NCBI GenBank assembly: GCA_902786745.1
Contig: CADADR010000003.1
Location: forward strand, 1-64,000
Length of the DNA stretch: 64,000 nt
Reading direction: 5' to 3'
From: an uncultured Bacteroidia bacterium
GTDB lineage: Bacteria; Bacteroidota; Bacteroidia; Bacteroidales; F082
Shown here: one piece after another, positions 1 to 64,000 of the stretch
Layout of the letters: the number at the start of each line of letters is the position of its first letter
How positions within the stretch are numbered: the first letter of the stretch is position 1
Program-made: the position numbers and the translations under genes
The notes under the pieces: model-generated
The model's database searches: none
Told to the model about the DNA's origin: nothing
What the model saw: the letters and a program-made list of their open reading frames with translations, nothing else

Positions 1-194
1 GTTGTACTATTGTTTTACTCAAATTTCTATTCTGAATCTCGGGTTCCGCCTTGATGTTCTCTTTGGTGTTCCTTTGTTAAAAGGTTCCTTGCCTCGCGCG
101 GCTCCCGCCGCGCTGGTCTTGTGCTGGCCTCAGACTTTCAAAGAACTTTCGCTTTCTCCCTTCGTCCGTCCCCTCGTTCCTTCCGAAAGCGGGT
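1..194 (-). other. Probable rRNA operon leader (transcript runs off the left edge)
   Basis: Read on the minus strand this stretch starts just after a strong promoter. It carries a boxA-like AGTTCTTTGA (complement of 138-147) followed by a perfect 7-bp GC hairpin (96-113, loop of four). A boxA plus a stable hairpin after a strong promoter is the usual make-up of a bacterial rRNA leader, so a 16S gene is expected just past position 1. No 16S sequence is present in the window. The rest of the gene-free stretch, about 226-512, is AT-rich, and I see no gene or clear signal there. Confidence 0.55.
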
Positions 195-225
195 GCAAAA
201 GTACTACCTTTTCCCGAATTGGCAA
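195..225 (-). promoter_or_regulatory. Bacteroidetes-type promoter, leftward
   Basis: On the minus strand TTG (complement of 223-225) is followed after exactly 19 bp by TACTTTTG (complement of 196-203). This matches the TTG-N19-21-TAnnTTTG consensus of the Bacteroidetes primary sigma factor. It drives the putative rRNA leader to its left. Confidence 0.75.
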
Positions 226-512
226 GCACTTTTTTCATCTTTTTTCGAAATATTTTCTATGTGATTGAATATCAATGTAAAACTATTCTAAAATATTTTG
301 ATTATTGAAAACAAAAGTGCGTTTTTAGGCAAAAAGACAAGGCTAATTCGGGATATTCTTGGCTCTTTTGATGGGATAAACAGCCATTTTACGATTAAAA
401 AGAAGCGAAAAATGGCAAAATGACGAACCTGTCGAGGTGCTTTTATTAATATATAAGGTGCCAAAAACACTCTCTTGACCAACTACCGAAATGAAAAAGT
501 GAAGGCAATTTG

Positions 513-544
513 TTGCAGAGAATACATTAGTTTTAGTATCTTTG
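513..544 (+). promoter_or_regulatory. Promoter of the small gene at 569
   Basis: TTG at 513-515 and TATCTTTG at 537-544 are separated by 21 bp. Transcription should start near 550, giving a leader of only 10-20 bases before the start codon. Confidence 0.7.
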
Positions 545-568
545 CAACATAATCAACGAATGACAGCC

Positions 569-814
569 ATGCCAAACAAGACTATCAAAGGAAGTCTCAG
601 CGAAATCGTCGACAAAATGAACAAGAAGTATGACGGGCTCATTGGCGAGGGGTTCAACCTAGGTCTTGACCGACGTGTCGTACCCGTGGTCATTGACGGA
701 TCGGTGACAGGCTGGAAAATGCAACGCTACGAAAACAACGAATGGCTGGACCTGGACGAGACGCCTTTCGAAAGCATGCAGGCGCTGATTGAACACTATA
801 AGAGCGAAAAATAA
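569..814 (+). CDS. Small hypothetical protein, 81 aa
   Basis: I do not recognise this acidic, soluble 81-residue protein. It has no signal peptide, membrane segment or cysteine cluster. The N-terminal third looks helical (SLSEIVDKMNKKYDGL), and a V-rich strand and a C-terminal helix follow. A consensus promoter ends 25 bases before the ATG at 569; an in-frame ATG at 560 is an alternative start giving three more residues. The stop codon directly abuts the stop codon of the convergent rimO, with no base between them, so the two transcripts must overlap. The promoter is what makes it a credible gene. Confidence 0.6.
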   Translation: MPNKTIKGSLSEIVDKMNKKYDGLIGEGFNLGLDRRVVPVVIDGSVTGWKMQRYENNEWLDLDETPFESMQALIEHYKSEK

Positions 815-2107
815 TTACCCTTCCACTACCCCATAACAGTCAAAATAATCCGCTTGGGTGATTTTGACTTGGTAGAAATGGCCGATTTCCAATTCTTTTT
901 CTGCAGAAATAAGGATCTCATCGTCCACTTCAGGGGAGTCGTATTGCGTGCGGCCGATATAATAGTCTCCCTCAAGGCGATCTATTAACACTTTCTCTGT
1001 CTTGCCCACACGTTGTGCGTTGATCTCCAAAGATATGTTCTGCTGGATATCCATAAGTCTGTCCACACGTTCCTGCTTTACCTCGTCGGGAACGTCGTCT
1101 GTCATCTCGTATGCTGCCGTGCCTTGCTCAGGCGAGAAAGCAAACACACCAGCACGTTCGAAACGCATGTCTTTGACAAACTGACACAGCTCCTCAAAGT
1201 CCTCCTCGGTCTCGCCCGGGAAGCCTACGATAAACGTGGTACGGAAAGCAATATCGGGCACATGCTGGCGGACGTTCTTCACAAAACCGATGGTCTGCTC
1301 GCGGTCAACACCACGACGCATATCCTTTAATATATGTGTGCTGATATGCTGCAAAGGCAAATCGATGTAATGGCAGATCTTGGGATTCTCACGCATCAGG
1401 TCCAAGAGCTCATCGGGGAAACCGAGCGGATAGCCGTAATGCAATCGGATCCACTCGAAACCATCGATGTCAGCAAGTGCCTTCACCAGCTCCACGATGT
1501 GCGACTTGCCGTCAAGGTCGTGACCGTAATAGGTCAGGTCCTGGGCGATGAGGATGAGCTCTTTCACACCTTGCTTGGCCAGACCTTTAGCCTCCTCGAT
1601 GAGGTTGTCCATCGGCACGGAGACATGGCCGCCACGGATGAGCGGGATGGCACAGAAAGCACAACGGCGGTTGCAGCCTTCTGAAATCTTCAGATAAGCG
1701 TAATGTTTCGGGGTGGACAGCACGCGACGACTGCAATAGTCAGGCTGCACCTCCTCTTTCAGTAGGTCGGCAGCGATGAGATTGACGCTCTCCACGCCAT
1801 AGAAAGCGTCCACTTCGTGGATCTCCGCTTGCAGGTCCTTCTTGAACCTCTGCGAGAGGCATCCCGTGACGTACAGCTTCTTGATCTTGCCTTGCTTGCG
1901 CAGTTCGGCATATTCGAGAATGGTGTCGACGGATTCCTCCTGTGCGTCACCAATAAAACCACAGGTGTTGATGATGACCACATCGGAACGGCGTTCATCG
2001 TCATGACGGATCACATAACGGTGTTCCAGCAAAGCCGCCAAATGCTCCGAGTCGACTTTGTTCTTGGAGCAGCCGAGGGTCACGATATTGAGTGTGGGTC
2101 TACGCAT
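815..2107 (-). CDS. rimO: Ribosomal protein S12 methylthiotransferase RimO
   Basis: Radical SAM methylthiotransferase that adds a methylthio group to an aspartate of ribosomal protein S12. The 430-residue chain shows the expected order. The N-terminal UPF0004 domain has three cluster cysteines (C13 in TLGCSKNKVDSE, C49, C83). The radical SAM core has the CxxxCxxC triad in GCNRRCAFC (C145, C149, C152), and a C-terminal TRAM domain follows from about residue 365. The start is placed at the MRRPTLN methionine because family members begin right before the LGCSKN motif; an in-frame upstream extension would run into a palindromic hairpin. It follows ftsY on the same strand and ends abutting the convergent small gene. 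Confidence 0.95.
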   Translation of the reverse strand: MRRPTLNIVTLGCSKNKVDSEHLAALLEHRYVIRHDDERRSDVVIINTCGFIGDAQEESVDTILEYAELRKQGKIKKLYVTGCLSQRFKKDLQAEIHEVDAFYGVESVNLIAADLLKEEVQPDYCSRRVLSTPKHYAYLKISEGCNRRCAFCAIPLIRGGHVSVPMDNLIEEAKGLAKQGVKELILIAQDLTYYGHDLDGKSHIVELVKALADIDGFEWIRLHYGYPLGFPDELLDLMRENPKICHYIDLPLQHISTHILKDMRRGVDREQTIGFVKNVRQHVPDIAFRTTFIVGFPGETEEDFEELCQFVKDMRFERAGVFAFSPEQGTAAYEMTDDVPDEVKQERVDRLMDIQQNISLEINAQRVGKTEKVLIDRLEGDYYIGRTQYDSPEVDDEILISAEKELEIGHFYQVKITQADYFDCYGVVEG

Positions 2108-2120
2108 TCTATTATTTATA

Positions 2121-2184
2121 AAAGATTTTGAAGACATAGATACACTCGCTTATCGCTCGGTATGACATGCCTTCAAAATCTTTA
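2121..2184. repeat. Palindromic repeat, copy A (ftsY-rimO gap)
   Basis: AAAGATTTTGAAGACAT (2121-2137) pairs with ATGCCTTCAAAATCTTT (2167-2183) with one mismatch. Shorter matches inside (GATAC/GTATG, CTCG) complete a long hairpin. The core, 2130-2174, recurs at 57676-57721 with the same ATAGATACACTCG and TATGACATGCCTTC arms. It may act as an mRNA-processing or attenuation hairpin between ftsY and rimO, or be a REP-like mobile unit. Confidence 0.75.
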
Positions 2185-3138
2185 TTCAAACAAACTATCC
2201 ACAAACGCTTTGCGGTCGAAAATCTGTAGATGGTCGATGCCTTCGCCGACGCCGATGTACTTGACCGGGATCTTGAACTGGTCGGAGATGCCGATGACCA
2301 CGCCGCCCTTGGCGGTGCCGTCGAGCTTAGTCAGCGCGAGGGCGTTGACCTCGGTGGCGGCAGTGAACTGCTTGGCCTGTTCGATGGCATTCTGGCCCGT
2401 GGAGGCATCCAACACGAGCAGGATCTCATGCGGCGCATCGGGGACAACCTTCTGCATGACGGTCTTGATCTTGGTCAGCTCGCGCATGAGGTTGACCTTG
2501 TTGTGCAGACGGCCAGCGGTGTCAATGATGACGACATCGGCATCCTGGGCCACGGCCGACTTCACCGTGTCGAAAGCCACGGATGCGGGGTCGGCGCCCT
2601 GACCTTGTTGGACGCAAGGCACGCCTACCCTCTCAGCCCAAATCTGCAGCTGACTGACGGCGGCAGCACGGAAAGTGTCGGAAGCACCGAGCACGACCTT
2701 CTTGCCAGCGTTCTTGAAGTTGTAAGCCAACTTACCGATGGTAGTGGTCTTGCCCACACCATTCACGCCGACGACCATGATGACATACGGCTTCTTATCC
2801 GAAGGGATGTCGAAAGTGGTGCCGTCGCCCGACTCGTTTTCCTGCAGCAGGCCCATAATCTCCTCTTTCAGGATGGTATTGAGTTCACTGGTGCCGACAT
2901 ATTTGTCGCGGGCCACGCGGGCTTGGATGCGGTCGATGATCTTCAATGTGGTGTCGACGCCCACGTCGGAGGTGATGAGAATCTCCTCCAGGTTGTCGAG
3001 CACCTCGTCGTCGACGGTCGACTTGCCCATAATGGCTTTGGAAATCTTGGAAAAGACGCTGGTCTTAGTCTTTTCAAGTCCTTTATCGAGGTCTTCCTTG
3101 TTTTCTTTTTTCTTGGTTAGGAATGAGAACAGGCCCAT
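2182..3138 (-). CDS. ftsY: Signal recognition particle receptor FtsY
   Basis: SRP receptor GTPase that pairs with Ffh (also in this window at 47856-49190) to deliver ribosomes to the membrane translocon. At 318 residues it is the short form without the large acidic N-terminal domain of E. coli FtsY. The NG domain is complete: a four-helix N domain to about residue 105, the P-loop GVNGVGKTTTIGKLA (about 124-138), DTFRAAA, the switch motif DTAGR and the specificity motif TKLDGTAKGG. It lies downstream of rpmG and the DUF4295 gene on the same strand, but a terminator-like hairpin stands between, so expression may depend on read-through. Confidence 0.96.
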   Translation of the reverse strand: MGLFSFLTKKKENKEDLDKGLEKTKTSVFSKISKAIMGKSTVDDEVLDNLEEILITSDVGVDTTLKIIDRIQARVARDKYVGTSELNTILKEEIMGLLQENESGDGTTFDIPSDKKPYVIMVVGVNGVGKTTTIGKLAYNFKNAGKKVVLGASDTFRAAAVSQLQIWAERVGVPCVQQGQGADPASVAFDTVKSAVAQDADVVIIDTAGRLHNKVNLMRELTKIKTVMQKVVPDAPHEILLVLDASTGQNAIEQAKQFTAATEVNALALTKLDGTAKGGVVIGISDQFKIPVKYIGVGEGIDHLQIFDRKAFVDSLFE

Positions 3139-3161
3139 GATAGTTCATTTTATACAAACAC

Positions 3162-3194
3162 AAAAAAGCTCTTCCATAAAGTCATGGAAAAGCT
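3162..3194 (-). terminator. Terminator-like hairpin after the DUF4295 gene
   Basis: On the minus strand AGCTTTTCCAT and ATGGAAGAGCT pair with one mismatch around a six-base loop and are followed by a T run. It lies between the DUF4295 gene and ftsY and would reduce transcription from the ribosomal-protein promoter into ftsY. Confidence 0.6.
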
Positions 3195-3218
3195 CTGTTG
3201 TCTTGCGTTTAACGCAAA

Positions 3219-3371
3219 TTATCTTTTAGCAAGGTACTCCTGCACTTTGTCGGCAGGGACGACGATCTCATCGAAATAGTAAGCGCCGGTCTTCTCAGAA
3301 CGCTTCATTCTGATGATCTTGCTATAGGTCTTGTCTAAGCTACGAAGGGTAGCAACAGCTTTCTTTGCCAT
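3219..3371 (-). CDS. DUF4295 small protein, 50 aa
   Basis: Small basic protein beginning MAKKAVATLRSLDKTYSK and ending VQEYLAKR. This short family is typical of Bacteroidetes and is regularly encoded between rpmG and ftsY, exactly as here. Its function is not known; size, charge and neighbours suggest a ribosome- or translation-associated role. It starts 9 bases after the rpmG stop codon, so the two are surely cotranscribed. Confidence 0.9.
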   Translation of the reverse strand: MAKKAVATLRSLDKTYSKIIRMKRSEKTGAYYFDEIVVPADKVQEYLAKR

Positions 3372-3380
3372 AACTCTTAA

Positions 3381-3569
3381 TTATTTAATCTCCTTGTGGA
3401 GGGTCATTCTCTTAAGGATCGGGTTATACTTCATCAACTCCAGACGGTCGGGAGTGTTCTTCTTGTTCTTCATGGTGTAGTATCTCGAAGTGCCGGGCAT
3501 GCCGCTGGCCTTGTGCTCAGTGCATTCGAGGATGACTTTCACGCGTGCATCTTTCTGTTTCTTTGACAT
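3381..3569 (-). CDS. rpmG: 50S ribosomal protein L33
   Basis: 62-residue large-subunit protein. The sequence [19 protein letters not shown] and the ending [14 protein letters not shown] match the Bacteroidetes L33 pattern. The zinc-binding cysteine pairs of some L33 forms are absent (a single Cys in LECTEH), so this is a zinc-independent form. It is the first gene of the leftward rpmG-DUF4295-(ftsY-rimO) block and has its own consensus promoter. The L28 gene (rpmB), commonly found just upstream of rpmG in relatives, is missing here; the upstream neighbour is ftcD. Confidence 0.96.
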
Positions 3570-3596
3570 TGCTTATACTCCTTTCAAATTTGGCTG

Positions 3597-3626
3597 CAAA
3601 AGTACAACTTTTTCAAATACCCACAA
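3597..3626 (-). promoter_or_regulatory. Promoter of rpmG
   Basis: On the minus strand TTG (complement of 3624-3626) and TACTTTTG (complement of 3597-3604) are separated by exactly 19 bp. The rpmG start codon is 28 bases downstream of the -7 box. Confidence 0.8.
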
Positions 3627-3642
3627 CCAATTTTTCAAAATT

Positions 3643-5343
3643 TTATTCTCCGGCGATAACCTTATTCACAATTTGCAGAATTTCAGCCTCTTGCACAAGA
3701 GCGGCGGCCTCAATCTCGGCAGCTTCCTTCAAGATTTCGGCCTTGAAAGCCTCGTCTTTCAGCGAAGAAGCGTTGATTTTGACGTTCAAATGGGCACCCA
3801 TCACGGCCGAACGAGCGCACAAAGCACCCACTCCAGCGTCGGTGACGGAGTTGGGATTGCCAGTCTCGGCCATGGCGCGGACGACCTCAAATGCCTTGAA
3901 GGCGACCTTCATCGTGCGGAAAGGCACCTGGGTGGCATACTTGGTGGCCTCTTGGATGGCGGCACTACGGGCAGCCTTCTCCTCGTCAGTCTTCTTCGGC
4001 AGGCCGAAGGCATCCATGATCTTATTGAAGGCATTGGTATCTTCGTCGACCAGCTCAAGCAGCTCGTCCTTGATAGCCTGACCCTTGACGGCCCAGTTGG
4101 AGAACTCCTCCCAACGCTCATCCCAGCCCGGTTTGTGCGACGACAGGTTGGCGACCATCGTGGCCAACGAGGCACCGAGGGCACCCATGTAGGCCGAGAT
4201 GGAACCGCCACCAGGAGCGGGGCTTTCGCTAGCGGTCTCGTTGGCAAAGCCCGTGCAGGTCATGTCGACGAGTTTCTTCTGGCTGTGATCTTCGATGAGG
4301 TATTCGATGACCTTTTCCTTCGGGTCGAAGGGCTTCAGGTCGTCGAGGCCCATCGACTTGATGGCAATCTTCATGATTTCCTCTTCGCTCACGCCGAGGC
4401 TGCGCTGTTGCTTGGCAAGATAGAACTTGCCAGCATCCATCAGCACCTTCTTAGGAACGAGGCCAACGATTTCGCAGCCGGTGACGCGCACGCCACGGGC
4501 AGCGGCCTTGGCACAAACCTCTTCAAAGCAGACGTGGACGGGCGACACGCTGATGTTGGTGATGTTCATCGACACCTGGGCGATGCCGTAGTCCTCGATG
4601 AACCAGCCGATGGCTTTGGTAGCTTTCAGCGTTCCGGGAATCATGATCGGTTTGCCGTTTTCGTCCTTCATCGGCTTGCCGGTCACCTTGCCGCCTTCGC
4701 GCATCGGGCGACCCTTTTCGCGCACGTCGAAAGCGATGGCGTTGGCGCGGCGCGTCGAAGTGGTGTTGAGGTTATAGTTGATGGCCACAAGGAAGTCGCG
4801 GGCACCCACTTGGGTGGCACCCGTGTGGGCCACGTGTTCGTTCCATTCGTTGGGGCCGAAGTCGGGCTTCCACTGCTCCGTGCCGAGGCGCGAGGACAGG
4901 CTCTCGTACTCACCTGTGCGGCAGTAAGCGAGGTTGCGGCGCTCCTTGATGTAGGCGGCCTCTTCGTAGCAGTAAATCGGGATGTTCAGCTCGTCGCCGA
5001 GGCGTTTGCCAAGCTTGTGGGCATACTCGACCACTTCTTCCATGGTGATGTTGCTCACAGGGATGAGGGGGCACACGTCGGTGGCACCCTGACGCGGGTG
5101 GGCACCGTGGTGCAGGCTCATGTCGATGAGTTCGGCGGCTTTCTTCACCACACGGTAGGCGGCTTCGCACACAGGCTCAGGCTCACCCACGAAGGTGATG
5201 ACGGTGCGGTTGGTGGTCATACCGGGATCCACGTCCAGCAGCTTGACGCCCTCCACTTTCTCAATTTCAGCGGTCACTTGGTCAATGATATTCTTGTCGC
5301 GGCCTTCGCTGATATTCGGCACGCATTCAATGAGTTGTTTCAT
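3643..5343 (-). CDS. ftcD: Glutamate formimidoyltransferase / formimidoyl-THF cyclodeaminase
   Basis: Bifunctional enzyme for the last step of histidine breakdown. It moves the formimino group from formiminoglutamate to tetrahydrofolate, releasing glutamate, then cyclises it to methenyl-THF with loss of ammonia. The 566-residue chain starts MKQLIECVPNISEGR. The transferase part runs to about residue 310 and includes the catalytic-type HHGAHPR near residue 80. A linker and an all-helical cyclodeaminase domain follow from about 360, marked by ESPAPGGGSISAYMGALG. The animal enzyme has the same fusion at about 540 residues, whereas many Bacteroidetes have the halves as separate genes. The partner enzyme HutI is encoded 5.4 kb upstream on the same strand. 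A TACCTTTG -7 box (complement of 5535-5542) would give a leader of about 190 bases containing repeat element copy 1. Confidence 0.95.
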   Translation of the reverse strand: MKQLIECVPNISEGRDKNIIDQVTAEIEKVEGVKLLDVDPGMTTNRTVITFVGEPEPVCEAAYRVVKKAAELIDMSLHHGAHPRQGATDVCPLIPVSNITMEEVVEYAHKLGKRLGDELNIPIYCYEEAAYIKERRNLAYCRTGEYESLSSRLGTEQWKPDFGPNEWNEHVAHTGATQVGARDFLVAINYNLNTTSTRRANAIAFDVREKGRPMREGGKVTGKPMKDENGKPIMIPGTLKATKAIGWFIEDYGIAQVSMNITNISVSPVHVCFEEVCAKAAARGVRVTGCEIVGLVPKKVLMDAGKFYLAKQQRSLGVSEEEIMKIAIKSMGLDDLKPFDPKEKVIEYLIEDHSQKKLVDMTCTGFANETASESPAPGGGSISAYMGALGASLATMVANLSSHKPGWDERWEEFSNWAVKGQAIKDELLELVDEDTNAFNKIMDAFGLPKKTDEEKAARSAAIQEATKYATQVPFRTMKVAFKAFEVVRAMAETGNPNSVTDAGVGALCARSAVMGAHLNVKINASSLKDEAFKAEILKEAAEIEAAALVQEAEILQIVNKVIAGE

Positions 5344-5383
5344 TATTATAGGATTTAATATTTAAAATTCAAGATTTAAGATT

Positions 5384-5517
5384 GAGATTCTCTTCGAGAA
5401 TGGAGTTTGATCGTTTTGTATACCGCGGCGGCCTCGGGCGTCTTCCAATAGGTCAAAACCTCAAGCCGCCGCTTATAAACAACTACACACCACTCCATTC
5501 CCCGCAGGGGAATCTCA
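5384..5517. repeat. Three-hairpin dispersed repeat, copy 1
   Basis: Outer arm 5384-5406 (GAGATTCTCTTCGAGAATGG and onward) is inverted at 5492-5517. The inner arms GCGGCGGC (5425-5432) and GCCGCCGC (5465-5472) form a central hairpin. Each outer arm is itself a small hairpin. Copies 2 and 3 lie at 13076-13202 and 16979-17106. This copy falls between the ftcD start and the TonB-like gene end, probably inside the ftcD leader. Confidence 0.85.
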
Positions 5518-5573
5518 GTCCCTGTTTGCCGCGGCAAAGGTACGGCTTTTTTCTATACGAAACGAAACAGAAA

Positions 5574-6458
5574 TCAATCCTGTTTGTCTTCCAACTTGAA
5601 AACGATAGGAATCTGGTATGAAACTCTGACGGGCTCACCTCGGTGCATGCCAGGTTTCCATCGGGGCATGGATTCCACTACACGGATGGCCTCGGCATCG
5701 AGCTCGCTATCCACACCTCGCAGATTTCTTACATTGGAAATGCTACCGTCTTTTTCAACAATAAAACCAATAAAGACACGTCCTTGAATGCCTTTTTCCT
5801 TGGCTTCCTGGGGATAATGGATATTCTTGGAAATGAACTCAAACAACTTAGCCACGCCTCCTGGAAATGCAGGCATTTCCTCCACAATCTGATATATTTC
5901 ATCACCATCCAAAGTATCGTTAGACTCCACAAGATCTTCATCCTCAGCAGCACCATCAAAGTTTGGTTCAACAAACCCTTCTGTAACCCATTCTTCTTCC
6001 TCAATTCCACCTACAATTTCAAGTAGCTCATCCTTTTTGCAAGCAGCTTTCTTTTCTTCTGCTTTCATCGTATCCGGCTCCGGAGCCAGCACATCGCCTT
6101 CCAACAAATAAGCGTCGCTGGGGATGCTGTCGTTGGAGATACTATCGTTGGGCATCTCGGTGGAATCGGGAGTATGCATCACTTCACCAGCCAAAGGCTC
6201 GGGAACAGGATGATTGCATGAAGAGGCCGCAAACAAGGTTCCCAACGACATTCCAGCGAAAACCGCCGCCTTGCCCATGCGTTGGCGTTTCTCCAGCTCG
6301 CGCTCAAGATAGCGCACTTCGGCTTCGCATTTCGGGCAGGTGCCGAGGCAGTCGCCTTGGTAGGTGCATTCCGAAACGACCAAATCAATGTCGTTCTCCG
6401 CCGCTATCTGCTTGCGGATTTCCTTCAGGATTTTGCAGGTTTGTTTGCCTTTTGCCAT
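5574..6458 (-). CDS. TonB-like protein with cysteine-rich N-terminus (paralogue 1)
   Basis: 294 residues. Residues 1-65 form a conserved soluble block with C8, C31, C37, C41 and C44 (the run ECTYQGDCLGTCPKCEAEV, spacing Cx5Cx3Cx2C), followed by a charged helix. A hydrophobic stretch (66-82) ends in a lipobox-like ASSC. An acidic, low-complexity linker with several DS/ND repeats leads to a TonB C-terminal domain from about 205 (FPGGVAKLFEFI through VSYQIPIVFKL). TonB-type domains contact outer-membrane receptors; the cysteine block would sit on the cytoplasmic side if the hydrophobic stretch is a membrane anchor. The start is set at MAKGKQTC, where the homology to paralogue 2 begins. It lies 11 bases after paralogue 2, in the same transcript. 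What the cysteines bind is unknown; zinc or an iron-sulfur cluster is possible. Confidence 0.8.
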   Translation of the reverse strand: MAKGKQTCKILKEIRKQIAAENDIDLVVSECTYQGDCLGTCPKCEAEVRYLERELEKRQRMGKAAVFAGMSLGTLFAASSCNHPVPEPLAGEVMHTPDSTEMPNDSISNDSIPSDAYLLEGDVLAPEPDTMKAEEKKAACKKDELLEIVGGIEEEEWVTEGFVEPNFDGAAEDEDLVESNDTLDGDEIYQIVEEMPAFPGGVAKLFEFISKNIHYPQEAKEKGIQGRVFIGFIVEKDGSISNVRNLRGVDSELDAEAIRVVESMPRWKPGMHRGEPVRVSYQIPIVFKLEDKQD

Positions 6459-6469
6459 AGCTTTATTCC

Positions 6470-7090
6470 TTATTTGGATAATTTGAAATTGACGGGCAAT
6501 GTATATCTCACACGGACGGCCTTCCCTCTTTGCTTGCCTGGGCTCCATTTTGGCATTAGACCTATCACGCGAAGCGCTTCTTCATCACAGCCGTAGCCAA
6601 TGCCACGAAGCACTTTTGCATCACAAACAGTGCCATCTTTTTCTATATAAAACTCAACGAAGACCTTGCCTTCTATGCCTGCGTCTATGGCTTCTTGGGG
6701 ATAAACCACATTTTTTCCTATGAATTCAAACAGTTTTTGCTCGCCACCACGAAACGAGGGCATAGTTTCCGGTATCATACCAAACAGCTCTTGTTCGACG
6801 ACTTCTTCAATCGTATCCATTCGTAAACTATCCGGCTGCTGCGCCAAAGCCACTTGGCTTGAAGCCAGCAAACCCACGGAAAGCCCTGCCACCATGGCTG
6901 CCTTGCCCATGCGCTGGCGTTTCTCCAACTCGCGCTCCAAATAGCGCACTTCGGCCTCACATTTAGGGCAGGTGCCGAGGCAGTCGCCTTGGTAGGTGCA
7001 TTCCTCAATGACCAACTTAATGTCGTTCTCCGCAGCAATCTGTTTGCGGATTTCCTTTAGGATTTTGCAGGTTTGTTTGCCTCTTGCCAT
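6470..7090 (-). CDS. TonB-like protein with cysteine-rich N-terminus (paralogue 2)
   Basis: 206 residues. The first 65 residues match paralogue 1 at all but four positions and keep all five cysteines. The hydrophobic stretch that follows ends in VALAQQ, which resembles a signal peptidase I site rather than the lipobox-like end of paralogue 1. A short linker leads to a TonB C-terminal domain (PSFRGGEQKLFEFIGKNVVY through VRYTLPVNFKL). So the two copies share the cytosolic block and the TonB domain but differ in how the exported part would be released. A -7 box TACTTTTG (complement of 7117-7124) lies just after the radical SAM gene's stop, so the pair may be transcribed separately from it. The start is placed at MARGKQTC. 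Confidence 0.8.
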   Translation of the reverse strand: MARGKQTCKILKEIRKQIAAENDIKLVIEECTYQGDCLGTCPKCEAEVRYLERELEKRQRMGKAAMVAGLSVGLLASSQVALAQQPDSLRMDTIEEVVEQELFGMIPETMPSFRGGEQKLFEFIGKNVVYPQEAIDAGIEGKVFVEFYIEKDGTVCDAKVLRGIGYGCDEEALRVIGLMPKWSPGKQRGKAVRVRYTLPVNFKLSK

Positions 7091-7139
7091 GATTATCATT
7101 TTTTGTTTTAACGTGGCAAAAGTAACAATTATTATGGAA

Positions 7140-7748
7140 TCACCTTATTATATATTGAAAAATGTCAAAGTTTTCAACGCCCATGGCAGCAAGTTGCTCC
7201 TTGCTTCGCTCCACATCGTCGTCCGAATTGAAGTCCGGAATATGCGGGATGCGCACCTTGATGCGGTTAGGGTCGCCGTTTTGCAAGAGCCATTGCAGGT
7301 TTTCCAAAACGATGTTGTTCGCCTTGCCTGTGTAGGCCTCATAAATCTCGGGATTCATGTCCTTGATGTCGATGATGTAGCCGTCGACGATAGGGTCAAT
7401 GGCTTGAACCGTTGCCAAAGGCACATGAAGGCTGGTCTCGACGACAATCTGCCACTGCCTTCCGCAAAGGTCACTAAACGCTTGTATGAAAGGCAGTTGC
7501 AGCAAAGGCTCTCCCCCGCCAAAAGTGATGCCGCCATGCGTGGCCAAAAAATACAGTTGGTCGATTTTCACCTCCTCGAAGAGCAACTCGGGCGTATACA
7601 AACGGCCTCTTTCAAGCTCCCACGACTGTTTGTTGAGACAATACTTGCACCGCAAAGGACATCCCGTGAACGCCACTAAGGTAGTGACGCCCTCTCCGTC
7701 GACGGTCAAACGGTGACGGCCTATTCCGAATATCTTAGCCGTTGTCAT
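7140..7748 (-). CDS. Small radical SAM protein, activating-enzyme type
   Basis: 202 residues with the cluster motif in FTGCPLRCKYCLNK (CxxxCxxC, near residues 30-37) and the glycine-rich SAM-binding motif ITFGGGEPLLQ near 94. Size and layout match the compact glycyl-radical-activating / YjjW / NrdG-like branch, which has no C-terminal SPASM domain. No glycyl radical enzyme is encoded nearby, so the substrate is unknown. The start overlaps the end of the upstream DUF5723-type gene by 14 bases. The next genes downstream are the two cysteine-rich TonB-like proteins, which makes them possible but unproven partners. Confidence 0.8.
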   Translation of the reverse strand: MTTAKIFGIGRHRLTVDGEGVTTLVAFTGCPLRCKYCLNKQSWELERGRLYTPELLFEEVKIDQLYFLATHGGITFGGGEPLLQLPFIQAFSDLCGRQWQIVVETSLHVPLATVQAIDPIVDGYIIDIKDMNPEIYEAYTGKANNIVLENLQWLLQNGDPNRIKVRIPHIPDFNSDDDVERSKEQLAAMGVENFDIFQYIIR

Positions 7749-9168
7749 CCAAAAACTCTGGTTTTCCGGATTCGTCTATATAACGTCGCTCGGGCATCCA
7801 AAGGTTAAACACGATGCCCACCTGGGCATTGAAAGCGCTTGTATTCAAAGGCTTGAATAACCCTATAAGATTATTGGTAGTCAGATAGATATTACAGGTC
7901 TCAATCATTGCGGAGACGCCGAGGCCGATGTTGTCATAGCTGTGGGGCATCATCGTGTAGGTGGCACACACGTTGAGGTTGTTCCAGAACGAACCGCAGT
8001 AGGCCAGTGTCAATGCTGGACGGAAGCCACTGCCCAAGAAGCGGCCTTGCACCTGCGCGCTGAAGCGGTTGCATGCATCGAGGTCGTAGTTACCGCGAAG
8101 CAAAAGGTTGGTATTCAAAGCGGTGGTGTATTTATCCATAGGTGAGAACCCCACTTGGAAATAGCGCTGCAAGGTATCCAAGAAGTGTTTACGATAATCG
8201 TCATCTGAGAAAATACGTTGTACCTCGTCGACATTCAAACCCTCGAAGAGGAAGTCGCCGTTGTCATAGAAGTGGCCCATGTCGTTCACTTGGCCTGACA
8301 TGGCAATGTTGTGCTTGCCCCAATGGATGAAACCCAGGTCGCGCACCGCGGCCACAGCGCTAAAGCGCTCATCGAAACGGTATTCGGCTGCCAAGTCGAC
8401 GCCAAAACCCGGGTTGCGGAACAACTCGCCCACGCTGAAGGGGCCGTCGGCCTTCAGATGGCCTGTCTCGTCCACATAGATGACATTGGGCAGGGCGGTT
8501 TTCATGGCGATGTTTTCCTTCAAGCGGAGCGCATAGGAATCGGGATCGGTGTAGAGTTGGGCATCAAAGGCATCGGTTTTCACATTGGCCACGCCGAAGA
8601 GGAGTTTGGCCTTACCGCCCAACGAGAGCTGCTCCGTGACATTCCACTGGTAGCCCACCGCCAGTTCCTGATATCCCATGGCATTGATGTCCATATTGAC
8701 CTTGGCAGGATTGTCGTTGCCAACGAAAGCCGAGTTGCCATAGGCTGCCAGATCGAACAGCCCTTCGTTAAAGGCAAAGTCACCCTGGGCCTTCACGCCA
8801 TAATTGATGGTGATCATGCCTTTTTTGAGGCGCTTGTACAAGGTGAACAGGTCGACATTCACATCAAAGCCGAGGTAATTGTCTTCCTTCAGGCTGTTTG
8901 CCAATCTGTGCAAATTGATCGTTGCAGGACGTCCTTGCGCGTCGAAGTCGAAGCAGTTGTCGAAACGCAACGTCGTGTTTTGCAAGTCGATGCCGATATC
9001 GCCAATGACGAGCGACATGACGCTCAAATAGGGCAAGTCGGTGGCTGGGTTGGCGTTCATCTGATAAGGATTGTATCGCATGAAGTCGACAGGCGACACT
9101 TGTTGAGCCTTGACAGCACCAAACGTCAACGCAGCAAACAAAGCTATAATTATTCTTCTCTTATTCAT
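7735..9168 (-). CDS. DUF5723-like outer-membrane beta-barrel protein
   Basis: 477 residues. A cleavable signal peptide (MNKRRIIIALFAALTFGAVKAQ) is followed by YNPYQMNANPATDLPYLS, the opening typical of DUF5723/PorV-like barrel families, then many alternating strands (for example LSLGGKAKLLFGVANVKT and ERFSAVAAVRDLGFIHW). It is predicted to sit in the outer membrane. The function of the family is not known. It follows the lipoprotein gene by 18 bases and overlaps the radical SAM gene. The ATG at 9168 is preferred because it begins the signal peptide. The barrel assignment is from pattern only. Confidence 0.7.
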   Translation of the reverse strand: MNKRRIIIALFAALTFGAVKAQQVSPVDFMRYNPYQMNANPATDLPYLSVMSLVIGDIGIDLQNTTLRFDNCFDFDAQGRPATINLHRLANSLKEDNYLGFDVNVDLFTLYKRLKKGMITINYGVKAQGDFAFNEGLFDLAAYGNSAFVGNDNPAKVNMDINAMGYQELAVGYQWNVTEQLSLGGKAKLLFGVANVKTDAFDAQLYTDPDSYALRLKENIAMKTALPNVIYVDETGHLKADGPFSVGELFRNPGFGVDLAAEYRFDERFSAVAAVRDLGFIHWGKHNIAMSGQVNDMGHFYDNGDFLFEGLNVDEVQRIFSDDDYRKHFLDTLQRYFQVGFSPMDKYTTALNTNLLLRGNYDLDACNRFSAQVQGRFLGSGFRPALTLAYCGSFWNNLNVCATYTMMPHSYDNIGLGVSAMIETCNIYLTTNNLIGLFKPLNTSAFNAQVGIVFNLWMPERRYIDESGKPEFLDDNG

Positions 9169-9186
9169 AATCATGACTGATAATCG

Positions 9187-10707
9187 CTAAAAATCCAAAT
9201 TTCCTTTGTATTTGACACGGCCTTTTACCGAAAGGTCGAGCTTTTGGTTGAAGTTCAAATGCAGGTTGTGGTTCTCTGTATCAAGTTCATACGACATGAT
9301 GATGCGGTTGGAATGCAACACGTTTTCAACACGGTCTTCATCGACAACGAGCGTCACCTCTGTCGTGGCAGGCTTGCCGTCAAATGAAGCCTTTATGACC
9401 TTGGACTCACCAAGCAAGGTGTCCGTGACCATACCTGTCTCAGAGTTAAACATATAGAAACTTGCATTTAAATTGAACGGCAGTAAAGAGTTGAATGTCA
9501 GTTCGAGCGTTAACTCCTTGATGAGTTCAGGTACCTCGAGATTGGCAACGTTCATATTGACCGTGTCGACATATTTGACATCGCCAACTCTGAAAGAGAA
9601 GGGAATCTCCACATCGGCACAAAGATCGATACGGTTGGTATCGACAACAGTCACCATGTCTGTGACGTTCTCGGGATTGAGGATGTAATCGCCAGAAGCC
9701 AGGATGTGCCCTCCATCAGCACTAATCCGGAAGTTGACGGCCTTATTGAGTGCCTCTACATATTGCATCGCTGGAGGCATTTCAATCGGCAAAGGCAATG
9801 GCTCAAGGACGGAAATAGGCGCATTGTCTTTGCTCCACAAAGTAAGCGTGTCGATAATGAAACGAGCTCCCATAGGGAAGGTGTTTCGTTCGGTGAGTTT
9901 CAGCCTGACATCTTCCAATCCGAGTTGACCATCAATCGACCCAGGAAACAGCGTAAAGACCGTATCGACGCGGTCGCGGCTCGAATAACGCTCCACATAA
10001 CCCTGTATCTCTCTGAAAGCCATATCATGTCCCTTGATACGCAAGTTCACATTCAACTCCGGCTCAACTGTCACTTGTGCGCCAATTGTCACTTCACAAT
10101 TGAAGGTCAACGTATTAGCCTCTTCAGCAAAATAGCGTAAACCCGACAGATCAATCACGAAGGTGTTGTCTTGAATCGGCGTGTCGAGCACGAAATCGTT
10201 CCCAGCGGCATCCTTGATGTTGGACGTGCGCAACACCACATGCTTCAAATTGCCAATATTTGACTCCATAGTAAACTCAAGGCGTCCAGACTTAATAAAA
10301 CCTTCCCTAACGAAAACATGCTCCGACTCGAATGTGATAGTACGCTCAAAGCTCAGCACCGTATCGAGATAGGGCGGCGGAGTGGTTGGAAAGGGATTTG
10401 GGTAGGCATAATGCTCTTCATAGTCCAAATCATTGAATTTCAATATTTCATAGCCTTCCAAAATGCTATCCATCTGCATCGCGTAGTGCAACGACAAGTC
10501 GCCGTCAGCAGTCCAATAAAGCAGGTCCAGCAAGCCGAAGCGTTCCATCAAATCCTTCACAGTAAACGAAGCCGAAGCCAGTGGCGCCAGCACCTCACCT
10601 TCGGCATTCACGCCATGCACATTGCTCACGTCATAATGTTCTTTCTTACAGGAGACGACGAACAGTGCAAAGACCAGTGTCGTCAATAATAATCTATAAG
10701 GTCTCAT
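9187..10707 (-). CDS. Large lipoprotein of unknown function
   Basis: 506 residues. The lipoprotein signal peptide has lipobox VVSC followed by KK. The rest is rich in beta strands and polar residues with no enzyme motif I recognise; it reads like repeated immunoglobulin-like or adhesin-type beta domains. The ATG at 10707 shares one base with the hutI stop codon (TGATG), so its translation is probably coupled to hutI. The DUF5723-like barrel gene follows at once, and the lipoprotein/barrel pair may form one outer-membrane unit. The frame continues one codon upstream to a GTG, which I do not use. Confidence 0.65.
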   Translation of the reverse strand: MRPYRLLLTTLVFALFVVSCKKEHYDVSNVHGVNAEGEVLAPLASASFTVKDLMERFGLLDLLYWTADGDLSLHYAMQMDSILEGYEILKFNDLDYEEHYAYPNPFPTTPPPYLDTVLSFERTITFESEHVFVREGFIKSGRLEFTMESNIGNLKHVVLRTSNIKDAAGNDFVLDTPIQDNTFVIDLSGLRYFAEEANTLTFNCEVTIGAQVTVEPELNVNLRIKGHDMAFREIQGYVERYSSRDRVDTVFTLFPGSIDGQLGLEDVRLKLTERNTFPMGARFIIDTLTLWSKDNAPISVLEPLPLPIEMPPAMQYVEALNKAVNFRISADGGHILASGDYILNPENVTDMVTVVDTNRIDLCADVEIPFSFRVGDVKYVDTVNMNVANLEVPELIKELTLELTFNSLLPFNLNASFYMFNSETGMVTDTLLGESKVIKASFDGKPATTEVTLVVDEDRVENVLHSNRIIMSYELDTENHNLHLNFNQKLDLSVKGRVKYKGNLDF

Positions 10708-11948
10708 CACACAAATTTACCGTTAAGAATCATTTTAGCCACTTTGTTGGCGCCATAGTAATAAGGCATGAACTCGAGTTGCGTCATTGGCTGGGTGACG
10801 ATGAGGTTGGCGAGTTTGCCCTTGGTGATGCTGCCCACCTCGTCGCTCACGCCCATGGCATAAGCCGTATTGAGTGTGGTGGCATTAAGCGCCTCTTCAG
10901 GGGTCAGGCGATAGCGGATGCAAGCCATCGAAAGGATGAGCTGCATATTGCCTGAGGGCGAGGTGCCGGGGTTGAAGTCGGAAGCCATGGCCACAGGCAG
11001 ACCCGCGTCAATCATCTTGCGCGCCGGCGAGAGCGGCAGGTTGAGGAAGAAGGCGCAGCCCGGTAGCACAGTCGGCATGGTCTCGGAGTCTTTCAAAGCC
11101 TCGATCTCAGCATCGCCCATCTGTTCAAGATGGTCGACGGAAATAGCGCCATATTTCACACCCACCTGCACGCCGCCCGAGACGGCCATCTCGTTGGCGT
11201 GGATCTTCGGCCTCATGCCATATTTGATGCCCGCCATAAGGATACGCTCGGTGTCCTCAACAGTAAAGAAGCCTTGGTCGCAGAACACGTCAATGAAGTC
11301 TGCGAGGTCCTCGGCGGCCACGAGCGGGATCATCTCGTTGATGACCAAGTCGACATAGTCTTCTTGATGGCCACGATATTCCATCGGGATGCCATGTGCG
11401 CCAAGGAAATTCGACTTGATGGTCAGAGGCGAGTTCTCCTTCAAGCGTCGGATGACGCGGAGAAGCTTCAGCTCACTCTCGGTGGTGAGGCCATAGCCAC
11501 TCTTTATCTCGATGGCGCCCGTGCCCATGCGCATCACCTCATCGAGGCGTTGCTGGGCCATGTCGTAGAGTTCGTCCTCCGAAGCCGCCGCTGTCGCCTT
11601 GGTCGAGTTGAGGATGCCTCCTCCCCTCTTGGCGATCTCCTCATAGCTGAGGCCACGGATCTTGTCGACGAACTCCAGCTCGCGCGAGTTGGCGTAGACG
11701 AGGTGCGTGTGCGAGTCGCAGAAGGCGGGCATCACCACGCTGCCTTTCACGTCGTAGACACGATGGCTCTCAGCGAGATATTTGCGGCACACCTCCGAGT
11801 CCATTGGACCATAGTCGGCGATTTTCTTGCCTTTGATGTAGAGAAAAGCGTTCTTGATTCTACCCGTTTCGGCCATTTCCTTGCCGCGTTTCAGCAGTCG
11901 GCCTTGTTCTTCGACACCGACGAGCTCCTTGATATTGACGATTAGCAT
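10707..11948 (-). CDS. hutI: Imidazolonepropionase HutI
   Basis: Third enzyme of histidine degradation; hydrolyses 4-imidazolone-5-propionate to formiminoglutamate, the substrate of FtcD. The 413-residue amidohydrolase shows the metal-binding HTH in PAFCDSHTHLVYANSRELEF, KSGYGLTTE, HANEM, SVDHLEQM and SDFNPGTSPS, in family order. The start MLIVNIKELVGV is chosen because a longer open extension upstream is not family-like and covers the promoter region. A -7 box TAATTTTG (complement of 11969-11976) lies 20 bases upstream. It is the first gene of a leftward run whose next members are envelope genes, not other hut genes. Confidence 0.94.
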   Translation of the reverse strand: MLIVNIKELVGVEEQGRLLKRGKEMAETGRIKNAFLYIKGKKIADYGPMDSEVCRKYLAESHRVYDVKGSVVMPAFCDSHTHLVYANSRELEFVDKIRGLSYEEIAKRGGGILNSTKATAAASEDELYDMAQQRLDEVMRMGTGAIEIKSGYGLTTESELKLLRVIRRLKENSPLTIKSNFLGAHGIPMEYRGHQEDYVDLVINEMIPLVAAEDLADFIDVFCDQGFFTVEDTERILMAGIKYGMRPKIHANEMAVSGGVQVGVKYGAISVDHLEQMGDAEIEALKDSETMPTVLPGCAFFLNLPLSPARKMIDAGLPVAMASDFNPGTSPSGNMQLILSMACIRYRLTPEEALNATTLNTAYAMGVSDEVGSITKGKLANLIVTQPMTQLEFMPYYYGANKVAKMILNGKFV

Positions 11949-12036
11949 AATTTTGGAATATTTTGCTGCAAAATTAAGGAAAAAACCACCATTAGCACGA
12001 TTTTTGTTACTTTTGTCCCCCGAAAAATAGACGACA

Positions 12037-12474
12037 ATGAAAAAAAGCATCTTATTTGCCATGTTGTTCATGGTGGCTGGTCTCACCGCAAACGCACAAG
12101 AAGAGAAAAAAGAATCGAAAGTCCAGCATTTGACCTATAAGGAGTTCCTGAAAAAGGTTTGGGATTTCGAGAAAGACCCCACCACCTTTGTATATAAAGG
12201 CAAGTTGCCTGCCATCGTTGACTTTTACGCCGACTGGTGCGGTCCGTGCCGCCGTGTGGCACCTATCATGGAGAAACTGGCCGAAGAGTATGACGGCAAG
12301 CTGTTGATCTATAAAGTCAACACGCAGTATGAAACCGAATTGGCGAAAGCCTTCCAGATACGCAGCATCCCAACAGTGCTTTTCATCCCCGTGGAGGGAC
12401 AGCCGATGATGCAAGTCGGAGCCATGCCTGAAGAGGGTTACAGGAAAGTCGTTGTTGAACAACTGCTCAAATGA
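12037..12474 (+). CDS. Periplasmic thioredoxin-like protein
   Basis: 145 residues. A signal peptide (MKKSILFAMLFMVAGLTANAQ) is followed by a short linker and a complete thioredoxin fold with the active site DFYADWCGPCRRVAP near residue 70 and the cis-proline segment SIPTVLF. It is a secreted dithiol-disulfide protein that would act on cysteines in the periplasm. A -7 box TACTTTTG (12008-12015) lies upstream, back to back with the hutI promoter. Its stop overlaps the start of the WbqC-like gene (ATGA), so the two are cotranscribed. Confidence 0.9.
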   Translation: MKKSILFAMLFMVAGLTANAQEEKKESKVQHLTYKEFLKKVWDFEKDPTTFVYKGKLPAIVDFYADWCGPCRRVAPIMEKLAEEYDGKLLIYKVNTQYETELAKAFQIRSIPTVLFIPVEGQPMMQVGAMPEEGYRKVVVEQLLK

Positions 12475-13073
12475 CGCTTTTCAACACGGCATATTTTCCC
12501 AGCATCAGCTACATGGCGCGTTTTCTGAAAGAAGACGCGCCTGTCGTTGAGATATGGGAGACCTATCACAAGCAGACTTACCGCAACCGCTGCCGCGTGA
12601 TGACAGCCAACGGTGTGGAGAGCCTTAGTGTGCCCGTGATTAAGGTCAATGGCAACCACACCATGACCAAAGACATGGCCATCAGTCCCATCGAGCCTTG
12701 GCAACACATCCATAGCCGCTGCCTGGAGTCGGCCTATAAGGCGGCGCCATACTTCGACCATTATTATGACTATTTGAGGCCTATCTTCGAAGGCCATTTC
12801 GAGCGCCTCATCGACTTGAACGATGCGGCCTTGCAGGCGGTTCTGAAGATGCTGAAGGTCAAGAAGGAAATCGTGCATACTACGGACTATGTGCGCGAGG
12901 CGGAGAACGACTTGCGCGAGGCTTTCAGCCCGAAAAAGACCACAGAAGACACCTCATTCCCAGAGTATTACCAGGTTTTCGGCACCAAGTTTCCTTTTGT
13001 GCCCGATTTGAGCGTGTTGGATTTGATATTCAACGAGGGACCGGAGGCAGTGGAGTATTTGAGGATGTTATAG
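12471..13073 (+). CDS. WbqC-like family protein
   Basis: 200 residues matching the WbqC pattern: the N-terminal FPSISYMARFLKED segment, a central KTYRNRC-like region (YHKQTYRNRCRVMTANG) and a conserved HxxxLESAYK..PYFDHY block. WbqC proteins are linked to polysaccharide or amino-sugar biosynthesis clusters, but their reaction is not firmly known. The ATG overlaps the thioredoxin stop codon by four bases. No polysaccharide genes are next to it here. Confidence 0.85.
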   Translation: MTLFNTAYFPSISYMARFLKEDAPVVEIWETYHKQTYRNRCRVMTANGVESLSVPVIKVNGNHTMTKDMAISPIEPWQHIHSRCLESAYKAAPYFDHYYDYLRPIFEGHFERLIDLNDAALQAVLKMLKVKKEIVHTTDYVREAENDLREAFSPKKTTEDTSFPEYYQVFGTKFPFVPDLSVLDLIFNEGPEAVEYLRML

Positions 13074-13075
13074 TT

Positions 13076-13202
13076 AGATTCCCTGCGGGAATGGCATGCT
13101 TGTGCGTGTTACTGCGGCGGCAAGGACCATTTACCGGTTTGTAACATTTATAGCCGCCGCATTGAAATTATACGTATGTACTCCATTCCCGAAGGGAATC
13201 TC
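13076..13202. repeat. Three-hairpin dispersed repeat, copy 2
   Basis: The outer arms are 13076-13095 (AGATTCCCTGCGGGAATGG) and 13180-13202 (ACTCCATTCCCGAAGGGAAT and onward). The inner arms are GCGGCGGC (13114-13121) and GCCGCCGC (13153-13160). It fills the whole gap between the convergent WbqC-like and 7TM-HD genes and stops two bases short of the latter's stop codon. It could serve both as a bidirectional terminator. Confidence 0.85.
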
Positions 13203-13203
13203 A

Positions 13204-15264
13204 TCATTTCTCGGGATAGGCTATCCTCACATGATAAATACTCATCAACTTCTTTTTCAGCACTTTACGACAGGTCTCGATGTCGTGCATGGTGAGGTCG
13301 GTGTTGAGGAACTGCCCCGCCTCCATCTGCTTGTCGATGATGCCATCCACCAAGTCGCTGATTTTCTTTTCGTCGGGGTCTTTCAGGCTATGCGAGGCGG
13401 CCTCGATGCTGTCGGCCATCATCAAGACGGCGGTCTCGCGTGAGAAGGGCTCAGGACCATGATAGGTGAACGGCGTCGGGTCGATTTCCTCGTCGGGATG
13501 CGCCTTCTGCTCGTTGATGTAGAAATACTCAGTGCGGCGCGTGCCGTGGTGGGTGCGGATGAAGTCGATGATGCGTTCCGGCACATGCGCCTTGTGCGCC
13601 ATTTCGATGCCATCGGTCACATGCGAGATGATGATTTCAGCACTTTCAATATTAGAAAGGTCGTTGTGCGGGCTGTAGGCACCGTGTTGGTTTTCGGTGA
13701 AATACATTGGGTTTTTTACCTTACCTATATCGTGGTACAAGGCACCCGTACGGGCCAACAGCGTGTCACCGCCAATTTCATACAGCACCTCTTCGCAGAG
13801 GTTGGCGACCTGTATGGAGTGTTGGAACGTACCTGGTGCGGTCGCTGCCAACTCACGCAACAAGGGCGTATTGGTGTTGCTCAGCTCCATCAAAGACAGC
13901 GAGGTGGTGACGCCGAAGATACGCTCGAAGAGCAGGATGAGCGGTTGGGCCAGCATGGTGAACAAGCCATTGAGGAACAGCATCAAGATCACCGACCAGT
14001 CGACCTCTGAGGTGGTGAGGAAGGTGAAGGCCAGGTAAACCAAGAGATAGCCAAAGAACACCAAGAACGCGGCTTGGATGAAGCGGTGGTGCGTGCGGGT
14101 GCTCGACATGCCGAACACCGTGACCACCGTGGCCACCAGCTGCATAAACATAAACTGGAAAGGATTGGGCACCACCAAGGAAATCAGCATCACGGCGAAG
14201 ACCTGTGTGGAGAATGCCAGCCTCAAGTTGAAGAACGAGCCCACCATGATGGCGAGCAAGCATACCGGCATCAAGAAGATGAGACTGGGGGCAAAGCGTA
14301 CGAGGACATAGCAAGGCAACACGATGATGAGCACCAAGGTTAGCAAGAGCACGATGTTCTTCAACTCGGAGAAGACTTTCTTATGAAGTTTGCTGCCATA
14401 GAGGCCCATCAGCGAAAAGATCAACGTCACCAGGAAGATTTGGCTCAAGAGGACGCGGAGCGACTCGTCGCGTGACATGGAACGTGTGGCGTATTCGCGT
14501 TGCAACGAGTTCAACACATCGTAGGTGTGCGCGTTGATAATCTCGCCTTCAGAGATGATCAACTCATCCTTCTGCACCATGCCATAAGTCAACGAAACGG
14601 CAGCCGCCGCCTTTTCCATTTCCTGCTGGGTAAGGCTAGAGTTATAAAACACATTCTGACGTAAGGCACCGTTGAGAAGCTCGGAAAGCAATTTCATGTT
14701 GTAGCTACCTCCGGCATCATTCAAAATGGAAGCTACCGCCTCAGTGGCTTCGTTCATGGCATAGAAGTCGCCGTAACGCACAGTACGCATCACCTTGTCG
14801 CGAATGACCGTGACCACAGAGCTGGGGTCGAGCGAACTGGTGGCATTGTCGTAGGCCACAATACCCTGGTCTTCGATGGAATCGTAAACCTTGAGTAGAC
14901 AATCAAGGTTGGCAGCCTTGTCGAGTGTGGAATGCTCGTCCCATTGCGCGTCAAAAGCAATGACCAAAGCCTTGCGCGCGGTGTTCATCTCGGTGTCGTT
15001 GAAGACAAACACAGGATGCACCTGCTTCTCGGCGGCATCTGTCTCAGCGCTATATGACTCATAGTCCTTATAGATGGGAAAGTCAAACGGGGCATAGAGC
15101 GTCTCATGCTGCCAGGGCTTCGAAAGCTGGAACTCGTATTTGAACTTGCCCGTACGTGGCATCAACAGACATACCAAAACAATGGCGACCACAAAGGCCA
15201 ACACTTTGGCAATACCATAATAACTGTGTCTTATTCTATTGATTAAACCTTTTATCCAATTCAT
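13204..15264 (-). CDS. 7TM-HD membrane phosphodiesterase (PgpH-like)
   Basis: 686 residues. An N-terminal membrane segment (about 20-36) precedes a large extracytoplasmic 7TMR-HDED-type domain (about 40-270). Seven or so hydrophobic segments follow (about 275-450), then a cytoplasmic HD domain with FQHSIQVANLCEEV, YHDIGKVKNP and the paired histidines of ISHVTDGIEMAHKAHV and FIRTHHGT. This architecture is that of PgpH, a cyclic-di-AMP phosphodiesterase of Gram-positive bacteria that also occurs in Bacteroidetes, so c-di-AMP hydrolysis is the best guess. The ATG at 15264 is used; the frame upstream reaches only a TTG. It is divergent from the C40 peptidase gene and converges on WbqC across repeat copy 2. 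Confidence 0.88.
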   Translation of the reverse strand: MNWIKGLINRIRHSYYGIAKVLAFVVAIVLVCLLMPRTGKFKYEFQLSKPWQHETLYAPFDFPIYKDYESYSAETDAAEKQVHPVFVFNDTEMNTARKALVIAFDAQWDEHSTLDKAANLDCLLKVYDSIEDQGIVAYDNATSSLDPSSVVTVIRDKVMRTVRYGDFYAMNEATEAVASILNDAGGSYNMKLLSELLNGALRQNVFYNSSLTQQEMEKAAAAVSLTYGMVQKDELIISEGEIINAHTYDVLNSLQREYATRSMSRDESLRVLLSQIFLVTLIFSLMGLYGSKLHKKVFSELKNIVLLLTLVLIIVLPCYVLVRFAPSLIFLMPVCLLAIMVGSFFNLRLAFSTQVFAVMLISLVVPNPFQFMFMQLVATVVTVFGMSSTRTHHRFIQAAFLVFFGYLLVYLAFTFLTTSEVDWSVILMLFLNGLFTMLAQPLILLFERIFGVTTSLSLMELSNTNTPLLRELAATAPGTFQHSIQVANLCEEVLYEIGGDTLLARTGALYHDIGKVKNPMYFTENQHGAYSPHNDLSNIESAEIIISHVTDGIEMAHKAHVPERIIDFIRTHHGTRRTEYFYINEQKAHPDEEIDPTPFTYHGPEPFSRETAVLMMADSIEAASHSLKDPDEKKISDLVDGIIDKQMEAGQFLNTDLTMHDIETCRKVLKKKLMSIYHVRIAYPEK

Positions 15265-15408
15265 AATCAATGATTTAATGATTATTCTTGCATATAATTG
15301 CGAGTGCTAAATTATTAAAAAACTACGATTGTTCAAAAAAAAGAGCACAAAAAAGGCCTTCCGCATTGAATTGTTACCTAATTTAGCGCTCTGAAAACAG
15401 CGATATTT

Positions 15409-16128
15409 ATGACCTACGGCATCTGCAAACTTTCCGCCATCGCATTGAGGAAGGAACCTCGACACAGTTCCGAGATGGTGAGTCAACTGCTATACAATGA
15501 AATATACATGGTTTTGGACAGCCTACAGGAATGGGTGCTGGTCCAAACCGGATTCTTCCGTTATCAAGGCTGGATTCAGGCGAAACAATTCGAGGAAATC
15601 AGCGAAGAAGAATTTGAGACATTGAAAAACAAGAAACTCTATCTCACCTGCAAACCCATCGTTGAATACCATGGACAGTATTTGAGCTTGGGCACACCGC
15701 TCTATGAGCCACATCCCGACGCCATCGAGATGCCCTCCGAGTTCCATCCTGAGATGATGTTAGACTATGCCAAGATGCTGCTCGACGTGCCTTACCTCTG
15801 GGGAGGTCGCACCGCTTTTGGCATCGACTGCTCTGGTTTGGTTCAGGTCTGTGCCCGCCTTGCAGGAATGGCTCTGCCTCGCGATGCTTCTCAGCAAATC
15901 CAAGAAGGCGAATTGGTGTATTTCCTACAGGAGACACAACCCGGCGACCTTGCTTTCTTTGGAGAGGAAGACGGCCACATTACCCATGTGGGCATCATCA
16001 TGGGCAACGAGCAGATCATCCACTGTTCGGGGAAGGTCCGCATCGACTATTTGGACCAGACGGGTATCTTCAACAAGGAGAAGAACGAGCACACGCATCA
16101 TTTGCAAGTCATCAAGCGGATGAAATGA
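15409..16128 (+). CDS. C40 (NlpC/P60) peptidase with N-terminal SH3-like domain
   Basis: 239 residues with no signal peptide. The N-terminal half (about 1-65) looks like a bacterial SH3 domain (LRKEPRHSSEMVSQLL, WVLVQTGFFRYQGWI). A catalytic C40 domain follows, with the nucleophile in FGIDCSGLVQ (near residue 142), GDLAFF, and the histidine in THVGIIM. The layout is like YkfC-type gamma-D-glutamyl-diamino acid endopeptidases, which recycle muropeptides in the cytoplasm, and the absence of an export signal fits that role. Confidence 0.88.
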   Translation: MTYGICKLSAIALRKEPRHSSEMVSQLLYNEIYMVLDSLQEWVLVQTGFFRYQGWIQAKQFEEISEEEFETLKNKKLYLTCKPIVEYHGQYLSLGTPLYEPHPDAIEMPSEFHPEMMLDYAKMLLDVPYLWGGRTAFGIDCSGLVQVCARLAGMALPRDASQQIQEGELVYFLQETQPGDLAFFGEEDGHITHVGIIMGNEQIIHCSGKVRIDYLDQTGIFNKEKNEHTHHLQVIKRMK

Positions 16129-16130
16129 TT

Positions 16131-16192
16131 GCGAAAAAAAATTCGCATCGTATTTTTTTTGCAATGAAATATCCTATTATTGCACCGCGTTT
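16131..16192 (+). promoter_or_regulatory. Promoter module A, shared with 17151-17210
   Basis: It contains an A/T-tract inverted repeat (GCGAAAAAAAATTCGC at 16131-16146, then a T run at 16151-16160). The block GCAATGAAAT....CTATTATTGCACCGCGTTT (16161-16192) follows. The same order and spacing recurs before the lipoprotein gene at 17236. The -7 box here (TATTATTG, 16175-16182) departs from consensus by one base. Confidence 0.6.
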
Positions 16193-16229
16193 ATCAAACA
16201 GAAACTTCACAATAAAAAAACATAACAAA

Positions 16230-16973
16230 ATGAAACAACTATCATTATTTGCGATGGCGCTGCTGCTTGCGGCCAGCATCGCATCATGCAAGAAAGACAC
16301 AACAAACGGCAAAGTCGTTTTTGGCAACACCCATGGAATGTCCGTTACATCATACGACAGCACTTTCCACCCCGAACAATATGGCCATTTTTCCTGGGGC
16401 AACACCATTGACCTCAATGGCGATGGAGAAAACGACGTTCAATTCCGATCAGAGGATATAGGTTCCGCTGGACTTGGGCATGATGTTGTCACGACGCTCA
16501 ATTGTCTGAATGAGAACATCGCATTATTGGGCGACATCATCAACCAAGAAAACTACCTTCATATCGATTCCACTTCCCATACGGAAGACAGCATTTGGTG
16601 GGTAATAGGAGTATATTACACCTATACTTGTGAACGGATTGCCGAAACAGATTCTGTAGTGAGCATGACAGAAAAACTATCGCTTTATGCCAATAATGCC
16701 AATGATAGCTTCGACAGCAACGACACCTTCATGAGCACCGATGTCATCCTTAAAAACCGTTCCTATTCTTATCCTGCGGGTACCGAAAACGGTGATCATG
16801 TGCTCTACCATTATGAAATGAACTACAAAAACGACTGCGACTACTTCCCAATGGACGAAGTGAAATACATCGGTTTTAAGCTCACCGAAAACAACCAAAG
16901 CCGTCTTGGATGGATGAAAATCATCCTCCACAATGACTATGTTGAACTTTTGGAAACCGCTATTCAGAAATAA
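16230..16973 (+). CDS. Lipoprotein of unknown function
   Basis: 247 residues starting with MKQLSLFAMALLLAASIASC, a lipoprotein signal with lipobox SIASC, then KKD. The mature part contains an EF-hand-like acidic loop IDLNGDGENDVQF near residue 70, as found in FG-GAP or calcium-stabilised beta proteins. It is rich in acidic residues and tyrosines. There is no enzyme motif. The methionine at 16230 is the correct start because it begins the signal peptide; frame upstream of it is promoter sequence. Repeat copy 3 follows its stop codon. Confidence 0.75.
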   Translation: MKQLSLFAMALLLAASIASCKKDTTNGKVVFGNTHGMSVTSYDSTFHPEQYGHFSWGNTIDLNGDGENDVQFRSEDIGSAGLGHDVVTTLNCLNENIALLGDIINQENYLHIDSTSHTEDSIWWVIGVYYTYTCERIAETDSVVSMTEKLSLYANNANDSFDSNDTFMSTDVILKNRSYSYPAGTENGDHVLYHYEMNYKNDCDYFPMDEVKYIGFKLTENNQSRLGWMKIILHNDYVELLETAIQK

Positions 16974-16978
16974 TGGTT

Positions 16979-17106
16979 GAGATTCCCTTCGGGAATGGAG
17001 ATGGTGTTTGTGTTTCCTGCGGCGGCTTGTAACGTTTACGATTTGTAAACTCTACATGCCGCCGCGGGTTGATTAATCGAATGGACTCCATTCCCCTAGG
17101 GAATCT
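16979..17106. repeat. Three-hairpin dispersed repeat, copy 3
   Basis: The outer arms are 16979-17000 (GAGATTCCCTTCGGGAATGG and onward) and 17085-17106. The inner arms are GCGGCGGC (17019-17026) and GCCGCCGC (17058-17065). The sequence right after the first inner arm (TTGTAACGTTTA) resembles that of copy 2 (TTTGTAACATTTA). The left outer arm is a hairpin with a TTCG loop. Confidence 0.85.
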
Positions 17107-17150
17107 TTTTCGTTTCATATCACTGCTGAACACAAAGCTGTCCTGAAAAA

Positions 17151-17210
17151 GCGAAAAATTATTGCGTTGAAGTTTTTCGCAATGAAATTTACTATATTTG
17201 CACCGCGTTT
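17151..17210 (+). promoter_or_regulatory. Promoter module B, shared with 16131-16192
   Basis: GCGAAAAA (17151-17158) and TTTTTCGC (17173-17180) form a perfect 8-bp inverted repeat. GCAATGAAATTTACTATATT and TGCACCGCGTTT follow at once, with the -7 box TATATTTG at 17193-17200. The match to module A covers about 60 bases. The start codon is 36 bases downstream of the -7 box. Confidence 0.65.
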
Positions 17211-17235
17211 CGAAAACTAAAAACAAAACCTGATA

Positions 17236-17880
17236 ATGAAGAAAACACTATTATTTGCTTTTATACTGCTGACTTTTTCTTCTTGCGCCCTGTCTGGATT
17301 CACAACCAAGACCCCAAAAAGTGAAATTTCAGACGTACAACGTTTTATTCCTGTATGCGACATTGATCTATTGGACAAATACGACAATGGCGGTCACAGC
17401 GATTCTCTTTCAGAATTATGCCGCCTTTCCATAGATAACGTACTGGCTCGAGATAAATCCATCGGTCTAACAGGATACATAACAATAAAAGACACTGTGG
17501 TACAGAATAAAGTGAATAATGAATTACGGCAACTTATTGATGATGGAAACCTCAAGCAAAAGGCACAATATACATACTTGCCTACCGTTGATTCCATATT
17601 GAAACAAAACGGGAAACGCTTTGGTTTGCTAGTTTATCATGTCGGTTTCGAAAGAACCAAGCAAAACTGGGGCGAGATTATTTTCAAAAGTATTGCTTAC
17701 TATTATGGCGCCTATGGAGCAAGTTCTTATAATGAGGCTTTCTCTAAACTAACACTTATCATCTATGACGCAGAAAACAAGAACCTTCCTTTCTATCATT
17801 TTTCAATCAAGCCTGACAAAAAACCCACCCGTGTTATAAGTCAGCAGTTAGAAGGCATTATCGACAGGTTTTGGAAATGA
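17236..17880 (+). CDS. Small lipoprotein of unknown function
   Basis: 214 residues with a lipoprotein signal peptide (MKKTLLFAFILLTFSSC). The mature protein has no motif I know; a central alpha/beta region includes KRFGLLVYHVGFERTKQNWGE and a tyrosine-rich AYYYGAYGASSYNEAF. The coding sequence is visibly more A/T-rich than the P5C dehydrogenase gene that follows. Its promoter is module B, almost the same as that of the preceding lipoprotein gene, so the two are probably regulated together although the proteins are not similar. Confidence 0.7.
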   Translation: MKKTLLFAFILLTFSSCALSGFTTKTPKSEISDVQRFIPVCDIDLLDKYDNGGHSDSLSELCRLSIDNVLARDKSIGLTGYITIKDTVVQNKVNNELRQLIDDGNLKQKAQYTYLPTVDSILKQNGKRFGLLVYHVGFERTKQNWGEIIFKSIAYYYGAYGASSYNEAFSKLTLIIYDAENKNLPFYHFSIKPDKKPTRVISQQLEGIIDRFWK

Positions 17881-17949
17881 CGGAGCAACCCCGTCCTAAT
17901 TACCTCAACATTTTTGAATAATTATTCTTCAAACTTTAAATACAACATA

Positions 17950-19581
17950 ATGAACAACGCACTGATCACATTTGCGAAGCCGGACAACGAGCCTGTGAAA
18001 GGTTACAGACCAGGCAGTCCGGAGAGAATCGAACTCCAGAAGGAACTCGAAAGACAATCCAACGAAATCGTTGAAATCCCTGCCATCATCAACGGCCAGG
18101 AAGTCCGCACGGGCGACATGGGCGAGGTGGTGATGCCTCACGACCACAAGCACGTCATCGCACGCTACCATAAGGTAGGCGAAAAGGAAGTCCGCATGGC
18201 CATCGACGCCGCCCAAGCCGCCAAGCACGACTGGGAGAACACGCCTTGGGACGAGCGCGCCGCCATCATGGCACGCATCGCCGAGATGCTGGCCACCAAG
18301 TACCGCGCCCGCATCAACGCCGCCACCATGCTCGGCCAGTCGAAGAACTGTTTCCAAGCCGAGATCGACAGCGCCTGCGAGACCATCGACTTCTTCCGCT
18401 ATAACAACCACTACGCCAGCAAGCTCTATGCCGAGCAGCCCGCTTCGGCCAACGACCAGTTGAACCGTACCGAATACCGCCCGCTGGAAGGCTTCGTGTT
18501 CGCCATCACGCCTTTCAACTTCACCTCCATCGCCTCCAACCTGAACATGACTCCCGCCCTGATGGGCAACACCACCATCTGGAAGCCCTCGACGACCGCC
18601 CTGCTGTCGAACTACACCGACATGCGTATCTTCATGGAAGCCGGCCTTCCCGCTGGCGTCGTCAACTTCCTGCCTGGCAAGGGCAGCGTGATCAGCGGCG
18701 TGGCCCTGAAGGACAAAAACTTCAACGCCATCCACTTCACCGGCAGCACCGCCACCTTCAAGAGCCTGTGGAAGACCACCGGCCAAAACCTCGACATGTA
18801 CAAGGCCTATCCTCGTCTCGTGGGTGAGACCGGCGGCAAGGACTTCATCTTCGTCCACAACAGTGCCGACCCGCAAGAGGTGGCCGTGGCCATCGTGCGT
18901 GGCGCCTTCGAATACCAAGGCCAGAAGTGCTCGGCTGCCTCACGTGCCTACATCCCCGCTTCGATGTGGAACGACGTGAAGAACCGCGTGGGCGACATGA
19001 TGAGCACCATCAAGATGGGTGACGTGAAAGACTTCACCAACTATGTGAACGCCGTCATCGACGAGGCTTCGTTCGACAACTGCAAGGGCTACATCGACCG
19101 CGCCAAGGCCAGCAAGGACGCTGAGATCGTTTTCGGCGGCAACTGCGACAAGAGCGTCGGTTACTTCGTGGAGCCTACCGTCATCCTCGCCAAGGTGCCG
19201 AACTACGAGAGCATGGTGGAAGAGATCTTCGGTCCCATCATCACCATCTACGTCTACGACGACAACAAGTTTGAGGAGATGCTGGACGTTTGCGACCAGA
19301 GCTCACCTTACGCCCTCACCGGTGCCTTCTTCGGCAACTGCATTAAAGCCCAGAAGATCGCCAACGACAAACTGCGCCACGCAGCCGGCAACTACTACGT
19401 GAACGACAAGCCCACGGGAGCCGTGGTCGGCATGCAGCCCTTCGGTGGCGCCCGCGCCAGCGGCACCAACGACAAGGCTGGCGGCCTCTGGAACCTCATC
19501 CGCTGGACCAGCCCGCGTGCCATCAAGAACACGTTCGTTCCTGCTGCCGCTTACGGGTATCCTTTCCTGGCAAAAGACTAA
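17950..19581 (+). CDS. pruA: L-glutamate gamma-semialdehyde (P5C) dehydrogenase
   Basis: NAD-dependent aldehyde dehydrogenase that oxidises glutamate semialdehyde to glutamate, the second step of proline breakdown. The 543-residue monofunctional chain shows AITPFNFTSIASN (cofactor loop), the glycine motif in HFTGSTATFK, GETGGKDF with the general base glutamate, and the catalytic cysteine in YQGQKCSAASRAY near residue 325. There is no fused proline dehydrogenase domain and no proline dehydrogenase gene nearby. The codon use is strongly C/G-ending, as in other highly expressed genes of this window (fba, purB, gcvT). A rho-independent terminator follows. Confidence 0.95.
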   Translation: MNNALITFAKPDNEPVKGYRPGSPERIELQKELERQSNEIVEIPAIINGQEVRTGDMGEVVMPHDHKHVIARYHKVGEKEVRMAIDAAQAAKHDWENTPWDERAAIMARIAEMLATKYRARINAATMLGQSKNCFQAEIDSACETIDFFRYNNHYASKLYAEQPASANDQLNRTEYRPLEGFVFAITPFNFTSIASNLNMTPALMGNTTIWKPSTTALLSNYTDMRIFMEAGLPAGVVNFLPGKGSVISGVALKDKNFNAIHFTGSTATFKSLWKTTGQNLDMYKAYPRLVGETGGKDFIFVHNSADPQEVAVAIVRGAFEYQGQKCSAASRAYIPASMWNDVKNRVGDMMSTIKMGDVKDFTNYVNAVIDEASFDNCKGYIDRAKASKDAEIVFGGNCDKSVGYFVEPTVILAKVPNYESMVEEIFGPIITIYVYDDNKFEEMLDVCDQSSPYALTGAFFGNCIKAQKIANDKLRHAAGNYYVNDKPTGAVVGMQPFGGARASGTNDKAGGLWNLIRWTSPRAIKNTFVPAAAYGYPFLAKD

Positions 19582-19589
19582 TCGTTTGT

Positions 19590-19621
19590 TTGTAGAGACG
19601 TGCCATGGCGCGTCTCTACAA
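19590..19621. repeat. 32-bp palindromic repeat, copy A
   Basis: TTGTAGAGACGTGCCATGGC and its continuation form a palindrome with one mismatched pair, centred on CCATGG. The second copy, at 53425-53456, differs at two internal positions. This copy lies between the P5C dehydrogenase stop and its terminator. REP-like palindromes with a GTAGAGACG end are common in genomes of this phylum. Confidence 0.85.
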
Positions 19622-19635
19622 CGACAAAACACCAA

Positions 19636-19668
19636 GAAAAATCCGTCAAAAAGTTTGGCGGATTTTTT
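19636..19668 (+). terminator. Rho-independent terminator of the P5C dehydrogenase gene
   Basis: AAAAATCCGTCAAA and TTTGGCGGATTTTT pair across a three-base loop with one G-T wobble, and a T run follows. The T run leads directly into the -7 box TATATTTG (19670-19677) of the downstream C25 peptidase gene, so stop and restart signals are one base apart. Confidence 0.85.
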
Positions 19669-19702
19669 ATATATTTGTCGCCTGAAACAAACAAATCTTG
19701 CC

Positions 19703-22700
19703 ATGAAACGACTATTCTCCCTTTTTACCGTTTTCATATTGGCCATAGGCATCACCAACGCGCAAGAAACCTATCGCTTTCGCACTGATGTCCCCCAAGG
19801 CATCAGCATAAAAAGCAGCACGTCTTCAGGGCTTATGCTACATTACTCCGTTAACGAAATCCTCGTTGCCGACTACGACAACGGCAACACCAAAGGGCAG
19901 GAAATCATAATGAAAGGCTGTTTCGGCTCCTTTGCCAAGGGATTACCCGATCTGCCTTTTGAAAATCGTTTCATCGCCATCCCGCATGGCGCGAAGGCAT
20001 GGGTCAAAGTCAAGGAAAACGGTAGTCAAGTACTGAGCGGCATCGACCTATTACCTGCGGCAGAAGTCATATTGAATAACGCTACAGACCAGCCCAAATT
20101 GGACAAGGATATGAGCATCTTTAGCAAGGATGACAACTTCCCATCCGATAACGTGACCATCGCTCAGACCACCCAGATCCGAGGCTTGGACGTAGTGATG
20201 CTCAGCATCACGCCATTCCGTTACAACCCTGTCAGGAAGACTTTGGAGGTCATCTACGACATGGACATCGAAATCAGCTTTGAAGGCGGCAACGGCCAGT
20301 TTGGAGACGCACGCTACCGTAATCCCGCATGGGACGGCATCTTGCACGACATGGTAATCAACGACGACATGCTACCCGAAGCGCATTACTACGAACGGCT
20401 CAACGAAGCCATCCAAAACCGAGAAGAAGGATGCGAGTACCTCATCATCACCATTGACGACTCAGCCTTTATGGCTTGGGCCGACACCTTGAAATTATTT
20501 CGCACGAAGCAAGGCATACTCACCAAAGTCGCCACCATCGCCGATTGCGGTAGCAACGAACCCGAGGACATCCGTAACTATATCCTCAACGCATACGAGA
20601 GTTGGGCCATCCCGCCAGCGGCAGTTTTGTTGTTTGGTGGCAACCAAGTCACACAACCCGAATTCGGCCTCAAGCCTTTTATCTACAGGATGCCCAATAA
20701 CACAATTTACGATTACCGTTATCCCACCGACAACCCTTTCGCTGACATGAATGGCGACAGCATCCCTGACTTGGCCATCAGCCGCTTGGTGGTTTACAAT
20801 GCTGATGATTGTCAACAACAAGTGGAAAAGCTCATCAATTTTGAGCTTTACCCTCCAACCGACCCTCATTATTACGACCATCCCGTCATCACTTCTGGAT
20901 ACGAGGAAGACAAATGGTTTATGATCACCTCTCAAAGCGTTGATGGCTTTTTGCGCAACCATCTTGCGAAGCATCCTGACAATCAATACATGGTTTACGA
21001 CCAAATGAACCCAGAGCCCACGCCACCTGACTCCATTTGGTCTACCGACCCCAACACAGAGGCCGTATTGGATTATTTCGGGCCAAATGGCACACAATAC
21101 ATTCCCGCGACCATTGGCGGACTCGATAATTGGGGAAACATGAGCGACAATCAACCTCTCATCAACGCCATGAGTGAAGGTGGGTTCCTAACCTTCTACA
21201 GAGACCATTCAAGCATCGAAACCTGGGGCAGCCCCTACTTATACCGCAACCACATCCCCTTAATACATAATGAAAAACCAACATTCATTTTTTCCATCGG
21301 CTGCCTAACCAACAACTTTTGGGACAATTGGTCAGCCAACATGTGCCTCTCCGAGGCCTTTTTAAGAGCAGAACCCGGAGCCATCGGATTCATTGGGACC
21401 AGCAGCGTCACCTATTCCCACTATAACGATATCGTAAGCTGGGGTATGTTAGACTATTTCTGGCCCGACTTCATGCCCACACTTGGCACCCACAACCAGC
21501 CCGAATCAGCTTATCCTTCGTTTTCTTTGGTAGCAGGCAAGTTATTTCTCACACAACAAAGTTTCAGACCGTATTGGATGGAAGGCGTTCATAGGACGCT
21601 GAACCTCTTTTCCTATTTGGGAGAGACCTATCTCAACCTTTACACTGAAATGCCGCGAACCATGAATGTTTCAGCCGTTGTATACCAAAGAGAAGACATA
21701 CCCGACTATACAATGACAGTCGAAGAAGGCGCTTTGATCTGCCTCGCCAAAGGCGACGAGATTCTGCATATCGCCCAAGGCACGGGACAGGCTCAGTCTT
21801 TCGTCCTTCCCCAGATGCAGCCTGGCGAGCAGTTTGATGTTACTGTAACCAAACCCAAATGCGTCCGATTCCATCAAAATGTCACCATTATCCCTGCTTC
21901 AGGCCCTTATGTCATCATGAAAGACTACGATTTTTATGACGAAAGCTCCAACGACACTCTCGACTATGGCGAAAAAGCCTTTATTGACCTAACCTTGTTC
22001 AACGCCGGAGTAGGCATAGCCGAAAACACCCAGGTCAACCTTTCGTGCGACTCACCCTATATAGAAGTCATTAAGGGTACCGCCGACTGCCACCGGTTGG
22101 ATCACGACGAGCAGATTTCCCTACAAAACGCTTTCATCATAAAAGCAAAGTATGACATTCCCGACCAAACCGAAGTCACCTTCAAAATCTCACTTGATAA
22201 CGGCATCGTAGTCCAAGAATTCGTATTTCAAAAAACCGTATCGGCTCCGCTACTCCGCATTCAACCCTCTTTTAGCCTTATTACTGCCGACGAGCAACGA
22301 ACCACCCATATTCTCAATGAAGGCACCACCCTCATCGGCTTCACAATAGCAAACACAGGTCATTGCAAAAGCGGTCCTGTCATGATAGATTTCAACGTGC
22401 TGGCACCTTTTGCGACGGTTGAAACGTCTCATTTTGTCATTGAAACACTTTTACCCGACAGTCTTACACACTTAACCTTCCGTGTTGAGACCCAAACAAA
22501 TGACTTATCCGGTGCTTGGCTGGAAGCAAGGCTCTGCATCACTGATGGCATTTCCGAAGCTATTTATGAGCCTTCAATTCAATATGGAGGCATCTTTGAG
22601 GACTTCGAAACCGACACACTGAATCCATTTTTTACTTGGGAAAACTATGTGCATTACCCTTGGGTTTATACAGAAGCCGATGCATCTGAAGGCCAGCGCT

Positions 22701-23806
22701 GCTTTGAAGCCACCCCACCTAAAAGCAGACCTTCAGCGCTCACGCTAAGCACCGAAGGTTACATTCCTGCCGGGAAAATGTCGTTTTACGTCAAAACAGG
22801 CCGCTATGCTTCCAACGCACTTGAAACGCTAATCATCGAAGAAGCAACCGCCTCAGGCAATAAGACCCAAACCTTCTCAAGCGAGGAGTGGAATTATCGT
22901 GAAGCCTATGTGTTTACCGAATGCGAAACACTCAGATTCAGGATGAATATGTATGGTGAAGAAGAATTTGGCATCCGCATCGACAACATCTGTTTCCCTC
23001 CTCCGCACATTCCTATTATTTTTGCCGGTAACGACCAAATCTCGTGTAAAGGAACCAATATCGAGCTTCATGAAGCCTACGCTTACGATTATGACACTAT
23101 TTATTGGACTACTGAAGGCGATGGCCTTTTTGATAACAACAATTTGGTCAACGCACATTATCACCCAGGGACACAAGATTTTTCCAACGGAGAGGTCACG
23201 CTATCCCTCCATGCTTCAGACAGCATTCATTCAATGGTTAATTCACTGAAAGTGGTTTTGCTTGACGAGGTCAATCTGGAAGGCAACATCTTAGGCGACA
23301 GCATAGTCAACAAATACACCAACCCTGTTAGTCGCTATTCCATTGAGCCACAAGAAGGCATACATTATCTTTGGCAACTCGAACCCGCTGAAGCTGGTGT
23401 CATTTATACATTGAACAACACCGTTGACATCCTTTGGAACATGGAAGGGAACGACACTGAAGTCATGCTTTCGGTAACTACAGAAAACGCTTGCCAAGAG
23501 GAACCCGTGACAAAGCTAATCAGATTGGTCAGCTATGACACACCCGAATGGCACGCCATTAGTTTCGACCTCTTCCCCAACCCCACCGACGGCAAGATCA
23601 ACCTCGTCGTTGGCGAAACGCTGCAAGGCAAGGCCATCATTGAAGTCTACAACCTGCTCGGCGAGCGGATGATGGCAAAAAACACAGGTCGTTTGTTACA
23701 AGGCGAGACCATTCCCTTGGATTTAAGTCACCTTGTTTCGGGGCTCTATATTGTCAAATTGAGCACCGAAAACGGGAGTTGCTCAAAGAAAGTGAGCGTC
23801 AGGTGA
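19703..23806 (+). CDS. C25 (gingipain-like) peptidase with T9SS sorting domain
   Basis: 1367-residue secreted cysteine peptidase. A signal peptide (MKRLFSLFTVFILAIGITNAQ) is followed by a C25-type propeptide (to about 235). The peptidase C25 domain has the catalytic histidine in FYRDHSSIETWG (near 502) and the cysteine in FSIGCLTNNFW (near 534). Several beta-sandwich domains follow, and the C-terminal ~75 residues form a type A T9SS sorting domain (FDLFPNPTDGKINL, VYNLLGERM, LSHLVSGLYIVKLSTENG). It is expected to cross the outer membrane through the T9SS and be cut and anchored by PorU, encoded at the right edge. The start is the methionine of the signal peptide; frame open upstream overlaps the P5C dehydrogenase gene. 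Protein substrates are unknown. Confidence 0.9.
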   Translation: MKRLFSLFTVFILAIGITNAQETYRFRTDVPQGISIKSSTSSGLMLHYSVNEILVADYDNGNTKGQEIIMKGCFGSFAKGLPDLPFENRFIAIPHGAKAWVKVKENGSQVLSGIDLLPAAEVILNNATDQPKLDKDMSIFSKDDNFPSDNVTIAQTTQIRGLDVVMLSITPFRYNPVRKTLEVIYDMDIEISFEGGNGQFGDARYRNPAWDGILHDMVINDDMLPEAHYYERLNEAIQNREEGCEYLIITIDDSAFMAWADTLKLFRTKQGILTKVATIADCGSNEPEDIRNYILNAYESWAIPPAAVLLFGGNQVTQPEFGLKPFIYRMPNNTIYDYRYPTDNPFADMNGDSIPDLAISRLVVYNADDCQQQVEKLINFELYPPTDPHYYDHPVITSGYEEDKWFMITSQSVDGFLRNHLAKHPDNQYMVYDQMNPEPTPPDSIWSTDPNTEAVLDYFGPNGTQYIPATIGGLDNWGNMSDNQPLINAMSEGGFLTFYRDHSSIETWGSPYLYRNHIPLIHNEKPTFIFSIGCLTNNFWDNWSANMCLSEAFLRAEPGAIGFIGTSSVTYSHYNDIVSWGMLDYFWPDFMPTLGTHNQPESAYPSFSLVAGKLFLTQQSFRPYWMEGVHRTLNLFSYLGETYLNLYTEMPRTMNVSAVVYQREDIPDYTMTVEEGALICLAKGDEILHIAQGTGQAQSFVLPQMQPGEQFDVTVTKPKCVRFHQNVTIIPASGPYVIMKDYDFYDESSNDTLDYGEKAFIDLTLFNAGVGIAENTQVNLSCDSPYIEVIKGTADCHRLDHDEQISLQNAFIIKAKYDIPDQTEVTFKISLDNGIVVQEFVFQKTVSAPLLRIQPSFSLITADEQRTTHILNEGTTLIGFTIANTGHCKSGPVMIDFNVLAPFATVETSHFVIETLLPDSLTHLTFRVETQTNDLSGAWLEARLCITDGISEAIYEPSIQYGGIFEDFETDTLNPFFTWENYVHYPWVYTEADASEGQRCFEATPPKSRPSALTLSTEGYIPAGKMSFYVKTGRYASNALETLIIEEATASGNKTQTFSSEEWNYREAYVFTECETLRFRMNMYGEEEFGIRIDNICFPPPHIPIIFAGNDQISCKGTNIELHEAYAYDYDTIYWTTEGDGLFDNNNLVNAHYHPGTQDFSNGEVTLSLHASDSIHSMVNSLKVVLLDEVNLEGNILGDSIVNKYTNPVSRYSIEPQEGIHYLWQLEPAEAGVIYTLNNTVDILWNMEGNDTEVMLSVTTENACQEEPVTKLIRLVSYDTPEWHAISFDLFPNPTDGKINLVVGETLQGKAIIEVYNLLGERMMAKNTGRLLQGETIPLDLSHLVSGLYIVKLSTENGSCSKKVSVR

Positions 23807-23858
23807 CAATTATTGGAAAGTAATTGCTAATTTTGCACCAAATCTAATTAGGAAAACA

Positions 23859-24866
23859 ATGGTAAGCTACAAAGAATTAGGGCTCGTGAACACCCGTAAA
23901 ATGTTCGCCAAGGCTGTGGACGGCGGCTATGCCATCCCCGCTTTCAACTTCAACAATATGGAACAGATGCAGGCCATCATCATGGCTGCCGTCGAGACCA
24001 AATCACCCGTCATCCTGCAAGTGTCGAAAGGCGCGCGCAACTACGCCAACCAGACCCTGCTGCGCTACATGGCCCAGGGTGCCGTGGAATACGCCAAGGA
24101 GCTGGGCTGCGCTCATCCTGAAATCGTGCTCCACCTCGACCACGGCGACAGCTTCGAGACCTGCAAGAGCTGCATCGACATGGGCTTCTCGTCGGTGATG
24201 ATCGACGGCTCTGCCCTACCTTACGATGAGAATGTGGCCCTCACCCGCAAGGTCGTCGACTACGCCCATCAGTTTGATGTGACCGTGGAAGGCGAACTCG
24301 GCGTTTTGGCTGGCGTGGAAGACGAAGTGGCCGCCGAAGAGAGCCACTACACCAAGCCCGAAGAAGTCATCGACTTCGTGACCAAGACCGGCGTGGACTC
24401 CTTGGCCATCAGCATCGGTACCTCACATGGCGCCTATAAGTTCACACCCGAGCAGTGCACCGTCGACCCCGCCACGGGTCGCCTCGTTCCGCCTCCGTTG
24501 GCTTTCGACGTGCTCGAAGCCATTGAGAAGAAACTGCCCGGCTTCCCCATCGTGCTGCACGGCTCGTCGTCGGTGCCGCAAGACGAGGTGGACACCATTA
24601 ATAAGTATGGTGGTGCGCTGAAGGCTGCTGTGGGCATCCCGGAAGAGCAGCTGCGCAAGGCCGCCAAGAGTGCCGTCTGCAAGATCAACATCGACAGCGA
24701 CAGCCGCTTGGCCATGACCGCCGCCATCCGCAAGACCTTCGCCGAGAAACCCGCCGAGTTCGACCCGCGCAAGTACCTCGGCCCCGCCCGCGACAGCATG
24801 AAGAAGCTCTATGAGCACAAGATAATCAATGTCTTGGGGTCGAATGACAAATTAGAACAAGCATAA
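23859..24866 (+). CDS. fba: Class II fructose-bisphosphate aldolase
   Basis: Zinc-dependent aldolase of glycolysis and gluconeogenesis, splitting fructose 1,6-bisphosphate into DHAP and glyceraldehyde 3-phosphate. The 335-residue chain shows AIPAFNFNNMEQ, the zinc and catalytic segment VLHLDHGDSFE (near 85-95), VEGELGVLAGVED, the second zinc-ligand region SIGTSHGAYKF and LHGSSSVPQDEV. The codon use is strongly biased, as expected for a glycolytic enzyme. A -7 box TAATTTTG (23828-23835) lies 23 bases before the ATG, and a long hairpin follows the gene. Confidence 0.96.
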   Translation: MVSYKELGLVNTRKMFAKAVDGGYAIPAFNFNNMEQMQAIIMAAVETKSPVILQVSKGARNYANQTLLRYMAQGAVEYAKELGCAHPEIVLHLDHGDSFETCKSCIDMGFSSVMIDGSALPYDENVALTRKVVDYAHQFDVTVEGELGVLAGVEDEVAAEESHYTKPEEVIDFVTKTGVDSLAISIGTSHGAYKFTPEQCTVDPATGRLVPPPLAFDVLEAIEKKLPGFPIVLHGSSSVPQDEVDTINKYGGALKAAVGIPEEQLRKAAKSAVCKINIDSDSRLAMTAAIRKTFAEKPAEFDPRKYLGPARDSMKKLYEHKIINVLGSNDKLEQA

Positions 24867-24890
24867 AGCAACATTTTTAAGCTTGATGAA

Positions 24891-24928
24891 AAAAGTATCG
24901 CAAAAATCCCTATTTTTGCGATACTTTT
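24891..24928 (+). terminator. 17-bp perfect hairpin: fba terminator carrying the purB -7 box
   Basis: AAAAGTATCGCAAAAAT (24891-24907) and ATTTTTGCGATACTTTT (24912-24928) pair without mismatch around a CCCT loop. The descending arm contains TATTTTTG (24911-24918), a full TAnnTTTG -7 box placed 27 bases before the purB ATG. The structure therefore looks like an fba terminator and a purB promoter merged in one palindrome. Confidence 0.8.
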
Positions 24929-24945
24929 CATTTAACACCTAAACA

Positions 24946-26292
24946 ATGAACCTCAATCCTTTAACAGCAATATCGCCCGTCGATGGGCGTTACCGTTCCA
25001 AGACCGTTGAGTTGGACGACTTTTTCAGTGAATTTGCCCTCATCCGCTATCGCGTGATGGTCGAAGTGGAGTATTACATCGCCTTGTGCGAGCTGCCCTT
25101 GCCGCAACTCGAAAAGTTCAACGGCGACTACGACGACCTCCGCGCCATCTATGAGGAATTCCAAGCAGAAGACGCTTTGGAAATCAAGGAGATAGAAAAA
25201 GAGACCAACCACGATGTGAAAGCCGTGGAATACTTCCTGAAACGTCGCTTCGACGAACTCGGCCTGACCGAATTCAAGGAGTTCCTGCACTTCGGCCTCA
25301 CCTCGCAGGACATCAACAACACCGCCGTGCCGCTCTCGATGATGGAGGCGCACAAACTGGTGGTGAAGCCCGCCTTGGAAGACCTCATCGATAAATTAGA
25401 CGGTATGGCCAAGGATTGGAAGGACATCCCGATGCTGGCCAAGACCCACGGTCAGCCCGCCAGCCCGACGCATCTGGGCAAGGAAATCTACGTCTTCGTG
25501 GAGCGCCTCAACGATCAGCTGAAGATGCTCAACAGTGTGCCCTTCACGGCCAAGTTCGGAGGCGCCACGGGCAACATGAACGCCCACAAAGTGGCATACC
25601 CCGACATCGACTGGCCCGCCTTCGCGAAGAAGTTCGTGGAGAAGAGCCTGAAACTCAAGCGCCAGCAGACCACCACGCAAATCGAGCATTACGACTACAT
25701 GGCCGCCTACTTCGATGCCCTGCGCCGCGTCAATACCATCCTGATTGACCTCTCGCGCGACATCTGGCTCTATGTGTCGATGGAATACTTCAAGCAGAAG
25801 ATCAAGGCAGGCGAAGTCGGCTCGTCGGCGATGCCACACAAGGTGAACCCCATCGACTTCGAGAACGCCGAAGGCAACCTCGGCATGGCCAACGCCATCC
25901 TCACCTTCCTCAGCACCAAGCTGCCCATTAGCCGCCTGCAGCGCGACCTCACCGACTCCACCGTCACCCGCAACATCGGCGTGCCGATTGCCCATACTTT
26001 GATTGCACTCAAGTCGCTGATGAAGGGTTTGGACAAACTCTTGCTCAACGAGGACAAGATCCGCCAAGACCTGCAACAGAACTACGCCGTGGTGGCCGAA
26101 GCCATCCAAACCATCCTGCGCCGCGAGCAAATCGAAGGCGCCTATGAACTGCTGAAAGGGCTTACCCGCACCAACAATCACATCGACAAGGCCGCCATTG
26201 ATGAGTTCATCAAGGGATTGCCTGTGAGCGAGAAAATCAAAGCCGAGTTAGCTGCGATTACGCCTGAGAATTACACGGGATACAATTATTGA
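24946..26292 (+). CDS. purB: Adenylosuccinate lyase
   Basis: Purine biosynthesis enzyme that removes fumarate from SAICAR and from adenylosuccinate. At 448 residues it is the E. coli-like long form. Motifs include SPVDGRYRSKT at the N-terminus, HDVKAVEYFLK, TSQDINNTAVP, the substrate-binding TKTHGQPASPT-like segment (AKTHGQPASPTHLGKE) and the signature SSAMPHKVNPIDFENAEGN with the catalytic serine loop. An ABC exporter gene follows after 38 bases. Confidence 0.96.
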   Translation: MNLNPLTAISPVDGRYRSKTVELDDFFSEFALIRYRVMVEVEYYIALCELPLPQLEKFNGDYDDLRAIYEEFQAEDALEIKEIEKETNHDVKAVEYFLKRRFDELGLTEFKEFLHFGLTSQDINNTAVPLSMMEAHKLVVKPALEDLIDKLDGMAKDWKDIPMLAKTHGQPASPTHLGKEIYVFVERLNDQLKMLNSVPFTAKFGGATGNMNAHKVAYPDIDWPAFAKKFVEKSLKLKRQQTTTQIEHYDYMAAYFDALRRVNTILIDLSRDIWLYVSMEYFKQKIKAGEVGSSAMPHKVNPIDFENAEGNLGMANAILTFLSTKLPISRLQRDLTDSTVTRNIGVPIAHTLIALKSLMKGLDKLLLNEDKIRQDLQQNYAVVAEAIQTILRREQIEGAYELLKGLTRTNNHIDKAAIDEFIKGLPVSEKIKAELAAITPENYTGYNY

Positions 26293-26330
26293 GCGGAAAC
26301 TGCGTTTGAGATAAGAGCAAACCGAAGCCT

Positions 26331-28163
26331 ATGGCCAAGCAAAAGACTTTCTCCCGCGTCCTAACTTATGTGAAGCCCTACTGGGGCAGCATCGTCCTGA
26401 ATCTGGTCTTCAACCTGATGGCCATTTTCTTCTCGTTGTTCAGCTTTGCACTTGTCGGACCATTCCTCAACCTGCTCTTCAAGGAAGGCGCCGTGGAAGT
26501 CATGGCCAAGCCCGAATTCTCCCTCACCGCCGATTACCTGATGGGCTACCTCAACTGGTTCATGAGCAACCTCATCGCCAGCGGAGGCAAGCACCAAGCC
26601 TTGATATTCATGTGCCTGCTGCTTGTCGTGGCCTTTTTCTTCCGCAACTTGGGACGCTTCTTCGCTTGTTTCTTCATGGCCAACGTGCGCGTGGGCGCTG
26701 TCCACGACCTGCGCCGCGACGTCTACAATAAAATCCTCATCCTGCCCCTCTCCTTCTACCACAGCCGCCAGAAAGGCGACACGATAGCACGCATCACCAC
26801 GGACGTGCAGGAAGTCGAGGTCTCGATTTTGAACTACTTGGAGATGCTCATCAAGGACCCGTTGACCATCTTATTCTTCTTCCTCTTCATGGTCACACTC
26901 AGCCCGAGGCTGACGCTCTTCGTCATTCTCGTTTTGCCCATTGCGGGACTGCTCATCGGCAAGGTCGGCAAGATGCTGAAGAAAGAGTCGAAAGAGGGAC
27001 AGACCAAGCTGGCAGGCATCATCTCCACTGTGGAAGAGACCATCTCTGGACTACGTATCATCAAGGCTTTCAACGCCATACGATATTCTGAGGACAAATT
27101 CGAGGAACAAAACAGCGACTATACAAAGGTGCTGCGCGGCATCCACCGCAAGCGCGACATGAGTTCGCCGATGAGCGAGTTCCTATCATCAATGGTCGTC
27201 ATACTCGTGCTATGGTTCGGTGGCACCTTGATTTTAGGCGGCAGCAACCACATCGACGCAGGCAGTTTCATCAGCTATGTGGTGGTGTTCTCGCAAATCA
27301 TCTCCCCTGCCAAGTCGTTCTCGCAAGGCTACTACAACGTGCAGAAAGGCATCGCCTCGGCGGAGAGAATCTTTGAGATTTTGGATGCCGAAGAGGTCAT
27401 CACTGAAAAAGAAAACGCCATCGAAATCAAAGACTTCAAGGATTGCATCGAATACAAAGACGTGCATTTCAGCTACGGCAAAGACGAGGTTCTGAAGGGC
27501 ATTGACTTAAAGATTCCGAAGGGCAAATTCGTAGCCCTCGTCGGCGAGAGCGGTGGCGGCAAGTCGACCATGGCCGACTTATTGCCACGCTTCTATGATA
27601 TCAATGAAGGCTCGGTCCGTGTAGACTGCCATGACATCCGCGACTACAAAATCAGCGACCTGCGCGGCCTGATGGGCATCGTCTCACAAGACACCATCCT
27701 CTTCAACGACACCGTGTTCAACAACATCGCCTTTGGCATGAAGGACGTCTCGAAGGAACAGGTCATCGAAGCCGCCAAGATTGCCAATGCACATGACTTC
27801 ATCATGGAGTTGGAGCACGGCTACGACACCCGCATCGGTGACCGTGGCATGAACCTCAGCGGCGGCCAACGCCAACGCTTGAGTATCGCCCGTGCCGTGC
27901 TGAAGAACCCGCCCATCCTCATCTTGGACGAAGCCACTTCGTCGCTTGACACCGAGAGCGAACGTTTGGTGCAGGACGCCTTGTCGAAGGTGATGAGCCA
28001 GCGCACCTCTATCGTCATCGCCCACCGCCTGTCGACCATCCAGTATGCCGACGAGATCGTGGTGCTGCAAAAAGGCCAGATCATCGAGCGCGGAAAACAC
28101 GACGACTTGATTGCCCTTGGCGGCGTATACAAGAAATTGACCGACTTGCAATCGATTGGATAA
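26331..28163 (+). CDS. ABC transporter, fused permease-ATPase (MsbA-like)
   Basis: 610-residue half-transporter of the exporter type. The N-terminal membrane domain (about 1-335) has roughly six hydrophobic helices. The ATPase domain (about 370-610) has Walker A GESGGGKST, a Q-loop (GIVSQDTILF), the signature NLSGGQRQR, Walker B ILILDEATSSLD and the switch histidine in VIAHRLSTIQ. It would act as a homodimer. MsbA-type exporters flip lipid A or export drugs or peptides; the sequence alone does not say which. The 85-residue protein gene begins five bases after its stop, so the two are cotranscribed. Confidence 0.9.
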   Translation: MAKQKTFSRVLTYVKPYWGSIVLNLVFNLMAIFFSLFSFALVGPFLNLLFKEGAVEVMAKPEFSLTADYLMGYLNWFMSNLIASGGKHQALIFMCLLLVVAFFFRNLGRFFACFFMANVRVGAVHDLRRDVYNKILILPLSFYHSRQKGDTIARITTDVQEVEVSILNYLEMLIKDPLTILFFFLFMVTLSPRLTLFVILVLPIAGLLIGKVGKMLKKESKEGQTKLAGIISTVEETISGLRIIKAFNAIRYSEDKFEEQNSDYTKVLRGIHRKRDMSSPMSEFLSSMVVILVLWFGGTLILGGSNHIDAGSFISYVVVFSQIISPAKSFSQGYYNVQKGIASAERIFEILDAEEVITEKENAIEIKDFKDCIEYKDVHFSYGKDEVLKGIDLKIPKGKFVALVGESGGGKSTMADLLPRFYDINEGSVRVDCHDIRDYKISDLRGLMGIVSQDTILFNDTVFNNIAFGMKDVSKEQVIEAAKIANAHDFIMELEHGYDTRIGDRGMNLSGGQRQRLSIARAVLKNPPILILDEATSSLDTESERLVQDALSKVMSQRTSIVIAHRLSTIQYADEIVVLQKGQIIERGKHDDLIALGGVYKKLTDLQSIG

Positions 28164-28168
28164 AAGCC

Positions 28169-28426
28169 ATGAAAAAGCATTTTACCTTTTCCACCGGCGA
28201 GCACATCGAGGCCGACCTTGAGGACTTGCAATGCCTCTTGCGCGACAACCAACAGTATTACGAAAACTATCAGGATGTCCTCGGCTCACTCGAAGACGAC
28301 GACTATGTGGCCCGTGGCAACGGCTTCTGCGACCGCAAATACAGCGACGACTTCATCGAGGGGCAATTAGAGAAATATGCACAGCGGGTGAAGGAAATCC
28401 AAAAATGGATTATCGAATGGGAATAA
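28169..28426 (+). CDS. Small acidic protein of unknown function, 85 aa
   Basis: Soluble 85-residue protein starting MKKHFTFSTGEHIEADLEDLQ. It is very rich in D, E, Q and Y, with two predicted helices (DLQCLLRDNQQYYENYQDVL and EGQLEKYAQRVKEIQKWIIEW) that could form a hairpin or dimerise. I do not recognise a family. It is tied to the ABC exporter by a five-base gap, and the fic operator region begins directly after it. Confidence 0.65.
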   Translation: MKKHFTFSTGEHIEADLEDLQCLLRDNQQYYENYQDVLGSLEDDDYVARGNGFCDRKYSDDFIEGQLEKYAQRVKEIQKWIIEWE

Positions 28427-28438
28427 TACTCTTAAATT

Positions 28439-28454
28439 TTGCCGATAACGGCAA
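28439..28454. promoter_or_regulatory. fic operator 1
   Basis: TTGCCGATAACGGCAA is a perfect 16-bp palindrome. It is the exact reverse complement of operator 2, which starts 41 bp further on, close to four helical turns. Confidence 0.75.
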
Positions 28455-28479
28455 AAATCGAGTGTTATTTGCTTAAAAC

Positions 28480-28510
28480 TTGCCGTTATCGGCAAAAATC
28501 GCTATCTTTG
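28480..28510 (+). promoter_or_regulatory. fic promoter overlapped by operator 2
   Basis: TTG (28480-28482) and TATCTTTG (28503-28510) are spaced by 20 bp, a full Bacteroidetes promoter. The perfect palindrome TTGCCGTTATCGGCAA (28480-28495) covers the TTG element and most of the spacer, so a bound protein would block polymerase. A third, half-site match TTGCCGATAA (28531-28540) ends at the base before the fic ATG. Confidence 0.8.
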
Positions 28511-28540
28511 CAGCGGATTTGAGAGAAAACTTGCCGATAA

Positions 28541-29422
28541 ATGGATTATATTTCAGTCAATCAGTTTGCCGAAAAATACGGCATCAGCGAACGAACAGCC
28601 CGAAACTATTGTGCAACGGGGAAGATAGAAGGAGCCTTCCTGACAGGGAAAACATGGAATATACCTGCCGATGCCATGATGCCTAAACGAAGCAAAAGGA
28701 AAGTGACGCCTTTGCTTGCAGCCTTGCGTGAACAAAAGGAAATGCGGATGAAAGGCGGCATCTATCATCGCACCCAGATTGATCTGACCTACAATTCCAA
28801 TCATATTGAGGGCAGTCGCCTGACCAAAGAACAGACACGCTACATTTTCGAGACCAACACCTTGGGCATCACCTCGGAAAACACGCGCATCGACGATATC
28901 ATGGAGACCGTCAACCATTTCCGTTGCATCGACTATGTCATCGACCACGCCACCGACAAGATCACCGAAACCCATATCAAACAACTGCATTTGATACTGA
29001 AAGCCAACACTTCCGACAGCCAAAAGCCATGGTTTGCCGTTGGTGACTACAAACGTTTGGCCAATGCCGTAGGAGAAGAAGAAACCGCTCAACCCGAAGA
29101 AGTGCATAAAAAGATGAAGGCCCTGCTTGCCACTTACCACGCCATTCAGAAAATCCAGTTTGACGATATTTTGGATTTCCACGTGCGGTTTGAGCGAATC
29201 CATCCCTTCCAAGACGGCAACGGACGTGTTGGTAGATTAATAATGTTTTGGCAATGCTTGCAGTCGAATGCCGTGCCGTTCATCATCACTGATGATTTAC
29301 GCTTGTTCTATTACCGTGGCATTCAAAATTGGGGCAACATCAACGGCTATTTGCGTGACACTTGCCTCACAGCGCAAGACAACTTCAAAGGTGTATTAGA
29401 TTATTACAGAATTAGTTATTAA
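28541..29422 (+). CDS. Fic family protein with N-terminal helix-turn-helix
   Basis: 293 residues. An N-terminal DNA-binding-type domain (1-45; SVNQFAEKYGISERTARNY) is followed by a Fic domain with the active-site loop HPFQDGNGRVGR (histidine near 221). Upstream of it, SNHIEG (residues 86-91) fits the class II inhibitory motif (S/T)xxxE(G/N), whose glutamate blocks productive ATP binding. Fic enzymes usually transfer AMP from ATP to hydroxyl groups of target proteins. No antitoxin gene is next to it, consistent with self-inhibition by its own N-terminal motif. Two palindromic operators and a half site around the promoter suggest that the helix-turn-helix represses its own gene. The targets are unknown. 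Confidence 0.9.
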   Translation: MDYISVNQFAEKYGISERTARNYCATGKIEGAFLTGKTWNIPADAMMPKRSKRKVTPLLAALREQKEMRMKGGIYHRTQIDLTYNSNHIEGSRLTKEQTRYIFETNTLGITSENTRIDDIMETVNHFRCIDYVIDHATDKITETHIKQLHLILKANTSDSQKPWFAVGDYKRLANAVGEEETAQPEEVHKKMKALLATYHAIQKIQFDDILDFHVRFERIHPFQDGNGRVGRLIMFWQCLQSNAVPFIITDDLRLFYYRGIQNWGNINGYLRDTCLTAQDNFKGVLDYYRISY

Positions 29423-29438
29423 TAGAGTAATAACAAGG

Positions 29439-31253
29439 TTATCTTTTCTTAAAAACATAGCCCTTTTGTTCCCAAACCGGCATCTCTCGGCTGACTACGA
29501 TGCTATAGAACTGTCCAAATGACGTTTCAAATGTATCGAGATACCCGCCATTCCATCCCCTTTCGGCCACCCCAAGAATCTTGGGAAGCATCTGGTAAGT
29601 CGCATCATTAAAACTGCGCAACTGCGACGACCACAATTGCGCCTGCACGCCGATGATGTCGCCTTTGTAATCATTGGGATTCAGAGCAAAGGTCTTGCGC
29701 TCGTCGACATAGCCCGCCCACGACAGGCCGATTTCTTCGGGAGCATCGCTATAGGCCAAATCCAAATAGGTATAGGATGCTGGTGAAAGCACCACGGGAA
29801 AGCCTTCGATGCCTTCGGTGTTCCATACATTGATGAAATAGAGTGATTTTTTCAGCCTCTCTTGTGTTTCAGGCTCCAACCCTTTGGCGATGTCTTCCCA
29901 ACCTGCCAGGCGGATGCCGCGTGCTTCGGCAAGGTTGAGCATACCGTTGATGAAGATTTCCTTCATCTCGTGGCGGTCGCGGCCCGACCACGCCCCTTCT
30001 GGTACCTCGTCGCCACCGATATGGATGGCAGGAAGCGGCACGCCTGCTTCCTTATGCAGACGCATGACCTCGTCAAAGACAGCACCGTAGAACTTGTAAA
30101 CACTCGGCAGATAGACGCTCAACACATTATCTGTGAAGTCCTGTGCCGACCAGTAACGCGAAGTATCGGCAGGGTCTTGCAGGCGGAAACTGCTGTCGTC
30201 CGTGCGCCGCTCGTAGGCCTGCATCGCCTTGATGGAAGCCCGAGAATGGCCCGGCGTGTCGAACTCGGGAATCACCCTGATGCGGCGGTCCCAAGCATAG
30301 CGGAGAATTCGTTGGTATTCCTTGGCAGTATAAAAAGAGGTGTTGCCGATTTTTCCATTGGCGGATGGCTTTAACGCGCAGGTTTCCTGCAAATTCCAAT
30401 CAGGCAGCGCATGGTGGGCGCCAAAATCGGTCAGTTCCGGAAAATCCTTGATTTCCAAGCACCAAGATTCGTCATCGGCAATATGGAAATGCAGTGTGTT
30501 GAGTTTCCATGAGGCCATCAAATCGATGATTTCGAGCACCTCGTCCACCGTGCGGAAGTCGCGCACCACATCAAGCATAAAACCACGGTAAGCGTAATCA
30601 GGCCAGTCCTCAATGGTCATAGGTTGCAGAGGTTGTGGCAACTTTTCTAGTGTGACTTGTGCATAGAAAGCGCCGTCTGCGTCGTAGGACTCCACTTGAG
30701 GTTCACCCTCCTCTCCTATCGTGATTCGGTACCAACCTAGTGGACGTGAAGGAAGGATATCTATCCTTTCCATAGGTTCGGTACCGTATATCACCGCACT
30801 AACTTGCGGAATGATGTCGGCAGGCAGGAGTTCATAGTTGCTGACAAAACTTCCTTTGTCGTTTTCTGTTTTAGGATGCTCCAAAAAATGATACCGCACT
30901 TCCATCGGGGTGTCGGCTCTCCCCTGCTGCTGCAGGACGAAGGCCTCGGGGGCCCAGGAATGCCTTGGCAACGGGCGACCGTAATACTTTAAGGTCACCG
31001 TTCCGCTTTCAGGAATATCGATATACCAAGAGGTTCCCTGATAATGGTTCATCGTGGGTCCCTCCACGAAGGTCTTGCCGTCAAAAAGCTCTTGAAACCA
31101 CACGCGCGAACCTTGTGGCACATCGTGCAGGACGAGTGTATGCAAGGCGCGGCCATCGGGCTCTGCTGGGCCTTCGGTCCAGTCAGCTGAGGGCATGCGG
31201 CCGCAAGCGGTGGCAATGAGCAAAAACAATATGGATAGGGTTGTTTTTCGCAT
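29439..31253 (-). CDS. Beta-N-acetylhexosaminidase lipoprotein, GH20
   Basis: 604-residue exo-hexosaminidase expected to remove terminal N-acetylglucosamine or -galactosamine from glycans at the cell surface or in the periplasm. The lipoprotein signal MRKTTLSILFLLIATAC ends in a lipobox. An N-terminal GH20b-like domain runs to about 190. The catalytic TIM barrel begins at YRGFMLDVVRDFRTVDEVL and includes LHFHIADDESW and the catalytic Asp-Glu pair in IHIGGDEVPEGAW. The start is set at MRKTT, where the signal peptide begins. A -7 box TATTTTTG (complement of 31263-31270) is upstream. It is convergent with fic and divergent from the exonuclease gene. Confidence 0.92.
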   Translation of the reverse strand: MRKTTLSILFLLIATACGRMPSADWTEGPAEPDGRALHTLVLHDVPQGSRVWFQELFDGKTFVEGPTMNHYQGTSWYIDIPESGTVTLKYYGRPLPRHSWAPEAFVLQQQGRADTPMEVRYHFLEHPKTENDKGSFVSNYELLPADIIPQVSAVIYGTEPMERIDILPSRPLGWYRITIGEEGEPQVESYDADGAFYAQVTLEKLPQPLQPMTIEDWPDYAYRGFMLDVVRDFRTVDEVLEIIDLMASWKLNTLHFHIADDESWCLEIKDFPELTDFGAHHALPDWNLQETCALKPSANGKIGNTSFYTAKEYQRILRYAWDRRIRVIPEFDTPGHSRASIKAMQAYERRTDDSSFRLQDPADTSRYWSAQDFTDNVLSVYLPSVYKFYGAVFDEVMRLHKEAGVPLPAIHIGGDEVPEGAWSGRDRHEMKEIFINGMLNLAEARGIRLAGWEDIAKGLEPETQERLKKSLYFINVWNTEGIEGFPVVLSPASYTYLDLAYSDAPEEIGLSWAGYVDERKTFALNPNDYKGDIIGVQAQLWSSQLRSFNDATYQMLPKILGVAERGWNGGYLDTFETSFGQFYSIVVSREMPVWEQKGYVFKKR

Positions 31254-31331
31254 AATTTGGGACAAAAATAAGTAAAATCTGCAAAAAATGATACTTTTGC
31301 ATTGCTTTTGAAATGAAACCCTAAAAATGAC

Positions 31332-31826
31332 ATGAACTCCTTCGCCGCCATAGACTTCGAGACCGCCAACAACGAACGCACCAGCGTGTGCAGCGTAGGT
31401 GTTGTGATTGTGAAAGAAGGCGAGTTCGTGGACTCCTTTTATTCGCTAATCCAACCCGAGCCAAACTATTACCTCTATTGGAACACGCTCGTCCATGGCA
31501 TCACCAAGGCCGATACTGAGGATGCACCAGTATTTCCTTATGTCTGGCAAAAGATTGAGCCGCTTATCGAGGGTCTGCCTCTTGTGGCGCACAACAGTCC
31601 TTTCGACGAAGGTTGTCTCAAGGCCGTGATGCGCTGCTACCAGATGGATTACCCCGACTATCAGTTCTACTGCACCTGCCGTGCCGCGCGCAAACACTTT
31701 GGGAAGCAACTGCCCAACCACCAGCTTCATACCGTGGCTGCAGCCTGCGGCTACGATTTGGTCAACCACCATAACGCGCTCGCCGATGCCGAAGCCTGCG
31801 CTTGGATTGCAAGGGAGATTCTTTAA
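31332..31826 (+). CDS. DnaQ-like 3'-5' exonuclease (DEDDh)
   Basis: 164-residue stand-alone exonuclease domain. Motif I is AAIDFETANNER, motif II lies around VAHNSPFDEGCL, and motif III is HHNALADAEACAW with the catalytic histidine. It is similar to the small exonucleases related to the DNA polymerase III epsilon subunit and lacks any extra domain. It probably trims DNA or RNA ends. A -7 box TACTTTTG (31292-31299) precedes it. The carbonic anhydrase gene starts two bases after its stop. Confidence 0.9.
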   Translation: MNSFAAIDFETANNERTSVCSVGVVIVKEGEFVDSFYSLIQPEPNYYLYWNTLVHGITKADTEDAPVFPYVWQKIEPLIEGLPLVAHNSPFDEGCLKAVMRCYQMDYPDYQFYCTCRAARKHFGKQLPNHQLHTVAAACGYDLVNHHNALADAEACAWIAREIL

Positions 31827-31827
31827 A

Positions 31828-32385
31828 ATGAAAACCATGAAAACAAATTCACAACAAGCCTTAGACCTACTCAAAGAGGGTAATAATCGCTTCATCTCGG
31901 GAGCCTTGACACCAAAAGACGACTGTGCAACACTACGGGAGCAACTCACTGCAGGCCAGCATCCCTTTACCGTGGTGCTGTGTTGCTCCGACAGCCGTGT
32001 GGCACCCGAGATTATCTTCGACCAAAAGCTCGGCGACCTCTTCGTCATCCGTAATGCGGGTAATATAGTGGATGAGGAAGTCCTCGGCTCTATAGAATAT
32101 GCCGTCGAGCATTTGGAGACGCCCTTGGTGGTCGTCATGGGACACGCATCCTGCGGTGCGGTCACAGCGACCTGTCAAGGCGGCGATTTGCCTGGACACA
32201 TCCTTGATTTAGCCAAACGCATCAAGCCTTCCATCAACAAAAGTTGCTGCGTCGATGACAATGCGAAGCATCATACCAAAAGGATGGCTCAACTGATCGA
32301 AGAAGATGAAATCGTCCATCATGTTGGAGCCAAAGTCGTTGCAGCTTTCTACGACCTACAAAGCGGAAAAGTGGAATGGCTGTAA
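31828..32385 (+). CDS. Beta-class carbonic anhydrase
   Basis: 185-residue zinc enzyme converting CO2 and bicarbonate. The zinc and catalytic residues appear as CCSDSRVAPE and GHASCGAV (ligands Cys, Asp/Arg dyad, His, Cys). There is no signal peptide, so it is cytoplasmic. The start ATG at 31828 is next to the exonuclease stop; a second in-frame ATG at 31837 is possible. It is likely cotranscribed with the exonuclease. Confidence 0.93.
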   Translation: MKTMKTNSQQALDLLKEGNNRFISGALTPKDDCATLREQLTAGQHPFTVVLCCSDSRVAPEIIFDQKLGDLFVIRNAGNIVDEEVLGSIEYAVEHLETPLVVVMGHASCGAVTATCQGGDLPGHILDLAKRIKPSINKSCCVDDNAKHHTKRMAQLIEEDEIVHHVGAKVVAAFYDLQSGKVEWL

Positions 32386-32430
32386 TGAGGTTTTCACTAT
32401 TTTTGTCGTCTCATTCATATAAAACAGAAC

Positions 32431-34059
32431 ATGAAAACAAGCACAAAACTCATAACCTTGGCGTTCATCGCCTCAATTCTGATCTTTATGACCGCCTGCA
32501 ATCAAAAAACACCCGTTGACCTAATCGTCCACAATGCCAATGTCTACACCGTCGACAACGACTTCTCCAAAGCCCAAGCTTTCGCCGTGAAAGACGGCAA
32601 ATTCGTCGCCGTTGGCGATGAAGAGAGCATTATGCGCCAATACGCCGCCGAAGAAACCATCAACGCCCAAGGCGATGCGGTGTATCCTGGCTTCATGGAC
32701 GGGCACAGCCACTTCACGGGCTACGGCGAGAACCTCGTCCGCTGGGCCGACCTGAAAGGCTGCCGTTCCTACGACGAAGTCATCGAACGCCTCAAGGTGC
32801 ACGACAGCCTCTACCCTGCCGAATGGCTATTGGGTCGCGGCTGGGACCAAAACCTTTGGGAAGTGACCGAGTTCCCCGACAATACGAAACTCGCTGAAGC
32901 CTTCCCCGACAAGAAAGTCCTGCTAACTCGCGTTGACGGTCATGCAGTGCTGGTATCCAAAGAGGTTCTTGAATTAGCCAACATCGACGCCAACACAAAG
33001 ATGGACGGCGGCATGGCTATCGTCAAAGAGGGTCGCTGCACAGGCGTGCTGTTGGACAACCTCGCCGATGCCGCCAAGGCTTTGGTGCCCAAAATGGAGA
33101 CCGCCCAAAGCCTCCAAGCCTTGCTCAAGGCACAAGAGAACTGCATGGCGGTCGGCCTGACCAGCGTCACCGATGCTGGACAGGACATTGCCACAATTGA
33201 GCTCATCGACAGCCTGCAACAGGAGGGGCAACTCAAGATGCACGTCAACGCGATGGTCAACCCCGACGACGAAACGATGGACCACTTTATGAGCCAAGGT
33301 GTCATCGACAAGGAAAGACTCACTGTCCGCAGCGTGAAGATCTACGCCGACGGTGCCTTGGGTTCACGCGGTGCAAAACTGCTTGAACCTTACTCCGACG
33401 ACCCGACCAACGACGGCTTAATTCTCGAAAGCGACGAGTTCTACCGTCACGTCTGCCAAAAGGCTTACGATGCAGGTTATCAAGTGTGCTGTCATGCCAT
33501 CGGTGACGGCGGCGTTCACCATATCCTGGACATTTACTCCGAATACCTGAAAGGCCAAAACGACCTCCGTTGGCGCATCGAGCACTCCCAAACGGTGGCC
33601 GATGCGGACTTCCAACGCTTTGGAGAATTCTCTGTCATTCCCTCTATCCAAACCACGCACTGCACCTCCGACATGGACTGGGCCGACGAGCGCCTGGGCG
33701 AGCGCATCAAGAATGCTTACGCCTATCAGCAACTGCTACAGCAAAATGGATGGGTCATCAATGGCACCGACTTCCCCATCGAGGACATCAGCCCAATTTA
33801 TACCTTCTATGCCGCCGTGGCGCGCAAACACTTGGACGGCACACCCGCTGAAGGCTTCCAAATGGAGAATGCACTAACCCGCGAGCAAGCCCTGCGTTCC
33901 ATCACGATTTGGGTTGCTAAAGGCTGCTTTATTGAAGCCCGCAAAGGAAGTATCGAAGTCGGAAAAGACGCTGATTTCGTCATCCTCGACAGAGACCTAA
34001 TGACGGTTGCCGAAAACGAAATTCCTGAGGCCAAAGTGAAACTTTGCCACATTCATTGA
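32431..34059 (+). CDS. Amidohydrolase family 3 lipoprotein (YtcJ-like)
   Basis: 542-residue metal-dependent hydrolase. The lipoprotein signal ends at FMTAC. The amidohydrolase fold begins with DLIVHNANVYTVDND and the metal motif GFMDGHSHFTGYG (HxH). Further metal and active-site parts include CCHAIGDGGVHH, RIEHSQTV, and the terminal composite domain GKDADFVILDRDLM. YtcJ-type enzymes hydrolyse N-acyl amino acids or related amides; the true substrate is unknown. Lipidation places it at the periplasmic face or cell surface. A -7 box TATTTTTG (32398-32405) is 25 bases upstream. Confidence 0.88.
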   Translation: MKTSTKLITLAFIASILIFMTACNQKTPVDLIVHNANVYTVDNDFSKAQAFAVKDGKFVAVGDEESIMRQYAAEETINAQGDAVYPGFMDGHSHFTGYGENLVRWADLKGCRSYDEVIERLKVHDSLYPAEWLLGRGWDQNLWEVTEFPDNTKLAEAFPDKKVLLTRVDGHAVLVSKEVLELANIDANTKMDGGMAIVKEGRCTGVLLDNLADAAKALVPKMETAQSLQALLKAQENCMAVGLTSVTDAGQDIATIELIDSLQQEGQLKMHVNAMVNPDDETMDHFMSQGVIDKERLTVRSVKIYADGALGSRGAKLLEPYSDDPTNDGLILESDEFYRHVCQKAYDAGYQVCCHAIGDGGVHHILDIYSEYLKGQNDLRWRIEHSQTVADADFQRFGEFSVIPSIQTTHCTSDMDWADERLGERIKNAYAYQQLLQQNGWVINGTDFPIEDISPIYTFYAAVARKHLDGTPAEGFQMENALTREQALRSITIWVAKGCFIEARKGSIEVGKDADFVILDRDLMTVAENEIPEAKVKLCHIH

Positions 34060-34071
34060 CCTCTCCGCGTC

Positions 34072-34737
34072 CTATTCGGGCAATATCCTACATGCTGTGA
34101 TATACCGAGGATAATAATAAGATTCGGTAGAAAACGAGATGGTCACCCCTAGCCTTACCGAGGCGTGAATAAAAGAAAAGCGATGGTGCACAGGGTCGTT
34201 GCTGACCACGATGCCCACATGGCCGATCTCACGTGTCTTGCCCCTACCCCCATAAAACACCAAATCGCCAGGGCGAAGCTCGTCGGGTTTGGTGAGCACT
34301 TTCCAGCCGTCATCCAACTGTCCCTTGGCAGATGCCCTCAACTCATAGCCGAAATGCCGAAATACAAAAGCGGTAAAACCCGAACAGTCAAACTTATTGG
34401 GGCCTTTGCCCGCATATACGTAAGGCGTGCCAATAAACAGTTTGGCATACTCCACGATACTGTCAGCCAATGTGTTAGGATACGAAAAACTATACGGCTG
34501 ACCATAATTTGTCAGCTGGATAGAATCCCATTGTTCTTTTCTCGCTTGCTCAATGATATCATGATACTCCAGCTCCTTGATTCTTGGGATGGTGTCGTTC
34601 GCTGCCTCCACCCTCTTACTTGGAGCGGCATCACGACGCACCAGATTGGAGATGGCATTACAGCCCATCAGCAATGAGGACAGAAGCATGAGAAGAAAAG
34701 GGACGGCTGATATATATGTCTGCTTATCGGCTCTCAT
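34072..34737 (-). CDS. NlpC/P60 (C40) cell-wall peptidase lipoprotein
   Basis: 221 residues. The signal peptide with lipobox LLMGC is followed by a linker and a C40 domain with the nucleophile in KFDCSGFTAFVF (near 120), GDLVFYGG and the histidine in IGHVGIVV. It is predicted to cleave peptidoglycan stem peptides, probably as a Spr/NlpC-like endopeptidase at the envelope. The start MRADK is used because it begins the signal peptide. A -7 box TATCTTTG (complement of 34744-34751) lies back to back with the promoter of the UvrA-like gene. Confidence 0.9.
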   Translation of the reverse strand: MRADKQTYISAVPFLLMLLSSLLMGCNAISNLVRRDAAPSKRVEAANDTIPRIKELEYHDIIEQARKEQWDSIQLTNYGQPYSFSYPNTLADSIVEYAKLFIGTPYVYAGKGPNKFDCSGFTAFVFRHFGYELRASAKGQLDDGWKVLTKPDELRPGDLVFYGGRGKTREIGHVGIVVSNDPVHHRFSFIHASVRLGVTISFSTESYYYPRYITACRILPE

Positions 34738-34788
34738 GGGGCACAAAGATATTATTTTTTACCTTTGCAGCGGAAAAAAAGCGCGACC

Positions 34789-37062
34789 ATGTCCCAAGAT
34801 TTTGACTATATCCTCATCAAAGACGCCACCGAGAACAACCTAAAGCATGTCACCGTCAAAATCCCGAAGCGGCAGATTACCGTGGTGACAGGTGTGTCGG
34901 GATCTGGAAAGTCGTCTTTGGTGTTGGACACCATCGCAGCCAAGTCGCGCCGGGAGTTGAATGACACCTTCCCTTCTTTTACCCAGCAATATCTGCCCAA
35001 GTATGGTCGTCCCCACGTCGGCGACATCGAGAACCTGCCCATCGCCATCGTCATCGAACAAAGAAAACCCACTTCCAACTCTAGGTCAACCGTAGGCACC
35101 TACACTGATATATATGCTTTGTTGAGACTGTTGTTCTCGCGTATCGGCCAGCCTTTTGTAGGCTATTCCGATGCCTTCTCTTTCAACCACCCATCGGGCA
35201 GTTGTCCGCGGTGTGAGGGATTGGGCGAAATCCGTGAGTTGGACATCCACAAGCTCGTCGACTTTGACAAATCGCTCAACGACGAGGACACCATCCACTA
35301 CATCGCCTTCGGCAAGGGTGGCTGGCGCTGGATCCGTTATGCCCACAGTGGCCTTTTCGACCTCGACAAGAAAATCAAAGACTATTCACCCGAAGAACTC
35401 GACCTATTCCTCAACTCGCCGCAAATCAAGCTGAAGAATCCACCGTCAAACTGGCCTAAGAGTGCCAAATATGAAGGCCTCATCCCGCGCATGTATCGCA
35501 GCATCATCAACTCGGAGGAAGGTCTGCTACATGCTGCAGTACTCAACCCCATGCTGACCATGGGTACTTGCCCCGACTGTGGCGGCACCCGCCTCAACGA
35601 GAAGATACGCTCGTGCAAGATCAAAGGCATAAACATCGCCGAGGTGACCGCCATGAGCATCGCCGACTGCCGTCAATGGATGGTGACCATCGACAATCCA
35701 CTCGCTGAGGACATCAAGCACGCCACCATCGAAAGGCTTGCCGCTTTGGAAGAAATCGGTCTCGGCTACCTTACTCTCGACCGTGCCATCGGCACGCTCT
35801 CTGGTGGCGAGGCGCAACGCTGCAAGATTGCCAAATACATCAACTCGCCGCTCTCCGACGTGATGTATATCCTCGACGAGCCTAGCGTGGGCCTGCACAA
35901 CCACGACATCCTGCTCATGCAGAAGTCGGTGCAGAAACTGAAAAACCATGGAAACACCGTCATCCTTGTGGAGCACCACAAGGATATGATCAAAATCGCC
36001 GATCACATCATCGATATGGGCCCTGGCGCAGGCATGAAAGGCGGTGAAATCGTTTTCGAAGGCAGTTACGACGAGCTATTGCAAAGTCAAACACTAACAG
36101 GCATTTCGCTCAGCGCAACAAGTTCCATCAAGGAACAAGGTCGTCAGCCCAAGTCTTTTTTCCACCTTGAAAACGCCACCTTGCATAACATCAAAAACCT
36201 AACCGTGGATTTGCCATTGGGCGTGATGTGCGGCATTGCAGGCGTCGCCGGCTCGGGCAAAAGTTCACTGATGGAATGCTTCCGTAAAGCTTATCCACAG
36301 CCAGAGGAAATCGTGTACATCAGCCAGAAAAACATCGGCATCAGCTTGCGTTCCACTCCCGCCACCTATCTCGAAGTGGCCGATGACATCCGAAAACTCT
36401 TCGCTAAGGCCAACAAGACCAAAGCCGACCTGTTCTCCTTCAACGGCAAGGGCGGTTGCCCCGTTTGTCAGGGCAAGGGCGTCATCGTGAGCGACATGGC
36501 CTTCATGGACGCCATCGAGACCACTTGCGAGGCTTGTGGCGGACTGCGTTACAGCAACGAAGTCTTATCTTATAAAGTCAACGGCATGAACATCGCCGAA
36601 GTGATGGACATGACCGCCAACAAAGCCTCCGAGTTGTTTGCAGGCACCGTCATCGCCGAGAAGTTGGAGCCTTTGCGCAAGGTCGGATTGGGCTACCTCC
36701 ATCTGAACCAGTCGCTCTCGACCCTCTCGGGCGGCGAGCTGCAGCGCATCAAATTGGCTTCCTATCTTCGCGACGCAGGCAAGATCTTCATCATGGACGA
36801 GCCTTCCGACGGCCTCCACCTCAACGACATCAAGCGAATCCTCGACCTCTTCGACACCATGGTGGAAGCAGGCAACACCATCTTCCTCATCGAACACAAT
36901 CTGGAGATGCTGAAACATTGCGACTACATCATCGAACTCGGTCCTGGCGGGGGTGCCATGGGCGGCAAGGTTATCTTTAATGGCACGCCCAAGGAGATAA
37001 TGCGATGCCAAAGCTCCATCACAAGACCTTATTTCGCAACAGAAAGCGGACAAAATGGATGA
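34789..37062 (+). CDS. UvrA-like ABC ATPase, short form
   Basis: 757 residues against about 940 for UvrA. Both ATPase halves are present: Walker A GVSGSGKSS and AGVAGSGKSS, signatures TLSGGEAQR and TLSGGELQR, Walker B YILDEPSVGLH and FIMDEPSDGLH. Zinc-type pairs CPRCEGLG and CPDCGGTRL lie in half one, CPVCQGKG and CEACGG in half two. The first insertion is short, which fits UvrA2-type proteins that lack the UvrB-binding domain. Such proteins are linked to drug or damage tolerance without taking part in classical repair. The ATG at 34789 follows the -7 box TACCTTTG (34760-34767) by 21 bases. Confidence 0.88.
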   Translation: MSQDFDYILIKDATENNLKHVTVKIPKRQITVVTGVSGSGKSSLVLDTIAAKSRRELNDTFPSFTQQYLPKYGRPHVGDIENLPIAIVIEQRKPTSNSRSTVGTYTDIYALLRLLFSRIGQPFVGYSDAFSFNHPSGSCPRCEGLGEIRELDIHKLVDFDKSLNDEDTIHYIAFGKGGWRWIRYAHSGLFDLDKKIKDYSPEELDLFLNSPQIKLKNPPSNWPKSAKYEGLIPRMYRSIINSEEGLLHAAVLNPMLTMGTCPDCGGTRLNEKIRSCKIKGINIAEVTAMSIADCRQWMVTIDNPLAEDIKHATIERLAALEEIGLGYLTLDRAIGTLSGGEAQRCKIAKYINSPLSDVMYILDEPSVGLHNHDILLMQKSVQKLKNHGNTVILVEHHKDMIKIADHIIDMGPGAGMKGGEIVFEGSYDELLQSQTLTGISLSATSSIKEQGRQPKSFFHLENATLHNIKNLTVDLPLGVMCGIAGVAGSGKSSLMECFRKAYPQPEEIVYISQKNIGISLRSTPATYLEVADDIRKLFAKANKTKADLFSFNGKGGCPVCQGKGVIVSDMAFMDAIETTCEACGGLRYSNEVLSYKVNGMNIAEVMDMTANKASELFAGTVIAEKLEPLRKVGLGYLHLNQSLSTLSGGELQRIKLASYLRDAGKIFIMDEPSDGLHLNDIKRILDLFDTMVEAGNTIFLIEHNLEMLKHCDYIIELGPGGGAMGGKVIFNGTPKEIMRCQSSITRPYFATESGQNG

Positions 37063-37215
37063 ATAAGCAGGCCATAAGAAGATCTTTTATCTAAATTGCA
37101 ATAATACCTCATCGCATATCAAATGCACTTTTTTTCTTTTGCAAGGCAAACATATATAAAAGAAAAACACGTATTTTTGCCGTTTAATCCTCGAAAAAAA
37201 CCAAATCAACTTAAA

Positions 37216-37701
37216 ATGAAACACTTATTCCAACGCGGGTTGCTGCTTTTAGCCCTTACGGTAGGACTGTCGTTCCATCTTTCGGCGCAATCCACCCTTA
37301 TGACCATCCATATGAACGATGGCACTGAACGCAACTATTATATGTCGGAAGACGACCGTGTTTATTTCGAAGGCAACGACATCTTGGTTGTTGAAATTGC
37401 AGTAAACGCCAAAGCTGAGAGATACAACCTCGCCGACATCCGCAAGATCACATGCAGCGAGACCGAAGGTGTTTCGGAAGAGGCCGACGCTTCAGTTTTC
37501 CTCTCCCCCAACCCCGTTCACGACAAGGTCATGCTTCATAATCTCTCGGGCATTCAACCTGTCAGCATCTACGCCCTCGATGGCCGAATGGTTAAGTCTG
37601 TGGAAGTCACCGCTGACCAATTTATCGACATCTCCGACCTCCCCGTCGGACTTTATCTTGTCAAAACCGAACGTCAAACCCTTAAAATGATCAAGCTATG
37701 A
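37216..37701 (+). CDS. Small secreted protein with T9SS sorting domain
   Basis: 161 residues. The signal peptide (MKHLFQRGLLLLALTVGLSFHLSAQ) is followed by a compact domain of about 65 residues (LMTIHMNDGTERNYYMSEDDRVYF ... LADIRKITC). The C-terminal type A sorting domain (FLSPNPVHDKVMLHN, IYALDGRMVKS, ISDLPVGLYLVKTE) marks it as a probable T9SS client. The N-terminal domain resembles the start of the next protein, where a similar strand pattern ends in IHNIHFEG. The -7 box is TATTTTTG (37172-37179). The stop overlaps the next ATG (ATGA). Confidence 0.85.
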   Translation: MKHLFQRGLLLLALTVGLSFHLSAQSTLMTIHMNDGTERNYYMSEDDRVYFEGNDILVVEIAVNAKAERYNLADIRKITCSETEGVSEEADASVFLSPNPVHDKVMLHNLSGIQPVSIYALDGRMVKSVEVTADQFIDISDLPVGLYLVKTERQTLKMIKL

Positions 37702-40127
37702 GAAAGACCTTATTATTAGTGGCCATTCTTCTGGCTTACATGGGCCTCAGTGCACAAGAGTATCACATCAACCTACATCACGAAGGTTCGGTGATATACG
37801 ACAACAGCATAAGCGACATCCACAACATCCATTTCGAAGGCAGCCAGCCAGCCAACATGATTATGCAAGCTGGATGCGGTATCACCACTTTCCCCCTCAC
37901 CGCTTTTGACAGCATCACCTTCGTGAAACAAGAGGAACCACCTGCGGGCGACACAGTCTATATCACCTATAACAGTTCCAGCGTGGAGATTATCAACCCA
38001 TTCTCCAATGATGGTGTGACGGTGAGCACCAATGGCGCGAACGTCAATGTGAGTTCAACCATGGCCAACGTTCCGTATGTGGTTTCAGGTAGCTCAAGCA
38101 ACGGTTCCTTAACAGTTTACAGCACTTCCTCATTCTTTTTGGCGCTCAATTCTTTATCGCTAACTAGCACGAGCACTGCCGCCATCAACATCGCATCATC
38201 GGTGAACGCTACGCTTACGCTCAGAGGCACATCAACGCTTACCGACAGTCCTAATAGCGCCATTAACGGAGCCTTATATGCTGCCGGAGCCCTCACGGTG
38301 AACGGCAACGGCACCATGCGTGTCACTGGTAACGGCAAACATGGCATCTCCGTGGAAGGCACGATGACGGTAAACTCGGGCACTATCCGCATCCTCGACA
38401 CCGATAGCGATGGCATACACGGTAGCAGCAACCTTGTTTGGAACGGCGGCACACTTGATATAGTATCTGCTGGCTCCGATGGCCTTGATTTCTCCGGTAC
38501 CGTCACCATCAACAACGGTGACCTGACCATCAACACGACGGCGGAAAGCCAAAGAAGTATCAAAGTGACGAACGCCTTTACCATGACAGGCGGTTCGCTC
38601 AGTTGCAACGTCACAGGCAACGACTGCAAGGGCATCAAAGGCGATGCCGACATCAATATCAGCGGCGGTACCCTAGATATGCAAGTTTCTGGCACAGGCT
38701 CGCACGGCATCTCATCCGACACAGATGTTGTCATCGGCGGCACGGCTGACGTTACCGTCGTTTCCTCATCGCAAGACGGCAAGTGCATCAAGAGCGACGG
38801 CACCGTCCACATTAACGGTGGCACTTTAGAGCTTACCCACTCGGGCGACATCTCCAAAGGCATCAGTGCCACGGGCGACATCGACATCACTGGCGGCGAC
38901 ATCACCATCACCGCCTCCGGAAGCACTGTACTTGAAAATGTCAATAACCAGAATGTGCCTGCCTATTGCACCGCCATCAAGAGTGATGCGGACATCAACA
39001 TATCGGGAGGAACCTTCCATATCACCTTGCCCACCAGCAACCACGGTGGCAAGTCCATCAGCGCCGACAGCGATCTGACCATCAGTGGCGGCGACTTCAC
39101 CATCACCACACAAGGCAACGGCGCCTCCTACACTGTCAGTGGCAGCACGAAAGACGCCTACACCTCATCGTGCCTCAAGTGCGATGGTAACATGCAGATC
39201 TTGGCAGGCAACTTCACCTTAAGTAGTTCTGGCACGGGTGGTAAAGGCATCAACGTGGGCGGCACACTCGTTATCGGCCAGCAAGGCGCCAACAACGACG
39301 ACCTCAACCTCAACGTCACCACTTCTGGCGAGCGCATCACCGTCTCCAGCGGTGGCGGAGGATGGCCTGGCGGTGGCGGCGACTATGCCAACCCGAAAGG
39401 CATCAAAGCCCAAGGCAACCTGACCATCAACAGCGGCAATATCACCGTCAATTGCACCCAGACGCAAAACGAAGGCGGAGAATGCATTGAAAGCAAGGCC
39501 ACGTTGACCATCAACGGTGGCAACATTGAGGCTTATTCCGTGAAAGACGACGCTGTCAACGCAGCCCAAAACCTCACCATCAATGGTGGCATCTACTATG
39601 CCCACAGCGATGCCAACGACGGCACCGACTCAAACGGCAACATGTTCCTCAACGGTGGTCTCAACATCTCTAACGGTGCCCGTTCGCCTGAGGAAGGTTT
39701 CGACTGCGACTGGAACCAGTTTGCTATTACAGGCAGTACTTCCATCGGCACGGGTGGAGGTACCAGCAACCCCACGCAAAACGCCTGCACCCAACCATCA
39801 CTGAAGATCAACACGCAGCAAGGCTACGCCATACAAATCCTCAAGTCGGACGGCACCGTGATTTGCACCTACCAATGTCCCACCTTCACGGGTGGTGGTG
39901 GCGGTGGCTGGCCCGGAGGAGGCGGCAACGGCATGGTCATGCTCTTCACCGACCCACAACTGCAAACAGGACAGTCGTACACCGTAAAATACAACGGCAC
40001 CGTCAGTGGTGGCACCAACTGGAACGGCTACTACACGGGCAATGTCACTTACTCGGGCGGACAAAGCACCACGGTCAACGTCAATTCGATGGTCACCACG
40101 GTAAGTGCAGGAGGTGGCGGATGGTAA
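37698..40127 (+). CDS. Secreted beta-helix carbohydrate-binding-type protein
   Basis: 809 residues with a signal peptide (MRKTLLLVAILLAYMGLSAQ). From about residue 100 to 690 it is a long run of short repeats of the type ADINISGGTLDMQVSGTGSHGI, the pattern of a right-handed beta helix. This matches the Cthe_2159/DUF4353 'carbohydrate-binding domain-containing' proteins. Three glycine-tryptophan patches (GGGGWPGGGG near 552 and 735, and the C-terminal GGGGW) interrupt or end the helix. There is no T9SS sorting domain. It overlaps the preceding T9SS-CTD gene by four bases and the following HD gene by seven. It probably binds acidic polysaccharide at the surface; this is inferred from the family. 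Confidence 0.8.
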   Translation: MRKTLLLVAILLAYMGLSAQEYHINLHHEGSVIYDNSISDIHNIHFEGSQPANMIMQAGCGITTFPLTAFDSITFVKQEEPPAGDTVYITYNSSSVEIINPFSNDGVTVSTNGANVNVSSTMANVPYVVSGSSSNGSLTVYSTSSFFLALNSLSLTSTSTAAINIASSVNATLTLRGTSTLTDSPNSAINGALYAAGALTVNGNGTMRVTGNGKHGISVEGTMTVNSGTIRILDTDSDGIHGSSNLVWNGGTLDIVSAGSDGLDFSGTVTINNGDLTINTTAESQRSIKVTNAFTMTGGSLSCNVTGNDCKGIKGDADINISGGTLDMQVSGTGSHGISSDTDVVIGGTADVTVVSSSQDGKCIKSDGTVHINGGTLELTHSGDISKGISATGDIDITGGDITITASGSTVLENVNNQNVPAYCTAIKSDADINISGGTFHITLPTSNHGGKSISADSDLTISGGDFTITTQGNGASYTVSGSTKDAYTSSCLKCDGNMQILAGNFTLSSSGTGGKGINVGGTLVIGQQGANNDDLNLNVTTSGERITVSSGGGGWPGGGGDYANPKGIKAQGNLTINSGNITVNCTQTQNEGGECIESKATLTINGGNIEAYSVKDDAVNAAQNLTINGGIYYAHSDANDGTDSNGNMFLNGGLNISNGARSPEEGFDCDWNQFAITGSTSIGTGGGTSNPTQNACTQPSLKINTQQGYAIQILKSDGTVICTYQCPTFTGGGGGGWPGGGGNGMVMLFTDPQLQTGQSYTVKYNGTVSGGTNWNGYYTGNVTYSGGQSTTVNVNSMVTTVSAGGGGW

Positions 40128-40741
40128 ATCCCACAATCATAGCTTACGTCGAGCTGGAGATCCTACCCCGCTACGAGCATTTCGATGCCGCCCATCAACG
40201 CAACCACGCCGATGAGGTCATCGAAAGGAGCTTGGCATTGGCAGAGCATTATGAAGTGAACAATGACATGGTCTATACCATCGCAGCTTACCATGACACG
40301 GGGCTTTGCGAAGGTCGCGACACACATCATCTCGTGTCGGGGCGCATCATCCGTGAAGACAAGAAACTTCGCGACTGGTTTACCGAAGACCAAATAGAGA
40401 CCATGGCGCAGGCCACCGAGGACCATCGTGCCTCGTCAGGACACGAGCCACGTTCCATCTATGGCAAGATCGTGGCCGAAGCCGACCGCCTCATCTCGCC
40501 CGAAAAGGTCATCCGTCGTACCATACAATTCACACAAGACCACTTCCCCAACTATGACAAGGAGCAGCAATTCCAACGCTTTCGCGAACACCTGATGGAG
40601 AAATATTCCGACACAGGCTACCTCAAGCTATGGCTGCCCGAATCGGAGAACGCACCACGGTTGGAAGAACTTAGGAAAATCATCCGCGACGAACATAAAA
40701 TGCGTGAAGCATTTGAAAAGGAATTCAACAAAACCAAATAA
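40121..40741 (+). CDS. HD-domain hydrolase
   Basis: 206-residue soluble HD protein. Metal-binding parts include RYEHFDAAHQRNHADEVIERS, AAYHDTGL (the HD pair) and AEADRL. Many small HD proteins of this form hydrolyse phosphate esters, for example of nucleotides. The ATG at 40121 overlaps the end of the beta-helix gene by seven bases, so it is cotranscribed with secreted proteins although it has no export signal itself. The start is chosen because frame upstream is the out-of-frame end of the previous gene. Confidence 0.85.
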   Translation: MVNPTIIAYVELEILPRYEHFDAAHQRNHADEVIERSLALAEHYEVNNDMVYTIAAYHDTGLCEGRDTHHLVSGRIIREDKKLRDWFTEDQIETMAQATEDHRASSGHEPRSIYGKIVAEADRLISPEKVIRRTIQFTQDHFPNYDKEQQFQRFREHLMEKYSDTGYLKLWLPESENAPRLEELRKIIRDEHKMREAFEKEFNKTK

Positions 40742-40787
40742 TTCCAAATAATTCGTATCTTTGCAATCTATTATTAACTTTCCTACC

Positions 40788-41651
40788 ATGAAAAAAGCAC
40801 TGTTTACCTTAATGATTCTATGCTTCGCTGGCCTTGTCATGGCCCAAGAGGCAAACGAGAGCGAATTCAAGATGACGATTGGCGACACCATCGTTTGGAA
40901 ACCCTTTGAGAACTGCCATTCGAATGGATACAACATTTCGGGCTCCAAAGTCATCAGCTTTAAGCCAATCAAATATGGCGATCGTATCGAAATCATCGCC
41001 AAACAGGCTGGAGAATGCAACATTATAGCCACCTGCCATGAAGACAATGCTGAGGTGGTGGCCTCCATCATCGTGAGCGAGCCGTATGTGGCCCCTGTCA
41101 TCGAAAAGATGGAGAAGCCTGCAACCCAGGCCTTCACAGGCACCTACAAATTCAATCCGCCCACCGACCATTACTTCGTAACCATCTTCAATCCCGCCTC
41201 CAACTGCAGCGAGACCTACATGAAGCTGGGTGAGAACGAAGCCTACAACGACGGACAGGGCATCGACCGTTTCTGGAACCTCAAGACGGGAAAGAACTGG
41301 TACTACCGCCCCGAGGCACAGGGATGGACCGACGATGTCGACTGGGAGTTTGAACCCCTTGGCACGAGCTTCTTCCCGCTCAACACCTTCGCCAACGAGG
41401 TGGAGAAGGACGACCTCTCGAAGTATTATCTCGGCATGGAGAAAGTGCTCGACATCGATTGCTGGCATTTCTTCGTCGACCAACCCGACGGCTCAGCCAT
41501 CCAGTATTGGGTCGACCCCGCCAATGGCTGTACCCTGAAGCGTCAGGTGAACAATGACGCCCCGAGAGCGGTCTCGGTTTACGACCTCAACTACACCAGA
41601 CTGTACTTCGGACCAAGCTTTAAGAAATCGCTGCACGACACGACGAGATAA
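40788..41651 (+). CDS. Exported protein of unknown function
   Basis: 287 residues. A signal peptide (MKKALFTLMILCFAGLVMAQ) is followed by a beta-rich first domain of about 85 residues (KMTIGDTIVWKPFENCHSNGYNISG ... IIVSEPY) resembling an immunoglobulin-like fold. A second domain (about 110-287) with many aromatic residues (DRFWNLKTGKNWYYRPEAQGW) and a C-terminal barrel-like sheet follows. No enzyme motif is visible. The -7 box TATCTTTG (40756-40763) is 24 bases upstream, so it is transcribed apart from the HD gene. Confidence 0.7.
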   Translation: MKKALFTLMILCFAGLVMAQEANESEFKMTIGDTIVWKPFENCHSNGYNISGSKVISFKPIKYGDRIEIIAKQAGECNIIATCHEDNAEVVASIIVSEPYVAPVIEKMEKPATQAFTGTYKFNPPTDHYFVTIFNPASNCSETYMKLGENEAYNDGQGIDRFWNLKTGKNWYYRPEAQGWTDDVDWEFEPLGTSFFPLNTFANEVEKDDLSKYYLGMEKVLDIDCWHFFVDQPDGSAIQYWVDPANGCTLKRQVNNDAPRAVSVYDLNYTRLYFGPSFKKSLHDTTR

Positions 41652-41711
41652 AGACATTTTTCCCTATCTTTGCCGCCGACTAGAACAAACTATAATATTA
41701 ATAATACACCA

Positions 41712-42827
41712 ATGGAAAACATCGAATTAAAGAAGACCCCTTACAACCAGATCCATCACGACCTGGGCGCCAAGATGGCTGAATTCGCCGGTTACGACAT
41801 GCCGATCCAATACACCGGCCTCGTCGAAGAGCATAACAACGTCCGCAACAACGTCGGCGTGTTCGACGTGTCGCACATGGGCGAGTTCCGCGCCAAAGGT
41901 CCCCTGGCCAAGCAGTTCATGCAGTACTGCACCGTCAATGACGTCGCCGCTTTGAGCGATGGCAAGGTGCAATACACCTGCCTGCCGAACGGCAAGGGCG
42001 GCATCGTGGACGACATGCTCGTCTACCGCATCGCCGACGACCACTACTTCATGGTGCCCAACGCCGCCAACATCGACAAGGACTGGGCTTGGATGAGCCA
42101 GATTGCCGAGAAGTTCGGCATGACTCTCGGTGAAGACTTCAAGAACGAGAGCGAAGAATGGGCTCAGCTTGCCGTACAAGGCCCCAACGCCCTGAAGGCC
42201 ATGCAGAAGCTCACCAAGGCCAACGTGGTGGATATGGAATACTACACCTTCCAAATCATCAACTTCGCCGGCGTCGACAACATCATCTTCTCGACCACAG
42301 GTTACACTGGCTCAGGCGGCTGCGAGATCTACATCCCCGTCGCCCACGCCAAGGAGGTTTGGGACGCCGTCTTTGAGGCTGGCAAGGAGTTTGGCATCAT
42401 GCCCGCTGGTCTGGGCTGCCGCGACACCCTCCGTCTCGAGAAGGGCTTCTGCCTCTACGGCCACGAAATCGACGACACCATCAGCCCCATCGAGGCTGGT
42501 CTCGGCTGGATCACCAAGTTCGTCGACGGCAACGACTTCCTCAACCGCGAAATCTTCGCCGCTCAGAAGGCCAATGGCGTGAGCCAGAAGATCGTCGGCT
42601 TCGAGATGATCGACCGTGGTATCCCGCGTAACGGCTATGAAGTGTGCGATGCCGAAGGCAACTGCATCGGTATGGTGCGCTCAGGCAGCCCGTCACCTTC
42701 GACTGGAAAGAACATCGGCACCGCCCTAGTGAAGAAAGCCTTCAGCAAGAAGGACACCGAGATCTTCATCAAGATCCGCAACAAGCTCATCAAGGCCGTT
42801 GTGGTCAAGATGCCGTTCCTTCCTTAA
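41712..42827 (+). CDS. gcvT: Glycine cleavage system T protein (aminomethyltransferase)
   Basis: Takes the aminomethyl group from lipoylated H protein, releases ammonia and makes 5,10-methylene-THF. The 371-residue chain shows the N-terminal KTPYNQIHHDLGAKMAEFAGYDMPIQY, GVFDVSHMGE, the folate-binding segment TGYTGSGGCEIY (with the catalytic-type Asp region elsewhere), LGCRDTLRLEKGFCLYGHE and a C-terminal barrel ending VKMPFLP. No gcvH or gcvP lies nearby, so the other subunits are encoded elsewhere. The -7 box is TATCTTTG (41665-41672). It is a highly biased gene. With folD and ftcD it contributes to folate one-carbon supply. Confidence 0.95.
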   Translation: MENIELKKTPYNQIHHDLGAKMAEFAGYDMPIQYTGLVEEHNNVRNNVGVFDVSHMGEFRAKGPLAKQFMQYCTVNDVAALSDGKVQYTCLPNGKGGIVDDMLVYRIADDHYFMVPNAANIDKDWAWMSQIAEKFGMTLGEDFKNESEEWAQLAVQGPNALKAMQKLTKANVVDMEYYTFQIINFAGVDNIIFSTTGYTGSGGCEIYIPVAHAKEVWDAVFEAGKEFGIMPAGLGCRDTLRLEKGFCLYGHEIDDTISPIEAGLGWITKFVDGNDFLNREIFAAQKANGVSQKIVGFEMIDRGIPRNGYEVCDAEGNCIGMVRSGSPSPSTGKNIGTALVKKAFSKKDTEIFIKIRNKLIKAVVVKMPFLP

Positions 42828-42846
42828 TGGAAAGTGGTCTTTACAC

Positions 42847-42877
42847 AAAAAAGCGTTCTTTTAGGGACGCTTTTTTT
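42847..42877 (+). terminator. Rho-independent terminator of gcvT
   Basis: AAAAAAGCGT (42847-42856) pairs with ACGCTTTTTT (42867-42876) around a ten-base loop, followed by T. It starts 20 bases after the gcvT stop. Confidence 0.85.
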
Positions 42878-42938
42878 ATGCTACTCTGCCAAAATTTCCG
42901 ACCTTTGCAGCGGAACGATTCTTGATGAACCCATAGGC

Positions 42939-43676
42939 ATGGACAACAAAGCAGAAAGAAAAAAGTTTCTGGGTAGCCTCGTCATCCCCTTGATCATTGT
43001 AGCAATGATGTGGGTAGTGAAGACGATCGAATGGTCGTTCGGGATCTATTTGGGGCGCTTCGGCATAACACCCCACACTGCCAGAGGGTTGATCGGGATC
43101 TTCACCCTGCCTTTCTTGCACGGCAACTGGGAGCACTTGCTCTCCAACACCATCCCCATCATTGTTCTTGGTACAGCCTTATACTATTGTTATCCCAGCC
43201 TCGCCAACCGCGTGATGCTCATCACTTATTTGGGCAGCGGGCTGCTCACTTGGTGCATCGGCGACCCAAGTACCACACATATCGGCGCAAGCGCCCTTGT
43301 ATATGGCCTCAATTTGTTCTTGATTACCAGCGGCTTCATCCGTGGCAACCGCATGCTCATTGTCATCTCCCTCATCATGGTGTTCCTTTACGGAAGCTTC
43401 ATCTGGGGCATAATACCATCTTTGGCCATACCCCAAAACATCTCATGGGAAGGCCATCTCAGCGGAGCACTCATAGGCATTCTGCTGGCCATATTCCTAA
43501 GGAAAGAAGGACCTCAAAAAGAGGTATACCATTGGGAAGAAGACGATGAAGAGGATGATGATTCAAATGGCTCATCCTCCGATGATTCGACAGACTCAAC
43601 GTCAGAGAAACCCTATTGGGACGTACCCACCCCATCAAATGACGAGCTGACGGTACGTTACCGTTTCAGGCATTAA
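42939..43676 (+). CDS. Rhomboid-family intramembrane serine protease with acidic tail
   Basis: 245 residues with about six hydrophobic helices. Rhomboid hallmarks are the conserved HGNWEHLLSN loop, the catalytic serine in THIGASALVYGL (GASA instead of the commoner GASG) and the catalytic histidine in ISWEGHLSGALIG. After the last helix comes a cytosolic tail of about 55 residues, very rich in D, E and S. It cleaves membrane-spanning substrates; none can be named. The start MDNKAERK is favoured since frame upstream contains the gcvT terminator. The stop overlaps the convergent SGNH gene by four bases. Confidence 0.88.
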   Translation: MDNKAERKKFLGSLVIPLIIVAMMWVVKTIEWSFGIYLGRFGITPHTARGLIGIFTLPFLHGNWEHLLSNTIPIIVLGTALYYCYPSLANRVMLITYLGSGLLTWCIGDPSTTHIGASALVYGLNLFLITSGFIRGNRMLIVISLIMVFLYGSFIWGIIPSLAIPQNISWEGHLSGALIGILLAIFLRKEGPQKEVYHWEEDDEEDDDSNGSSSDDSTDSTSEKPYWDVPTPSNDELTVRYRFRH

Positions 43677-44386
43677 AGCACAGACATTGAGAGATACTCC
43701 AACACTTGGTCGGCAATACCTTTTTGTCCTTCGACATCAGGATGCCACCACTCCTTGTGGATGTCGTACAAATCAACGCAGTCAACATTGTAATGATAGG
43801 TGACACGGTGCACCGATTCGATAAGATTCAAGCGCGTTTCCGCATCGATGGCACCCGGGCAAGGATCCGTTTCAAGAAGGTAATACAGCTTGGCATTGGG
43901 ATGTTGCCTCTTCAGATAGTCAAGCATATATGCCAATGCGGGACGGAAAGAACAAAGTTGTTCTTCGGTCCAATCAGAATAAACGTAATCACCGAAAGGT
44001 GCTCCATTCCACACATCGTTAGTAGCGCCAAGGATGAAAATCACATCTGGATTGCCCAGGTTATTCATACGACGGATGAAGGAATTGGGTGCATAATAAC
44101 TTCCACCGTCAAAGTCAGCATAGTTGCAGACCAAAGAGCCCGAAAACGAATTATTATGGTCAAGTACCCAATTCAACGAATCGGCCACTTGACGCCACCA
44201 CATCTGCTCAATACCAGTCACACCTATTTGAGGATAATAAATATACGGGTCGTTGGTGTCAGGATCAACATAACCGTCGAAAGCGGAATAGCTATCGCCC
44301 AAAACCGAAAAACGGGTTGGTTCCTTAGTCTTCACACAAGCCGACATCAAGATAGCAGTAGCAATTAGCAAAGTTAGTTTCTTCAT
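43673..44386 (-). CDS. SGNH/GDSL-type hydrolase lipoprotein
   Basis: 237 residues. The lipoprotein signal ends at MSAC. The SGNH blocks follow: block I FSVLGDSYSAFDGY (nucleophile serine), the asparagine block in the region GATNDVWNG, and the catalytic His/Asp near EWWHPDVEGQ at the C-terminus. It is predicted to be a surface or periplasmic esterase/lipase, perhaps acting on acylated glycans. The start follows the stop of the OmpA-type gene by two bases. It is the last gene of the ffh-folD chain. Confidence 0.85.
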   Translation of the reverse strand: MKKLTLLIATAILMSACVKTKEPTRFSVLGDSYSAFDGYVDPDTNDPYIYYPQIGVTGIEQMWWRQVADSLNWVLDHNNSFSGSLVCNYADFDGGSYYAPNSFIRRMNNLGNPDVIFILGATNDVWNGAPFGDYVYSDWTEEQLCSFRPALAYMLDYLKRQHPNAKLYYLLETDPCPGAIDAETRLNLIESVHRVTYHYNVDCVDLYDIHKEWWHPDVEGQKGIADQVLEYLSMSVL

Positions 44387-44388
44387 AT

Positions 44389-46044
44389 TCAATCTATTAT
44401 TATCATTTCTGTTCTACGGTTCAAAGCACGGTGTTCATCGCTGTCGTTGGGCCACAACGGTTTGGTGGCACCATAGCCTTTAGCGGTCAGTCGGTTTTCC
44501 TCAATCCCACTAGCAATCAAAGCCTGACGGACAACCTCGGCACGGTCGGATGAAAGCTTCAGATTGTAGTTGGCATTACCCACATCGTCGGTATGGCCAG
44601 CCAGTTCAACCCTTAGTTCCGGATTACGCTTGAGGAACGTCGAAAGGATCTCAATACCTGATTGGGAGTCTCCTGTCAAAGCAGAGCTGTTAAACTCAAA
44701 CTGTATGTTTTGAAGCACAATGGCATCACCTGGTGAAAGTTCAGTTACATCCACGTTGGAGAAATAGTTGGCCGAGTCGGAACGGATTTCTTCGGGCAGT
44801 TCAAACGTGTAGATATCATAACCGCCTTGACCACCTTCACGTTGCGAAGAGATGAATGCCGTCTTGCCGTCAGCTGCCACGAAGAAGTTGATTTCGTCGC
44901 CTTGAGTATTAATGGGGAAACCAAGGTTGACGGGCTCTTGCCACCTGCCATCCTCTCCCCTACGGCTCATGAACAGGTCGAATCCGCCCATTCCGATGTG
45001 CTTGTCGGAAGAGAAATAAAGCGTCCGACCATCGGGATGCAGGAAAGGCGCCATCTCCGAACCTTTGGTATTGATTGGTGCCCCAAGATTCTGTGGCTCG
45101 CCCCAGCTACGGTCGGCATTGCGTCGGCTACAATAGATGTCGGCATTGCCGTTGCGCCGCGAAACGAAGTATAATTCCTTGCCGTCGGCACTCACGCAGG
45201 GCTGCGACTCCCAACTACCGGTGTTGATGCTACCCTCTATCTTGCGTGGCATCGACCATTGGTCTACACTCCAATGCGACACATAGAGGTCGCAACCGCT
45301 TTCGCGACCCCAGCCGCAACCTGTCAGATATAGTTTCGAGCCATCGGCGGAAAGGAAAGCCGCACCCGGGTCAATAGCATCGGGGAAGGACTTAAACGAC
45401 AACGGCTCTGGTGTAGTCCATCCGTCATCAGCCTTCTGCGACACAAAAACCTCTTCCTCATAATACCCGTTACCTCGGTTCATCTTTCGCGTAAACAGCA
45501 GATGGTCGCCATAAAACGTCAGGGCGTTGACATACTCATCGTCAGCACTGTTGATCTCGGATCCAAGATTCTCAGGGTCGAACGCTACAGGATGACTGAT
45601 GGCCTCATCGCGAAACCTTGCCAACTCAAGCAGCTCGGACACTGTTGCATCATTAGCTGCATTGCCCGAAGCCCTCGACTGATACCAACGCAACAAGACC
45701 GCTTCGCGTTTGTAGTTTCCTCGCGCATCATAAAGACGAGCCAAGGTGATGGCGGCAGGAGGAAACAACATCGAATCGCATGCCAAGGCTTTCTCGTAAC
45801 CCAGTATGGCCATGTCATAGTCCTTAGTTTCCATCCCAATCTCGCCTTCCAACAGCCAGGCTTCGGCATAGTTTGGGTCTTCGACGATGGCTTTGAGGAC
45901 TTGTTGGTAAGCCTTTGTGTAGTCACGTTTCAAAAAGGCCTCCTCTGCCGACTCGTAAGCTTTCACGGCCTTCTTCGACGGCTGCGAAAAAGCCACGGAT
46001 ACAAGCGACAATATAGCAAATACTATGAGGATAACCCTTTTCAC
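44389..46044 (-). CDS. OmpA-family protein with TPR and PD40 propeller (PorE-like)
   Basis: 551 residues. A signal peptide (to FSQ) is followed by TPR-like helices (about 25-125), then WD40/PD40 repeats with the usual GSEMAPFLHPDGRTLYFSSD-type strands (about 170-415). An OmpA C-terminal peptidoglycan-binding domain (about 440-551) contains LAGHTDDVGNANYNLKLSSDRAEVV. This order resembles PorE of the T9SS in Porphyromonas, which also has an extra regulatory-type domain of about 80 residues that I do not see here. It may anchor a complex to peptidoglycan. It overlaps the upstream propeller gene by four bases. Confidence 0.82.
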   Translation of the reverse strand: MKRVILIVFAILSLVSVAFSQPSKKAVKAYESAEEAFLKRDYTKAYQQVLKAIVEDPNYAEAWLLEGEIGMETKDYDMAILGYEKALACDSMLFPPAAITLARLYDARGNYKREAVLLRWYQSRASGNAANDATVSELLELARFRDEAISHPVAFDPENLGSEINSADDEYVNALTFYGDHLLFTRKMNRGNGYYEEEVFVSQKADDGWTTPEPLSFKSFPDAIDPGAAFLSADGSKLYLTGCGWGRESGCDLYVSHWSVDQWSMPRKIEGSINTGSWESQPCVSADGKELYFVSRRNGNADIYCSRRNADRSWGEPQNLGAPINTKGSEMAPFLHPDGRTLYFSSDKHIGMGGFDLFMSRRGEDGRWQEPVNLGFPINTQGDEINFFVAADGKTAFISSQREGGQGGYDIYTFELPEEIRSDSANYFSNVDVTELSPGDAIVLQNIQFEFNSSALTGDSQSGIEILSTFLKRNPELRVELAGHTDDVGNANYNLKLSSDRAEVVRQALIASGIEENRLTAKGYGATKPLWPNDSDEHRALNRRTEMIIID

Positions 46045-46961
46045 TGTTTCTTGTTTTTCAGCTCTTTCTCAATCCATTTGCGGAAATCAGCCACAAACAC
46101 CCTCGAAGTCATGGTGGGAGAGGTCTCAGAGGTGACAAAGCAACGTCCGTCATCGAAGAAACATATGCCTTCGGTTTGGGCGCCAGTTAATTGCGGCATC
46201 TCAAATCTACGGTTGTCAAATTTCACGCCAGCCTCGTCGAAGTCGAAGATGAGATACATGAAAGGCTTCCAGACATTCTTCACATAACCCACCAACACAA
46301 GGATATGATTCTCCCTGTCATAGTCGGCGCCCGTCAACAGCCCCTGTGAGTCAAATCCATTGACGACTTCGGCCACATAATCGCCAGGCGTTTTCGGAAG
46401 GCGGTACATACGGGTTGTCCCCGTAGCCCAACCCTTGCTGAAGAGATAGATACAATCCTCCGTGGCAAACATGGTCTCGCAGTCGTAGTCATGCTCTTGT
46501 TTTTTATGGACAAAATTCGTCTGGTCACCGAAACAGAAGGTGATGGAGTCAACGTCAATGGTGGCGTCGCCATTCTCCGGGAGGGCTGATAGCGGGAAAG
46601 TGTAGATTCTTAGGTTTTTCCTTTTGCCCTTGTTGTTGCCGAAATCGCCGACATACACATTCTCGCCATCGGTGCAAACATCTTCCCAGTCCTTGTTTTT
46701 GGCATGGGAGAGCGTGATTCTCTGTACCACCTCAAAAGACGTGGTGTCGAGGGCAAACAGGATTGGCTTGCCACCGCTGTCGTTGTGAGTCCAAAGACGG
46801 CCATTATGGAAAAAGAGTCCCGAGGTCTCTTTCACCTCCTCAGGCAACTCCGACTTCAGAACAGGGTTAAACAAAGGGGTAAAGCCCGCCTTGCCTTCCT
46901 CTTGAGCATGAGCGAGGAGGGTAAGCAGCACCAAACCGACCAATAGAGCCCTTCTCATCAT
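46041..46961 (-). CDS. Secreted beta-propeller-like protein of unknown function
   Basis: 306 residues. A signal peptide (MMRRALLVGLVLLTLLAHAQ) precedes a series of strands with propeller-like motifs: TSGLFFHNGRLWTHNDSGG, KDWEDVCTDGENVYVGDFGNNKG, DYDCETMFATEDCIYLFSKGW, LTGADYDRENHILVLVGY and TEGICFFDDGRCFV. This is suggestive of a five- or six-bladed propeller, as in SdiA-regulated or phytase-like esterase families, but the catalytic residues are not clear. The ATG overlaps the folD stop codon (ATGA), and its own stop overlaps the next start. Confidence 0.7.
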   Translation of the reverse strand: MMRRALLVGLVLLTLLAHAQEEGKAGFTPLFNPVLKSELPEEVKETSGLFFHNGRLWTHNDSGGKPILFALDTTSFEVVQRITLSHAKNKDWEDVCTDGENVYVGDFGNNKGKRKNLRIYTFPLSALPENGDATIDVDSITFCFGDQTNFVHKKQEHDYDCETMFATEDCIYLFSKGWATGTTRMYRLPKTPGDYVAEVVNGFDSQGLLTGADYDRENHILVLVGYVKNVWKPFMYLIFDFDEAGVKFDNRRFEMPQLTGAQTEGICFFDDGRCFVTSETSPTMTSRVFVADFRKWIEKELKNKKQ

Positions 46962-47842
46962 TTGGGATAGACCTCGCCTTTGGCGGCTTTCAAGGTGTTT
47001 TGCAGCAGCGACACGATGGTCATGGGACCCACACCACCGGGAACAGGGGTGATCTTGGAGGCCACTTTGTAGACCTCGTCATAGTCCACATCACCCATGA
47101 TCTTATAACCCTTTGGGCTGGATGCGTCTTCGATGCGGTGGATACCCACGTCGATGACCACAGCACCAGGTTTCACCATATCGGCAGTCACGAAGCCCTG
47201 CTTTCCAATGGCGGCAATGAGGATATCAGCCTGACGTGCAATCTCGGGCAGGTTCTTGGTGCGGCTGTGGCACATAGTAACGGTAGCGTCAATGCCCTTG
47301 CGCGACATCAGGATGGCCATAGGCGTGCCCACGATGTTGGAACGGCCCAGCACCACCACGTTCTTTCCCACCGTTTCGACGCCAGAGCGCTTGATGAGCT
47401 CCATGATGCCATTGGGCGTGGCAGGAATAAAGCAAGGATGTCCCAGTTGCATACGGCCCGCGTTAACGCTGGTAAAACCATCCACATCCTTAGATGGTTT
47501 GATGGCATTGATGACCTTGTTCTCGTCAATATGCTTCGGTAAGGGTAGTTGGATGATGTAGCCATCAATCTCGGGGTCGTTGTTCAGGAACTCCACCATG
47601 TCGAGCATCTCTTTCTCGGTCGTGCTCTCAGGAAGACGATACACCGATGAAGTCATGCCTACCGAATGGCAGGCTTTCTCCTTCGAAGCCACATAGGTCT
47701 TGCTGGCGCCATCTTCGCCCACAATGACAGCTGCCAGATGCGGAGCTGCAATGCCATGGTCGATCATATCTGCCACTTCAGCGGCGATTTCTTTCTTAAT
47801 CTGTTCGGAAACGGCTTTGCCGTCGATTATCTTGTTATCCAT
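46958..47842 (-). CDS. folD: Methylene-THF dehydrogenase / cyclohydrolase FolD
   Basis: Bifunctional folate enzyme that interconverts 5,10-methylene-, methenyl- and 10-formyl-THF using NADP. The 294-residue chain shows the catalytic lysine segment SKTYVASKEKACHSVG, GYIIQLPLPKHI, DVDGFTSVNAGRM, ATPNGIMEL, the Rossmann motif GRSNIVGTPMA and ITPVPGGVGPMT. It starts 13 bases after the ffh stop. Confidence 0.96.
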   Translation of the reverse strand: MDNKIIDGKAVSEQIKKEIAAEVADMIDHGIAAPHLAAVIVGEDGASKTYVASKEKACHSVGMTSSVYRLPESTTEKEMLDMVEFLNNDPEIDGYIIQLPLPKHIDENKVINAIKPSKDVDGFTSVNAGRMQLGHPCFIPATPNGIMELIKRSGVETVGKNVVVLGRSNIVGTPMAILMSRKGIDATVTMCHSRTKNLPEIARQADILIAAIGKQGFVTADMVKPGAVVIDVGIHRIEDASSPKGYKIMGDVDYDEVYKVASKITPVPGGVGPMTIVSLLQNTLKAAKGEVYPK

Positions 47843-47855
47843 AGTGTATTAAAGT

Positions 47856-49190
47856 TTATCTGCGTTTCATTGCTCCAGCCATGCGCAACATCTTTTTGCC
47901 ACCACCGGTGGTCATCATGCGCATCATTTTCGAGGTCTCCTCAAACTGTTTCACAAGACGGTTCACCTCAACGATGCTAGTGCCACTACCGTCGGCGATA
48001 CGTTTGCGGCGCGTGCCGTTGAGCAGCTTCGGGTTCTCGCGTTCCTGTGGCGTCATTGAATAGATGATGGCCTCGATGCTCTTAAAGGCATCGTCGTCAA
48101 TTTCCTCTCCCTTCATGGCCTTGTCCATGCCAGGAATCATGCTGGCGAGATCCTTCAGGTTACCCATCTTCTTGATTTGCTGGATCTGTTTCAGGAAGTC
48201 GTTATAGTTGAACTCGTTTTTAGCAAGTTTCTTCTGCAGTTTACGGGCTTCCTCCTCATCGAATTGCTCCTGGGCACGTTCCACGAGAGAGACGATGTCG
48301 CCCATGCCGAGGATACGGTCGGCCATACGTTTGGGATGGAACACATCCAAGGCATCCATCTTCTCGCCGATACCAACAAACTTGATGGGCTTCTCCACCA
48401 CCGTGCGGATGGTAAGGGCCGCACCGCCACGGGTGTCGCCGTCGAGCTTGGTCAGCACCACGCCGTCGAAGTCGAGGCGGTCATTAAAAGCCTTAGCCGT
48501 GTTCACGGCATCCTGACCCGTCATTGAGTCGACCACAAACAAGGTCTCATGCGGTTTCACAGCCTCCTTGATGTTGGCAATCTCGTTCATCATCTCCTCA
48601 TCGACGGCTAGACGACCGGCGGTATCGATGATGACCACGTTCTTGCCTTGAGCCTTGGCGTGCTCAATGGCATGTTGTGCAATCTGCACGGGGTTCTTGT
48701 TGCCTTCCTCGCTATAGACCTCAACCTCCACCTGTTGGCCCAGCACTTTCAATTGCTCGATAGCGGCAGGACGGTACACGTCACCAGCCACCAGCAAGAC
48801 TTGCTTGCTGCGTTTGCGTTTCAGATAGGAGGCCAACTTGGCTGAGAAAGTGGTCTTACCAGAACCCTGAAGACCGGCTATCAAGATGATGCTCGGCTGA
48901 CCTTTCAAGTTGATGTCGACAGCCTCGCCGCCCATCAGTTCGGCCAACTCATCGTGGACGATCTTGACCATCATGTCGCCCGGCTTCACCGAGGTGAGAA
49001 TCTCTTGGCCGAGAGCCTTCTCCTTGATGTTGTTGGTGACATCCTTGGCAATCTTATAGCTGACGTCAGCGTCCAAGAGGGCGCGACGGATTTCTTTCAT
49101 CGTATCGGCAATATTGACTTCCGTGATAAAAGCCTGTCCTTTAAGGACTTTGAACGAACGTTCCAGTTTTTCGCTTAAACCTTCAAACAT
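47856..49190 (-). CDS. ffh: Signal recognition particle protein Ffh
   Basis: 444 residues. The N domain, GTPase G domain (GLQGSGKTTFSAKLA near 104, DTAGRLAVDEEM, TKLDGDTRGGAAL) and methionine-rich M domain (QIKKMGNLKDLASMIPGM ... KQFEETSKMMRMMTTGGGKKMLRMAGAMK) are complete. It binds SRP RNA and signal sequences and docks on FtsY. The start MFEGLSEKL is the family start; the frame upstream adds only three residues. The -7 box TACCTTTG (complement of 49211-49218) is 20 bases upstream. No SRP RNA gene is visible nearby. Confidence 0.96.
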   Translation of the reverse strand: MFEGLSEKLERSFKVLKGQAFITEVNIADTMKEIRRALLDADVSYKIAKDVTNNIKEKALGQEILTSVKPGDMMVKIVHDELAELMGGEAVDINLKGQPSIILIAGLQGSGKTTFSAKLASYLKRKRSKQVLLVAGDVYRPAAIEQLKVLGQQVEVEVYSEEGNKNPVQIAQHAIEHAKAQGKNVVIIDTAGRLAVDEEMMNEIANIKEAVKPHETLFVVDSMTGQDAVNTAKAFNDRLDFDGVVLTKLDGDTRGGAALTIRTVVEKPIKFVGIGEKMDALDVFHPKRMADRILGMGDIVSLVERAQEQFDEEEARKLQKKLAKNEFNYNDFLKQIQQIKKMGNLKDLASMIPGMDKAMKGEEIDDDAFKSIEAIIYSMTPQERENPKLLNGTRRKRIADGSGTSIVEVNRLVKQFEETSKMMRMMTTGGGKKMLRMAGAMKRR

Positions 49191-49299
49191 AATTCTCAAA
49201 AATTTGGGTGCAAAGGTAAGAATTATTGTTTAATTGTTGAAATGTTTGACCGTTGAATTGATAGGATTCACTATTTTTGCACATTCAAATCATTGAACT

Positions 49300-49971
49300 A
49301 TGATTAAGGAAAACTTGGAAAAAATCAGAGCGACGCTACCCAAGTCAGTGACTTTGGTGGCCGTCAGCAAGACCAAGCCCGTCAGCGACTTGCAGGAAGC
49401 CTACGACGCAGGACAGCGTATCTTTGGCGAAAACCACGCCCTTGAGATGCGCGACAAGCATGAGGTGCTGCCCACCGACATCCAATGGCACTTCATCGGC
49501 CACTTGCAGACCAATAAGATAAAATACATCATCCCCTTCGTCACGCTCATCCACAGCATCGACTCGGCCAACCTCTTGGAGGCCGTCAACAAGGAAGCCA
49601 AGAAGCACGACCGCGTGGTGGATTGCCTGCTGCAATTCCACATCGCCCAAGAAGAGACCAAATTCGGCCTTGATTTGGACGAAGCCCGACAGCTGCTTGA
49701 GTCGGATGAGTTCAAAAAAATGGATAATGTGCGCATTTGTGGTGTGATGGGCATGGCCACCTTCACAGAAGACATGGATGAAGTCCGCAAGGAATTCAAA
49801 CACCTGAAAGAGATTTTCGACACCTTGAAGGCCAAGTATTTCGCAGGCCAGCCACAGTTCAAAGAGATTTCGATGGGCATGTCGGACGACTATCCCATTG
49901 CAGTGGAGGAAGGCGCAACTTTGGTGCGGGTAGGAAGCAAGATTTTTGGAGCTAGAAATTACAACGTTTAA
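49300..49971 (+). CDS. YggS-family pyridoxal phosphate homeostasis protein
   Basis: 223-residue PLP-binding TIM-barrel protein. Landmarks are LVAVSKTKP with the PLP lysine near residue 24, GENHALEM, WHFIGHLQTNK, the GVMGMATFTED region and MGMSDDYPIAVEEGATLVRVGSKIFG. The family balances free PLP and amino- or keto-acid pools and has no known catalytic activity. The -7 box is TATTTTTG (49272-49279). The antiporter gene starts one base after its stop, so they are cotranscribed. Confidence 0.93.
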   Translation: MIKENLEKIRATLPKSVTLVAVSKTKPVSDLQEAYDAGQRIFGENHALEMRDKHEVLPTDIQWHFIGHLQTNKIKYIIPFVTLIHSIDSANLLEAVNKEAKKHDRVVDCLLQFHIAQEETKFGLDLDEARQLLESDEFKKMDNVRICGVMGMATFTEDMDEVRKEFKHLKEIFDTLKAKYFAGQPQFKEISMGMSDDYPIAVEEGATLVRVGSKIFGARNYNV

Positions 49972-49972
49972 G

Positions 49973-50929
49973 ATGGCATCGCTAATACCTTTATTATTAC
50001 TCATCGTCGGCTTTGTCGCCTTGATTTTAGGCGCTAACTGGCTTGTCAACGGAGCCACCAGCGTGGGCATCCGTGCGAAGCTGTCGCCGCTCATCATTGG
50101 ACTGACTATTGTGGCCTTCGGCACCTCGTTACCCGAGATGATTGTCAACGTTTTTTCGTGTGCGAAAGGCAACCCCGGCCTTGCCATCGGCAATATCATC
50201 GGCAGCAACACGATGAACATACTCCTCATCCTTGGAGTGAGTGCCCTCATCTGGCCTATCGACGTGAACCGCATCTCCATCCGTCGCGATATTCCAGCAG
50301 GATTTGTCGCCACACTCGCCATCACATTGATGGCGAATTATTTCTTCACAAAACAGGCCCGTACCATCAACTGGATTGAAGGCATCGCCCTCTTGCTAAT
50401 GGGCTTCGCCTATTTGCTGCTGACCATGCTAAAAAACGACCCAAAAGAAGAAACAGAGAACGTGCAGGAAGCCATGCCATGGGGCAAGACCATCCTTGCT
50501 CTCGTGACAGGCATCGTTGGACTATATTTAGGCGGCGAGTTGGTCTCCCGCAATGCCCAAATCCTTGCCCACAACTGGGGTATGAGCGATAGCACCATCG
50601 GACTCACCGTAGTCGCCACGGCCACTTCGTTACCCGAGCTCATCACCTCCATTGTGGCTGCCCTGAAAAAGAATTCTGGCATCGCCATTGGCAATGTATT
50701 AGGCTCAAACATCTTGAATATCTTCATGGTGTTAGGTGTCAGCTCCATCATCACGCCGCTGCCTTTCGAGCCCATGATGAACCAGCAACTCATGATTCTC
50801 TTTGCAGCCAACATTCTCATGCTTTTGTTCGTCTTCACAGGCAAGGGACGAAAGATCTCACGTTGGGAAGGCGCTTTCCTCACCTTAGGCTACATCGGTT
50901 TCATGTGGTTCTCGCTGGCCATGCAATAA
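49973..50929 (+). CDS. Calcium/sodium antiporter, CaCA family (YrbG-like)
   Basis: 318 residues with about ten hydrophobic helices in two inverted halves. The two alpha-repeat ion-binding motifs are GTSLPEMIVNVFSCAKGNPG and ATSLPELITSIVAALKKNSG, and each is followed by AIGN.(I/L)GSN. These are the hallmarks of the K-independent Na/Ca exchanger family. A hydrophilic loop of about 20 residues (KNDPKEETENVQEAMPW) joins the halves. The ATG at 49973 is used, one base after the yggS stop. Confidence 0.92.
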   Translation: MASLIPLLLLIVGFVALILGANWLVNGATSVGIRAKLSPLIIGLTIVAFGTSLPEMIVNVFSCAKGNPGLAIGNIIGSNTMNILLILGVSALIWPIDVNRISIRRDIPAGFVATLAITLMANYFFTKQARTINWIEGIALLLMGFAYLLLTMLKNDPKEETENVQEAMPWGKTILALVTGIVGLYLGGELVSRNAQILAHNWGMSDSTIGLTVVATATSLPELITSIVAALKKNSGIAIGNVLGSNILNIFMVLGVSSIITPLPFEPMMNQQLMILFAANILMLLFVFTGKGRKISRWEGAFLTLGYIGFMWFSLAMQ

Positions 50930-50934
50930 AAAAA

Positions 50935-50962
50935 GTGGAGACGTAGCGTGCTACCTCTCCAC
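50935..50962. terminator. Bidirectional terminator between antiporter and collagen-like gene
   Basis: GTGGAG and CTCCAC (50935-50940, 50957-50962) enclose GTAGC/GCTAC. An A run stands on the left and a T-rich stretch on the right, so it can work for both convergent genes. The arm starts GTGGAGACG, close to the GTAGAGACG end of the dispersed 32-bp palindrome. Confidence 0.8.
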
Positions 50963-50987
50963 ATCTTTTAATTACCGTTATTGTTTA

Positions 50988-51524
50988 TCAGTCAGCCAGT
51001 TGGAAGGCGGTCTTCACGGCCTCGTAGCTGCTGTAGTCGACATCGCTGCGGTTGCTAAACACCGAGGCTTCGATGGCCACAATCTTGAAGTCGTGCTTGC
51101 CGGGGCGCATGCCATCATAGAAGTCGCTCTCAGTCCAGAAGAGGCGCACACCACCGTCTTTCAAAGTAGACACTTCGATGGAAGCCTCGCAGTTGATGAC
51201 TTCTTGTTGGCCTTGATCATTGGTAAACGTGTCCTGATAGTAGTAGGTCAACGGCACCTGCGACCAAGTATCGCCAACGCTCATATAAACGAGCACCGCA
51301 CCATAGTTGTACACATTGTTGTTGATGGCGGGATAGTCGATCTCAACCATCCATTGGCAGTTGTTGACCCACTCCCAGTCATCGGAGTGAACTGTCACCG
51401 TGGAAGAGACCACATTGGCGTTGCCATCATGGCCTGCAGAACCCTGAGGACCACGAGGACCACGGCAAGAAGCCATTGCAAATACTGCCAGAACCGTCAT
51501 GCAAATCAAACTTAACTTTTTCAT
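50988..51524 (-). CDS. Lipoprotein with collagen-like triplets
   Basis: 178 residues. The lipoprotein signal ends at MASC. Directly after the lipidated cysteine comes RGPRGPQGSAGHDG, four to five Gly-X-Y collagen triplets. The rest is a beta-rich domain with many aromatic residues (SDDWEWVNNCQWMVEIDY, TYYYQDTF). Similar small lipoproteins with a very short collagen-like stem are common in gut Bacteroidales; their role is not known. The -7 box TAGTTTTG (complement of 51577-51584) is upstream, within a divergent promoter region. Confidence 0.75.
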   Translation of the reverse strand: MKKLSLICMTVLAVFAMASCRGPRGPQGSAGHDGNANVVSSTVTVHSDDWEWVNNCQWMVEIDYPAINNNVYNYGAVLVYMSVGDTWSQVPLTYYYQDTFTNDQGQQEVINCEASIEVSTLKDGGVRLFWTESDFYDGMRPGKHDFKIVAIEASVFSNRSDVDYSSYEAVKTAFQLAD

Positions 51525-51610
51525 TTCATTAGATTTTTAATTATTAGACTTTAATTTACTTTCATTTTCACCCCGCAAAACTACAAAAACCTTGCCGAAA
51601 TACTCCACTT

Positions 51611-51642
51611 TTGAAAAACAATCTCAAAAAACTGTAATTTTG
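51611..51642 (+). promoter_or_regulatory. Promoter of the EamA-TrmH-EamA chain
   Basis: TTG (51611-51613) and TAATTTTG (51635-51642) are spaced by 21 bp. The first ATG is only four bases after the -7 box, so the message is nearly or fully leaderless unless a later start is used. Confidence 0.75.
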
Positions 51643-51646
51643 CAGC

Positions 51647-52513
51647 ATGAAAAGCAGGAACTACATAGTTCATCTCGCCGGCGTTATCGCCATGATTTTC
51701 TGGGGGATGTCGTTTGTTTGGTCGACACAAGTCTACCAAAACCTCAACCCCACAGCGACAATCTTTTTGCGCCTTTTTATTGCAACAATATTCTTCACGG
51801 CCATACTTTTCGCCTTCCACCTCAACGAAAAAGTCAAAAAGGAGCACTTGGGACTCTTTGCCTTGGCGGCCATGTTTGAGCCTTTTCTCTACTTCATCTT
51901 TGAAGGCTACGGACTGAAGAACACCTCCCCCGTCATCGGCTCCGGCATCATCGCATTGATACCTTTAGTCACCCCTGTAGCAGCACGCATTTTCTTGAAA
52001 GAACACCTGACAGCAATGAACATCGTCGGTGTCATCGTCATGCTGCTCAACAAAGACCTTGAATTCATCGCCTCACCGAAAGGCATCCTTTTGCTCTTCG
52101 GCGCCGTCTTGGTGGCCGTGGGTTATTCCATCGCGCTCATCAAGTTGACGAAACTATACAAGCCATTGACCATCACCTGGGTGCAAAACATCATCGGAAT
52201 GCTGTATTTCGCTCCGATGGTTGTCATCATGGAGCGTTTTGAGCCATCCAACTTCGCCAATATAGGAGGCTATATCGTCCCCTTGATCTGCCTGGGTGTG
52301 TTTTGCAGCGCCGTCGCTTACTCTTTATGGGCATTCACATTCAGCAGGCTGGGCGCTTCACGAGCCAATGTCTATTCCAACCTGATCCCCGTTTTCACGG
52401 CCATCTTCAGTTACTTTATCATCCACGAGGCACTGACAGCAAATAAAATCATCGGCATCCTGCTGGTGGTATTCGGATTGGTGTTGTCGCAAATGAAAGG
52501 AAAAAAGCAATGA
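51647..52513 (+). CDS. EamA/DMT-family transporter 1
   Basis: 288 residues with about ten hydrophobic helices in two EamA repeats (FWGMSFVWSTQVYQNLNPTATIFLRL; the second starts around 150, with LGVFCSAVAYSLWAFTFSRLGASRANVYSNLIPVFTAI). Members export or import small metabolites such as amino acids; the substrate is unknown. It is first of a three-gene chain joined by four-base ATGA overlaps. The promoter leaves almost no 5' leader. Confidence 0.9.
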   Translation: MKSRNYIVHLAGVIAMIFWGMSFVWSTQVYQNLNPTATIFLRLFIATIFFTAILFAFHLNEKVKKEHLGLFALAAMFEPFLYFIFEGYGLKNTSPVIGSGIIALIPLVTPVAARIFLKEHLTAMNIVGVIVMLLNKDLEFIASPKGILLLFGAVLVAVGYSIALIKLTKLYKPLTITWVQNIIGMLYFAPMVVIMERFEPSNFANIGGYIVPLICLGVFCSAVAYSLWAFTFSRLGASRANVYSNLIPVFTAIFSYFIIHEALTANKIIGILLVVFGLVLSQMKGKKQ

Positions 52514-53280
52514 TTACCAGCAAGACAAACCCTAAAATCAAGAATCTCGTCAAACTACAGAAGGCTGCAGAACGTCGCGAGCAGAACCGCATCCTCATCG
52601 AAGGGCAGCGCGAGATTGAGCGCGCTCAAAAATGCGGCTTCGTGATTGAGCAGTTGTATGTCTGCGAGTCGTTGCTGCGTGGGCAGCTCGCCATCAAAGC
52701 CGAGTTCATCGAGACCGTCACTGAAGAGGTGTTCGACAAGATCGCCTACCGCGAAGGCAGCGATGGGCTGCTGGCCGTGGCCATACCCAAATACAAGAGC
52801 CTCAACGAGTTCAAGCCGAGAAAAGACGCATTGATCATTGTGTTGGAAACGGTGGAAAAGCCCGGTAACCTCGGGGCTGTGATGCGCACCGCCGACGCCG
52901 CAGGCGTCGATGCCGTCATCGTGGCCGACCCTGCCACCGACCTATATAACCCCAATGCCATCCGTGCCAGCATCGGCTGTATCTTCAGCGTGCCTGTCTA
53001 TGCCTGCTCAACCGAAGAATGCATCAGCTGGCTGAAAAAGAACGGTATCACCATCTACTGCACCTACCTCAAGGCCTCCATCGACTATCTTGACGCCGAC
53101 TTCCGCAAGGCATCCGCACTTGTGATGGGCACTGAGGCTACGGGCATCTCCGATGCTTGGGTCGAGGCCGCCGACCAGAATATCATCATCCCCATGAACG
53201 GCATCGCCGACTCGCTCAACGTGTCGGTGACCACCGCCATCGTCACCTTCGAGGCCGTGCGCCAAAGGAGAAAGCCATGA
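52510..53280 (+). CDS. SpoU/TrmH-family RNA 2'-O-methyltransferase
   Basis: 256 residues. An N-terminal substrate-binding domain (SKTNPKIKNLVKLQKAAERREQNRILIEG) precedes a knotted SPOUT domain with ETVEKPGNLGAVMRTADAAG (motif 1), MGTEATGIS (motif 2) and IIPMNGIADSLNVSVTTAI (motif 3). It methylates a ribose in rRNA or tRNA; the exact target is not clear. It overlaps both neighbours by four bases. Confidence 0.93.
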   Translation: MITSKTNPKIKNLVKLQKAAERREQNRILIEGQREIERAQKCGFVIEQLYVCESLLRGQLAIKAEFIETVTEEVFDKIAYREGSDGLLAVAIPKYKSLNEFKPRKDALIIVLETVEKPGNLGAVMRTADAAGVDAVIVADPATDLYNPNAIRASIGCIFSVPVYACSTEECISWLKKNGITIYCTYLKASIDYLDADFRKASALVMGTEATGISDAWVEAADQNIIIPMNGIADSLNVSVTTAIVTFEAVRQRRKP

Positions 53281-54170
53281 AAAAGGACTATCTGCTGCTG
53301 CATCTCTCTGTCTTCATCGCCGGATTCACTGGCGTGTTGGGGCGACTCATCACCTTGGATTCCGCCATCTTGGTATGGTGGCGCATGGCTGCAGCAGCGT
53401 TGATTATGTTTGTTTATTTGCGATTTGTAGAGACGCGCCATGGCACGTCTCTACAACGGTACAAATTCAGGGACATTTTGCAAATGGGTGGCGTAGGTAT
53501 GTTATTGTGCCTACATTGGGTGTTTTTCTATGCCTCAATCAAGGCTTCCAACGTCAGCATCGGCGTGGTGTGTTTCTCCTTGGTCGGGTTTTTCACCGCC
53601 CTGTTTGAGCCCATCATCAACAAGCATAGATTCTCAGGACGCGAGTTTTTGTTCAGTCTTCTCACCTTACTTGGCATCTACCTCATCTTCCAATTCGATG
53701 CACGCTACCGCCTAGGCATTGCCCTGGGTGTGGTCTCTTCTGCCTTGTACGCCTTGTTTGCCATCGCCAACCAGCGCGTAGGCAAGCACTACGAAGCTAA
53801 GAACATGCTGCTTTGGGAGATGGTCGGTGGCCTCATCGGCCTGACCTGCCTCATACCTTTATATAATATGTTTATCCCCGTCGGGCGACTCTATCCCGTT
53901 GGCTTGGACTATCCCTACCTCGCTTTCATGGTCGTCGTTTGCACCATCGGCCTGTGCCTGCTGCAAATCATCGTGTTGCAAAAGATTCCTGCCTTCACCG
54001 TCAATCTCACTTACAACCTGGAGCCTGTGTATAGCATCATCCTCTCCATGTTCATCTTCAGCGAGTACAAGGAGTTGAATTTCTCGTTCTGCATCGGCAT
54101 CGCGCTGATTATCATCTCAGTGGTGCTACAGACATGGAGCGAGATCAGGAGGCGAAAAATCAAAGCTTGA
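53277..54170 (+). CDS. EamA/DMT-family transporter 2, carrying an in-frame palindromic repeat
   Basis: 297 residues with about ten hydrophobic helices and two EamA repeats (LVWWRMAAAALIMFVYLRF; SALYALFAIANQRVGKHYEAKNMLLWEMVGGLIGL). The 32-bp palindrome (copy B) encodes residues about 50-60, FVETRHGTSLQ, in the loop after the second helix, without breaking the frame. The ATG overlaps the TrmH stop by four bases. The 3' end overlaps the convergent EEP gene by 11 bases. The substrate is unknown. Confidence 0.9.
   Translation: MKKDYLLLHLSVFIAGFTGVLGRLITLDSAILVWWRMAAAALIMFVYLRFVETRHGTSLQRYKFRDILQMGGVGMLLCLHWVFFYASIKASNVSIGVVCFSLVGFFTALFEPIINKHRFSGREFLFSLLTLLGIYLIFQFDARYRLGIALGVVSSALYALFAIANQRVGKHYEAKNMLLWEMVGGLIGLTCLIPLYNMFIPVGRLYPVGLDYPYLAFMVVVCTIGLCLLQIIVLQKIPAFTVNLTYNLEPVYSIILSMFIFSEYKELNFSFCIGIALIIISVVLQTWSEIRRRKIKA
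53425..53456. repeat. 32-bp palindromic repeat, copy B (inside a coding sequence)
   Basis: TTGTAGAGACGCGCCATGGC and onward: the same palindrome as 19590-19621, with two internal differences. It is translated as part of the EamA transporter at 53277-54170. Copy A is intergenic, so this sequence exists both as non-coding and as coding DNA. Confidence 0.85.
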
Positions 54171-55113
54171 CTTTCACAAACACCGGATAATGGTCCGAGG
54201 GATTGTGCCGAATGTAGGTGTCGAATGAGATCTGCTGCGGCGCTTCGGATGCCTTAATGGTGTTGTCCGGGTCCTCATCAGGAGTCCAATAGCTGTTGGT
54301 GAACACACCATAAGCATCTACTGTCGTGGCAGGCGACACAAAGACATGGTCGATACGGCTTGTGGTGTAATAATTGGTCTTGAAAGCGTTGAATGTGCCA
54401 TTCTCTGCAAAACGGATGCGGGCAGCATCGAAGGTGTCTTTCAGCAGGCCCGACTCGGTAAAGATGGTATAGATTTCATCATTTTGGTCAACGTTGAAGT
54501 CACCTGTGAGAATGACCGGGGTCCCTTCCGCCATCTCGCGTATGCGCTGCACCACAAGTTTAGCTGCTTCGCGACGTGCGACCACACCCACATGGTCCAT
54601 ATGGAGGTTGAAAAAATAGAACTCCACGGCAGGCTCAGATTTCTTCCGATTGAACATTCCGTTTCGTTGTTCTTTCTGTGTTTTTACGACAAATTTACCC
54701 CATGTGCAAATACGGATGCAGACCGCGTCCCAGCCCAAGCCAGGTTTGTCGGGTGTCTCGCTCAGCCAGAAATCGCCATGGTCAAGAAGGCGCAGTTTTC
54801 TTTTCTTATAAAAGATGGCCTCATGCTCGCCAGCCCGTTTTCCGTCATCGCGTCCGACACCGATATAATCATAGCCATCGAGGGCATGTTTCATGTCCTG
54901 TAGTTGTGACCATAGCACTTCCTGCGTGCCAAAGACATCGGGCGCCATAAAGTTCACCTGGTCGCAGATGACCTGACAACGCTTGGCCCAAACCTCGCCT
55001 TGGATACTGTCGTTGGCGTTTTTGTAGCGAATGTTGTATGATCCGACAAGCATTTGCTGGGCGGAAAGCTGAAGTGAAGCCAAAATAAAGGCAAAGAGAA
55101 GGAGCTTTTTCAT
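54160..55113 (-). CDS. Secreted endonuclease/exonuclease/phosphatase-family hydrolase
   Basis: 317 residues. A signal peptide (MKKLLLFAFILASLQLSAQ) precedes an EEP fold: VGSYNIRYKN, the metal glutamate in FGTQEV, HMDHVGVVAR, LTGDFNVDQND, SRIDHVFVS and the final HNPSDHYPVFVKVKL with the catalytic histidine. It is predicted to cleave phosphodiesters or phosphomonoesters in the periplasm or outside; the substrate (nucleic acid, sphingolipid or inositol phosphate) is not determined. The -7 box TACTTTTG (complement of 55136-55143) lies in the gap to the GNAT gene. Confidence 0.88.
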   Translation of the reverse strand: MKKLLLFAFILASLQLSAQQMLVGSYNIRYKNANDSIQGEVWAKRCQVICDQVNFMAPDVFGTQEVLWSQLQDMKHALDGYDYIGVGRDDGKRAGEHEAIFYKKRKLRLLDHGDFWLSETPDKPGLGWDAVCIRICTWGKFVVKTQKEQRNGMFNRKKSEPAVEFYFFNLHMDHVGVVARREAAKLVVQRIREMAEGTPVILTGDFNVDQNDEIYTIFTESGLLKDTFDAARIRFAENGTFNAFKTNYYTTSRIDHVFVSPATTVDAYGVFTNSYWTPDEDPDNTIKASEAPQQISFDTYIRHNPSDHYPVFVKVKL

Positions 55114-55153
55114 CGAAAAACAGTTTTAATTGGGACAAAAGTAACAAAAATCC

Positions 55154-55741
55154 TTATTTCTCCCGATTTTTCTCCAACTTATTATACCAAGCCCCAAACA
55201 CAAACATTTCCTCACCGAAAGCGAACCCTTCGCTTTCATAATACCTTTGCAAATGCGGTTTATCCTTGTCGACAAGCAAGGTAACCTTATGAAAACCGTT
55301 GCGCAAGGCATAATCCATGCGGTCACGTATCAGCTTTTTTCCAATGCCAATACCCCTGTAATCGGACAGAATCGCCATGCTGTCAAGATAGAACTCACCT
55401 GAACTGGTTTCCATCGCGTTGCGGCTCAAGTCCATGCCTGAAGTCTGTTGCACGAGGCCGAAAGTCTTGGCGCGCAAGGCAGCATAGCGAGCGCCGTCGT
55501 AAGCCACTAATGCGCCCACCGGATGGCCATCAATCTCGGCAATGCGTGTATTGCAGAAACTATATAAGGTGTCGCTCATGCGGCATATATCCATCAAGTG
55601 CTCAAAGATGGAATGCTGCTCATCAGGAAGGGTAGCATCTATGTCAAGCATATCGATGCCCGCCAAAACCACGCGTGCAATGAAAGGCGCGTCATCTGAT
55701 GTGGCATCACGAAGCTGGACTATAGGAAGAACGGGCTGCAT
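55154..55741 (-). CDS. GNAT-family N-acetyltransferase
   Basis: 195 residues. The acetyl-CoA-binding motif appears as LDSMAILSDYRGIGIGKKLIRDRMD, preceded by the strand AEIDGHPVGALVAYDG and followed by KVTLLVDKDKPHLQRYYESEGF. The acceptor is unknown. The start shares one base with the MFS stop codon (TAATG), so it is cotranscribed with the transporter. Confidence 0.88.
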   Translation of the reverse strand: MQPVLPIVQLRDATSDDAPFIARVVLAGIDMLDIDATLPDEQHSIFEHLMDICRMSDTLYSFCNTRIAEIDGHPVGALVAYDGARYAALRAKTFGLVQQTSGMDLSRNAMETSSGEFYLDSMAILSDYRGIGIGKKLIRDRMDYALRNGFHKVTLLVDKDKPHLQRYYESEGFAFGEEMFVFGAWYNKLEKNREK

Positions 55742-56934
55742 TAGCGAAGTTTATTTCTATGATAATGAGGCGTCACAATGACAACAAAAAAGATGAGCGA
55801 CACCAACACCGAGGCCGAAGCCACCAAATAGGCTGCCGAGAATGAGAAATGCTCAGCAAGCATGCCGCCCGAGAAGATGCCGATGCCAAGACCCAGGTCC
55901 CAAGTGGTGAGATAGGTGGATGTGGCGGTGCCACGTTGCGCGTTGGTGCCTAGGTTGATGAACAAGGCATTAAAGGACGGGAAGGCCAAACCGAATCCCA
56001 AACCGCAGCACAAGGCAATCAAAAGGAATGCCGTTGCCGTGTATTCCGAGCCCAAGGCATTACAATGATGGCACATCCCCAGTCCGAACATGGCGAACAC
56101 AACGATACCCAAACCTAAGGCGATAGTCTGCGTCACCTTGCCCTTATCAACCATCTTGCCAGCAAAAAGCCGAGAGGCGATAAGGCCGACGGCATACACC
56201 GAGAAGAACAAACCGCTACTGATGGTCAGGCCCATTTCCTTGGCATAAAGAGCGATATAATTGGAGATCTGACCATAGGCGAAGGCCAACAAGGTAAACG
56301 ATATGCCCGCCAGTAAACCTTTCAACAAGATGAAACGGTCCAAGGAGATCGGAGGACGCTTGACGGGCGGTCTTACCTTAGTCTGAATCCTTGATGCAAA
56401 CAAAGCCGCTAACAGGCTGCAAGCCATGCAACCCATAAAGATAGCATTGAAGCTGAAATGCTCATATACAAACAAGCCCGTCATCGGACCTACAGCCATG
56501 GCGATGTTGTTGGCCACACCATAATAGCCGATACCCTCTCCCCTATGCTCCGATGGCACCACGTCAATAACCAAGGTATTGCCACCCACAGAAGTCAAAC
56601 CAAATGCCAAGCCGTGAACAATGCGGATGATAATCAAGATAGTGATAGTGGCGGCAAAGAGATAGCCGACAAACACCGCCGTAAAGATGGACAATGCCAA
56701 CAAATACAAAGGCTTACGTTTGAAAGTGTCCATCATATAGCCCGAGAAAGGACGTACCACCAAAGTAGCCAGCGTGTAACAAGAGATGACCGTTCCGATA
56801 ATCGCATTGCCCGCCTGATATTTCTCCATTATAAAGAAAGGCAACACGGGCAGCAAGAGGTAGAACGAGAAGAAAAACAGGAAATTAGCCGCACAAAGGC
56901 AGAGATAATTCTTATTGAACAGTTTTTCTTCCAT
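55741..56934 (-). CDS. MFS transporter
   Basis: 397 residues with about twelve hydrophobic helices. Landmarks are the loop GYMMDTFKRKPLYLL (MFS motif A region), RIVHGLAFGLTSVGGNTLVIDVVPSEHRGEG and a second-half motif A-like SRLFAGKMVDKGK. The length and pattern match drug or metabolite exporters of the major facilitator superfamily. The substrate is unknown. The -7 box TACTTTTG (complement of 56979-56986) is 44 bases upstream, and an operator-like repeat array begins right where its -33 element should lie. Confidence 0.9.
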   Translation of the reverse strand: MEEKLFNKNYLCLCAANFLFFFSFYLLLPVLPFFIMEKYQAGNAIIGTVISCYTLATLVVRPFSGYMMDTFKRKPLYLLALSIFTAVFVGYLFAATITILIIIRIVHGLAFGLTSVGGNTLVIDVVPSEHRGEGIGYYGVANNIAMAVGPMTGLFVYEHFSFNAIFMGCMACSLLAALFASRIQTKVRPPVKRPPISLDRFILLKGLLAGISFTLLAFAYGQISNYIALYAKEMGLTISSGLFFSVYAVGLIASRLFAGKMVDKGKVTQTIALGLGIVVFAMFGLGMCHHCNALGSEYTATAFLLIALCCGLGFGLAFPSFNALFINLGTNAQRGTATSTYLTTWDLGLGIGIFSGGMLAEHFSFSAAYLVASASVLVSLIFFVVIVTPHYHRNKLR

Positions 56935-57007
56935 GATCTCAACTTATCTAACAAGGTTAAATGCTCGTTTTCGGACGGCAAAAGTACGGAATAAAACGAT
57001 AGGTTTT

Positions 57008-57094
57008 TACCCTATTTTCGGAAATTTTGTCATAATTACTTGCACATAATTACCTATAATCGGAAATTTTGTCAGTAAATTTACCGATTTTAGG
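57008..57094. repeat. Operator-like array upstream of the MFS gene
   Basis: TACCCTATTTTCGGAAATTT and onward (57008-57032) and TACCTATAATCGGAAATTTT and onward (57051-57074) are direct copies 43 bp apart, both ending TTTTGTCA. A third, inverted partial copy is CCGATTTTAGG (57084-57094). The array sits next to the MFS promoter. The rest of the 309-base gene-free gap (56935-57243) holds the MFS -7 box and the hairpins at 57146-57192; I see no convincing promoter for hsp20. Confidence 0.7.
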
Positions 57095-57145
57095 CCTCTT
57101 TTGGCCTTGGCAAAGAATTTGACTAGATGCAGTCGTCCAAGCAAA

Positions 57146-57192
57146 GTCCCGTAGGGACGGCAGGACATTAAGCAGGCGACGTGAGTCCCTGC
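57146..57192. repeat. Pair of hairpins upstream of hsp20
   Basis: GTCCC-GTA-GGGAC (57146-57158) is followed by AGCAGG/CCTGCT (57171-57176 with 57187-57192). The first hairpin resembles short GTCCC/GGGAC palindromes seen in many Bacteroidales gaps. They lie in the presumed hsp20 leader or promoter region, so a role in RNA stability or heat response is possible but unproven. Confidence 0.5.
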
Positions 57193-57243
57193 TGAGTGAA
57201 ACGAACACAAAAATAAACAACTAAAAAATAGGAGATCAAAACC

Positions 57244-57669
57244 ATGTTAGTAACTAGAAGAAATCAAGACTTTATGCCTACTCTGTTCAACGAACTGATG
57301 AACTGGAACGACACAACGTATTCAACGCCCCGCATGAACATCATGGAGACGAAAGACAACTACAAACTTGAGCTCTGCATCCCTGGTCTCACCAAGGAAG
57401 ACGTCAAGTTGAGCATCGATGCCGAAGGCAACCTCGTCGTTGAGATGGTCAAAGAGAACAAGAGCGAGAAGAAAGAGAACAAGGAAGAGATGCGCTACCT
57501 GCGTCACGAGTTCTCGGTCGAACACTTCCGCCAGACGGTGATGCTGCCTGAGGACATCCACAAGGAGCAGATCAGCGCCAAGGTCGAAAACGGCATCCTC
57601 GACATCGTCATCCCGAAGGTGACCGTCGAAGAGAAGAAGCAGACCATGCAGACCATCGAAGTTTGCTAA
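57244..57669 (+). CDS. Hsp20 / alpha-crystallin small heat-shock protein
   Basis: 141-residue ATP-independent chaperone that holds unfolding proteins. A short N-terminal arm (MLVTRRNQDFMPTLFNELMNW) is followed by the alpha-crystallin domain (about 28-130) with YKLELCIPGLTKEDVKLSID, FRQTVMLPEDIHKEQISAKVENGILDIVIPK (including the A-x-x-x-n-GvL motif) and a C-terminal tail. Unusually for this genome a clear Shine-Dalgarno GGAG (57231-57234) lies nine bases before the ATG. Confidence 0.94.
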   Translation: MLVTRRNQDFMPTLFNELMNWNDTTYSTPRMNIMETKDNYKLELCIPGLTKEDVKLSIDAEGNLVVEMVKENKSEKKENKEEMRYLRHEFSVEHFRQTVMLPEDIHKEQISAKVENGILDIVIPKVTVEEKKQTMQTIEVC

Positions 57670-57675
57670 GGCGTC

Positions 57676-57721
57676 GAAGGCATAGATACACTCGGCCAAA
57701 GCCTCTGTATGACATGCCTTC
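57676..57721. repeat. Palindromic repeat, copy B (after hsp20)
   Basis: GAAGGCATAGATACACTCGG ... TGTATGACATGCCTTC forms a hairpin (GAAGGCAT/ATGCCTTC, ATAC/GTAT, GGC/GCC). It shares its arms with the core of the hairpin in the ftsY-rimO gap (2130-2174) and starts seven bases after the hsp20 stop. Confidence 0.8.
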
Positions 57722-57734
57722 AATACTACCCCAC

Positions 57735-57767
57735 AACGGGACGGAGTCATCCGCCCCGTTTTTTTTG
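57735..57767 (+). terminator. Rho-independent terminator of hsp20
   Basis: AACGGGACGG and CCGCCCCGTT pair around a six-base loop with one mismatch, and a run of T follows. Confidence 0.85.
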
Positions 57768-57828
57768 TTGCCACAAACGCCAATCCCAACACTTTTAATT
57801 CTTACCTTTGCAGCAAATTTATTTGTGT

Positions 57829-58869
57829 ATGAGAAAAGCGTTACTCCTCACCTTTTTATCCGTTTTCGCCTTTCTGCAGGCCTTTTCGCAAGAAAGCAAG
57901 CCGTTTGTCACCTTGGACAATCTGCATCTGAACACCCGCGCCGACTTTACCCTCGACTACCATCCCGGGCATGACACTATTGCGCCAAGCACCGACCACG
58001 GCTTTGCGGGCAAATACCTTGTCGTGGCCTTGGACGGCACCCTCGGCAGCAAGTTCAGCTACCATCTGCGTCAGCGCATCAACGCACCCAACATCGGATT
58101 CGCCAACACCTTCTTCCAAGGCACCGACTGGGCCTATCTCAATTGGAACTTTACCGACAACCTCTTCCTTTCTGCAGGTAAGCAAGTCGTGGCCATTGGC
58201 GGCTGGGAATACGATTCCAACCCCATTGATATTTATTATGGCACCGAGTTCTGGAATACGGTATGTTGCTACGAGGTGGGTGCATCCTTGAATTACAAGG
58301 ACAACGCAGGCAAAAACCACTTCCTGGTCCAGATGTGCAACTCGCCCTTCATCAACCAGGCTATGCAGAGCATCTACGCCTACAACCTGATGTGGTACGG
58401 CAACTTCGGTATCTTCAAGACGGCCTATTCCGTCAACATGATTGAATACCAACCTGGCAAGTTCATCAACTATATTGCTTTGGGCAACAAGTTGCAATTC
58501 AAAGGCGTGGAGATGTACCTCGACGTCATCAACCGAGCATCGTTTGAGCAAGAGAAGTTCTTTGGCCAAGACATCACCGCCATCTACGGCATCGGTGTCG
58601 ACATCGGAAAGAAATGGATCGTCTTCGCTAAAGCCGGTTACGACTTCAACCAAGCCCAGTTGCCCAACACTGAAGCATACGACCAGTATGTGACCCCTGG
58701 TAAAAAGGTTGACTTCGAGAGCCTCGGCTTTGAATACTATCCCTTAGGCGACCGCAACATCCGTCTCCACCTCTGCGGCTCACATACCAGCGTGGACGGT
58801 GTCAGCAAGTTCCAAGCCAACCTTGGCCTCACCTGGAAAATCAACCTGCTCAACATGAAGAAAAACTAA
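57829..58869 (+). CDS. Outer-membrane porin-like beta-barrel protein
   Basis: 346 residues. A signal peptide (MRKALLLTFLSVFAFLQAFSQ) is followed by alternating strands through to a C-terminal FQANLGLTWKINLLNMKKN. Segments such as GKQVVAIGGWEYDSNPIDIYYGTEFWNTV and DWAYLNWNFTDNLFLSAG resemble phosphate-selective porin O/P-type barrels. The substrate is unknown. The -7 box is TACCTTTG (57803-57810). The following Gate membrane protein gene starts six bases after the stop; together they could move one solute across both membranes. Confidence 0.78.
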   Translation: MRKALLLTFLSVFAFLQAFSQESKPFVTLDNLHLNTRADFTLDYHPGHDTIAPSTDHGFAGKYLVVALDGTLGSKFSYHLRQRINAPNIGFANTFFQGTDWAYLNWNFTDNLFLSAGKQVVAIGGWEYDSNPIDIYYGTEFWNTVCCYEVGASLNYKDNAGKNHFLVQMCNSPFINQAMQSIYAYNLMWYGNFGIFKTAYSVNMIEYQPGKFINYIALGNKLQFKGVEMYLDVINRASFEQEKFFGQDITAIYGIGVDIGKKWIVFAKAGYDFNQAQLPNTEAYDQYVTPGKKVDFESLGFEYYPLGDRNIRLHLCGSHTSVDGVSKFQANLGLTWKINLLNMKKN

Positions 58870-58875
58870 TCCGCT

Positions 58876-60117
58876 ATGGCAAAAACAAAATACAACACCA
58901 TCAAGCGTAACACCCTAAACTATCACGATAGGGTGGAGAAACTCTTCAAGAGAATTGAAGAGAAACTGAAAAGGCCGTTGCGTTTCACTACCAAGCGTAG
59001 CTTTGAAGCCATTGTCTTCCTTATCATCTTCTTCGCCTTCTTTGGACTGTTGGCCTATAAGATGACCCTGCCCAAGATGCTGAACACCTTCATGCAGACG
59101 GCCTATCACCTGCTGTTGGAGACCGTGTTCTACATCATGGCCATTTGCGTGCTTATGGGCGCCATCAGCAAGCTGCTCACCGAGTTCGGCGTGGTACGTC
59201 TTTTGGAGAACCTCTTGCGCCCATTGATGAAGCCGCTTTACAACCTGCCTGGCGTGGCCGCTCTAGGTGCTATCATGACCTTCTTGAGCGACAACCCCGC
59301 CATCATCACTTTGGCACACGACAAGAACTTCAACCGTTACTTCAAGAAGTACCAACTCGTCTCGCTGACCAATTTCGGCACAGCGTTCGGCATGGGCCTG
59401 GTCGTCGTGGCCTTCATGACGGGTCTAGGCTTCGGCAAGGGTGCCTTGGTCGGTGTGGCAGGTGCCGTCATCGGCAGTATCGTCTCAACCCGTTTGATGC
59501 AACGCTCTACCTTGAAAGCCTACCCTGAGCTGGACACACCTGTCGACGAAGAGTTTGGTGGCGACGAGCAGCAGATCTCCTTCAAGAGCGAAGGTGGCGT
59601 GTTCATGCGTTTCCTCAACTCGTTGCTTGACGGCGGCAAGGACGGCGTCAGTATCGGCTTCGCCATCATCCCAGGTGTGCTCTGCATCTCCACCATAGTG
59701 ATGATGCTCACCTTTGGCGCATCAGGCAGCAACGGTGAATACCTTGGCGTGGCCTACGAAGGTGTGCCCGTCATCAGCTGGGCGGCTAATAAGATCAACT
59801 TCATCTTCGAATGGCTCTTCGGCTTCAAGGATGGTGCTCTTATCTCCTTCCCCATGACCGCTCTTGGTGCTGTAGGTGCCGCTATCGGTCTGGTGCCGCG
59901 TTTCATCACCGAAGGCATCATCGACAACAACGCCATCGCCGTGTTTACCGCCATCGGCATGTGCTGGAGTGGTTTCCTCAGCACCCATGCCGCCATGCTC
60001 GACAGCCTTGGCTACCGCAAGCTCATCGGCAAAGCCATCGGGGCACACACCATCGGCGGCCTCTGCGCTGGCATCGCAGCCCACTGGTTGTACGTGTTAC
60101 TTGCACTGATCTTCTAA
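58876..60117 (+). CDS. Inner-membrane protein with nucleoside-recognition (Gate)-like domains
   Basis: 413 residues. An amphipathic, basic N-terminal region of about 45 residues is followed by about ten hydrophobic helices. The repeated pattern ALGAIMTFLSDNPAIITLA ... VSLTNFGTAFGMG and the later AIGMCWSGFLSTHAAMLDSLG are typical of Gate/nucleoside-recognition proteins of the CD0519/CD1768 type. A hydrophilic loop near 215-245 (TPVDEEFGGDEQQISFKSEGG) separates the halves. Transport activity is assumed from the family, and the substrate is unknown. It is in an operon with the porin-like gene. Confidence 0.72.
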   Translation: MAKTKYNTIKRNTLNYHDRVEKLFKRIEEKLKRPLRFTTKRSFEAIVFLIIFFAFFGLLAYKMTLPKMLNTFMQTAYHLLLETVFYIMAICVLMGAISKLLTEFGVVRLLENLLRPLMKPLYNLPGVAALGAIMTFLSDNPAIITLAHDKNFNRYFKKYQLVSLTNFGTAFGMGLVVVAFMTGLGFGKGALVGVAGAVIGSIVSTRLMQRSTLKAYPELDTPVDEEFGGDEQQISFKSEGGVFMRFLNSLLDGGKDGVSIGFAIIPGVLCISTIVMMLTFGASGSNGEYLGVAYEGVPVISWAANKINFIFEWLFGFKDGALISFPMTALGAVGAAIGLVPRFITEGIIDNNAIAVFTAIGMCWSGFLSTHAAMLDSLGYRKLIGKAIGAHTIGGLCAGIAAHWLYVLLALIF

Positions 60118-60131
60118 ACAGGTATTCTAAC

Positions 60132-60169
60132 AAACAAAAAAAGGCGGCTAATAGCCGCCTTTTTTGTTT
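60132..60169. terminator. Bidirectional terminator between the Gate protein gene and porV
   Basis: AAACAAAAAAAGGCGGCTA pairs with TAGCCGCCTTTTTTGTTT across a one-base loop with one extra A. A/T runs on both sides let it serve both convergent genes. Confidence 0.9.
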
Positions 60170-60182
60170 CATGACGATAGGA

Positions 60183-61436
60183 TCAATCCTTCTTTCTACC
60201 CATGTTGTAGGTCAGATTGAAACGCACCGTGTTCTCCAGAGGATTGCTACCAGCAACGGTGTTCACCGGAACGAGGTAGGAGACATCCAGACCAAACACA
60301 TTGTACTGAAGGGCGGCACCAAGGGTGACGTACTTACGGTTGCCTTTCAGAGCCGTCTCGTTGAAATAACCGGCACGCACTGCAAACACGTTGTTGTACC
60401 AATACTCAACACCCACGCCGACATTGATCTCGCAGAGCTCTTCATAAGCCTTGCCGTATTGAACCAGCTCGCCCGTATAGGAGTCGTAGCCACAGCCAGG
60501 AGCATCGTAGAACGACTGAATCATACCAGCCACGGTAGAAACGTTATTGTCGTAACCATAGGCAATCTGATAGCTGCCATCATCGTTGATGATAGGATTA
60601 CCGACGGAGTCTCTGGAAAGGACCGGAGGCGTAGGCACCAACAGCTTGGTCAATTCGGCGGTGAAAGCCAACGAATTGTATTCATCGAGTTCAAGATCCA
60701 AGCAGGCACCGGCACGGAGCATGGTCGGGATGAAATCACGACGGTCTGACGAGCCGTTGTAGCTGATCTTACTACCGATGTTGGTGATAGCGGCGCCCCA
60801 TGCGAAATCGGCATCCATGTTGCTGAACCATTCAACGGGTCTCTTGTAGTAGACAGCCACGTCGGCGGCAACAGAAATGCCAGGACGACCGTAGTCGCTA
60901 CCATTTTGGGCATTCAAGTTGGAATAGATGAAACGGCCAGCGACAGCGCCCGACAGGTAATCACCCAGCATACGGGAATAAGTGGCATCGATAGCCCATT
61001 CATTGGGGCTATAGGTACCCTGATCCTGGTTGTAGCTGTCCCTGAAATTGATTTCACCGCAGTCAAAATAACGCAAGGTACCTGCCACGGCAGAACGCTC
61101 GTTGATTTTGTAGGCGGCAGCCAGATACGCCAAGTGCATATCAGGCACCAGATTGATCAGCCAGGGGCTAAAACCTAAACCCGCGCTGAACTTATCCTTC
61201 ATGTAGACATACTTGGCGGGGTTATAATGCATGGAATAAACATCGGGATTGGTAGCCACGCCACAATCGCCCATTGAACCGCCACGGGCATCAGGTGCGA
61301 TAGAGACGAAAGGCACTGCGGTCGTAATGACATTGGGCGACACGCTGTAATCCTGTCCGATAACATTGTTGTTTTGTCCAAAAGAGGTAGCCGCAACCAT
61401 CATCAAAGCGGCAACAAGAAATTTCTTGACTTTCAT
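60183..61436 (-). CDS. porV: Type IX secretion outer-membrane protein PorV
   Basis: 417-residue outer-membrane barrel of the T9SS that receives secreted clients and presents them to PorU. The signal peptide (to SFGQ) is followed by the family opening NVITTAVPFVSIAPDARGGSMGDCGVATNPDVYSMHYNPAKY, internal LINLVPDMHLAYLAAAYK and DGSYQIAYGYDN, and the C-terminal KYVTLGAALQYNVFGLDVSYLVPV. A -7 box TATTTTTG (complement of 61460-61467) is in the 78-base gap to porU, so porV can be transcribed on its own as well as after porU. The adjacency porU-porV is usual in Bacteroidales. Confidence 0.95.
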   Translation of the reverse strand: MKVKKFLVAALMMVAATSFGQNNNVIGQDYSVSPNVITTAVPFVSIAPDARGGSMGDCGVATNPDVYSMHYNPAKYVYMKDKFSAGLGFSPWLINLVPDMHLAYLAAAYKINERSAVAGTLRYFDCGEINFRDSYNQDQGTYSPNEWAIDATYSRMLGDYLSGAVAGRFIYSNLNAQNGSDYGRPGISVAADVAVYYKRPVEWFSNMDADFAWGAAITNIGSKISYNGSSDRRDFIPTMLRAGACLDLELDEYNSLAFTAELTKLLVPTPPVLSRDSVGNPIINDDGSYQIAYGYDNNVSTVAGMIQSFYDAPGCGYDSYTGELVQYGKAYEELCEINVGVGVEYWYNNVFAVRAGYFNETALKGNRKYVTLGAALQYNVFGLDVSYLVPVNTVAGSNPLENTVRFNLTYNMGRKKD

Positions 61437-61514
61437 ATCAGGTACTTTGTTTAAAATTGCAAAAATAACGTTATTTCCATTGTCTTATTGTATCAACTGA
61501 AAAAATTTTTTCAA

Positions 61515-64000
61515 TCATCTTTCGATTATCATTTTCTGGCTCACTGTCCGGAAGTATCCATCCTCGTCAGTAAGGGTGAGGCGATAGAGATACACACCTG
61601 AACGCAGGGCTTGACCATATTGGTCGTAGCCACCCCATCGCAAGGGCTCAATCACGCCGTTTGTGGCACTGACCTTACGATTAACATGGGCCACCTGACG
61701 GCCCATGATATCAAAGATCTCGATGTCTACGTCAAAGTTACCATCTTCTCCGACATGGGTCATGGTGATATAAGTCTCTTCTGAGAAAGGATTCGGATAG
61801 TTATGCACTTGTGAGAGGAAAAGGTCGTCGTCGACAACAAACCAAAGGCTGGCCTCCGAAGCGTTGTCTTGGGTGTCCCAAACCTTGAGGTTAAAATCGT
61901 AGGTACCCGGCTTCAAATCGGAGATGGGGAGTGTCACCCTACCCCGTCTGTAATCGTTGAGTGCAGGCTCAAAGTTGTCGTTCAGCACCATACTATTGTA
62001 GCCCATAAGATTGCTGTTCAGCACGATATCACGACCTAAGCTGTAACCGTAGTGGTAGATGCCCTGGGCGTCATAAAGGTCAGCGCAAAGCACGCCTTGA
62101 CGTTCCACCGACTGGCCATCAACAAACTCGGGCGAATTCCAATAGAAATGAATCTTAGGCCCTTCGTCATCAGCCACGGCCGAGGGATCGACGCCACCCA
62201 GCGACAAGTTATCGTACTTGCCCATAGCATCGACATTGTTGATGGAATCATAGGCATAGAAGGTGAATCTCGGCACTCCGCCTTCTTGGTCTATATCCTT
62301 AGGCACCTGGAAGGAGAGGCTGAACCTACCGTTGTTCACGCTGACCTTCCCTCGGTAGAGCACATCCTTATGGTAATACACATATCTCGGAGAGGCACCA
62401 TTGAACTTCACCTTGACCTTAGCCTTCTTGTCGAAGAATCGGGCCCATAAGGTGCCATTGAAACCGTTATCAACCGTTCCGTCAATCCTTTTGACGACAC
62501 CTTCCACAGTAACCATGCTCATGGCATGCAATTGAAGGTCATCGCTGCTTCCAATGGCCGCACCGTTGATTGTTCTCACTTCCACTTCCTCATGAGGCAA
62601 GGGGAAACGCAACACCGGGTCGCCCATGAACACAAAACGGATGTTTAAATTAACCATTGGATTGCTGGAGTAGTTATCAGGATTGTTCTTTGTCATCCTG
62701 ACGATGTCACCAAAACGCAGCGACAGCCCATCTTCATCCCTTTGGGTGAGCACTTTCACCAATGCCTTTGAGTGCAGGATGTTATGGTTTCCAAAGGTGG
62801 GACGGCAGGCCGTGAACAAGGCCACGCAGCCTCCATTCGGATTCAACATCATCAACTCGCCCGAAGAGACCAACAGAGGATTGTCGTATTTGGTGAACTC
62901 GCAAGTGGCGGTATAAACGAAAGGCATCTTGTCGTAATTGTTGAGCGCTGCGATGTCGGCATTGGTAAACACATTATCGCCCGTCAGGCCTCTCACACCG
63001 CCATGACCCGTGTAAAGCATGGCCAATGCTCCTTTGTCAAAGGCATCCATCAAATCGCGATTGGCGCCAGGAATCTCAACGCCATTTGAGGTATTGACCA
63101 CGGGATAGGCGCCACAATACACTTTCTTGGCCGTCAGCAACGGGCAGATCGTATCCAGCATCCTGTATAAAGTCTCCGTATTCTCCACATAACTCAGCGT
63201 TTCGTCATCAGCGCAAAAGATGATGTCGTTCTTCCATTCGCCATGTGAAGCTATCAGGTCGTTGAAATGGCGGATCTTACGCAACACCGTCTCAGCCTCC
63301 TCAACCGTAGAGACCGAGATACGGCCCACACCGATATCCACCTTACCTTCGCAGTTGGAGCCTTCGTTATTGTCCATCAAAGCATAATAATCGTCGGCGC
63401 AAAAACTCAATTCATGGTGCGGATCAGCAAAAGTTTCATAGCAAGGCACAAAGTTCTGGCCATATCCCATGATATTACGGAAATCGGCAGATGCACGCCC
63501 AAAGAGGGTCAGGTATTTGAGTCGGCCCGAACTGCGGCGATACACCATACGCACAAAATCGCGAATGCCGGTAGGATCGGGCGTGCCAGTCGAAAACTCG
63601 TTGTAAATCTCGTTGACGTTGACCACTACGCTGGTCAAGCCGTCCAACTCGGTATGGTAGTCAGCCAGCTCTTGTGCCTGCTCCAAAAAGATGGGCGAAG
63701 TCAAGATCAGGTTATCGGCCAAGGCAATGCCATGAAGATTCTGGTTGGGAACAGCCTTCCAGCTAATGACATCCATAGCAGCCGACGGCTTGAACATCAC
63801 ATAGCGTTTTTCCGTCTTTTCATTGGTGGCGAAGACCATATTACCACCGCTCAACACACCTGTCTGCATGACGGGGCTCATCGGGTCGGTCACCTCCCAA
63901 AGCCTATAGTCGGCATTGGTGTTCTGCACCCAAACGGCAGTCTTGTCGTTTCCAAACTGACTTGGCATCAAACGGAAAGGAAAGACGCTGCCCACACATT
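61515..64000 (-). CDS. porU: PorU, T9SS C-terminal signal peptidase (5' end beyond window)
   Basis: C25-family surface peptidase that removes sorting domains of T9SS clients and links them to lipopolysaccharide. About 828 residues are present; the N-terminal part lies beyond the right edge, and the frame is open to the last base. Visible are a C25 domain with SPIFLEQAQELADYHTELDG, LTLFGRASADFRN, the catalytic histidine in LYTGHGGVRG and the cysteine in YTATCEFTKYDNP. A Ig-like region (to about 700 of this fragment) follows, then a C-terminal domain (YPNPFSEETYITMTHVG ... LRSGVYLYRLTLTDEDG) that looks like a sorting-type domain itself, as in known PorU. Confidence 0.93.
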   Translation of the reverse strand, partial: CVGSVFPFRLMPSQFGNDKTAVWVQNTNADYRLWEVTDPMSPVMQTGVLSGGNMVFATNEKTEKRYVMFKPSAAMDVISWKAVPNQNLHGIALADNLILTSPIFLEQAQELADYHTELDGLTSVVVNVNEIYNEFSTGTPDPTGIRDFVRMVYRRSSGRLKYLTLFGRASADFRNIMGYGQNFVPCYETFADPHHELSFCADDYYALMDNNEGSNCEGKVDIGVGRISVSTVEEAETVLRKIRHFNDLIASHGEWKNDIIFCADDETLSYVENTETLYRMLDTICPLLTAKKVYCGAYPVVNTSNGVEIPGANRDLMDAFDKGALAMLYTGHGGVRGLTGDNVFTNADIAALNNYDKMPFVYTATCEFTKYDNPLLVSSGELMMLNPNGGCVALFTACRPTFGNHNILHSKALVKVLTQRDEDGLSLRFGDIVRMTKNNPDNYSSNPMVNLNIRFVFMGDPVLRFPLPHEEVEVRTINGAAIGSSDDLQLHAMSMVTVEGVVKRIDGTVDNGFNGTLWARFFDKKAKVKVKFNGASPRYVYYHKDVLYRGKVSVNNGRFSLSFQVPKDIDQEGGVPRFTFYAYDSINNVDAMGKYDNLSLGGVDPSAVADDEGPKIHFYWNSPEFVDGQSVERQGVLCADLYDAQGIYHYGYSLGRDIVLNSNLMGYNSMVLNDNFEPALNDYRRGRVTLPISDLKPGTYDFNLKVWDTQDNASEASLWFVVDDDLFLSQVHNYPNPFSEETYITMTHVGEDGNFDVDIEIFDIMGRQVAHVNRKVSATNGVIEPLRWGGYDQYGQALRSGVYLYRLTLTDEDGYFRTVSQKMIIER

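Follow-up and report, generated by a model that had tools for sequence, protein, structure and literature searches.

A five-cysteine block at the head of tandem TonB-domain proteins of Bacteroidales accompanies a small PflA-like radical-SAM enzyme and may act as its leader

Why do two neighbouring proteins with TonB domains share an almost identical, cysteine-rich N-terminus when the rest of their sequence differs much more? The question arises from the first 64,000 nucleotides (hereafter the window) of contig CADADR010000003.1 of an uncultured Bacteroidia bacterium (Bacteroidales, F082; assembly GCA_902786745.1). The two genes, P1 (206 aa; 6470 to 7090) and P2 (294 aa; 5574 to 6458), lie on the minus strand, and both products end in a TonB_C domain (PF03544; E 4e-21 and 6e-22, respectively), at residues 127 to 204 of P1 (6479 to 6712) and at 5592 to 5825 for P2, numbered from its 294-aa start. 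Comparison of the two sequences confirmed that their first 65 residues (here called the block; 6896 to 7090 in P1 and 6264 to 6458 in P2) are identical at 61 positions, with cysteines 8, 31, 37, 41 and 44 in both. As originally predicted, a hydrophobic stretch (about residues 62 to 83) follows, ending in a lipobox-like ASS/C81 in P2 and in ALA(81–83)/QQ in P1 (residues 62 to 85; 6204 to 6275 and 6836 to 6907), so that P1 consists of the block, a type-I-like signal peptide and TonB_C, and P2 of the block, a lipoprotein signal, a motif-bearing linker and TonB_C. Beyond the block the two are indeed more divergent, with 52% identity (45/86) between the TonB domains and only 33% over the 63 nt right behind the block. 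A third gene of the set, absent from the original prediction, lies 49 nt upstream of P1 on the same strand and encodes a PflA-like radical-SAM protein of 202 aa (7140 to 7748; Pfam Radical_SAM, 4e-18); the radical-SAM gene, P1 and P2 thus form a head-to-tail trio with spacers of 49 and 11 nt.

The conservation of the block extends well beyond this pair and is much higher than chance would give. Among 255 distinct blocks, drawn from many families, G4, C8, L11, R15, C31, G39, C41, C44 and E47 were invariant and C37 was present in 248, being shifted by one residue in the forms fused to the radical-SAM enzyme; the proposed cysteine set therefore holds in the homologues, four of the five residues without exception. 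Between P1 and P2 the block had a dS of 0.33–0.38 and a dN/dS of about 0.12–0.13, whereas dS between the TonB domains was saturated (about 2.7). Because synonymous divergence is so much lower in the block, part of the 61/65 identity probably reflects recent sequence exchange between the copies. Selection on the block is nevertheless real, since the cysteine pattern is kept in other families at 54–71% block identity, and the idea that the identity is due to gene conversion alone was consequently rejected, although a partial contribution stands. The view that the block is a distinct domain under strong constraint is thus upheld. The hydrophobic stretches that follow it also contain a glycine (G69) conserved in more than 90% of block proteins, and many show a GxxxG-like pattern, which exceeds the needs of a generic signal peptide.

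Searches of Pfam, NCBIfam and the PDB with the block returned nothing other than a weak match to the PhnA zinc ribbon, which was discarded as it scored 15.6 bits for the P1 block against a gathering cut-off of 30.8 (PF08274), and a Foldseek search with the block model gave no match. The block is therefore an unlisted domain. The AlphaFold model of the P1 block has helices at residues 3–21 and 42–67 with the cysteine loop between them (pLDDT 78.8); as five block models varied in mean pLDDT from 58 to 79, we take this hairpin as moderate evidence. A metal or Fe-S site is plausible from the invariant cysteines, and none of these searches added a fold or family match in its favour. The spacing of the cysteines may resemble that of SPASM/twitch domains; 16 diverse blocks gave no SPASM match at E<=1. 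SPASM and twitch domains are C-terminal auxiliary-cluster domains of peptide-modifying radical-SAM enzymes (PMC8326336). The block is similarly cysteine-rich and lies C-terminal to the radical-SAM core when the two are fused, a position that we use as a working analogy, but no sequence similarity to these domains was detected, and it is carried mostly by the substrate rather than by the enzyme.

The source genome has two copies of the block. In the family to which the window belongs, 46 of 173 genomes had one to seven copies, often in tandem, and all fell in one of the 16 genera. An order-wide draw recovered the block in 14 of 393 genomes (10 genera), and a draw of 296 genomes across the phylum found it only in the source genome and in one Bacteroidales genome; a profile of the enzyme, run against 395 genomes, picked out the same two (331 and 335 bits) and one weak match (131 bits). 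Two other families were rich in the block, with 49 of 149 genomes and up to 11 copies in one, and 44 of 149 genomes and 16 of 30 genera in the second. The search across Bacteroidota suggested at the outset thus places the block in many families, and we have seen it only in Bacteroidales. A cultured example is Segatella copri HDE06, in which the operon KUA49_RS17305–17315, labelled by NCBI as two genes for 'energy transducer TonB' and one for 'radical SAM protein' (the enzyme, KUA49_RS17305), lies on a plasmid that also bears genes for a relaxase and an integrase. Block and enzyme genes were also present on two unannotated 'Bacteriophage sp.' contigs from human faeces, MT838070.1 (L359) and MT837469.1 (L358), which are possibly bacterial or mobile-element DNA.

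The constant companion of the block is the radical-SAM enzyme, not TonB. In one of the rich families 41 genomes had both block and enzyme, 3 the block only, 1 the enzyme only and 104 neither (Fisher p 6e-32); in another the corresponding numbers were 48, 1, 3 and 97 (Fisher p 3e-34), and at least one of the 'block only' genomes (G1113) has the apparent start of an enzyme gene beside its block gene (L288). At nearly every block locus of several kilobases the enzyme gene was found within about 1.5 kb (up to about 2 kb) of the block, on either side, the loci without an adjacent enzyme being contig ends and the extra block loci of multi-copy genomes. The enzyme lies upstream of the block in the genus of the window and downstream at L064, L138, L139, L141 and L145; it is fused to the N-terminal side of the block in six genomes of a single genus, f22 (L342–L347), which are hence not independent, and in a genome of another family, G950 (L286, L287), so that at least two lineages have them, and fusions also occur at L147–L149 (at 5307–6194 in L147). 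Long open frames around some enzyme genes were not counted as fusions because they look like antisense-frame read-through. Finally, a block without any passenger sits beside the radical-SAM gene at L146, L295 and L296. It would be difficult to account for both fusion and such permuted gene order if block and enzyme had no functional link, and there is little doubt that the partnership is specific and co-inherited. The stoichiometry is uneven, as nearly all genomes have one enzyme and between 1 and 11 block proteins scattered over many contigs. At L146, L295 and L296 the lone block and enzyme adjoin a Sel1/LRR protein and a DUF3800 protein, and at L146 a DUF1848 protein and a likely mobilisation protein are also nearby.

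What the block is attached to is far more variable. Among 138 distinct block proteins, 59 carried TonB_C, 42 CarbopepD_reg_2 and 2 a serpin domain, and many others only a short tail; the list of attached domains that had been called for thus comprises TonB_C, CarboxypepD_reg-like domains, short lipoproteins and serpins. By a crude census based on regular expressions, 66 of the 138 had a lipobox-like signal peptide, 63 an AxA-like one and 9 neither. The two serpin proteins (L291 and L293) and a 140-aa protein at L339 have no signal peptide and are therefore expected to be cytosolic. The serpin fusions lie at 3036–4862(+) of L291, apparently with a HIRAN domain in addition, and at 417–1835(−) of L293, and at L292 a lone block is directly followed by a HIRAN-like protein (1941–2888(−)) that has LQGDV close to its start. 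A C-terminal tail, (E/D)GVKVIV(R/K), recurs on TonB, CarboxypepD and other passengers in many block proteins of one family (for example L172, L177, L180 and L187).

Despite this variety, the linkers and tails of the passengers have a short motif in common, LxG[DE][VI], and a run rich in Pro and Asp often comes next, as in LEGDVLAPEPDT, LMGDIYFPEDT and LMGEVEYIPDS. Measured in the same, mutually related sequences in which it was discovered, the strict form LxG[DE][VIL] occurred in 59 of 162 distinct passengers, whereas its mirror image occurred in 2 of 162; among the 34 short passengers the counts were 20 and 1 (shuffle mean 0.4, maximum 4). Passengers from at least five families contain it; some 64% of the distinct passengers do not, and looser variants exist that were not fixed in advance. 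A form defined by [DEIV] at the fourth position was found in 50% of 139 passenger representatives against 7.7% in shuffled sequences, and its density was 3.6 sites per 1000 aa in passengers, whereas neighbouring ORFs had 0.49 and exported-like ones 0.73. Within the 100 aa ahead of the TonB domain the motif was seen in 33% of block proteins and in 7% of 30 non-block TonB proteins, and an LxG/xxG variant in this position is common to many block-TonB proteins and mostly missing from the same 30. In the window, P2 has two candidate modification sites by this enrichment, LAGEV (6180 to 6194) and LEGDV (6090 to 6104), and P1 has an LxG-type variant, LFGMI (6773 to 6787), directly ahead of its TonB domain and outside the strict consensus.

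The mirror, shuffle and control-ORF tests are partly independent of the way in which the motif was discovered, as are cases in which block and motif are encoded by separate ORFs. At all six f22 fusion loci a small ORF with the motif (LIGDI, LVGDI, LIGEL, with further xxG[IL][IL] repeats) lies directly downstream of the fusion and is itself followed immediately by a gene for a TonB-dependent receptor. In G982, where the block stands alone, the next ORF has FVLQGDVMPP near its start. Downstream of the fusions in G950, the variants carried by the small ORFs are all looser (CEGDV, ILMGKP, HGIVV); three of these ORFs, at L286 (2723–3364(+)), stand in tandem, with lengths of 64–71 aa and a common MFKxL..FI start, and their products look like discrete precursor peptides. 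No convincing motif protein was found near the lone blocks at L146, L295 and L296, the matches in LRR and DUF1848 proteins there being judged domain-typical chance. The motif also occurs in proteins without an export signal, as LMGDI in the serpin protein of L291 and as IDGEL and LLGDI in the tail protein of L339. Because of these cytosolic proteins we do not regard it as a feature of export or of TonB boxes alone, and, with the separate ORFs, they led us to reject a lipoprotein sorting signal or a pure TonB box. Some copies could still be TonB-box-like strands, since in CarboxypepD-type passengers the motif sits where SusC-like receptors have their TonB box.

Taken together, we somewhat favour the interpretation that the trio is a radical-SAM protein-modification system with RiPP-like logic, in which a glycine motif is modified before export. 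The block would probably be the leader or docking domain of the substrates, bringing them to a single dedicated PflA-like enzyme. An Fe-S or Zn site probably resides in its cysteine cluster and perhaps replaces the auxiliary-cluster domain missing from the enzyme. Acting in the anaerobic cytosol, the enzyme would use LxG[DE][VI] in the linker or tail as the acceptor; that the motif is its target is fairly likely, and a modification site on the passengers is moderately supported. PflA-type enzymes abstract the alpha-hydrogen of glycine, and the invariant glycine of the motif is for this reason the likeliest target residue, the glycine chemistry as such being a tentative suggestion. In the family of the window the modified substrate would then be exported and its signal peptide presumably cut after the block. 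This would release P1 as a modified TonB-domain protein and P2 as a modified lipoprotein, while the block would stay behind in the membrane or cytosol.

The resemblance is to radical-SAM/SPASM RiPP systems (sacti-, ranthi- and cyclophane-type), which combine a leader, a repeated short core motif and one radical-SAM enzyme and to which the small precursor-type ORFs next to the enzyme gene in lineages with fusions also correspond. Here too a dedicated enzyme is tied genetically to the precursor by co-occurrence, adjacency and fusion, and a conserved leader (the block invariants) goes with a recurring core motif that is enriched over its mirror image and repeated in small multi-motif ORFs. TvgA/TvgB provide a precedent for a repeated short core motif, although with different chemistry (PMC9062424). 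Unlike RiPP maturases, however, the enzyme has no SPASM domain or RRE, and unlike RiPP precursors the leader is a folded-looking five-cysteine domain that can be split from the core and fused to the enzyme, and the substrates include exported TonB, CarboxypepD_reg and lipoprotein proteins as well as serpins.

It is also conceivable, if unlikely, that the block itself is modified at its cysteine loop, for example at the invariant G39 of CxGTCPxC to give a Cys-to-glycine thioether or a radical, and that the LxG[DE]V of the linkers has no connection with this. This would fit with the block being sufficient to accompany the enzyme, alone (L146, L295, L296) or fused to it (L147–L149, L287), and with the invariance of G39 and the cysteine set (C37 in 248/255). 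However, the motif goes with the block even in cytosolic serpins and tail proteins, and it appears in the next ORF when block and enzyme are fused; neither is accounted for in this way, and signal peptidase would discard a block so modified.

We consider it improbable that the radical-SAM protein is an ordinary activase of a glycyl radical enzyme (GRE) with the block as its Fe-S or electron-supply partner. The closest known relatives of the enzyme are indeed PflA and the GRE activases: the nearest PDB entry is PflA (profile 5e-26; Foldseek 3c8f, 7e-12), and like TIGR02493 and TIGR02494 members it has a radical-SAM core with CxxxCxxC, DGxG and GGGEP-type motifs. The CxxxCxxC motif for the [4Fe-4S] cluster and SAM (C30, C34, C37; 7638 to 7661), here CPLRCKYC, is invariant in 16 block-linked radical-SAM proteins (alignment A3), and the position of the block when fused, C-terminal to the core as in SPASM enzymes (PMC8326336), could be read in the same way. 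However, the enzyme falls below both NCBIfam activase cut-offs (TIGR02494, 130 bits against 174.35; TIGR02493, 105.6 against 231.75), has a conserved RHRxxxDGxGVTTL N-terminus that distinguishes it from these activases, and is tied to the block rather than to a GRE, none of which was recognised when the ORFs of window positions 1–14000 were read by eye. It is also small, its 202 aa containing only 4 cysteines and no SPASM, twitch, ferredoxin or RRE region, with Radical_SAM and Fer4_12 as the only notable Pfam matches. Electron supply, moreover, gives no reason why one enzyme should have as many as 11 exported block proteins.

The model originally put forward, a TonB protein in which the block senses metal or redox state in the cytosol and so controls TonB-dependent transport, is very improbable in the light of the passengers. 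Five conserved cysteines, TonB_C on 59 of 138 passengers and the receptor genes downstream of the fusions would be in keeping with it, and P1 and P2 do end in TonB_C like energy transducers, the name given to the Segatella copri homologues. Yet more than half of the passengers are not TonB proteins, the same head is found on other passengers, alone or fused to the enzyme, and the obligatory radical-SAM partner has no place in the scheme. Moreover, where TonB transducers have an uncleaved inner-membrane anchor that works with ExbB/ExbD, block proteins seem to have a cytosolic five-cysteine domain and then a signal peptide that looks cleavable, ending in a lipobox or AxA site, and block and TonB domain would therefore separate. 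Equally improbable is the view that the block serves as an extended signal for export or a tag for membrane targeting, and that its conservation within tandem arrays stems mostly from gene conversion: the block does precede both type I and lipoprotein signal peptides, its dS is far below that of the TonB domains and arrays of one to seven copies occur in the genus of the window, but it is also found without a signal peptide, fused to the enzyme or to serpins, its cysteines are invariant across families and the enzyme linkage is left unexplained.

The fullest form of the modification reading, which we regard as speculative and rather doubtful, is that a PflA-type enzyme working outside the world of glycyl radical enzymes modifies glycine in the LxG[DE]V motifs of envelope and cytosolic proteins (as a radical, a cross-link or an oxidation) while a portable, cluster-binding leader, by which the substrates are recognised, supplies in trans the auxiliary site that is built into most peptide-modifying radical-SAM enzymes. 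A literature search gave no description of the block–enzyme system, although absence there is not proof, and a keyword search of a survey of RiPP mining in Bacteroidales (PMC10352776) likewise brought up no account of it in the text so covered. If a leader-directed modification of this kind is correct, TonB-type and other exported proteins would be subject to a previously unknown post-translational modification, the leader/core logic of RiPPs would reach folded exported proteins, and a small enzyme and a short tag would become a tool for glycine-site chemistry. Segatella copri HDE06 offers a cultured host in which the system can be tested. Many genes whose present annotation is just 'energy transducer TonB' or 'radical SAM protein' would in that case be united in one system, and gut Bacteroidales would use radical chemistry to modify some of their serpins, lipoproteins and TonB-domain proteins before these are put to use.
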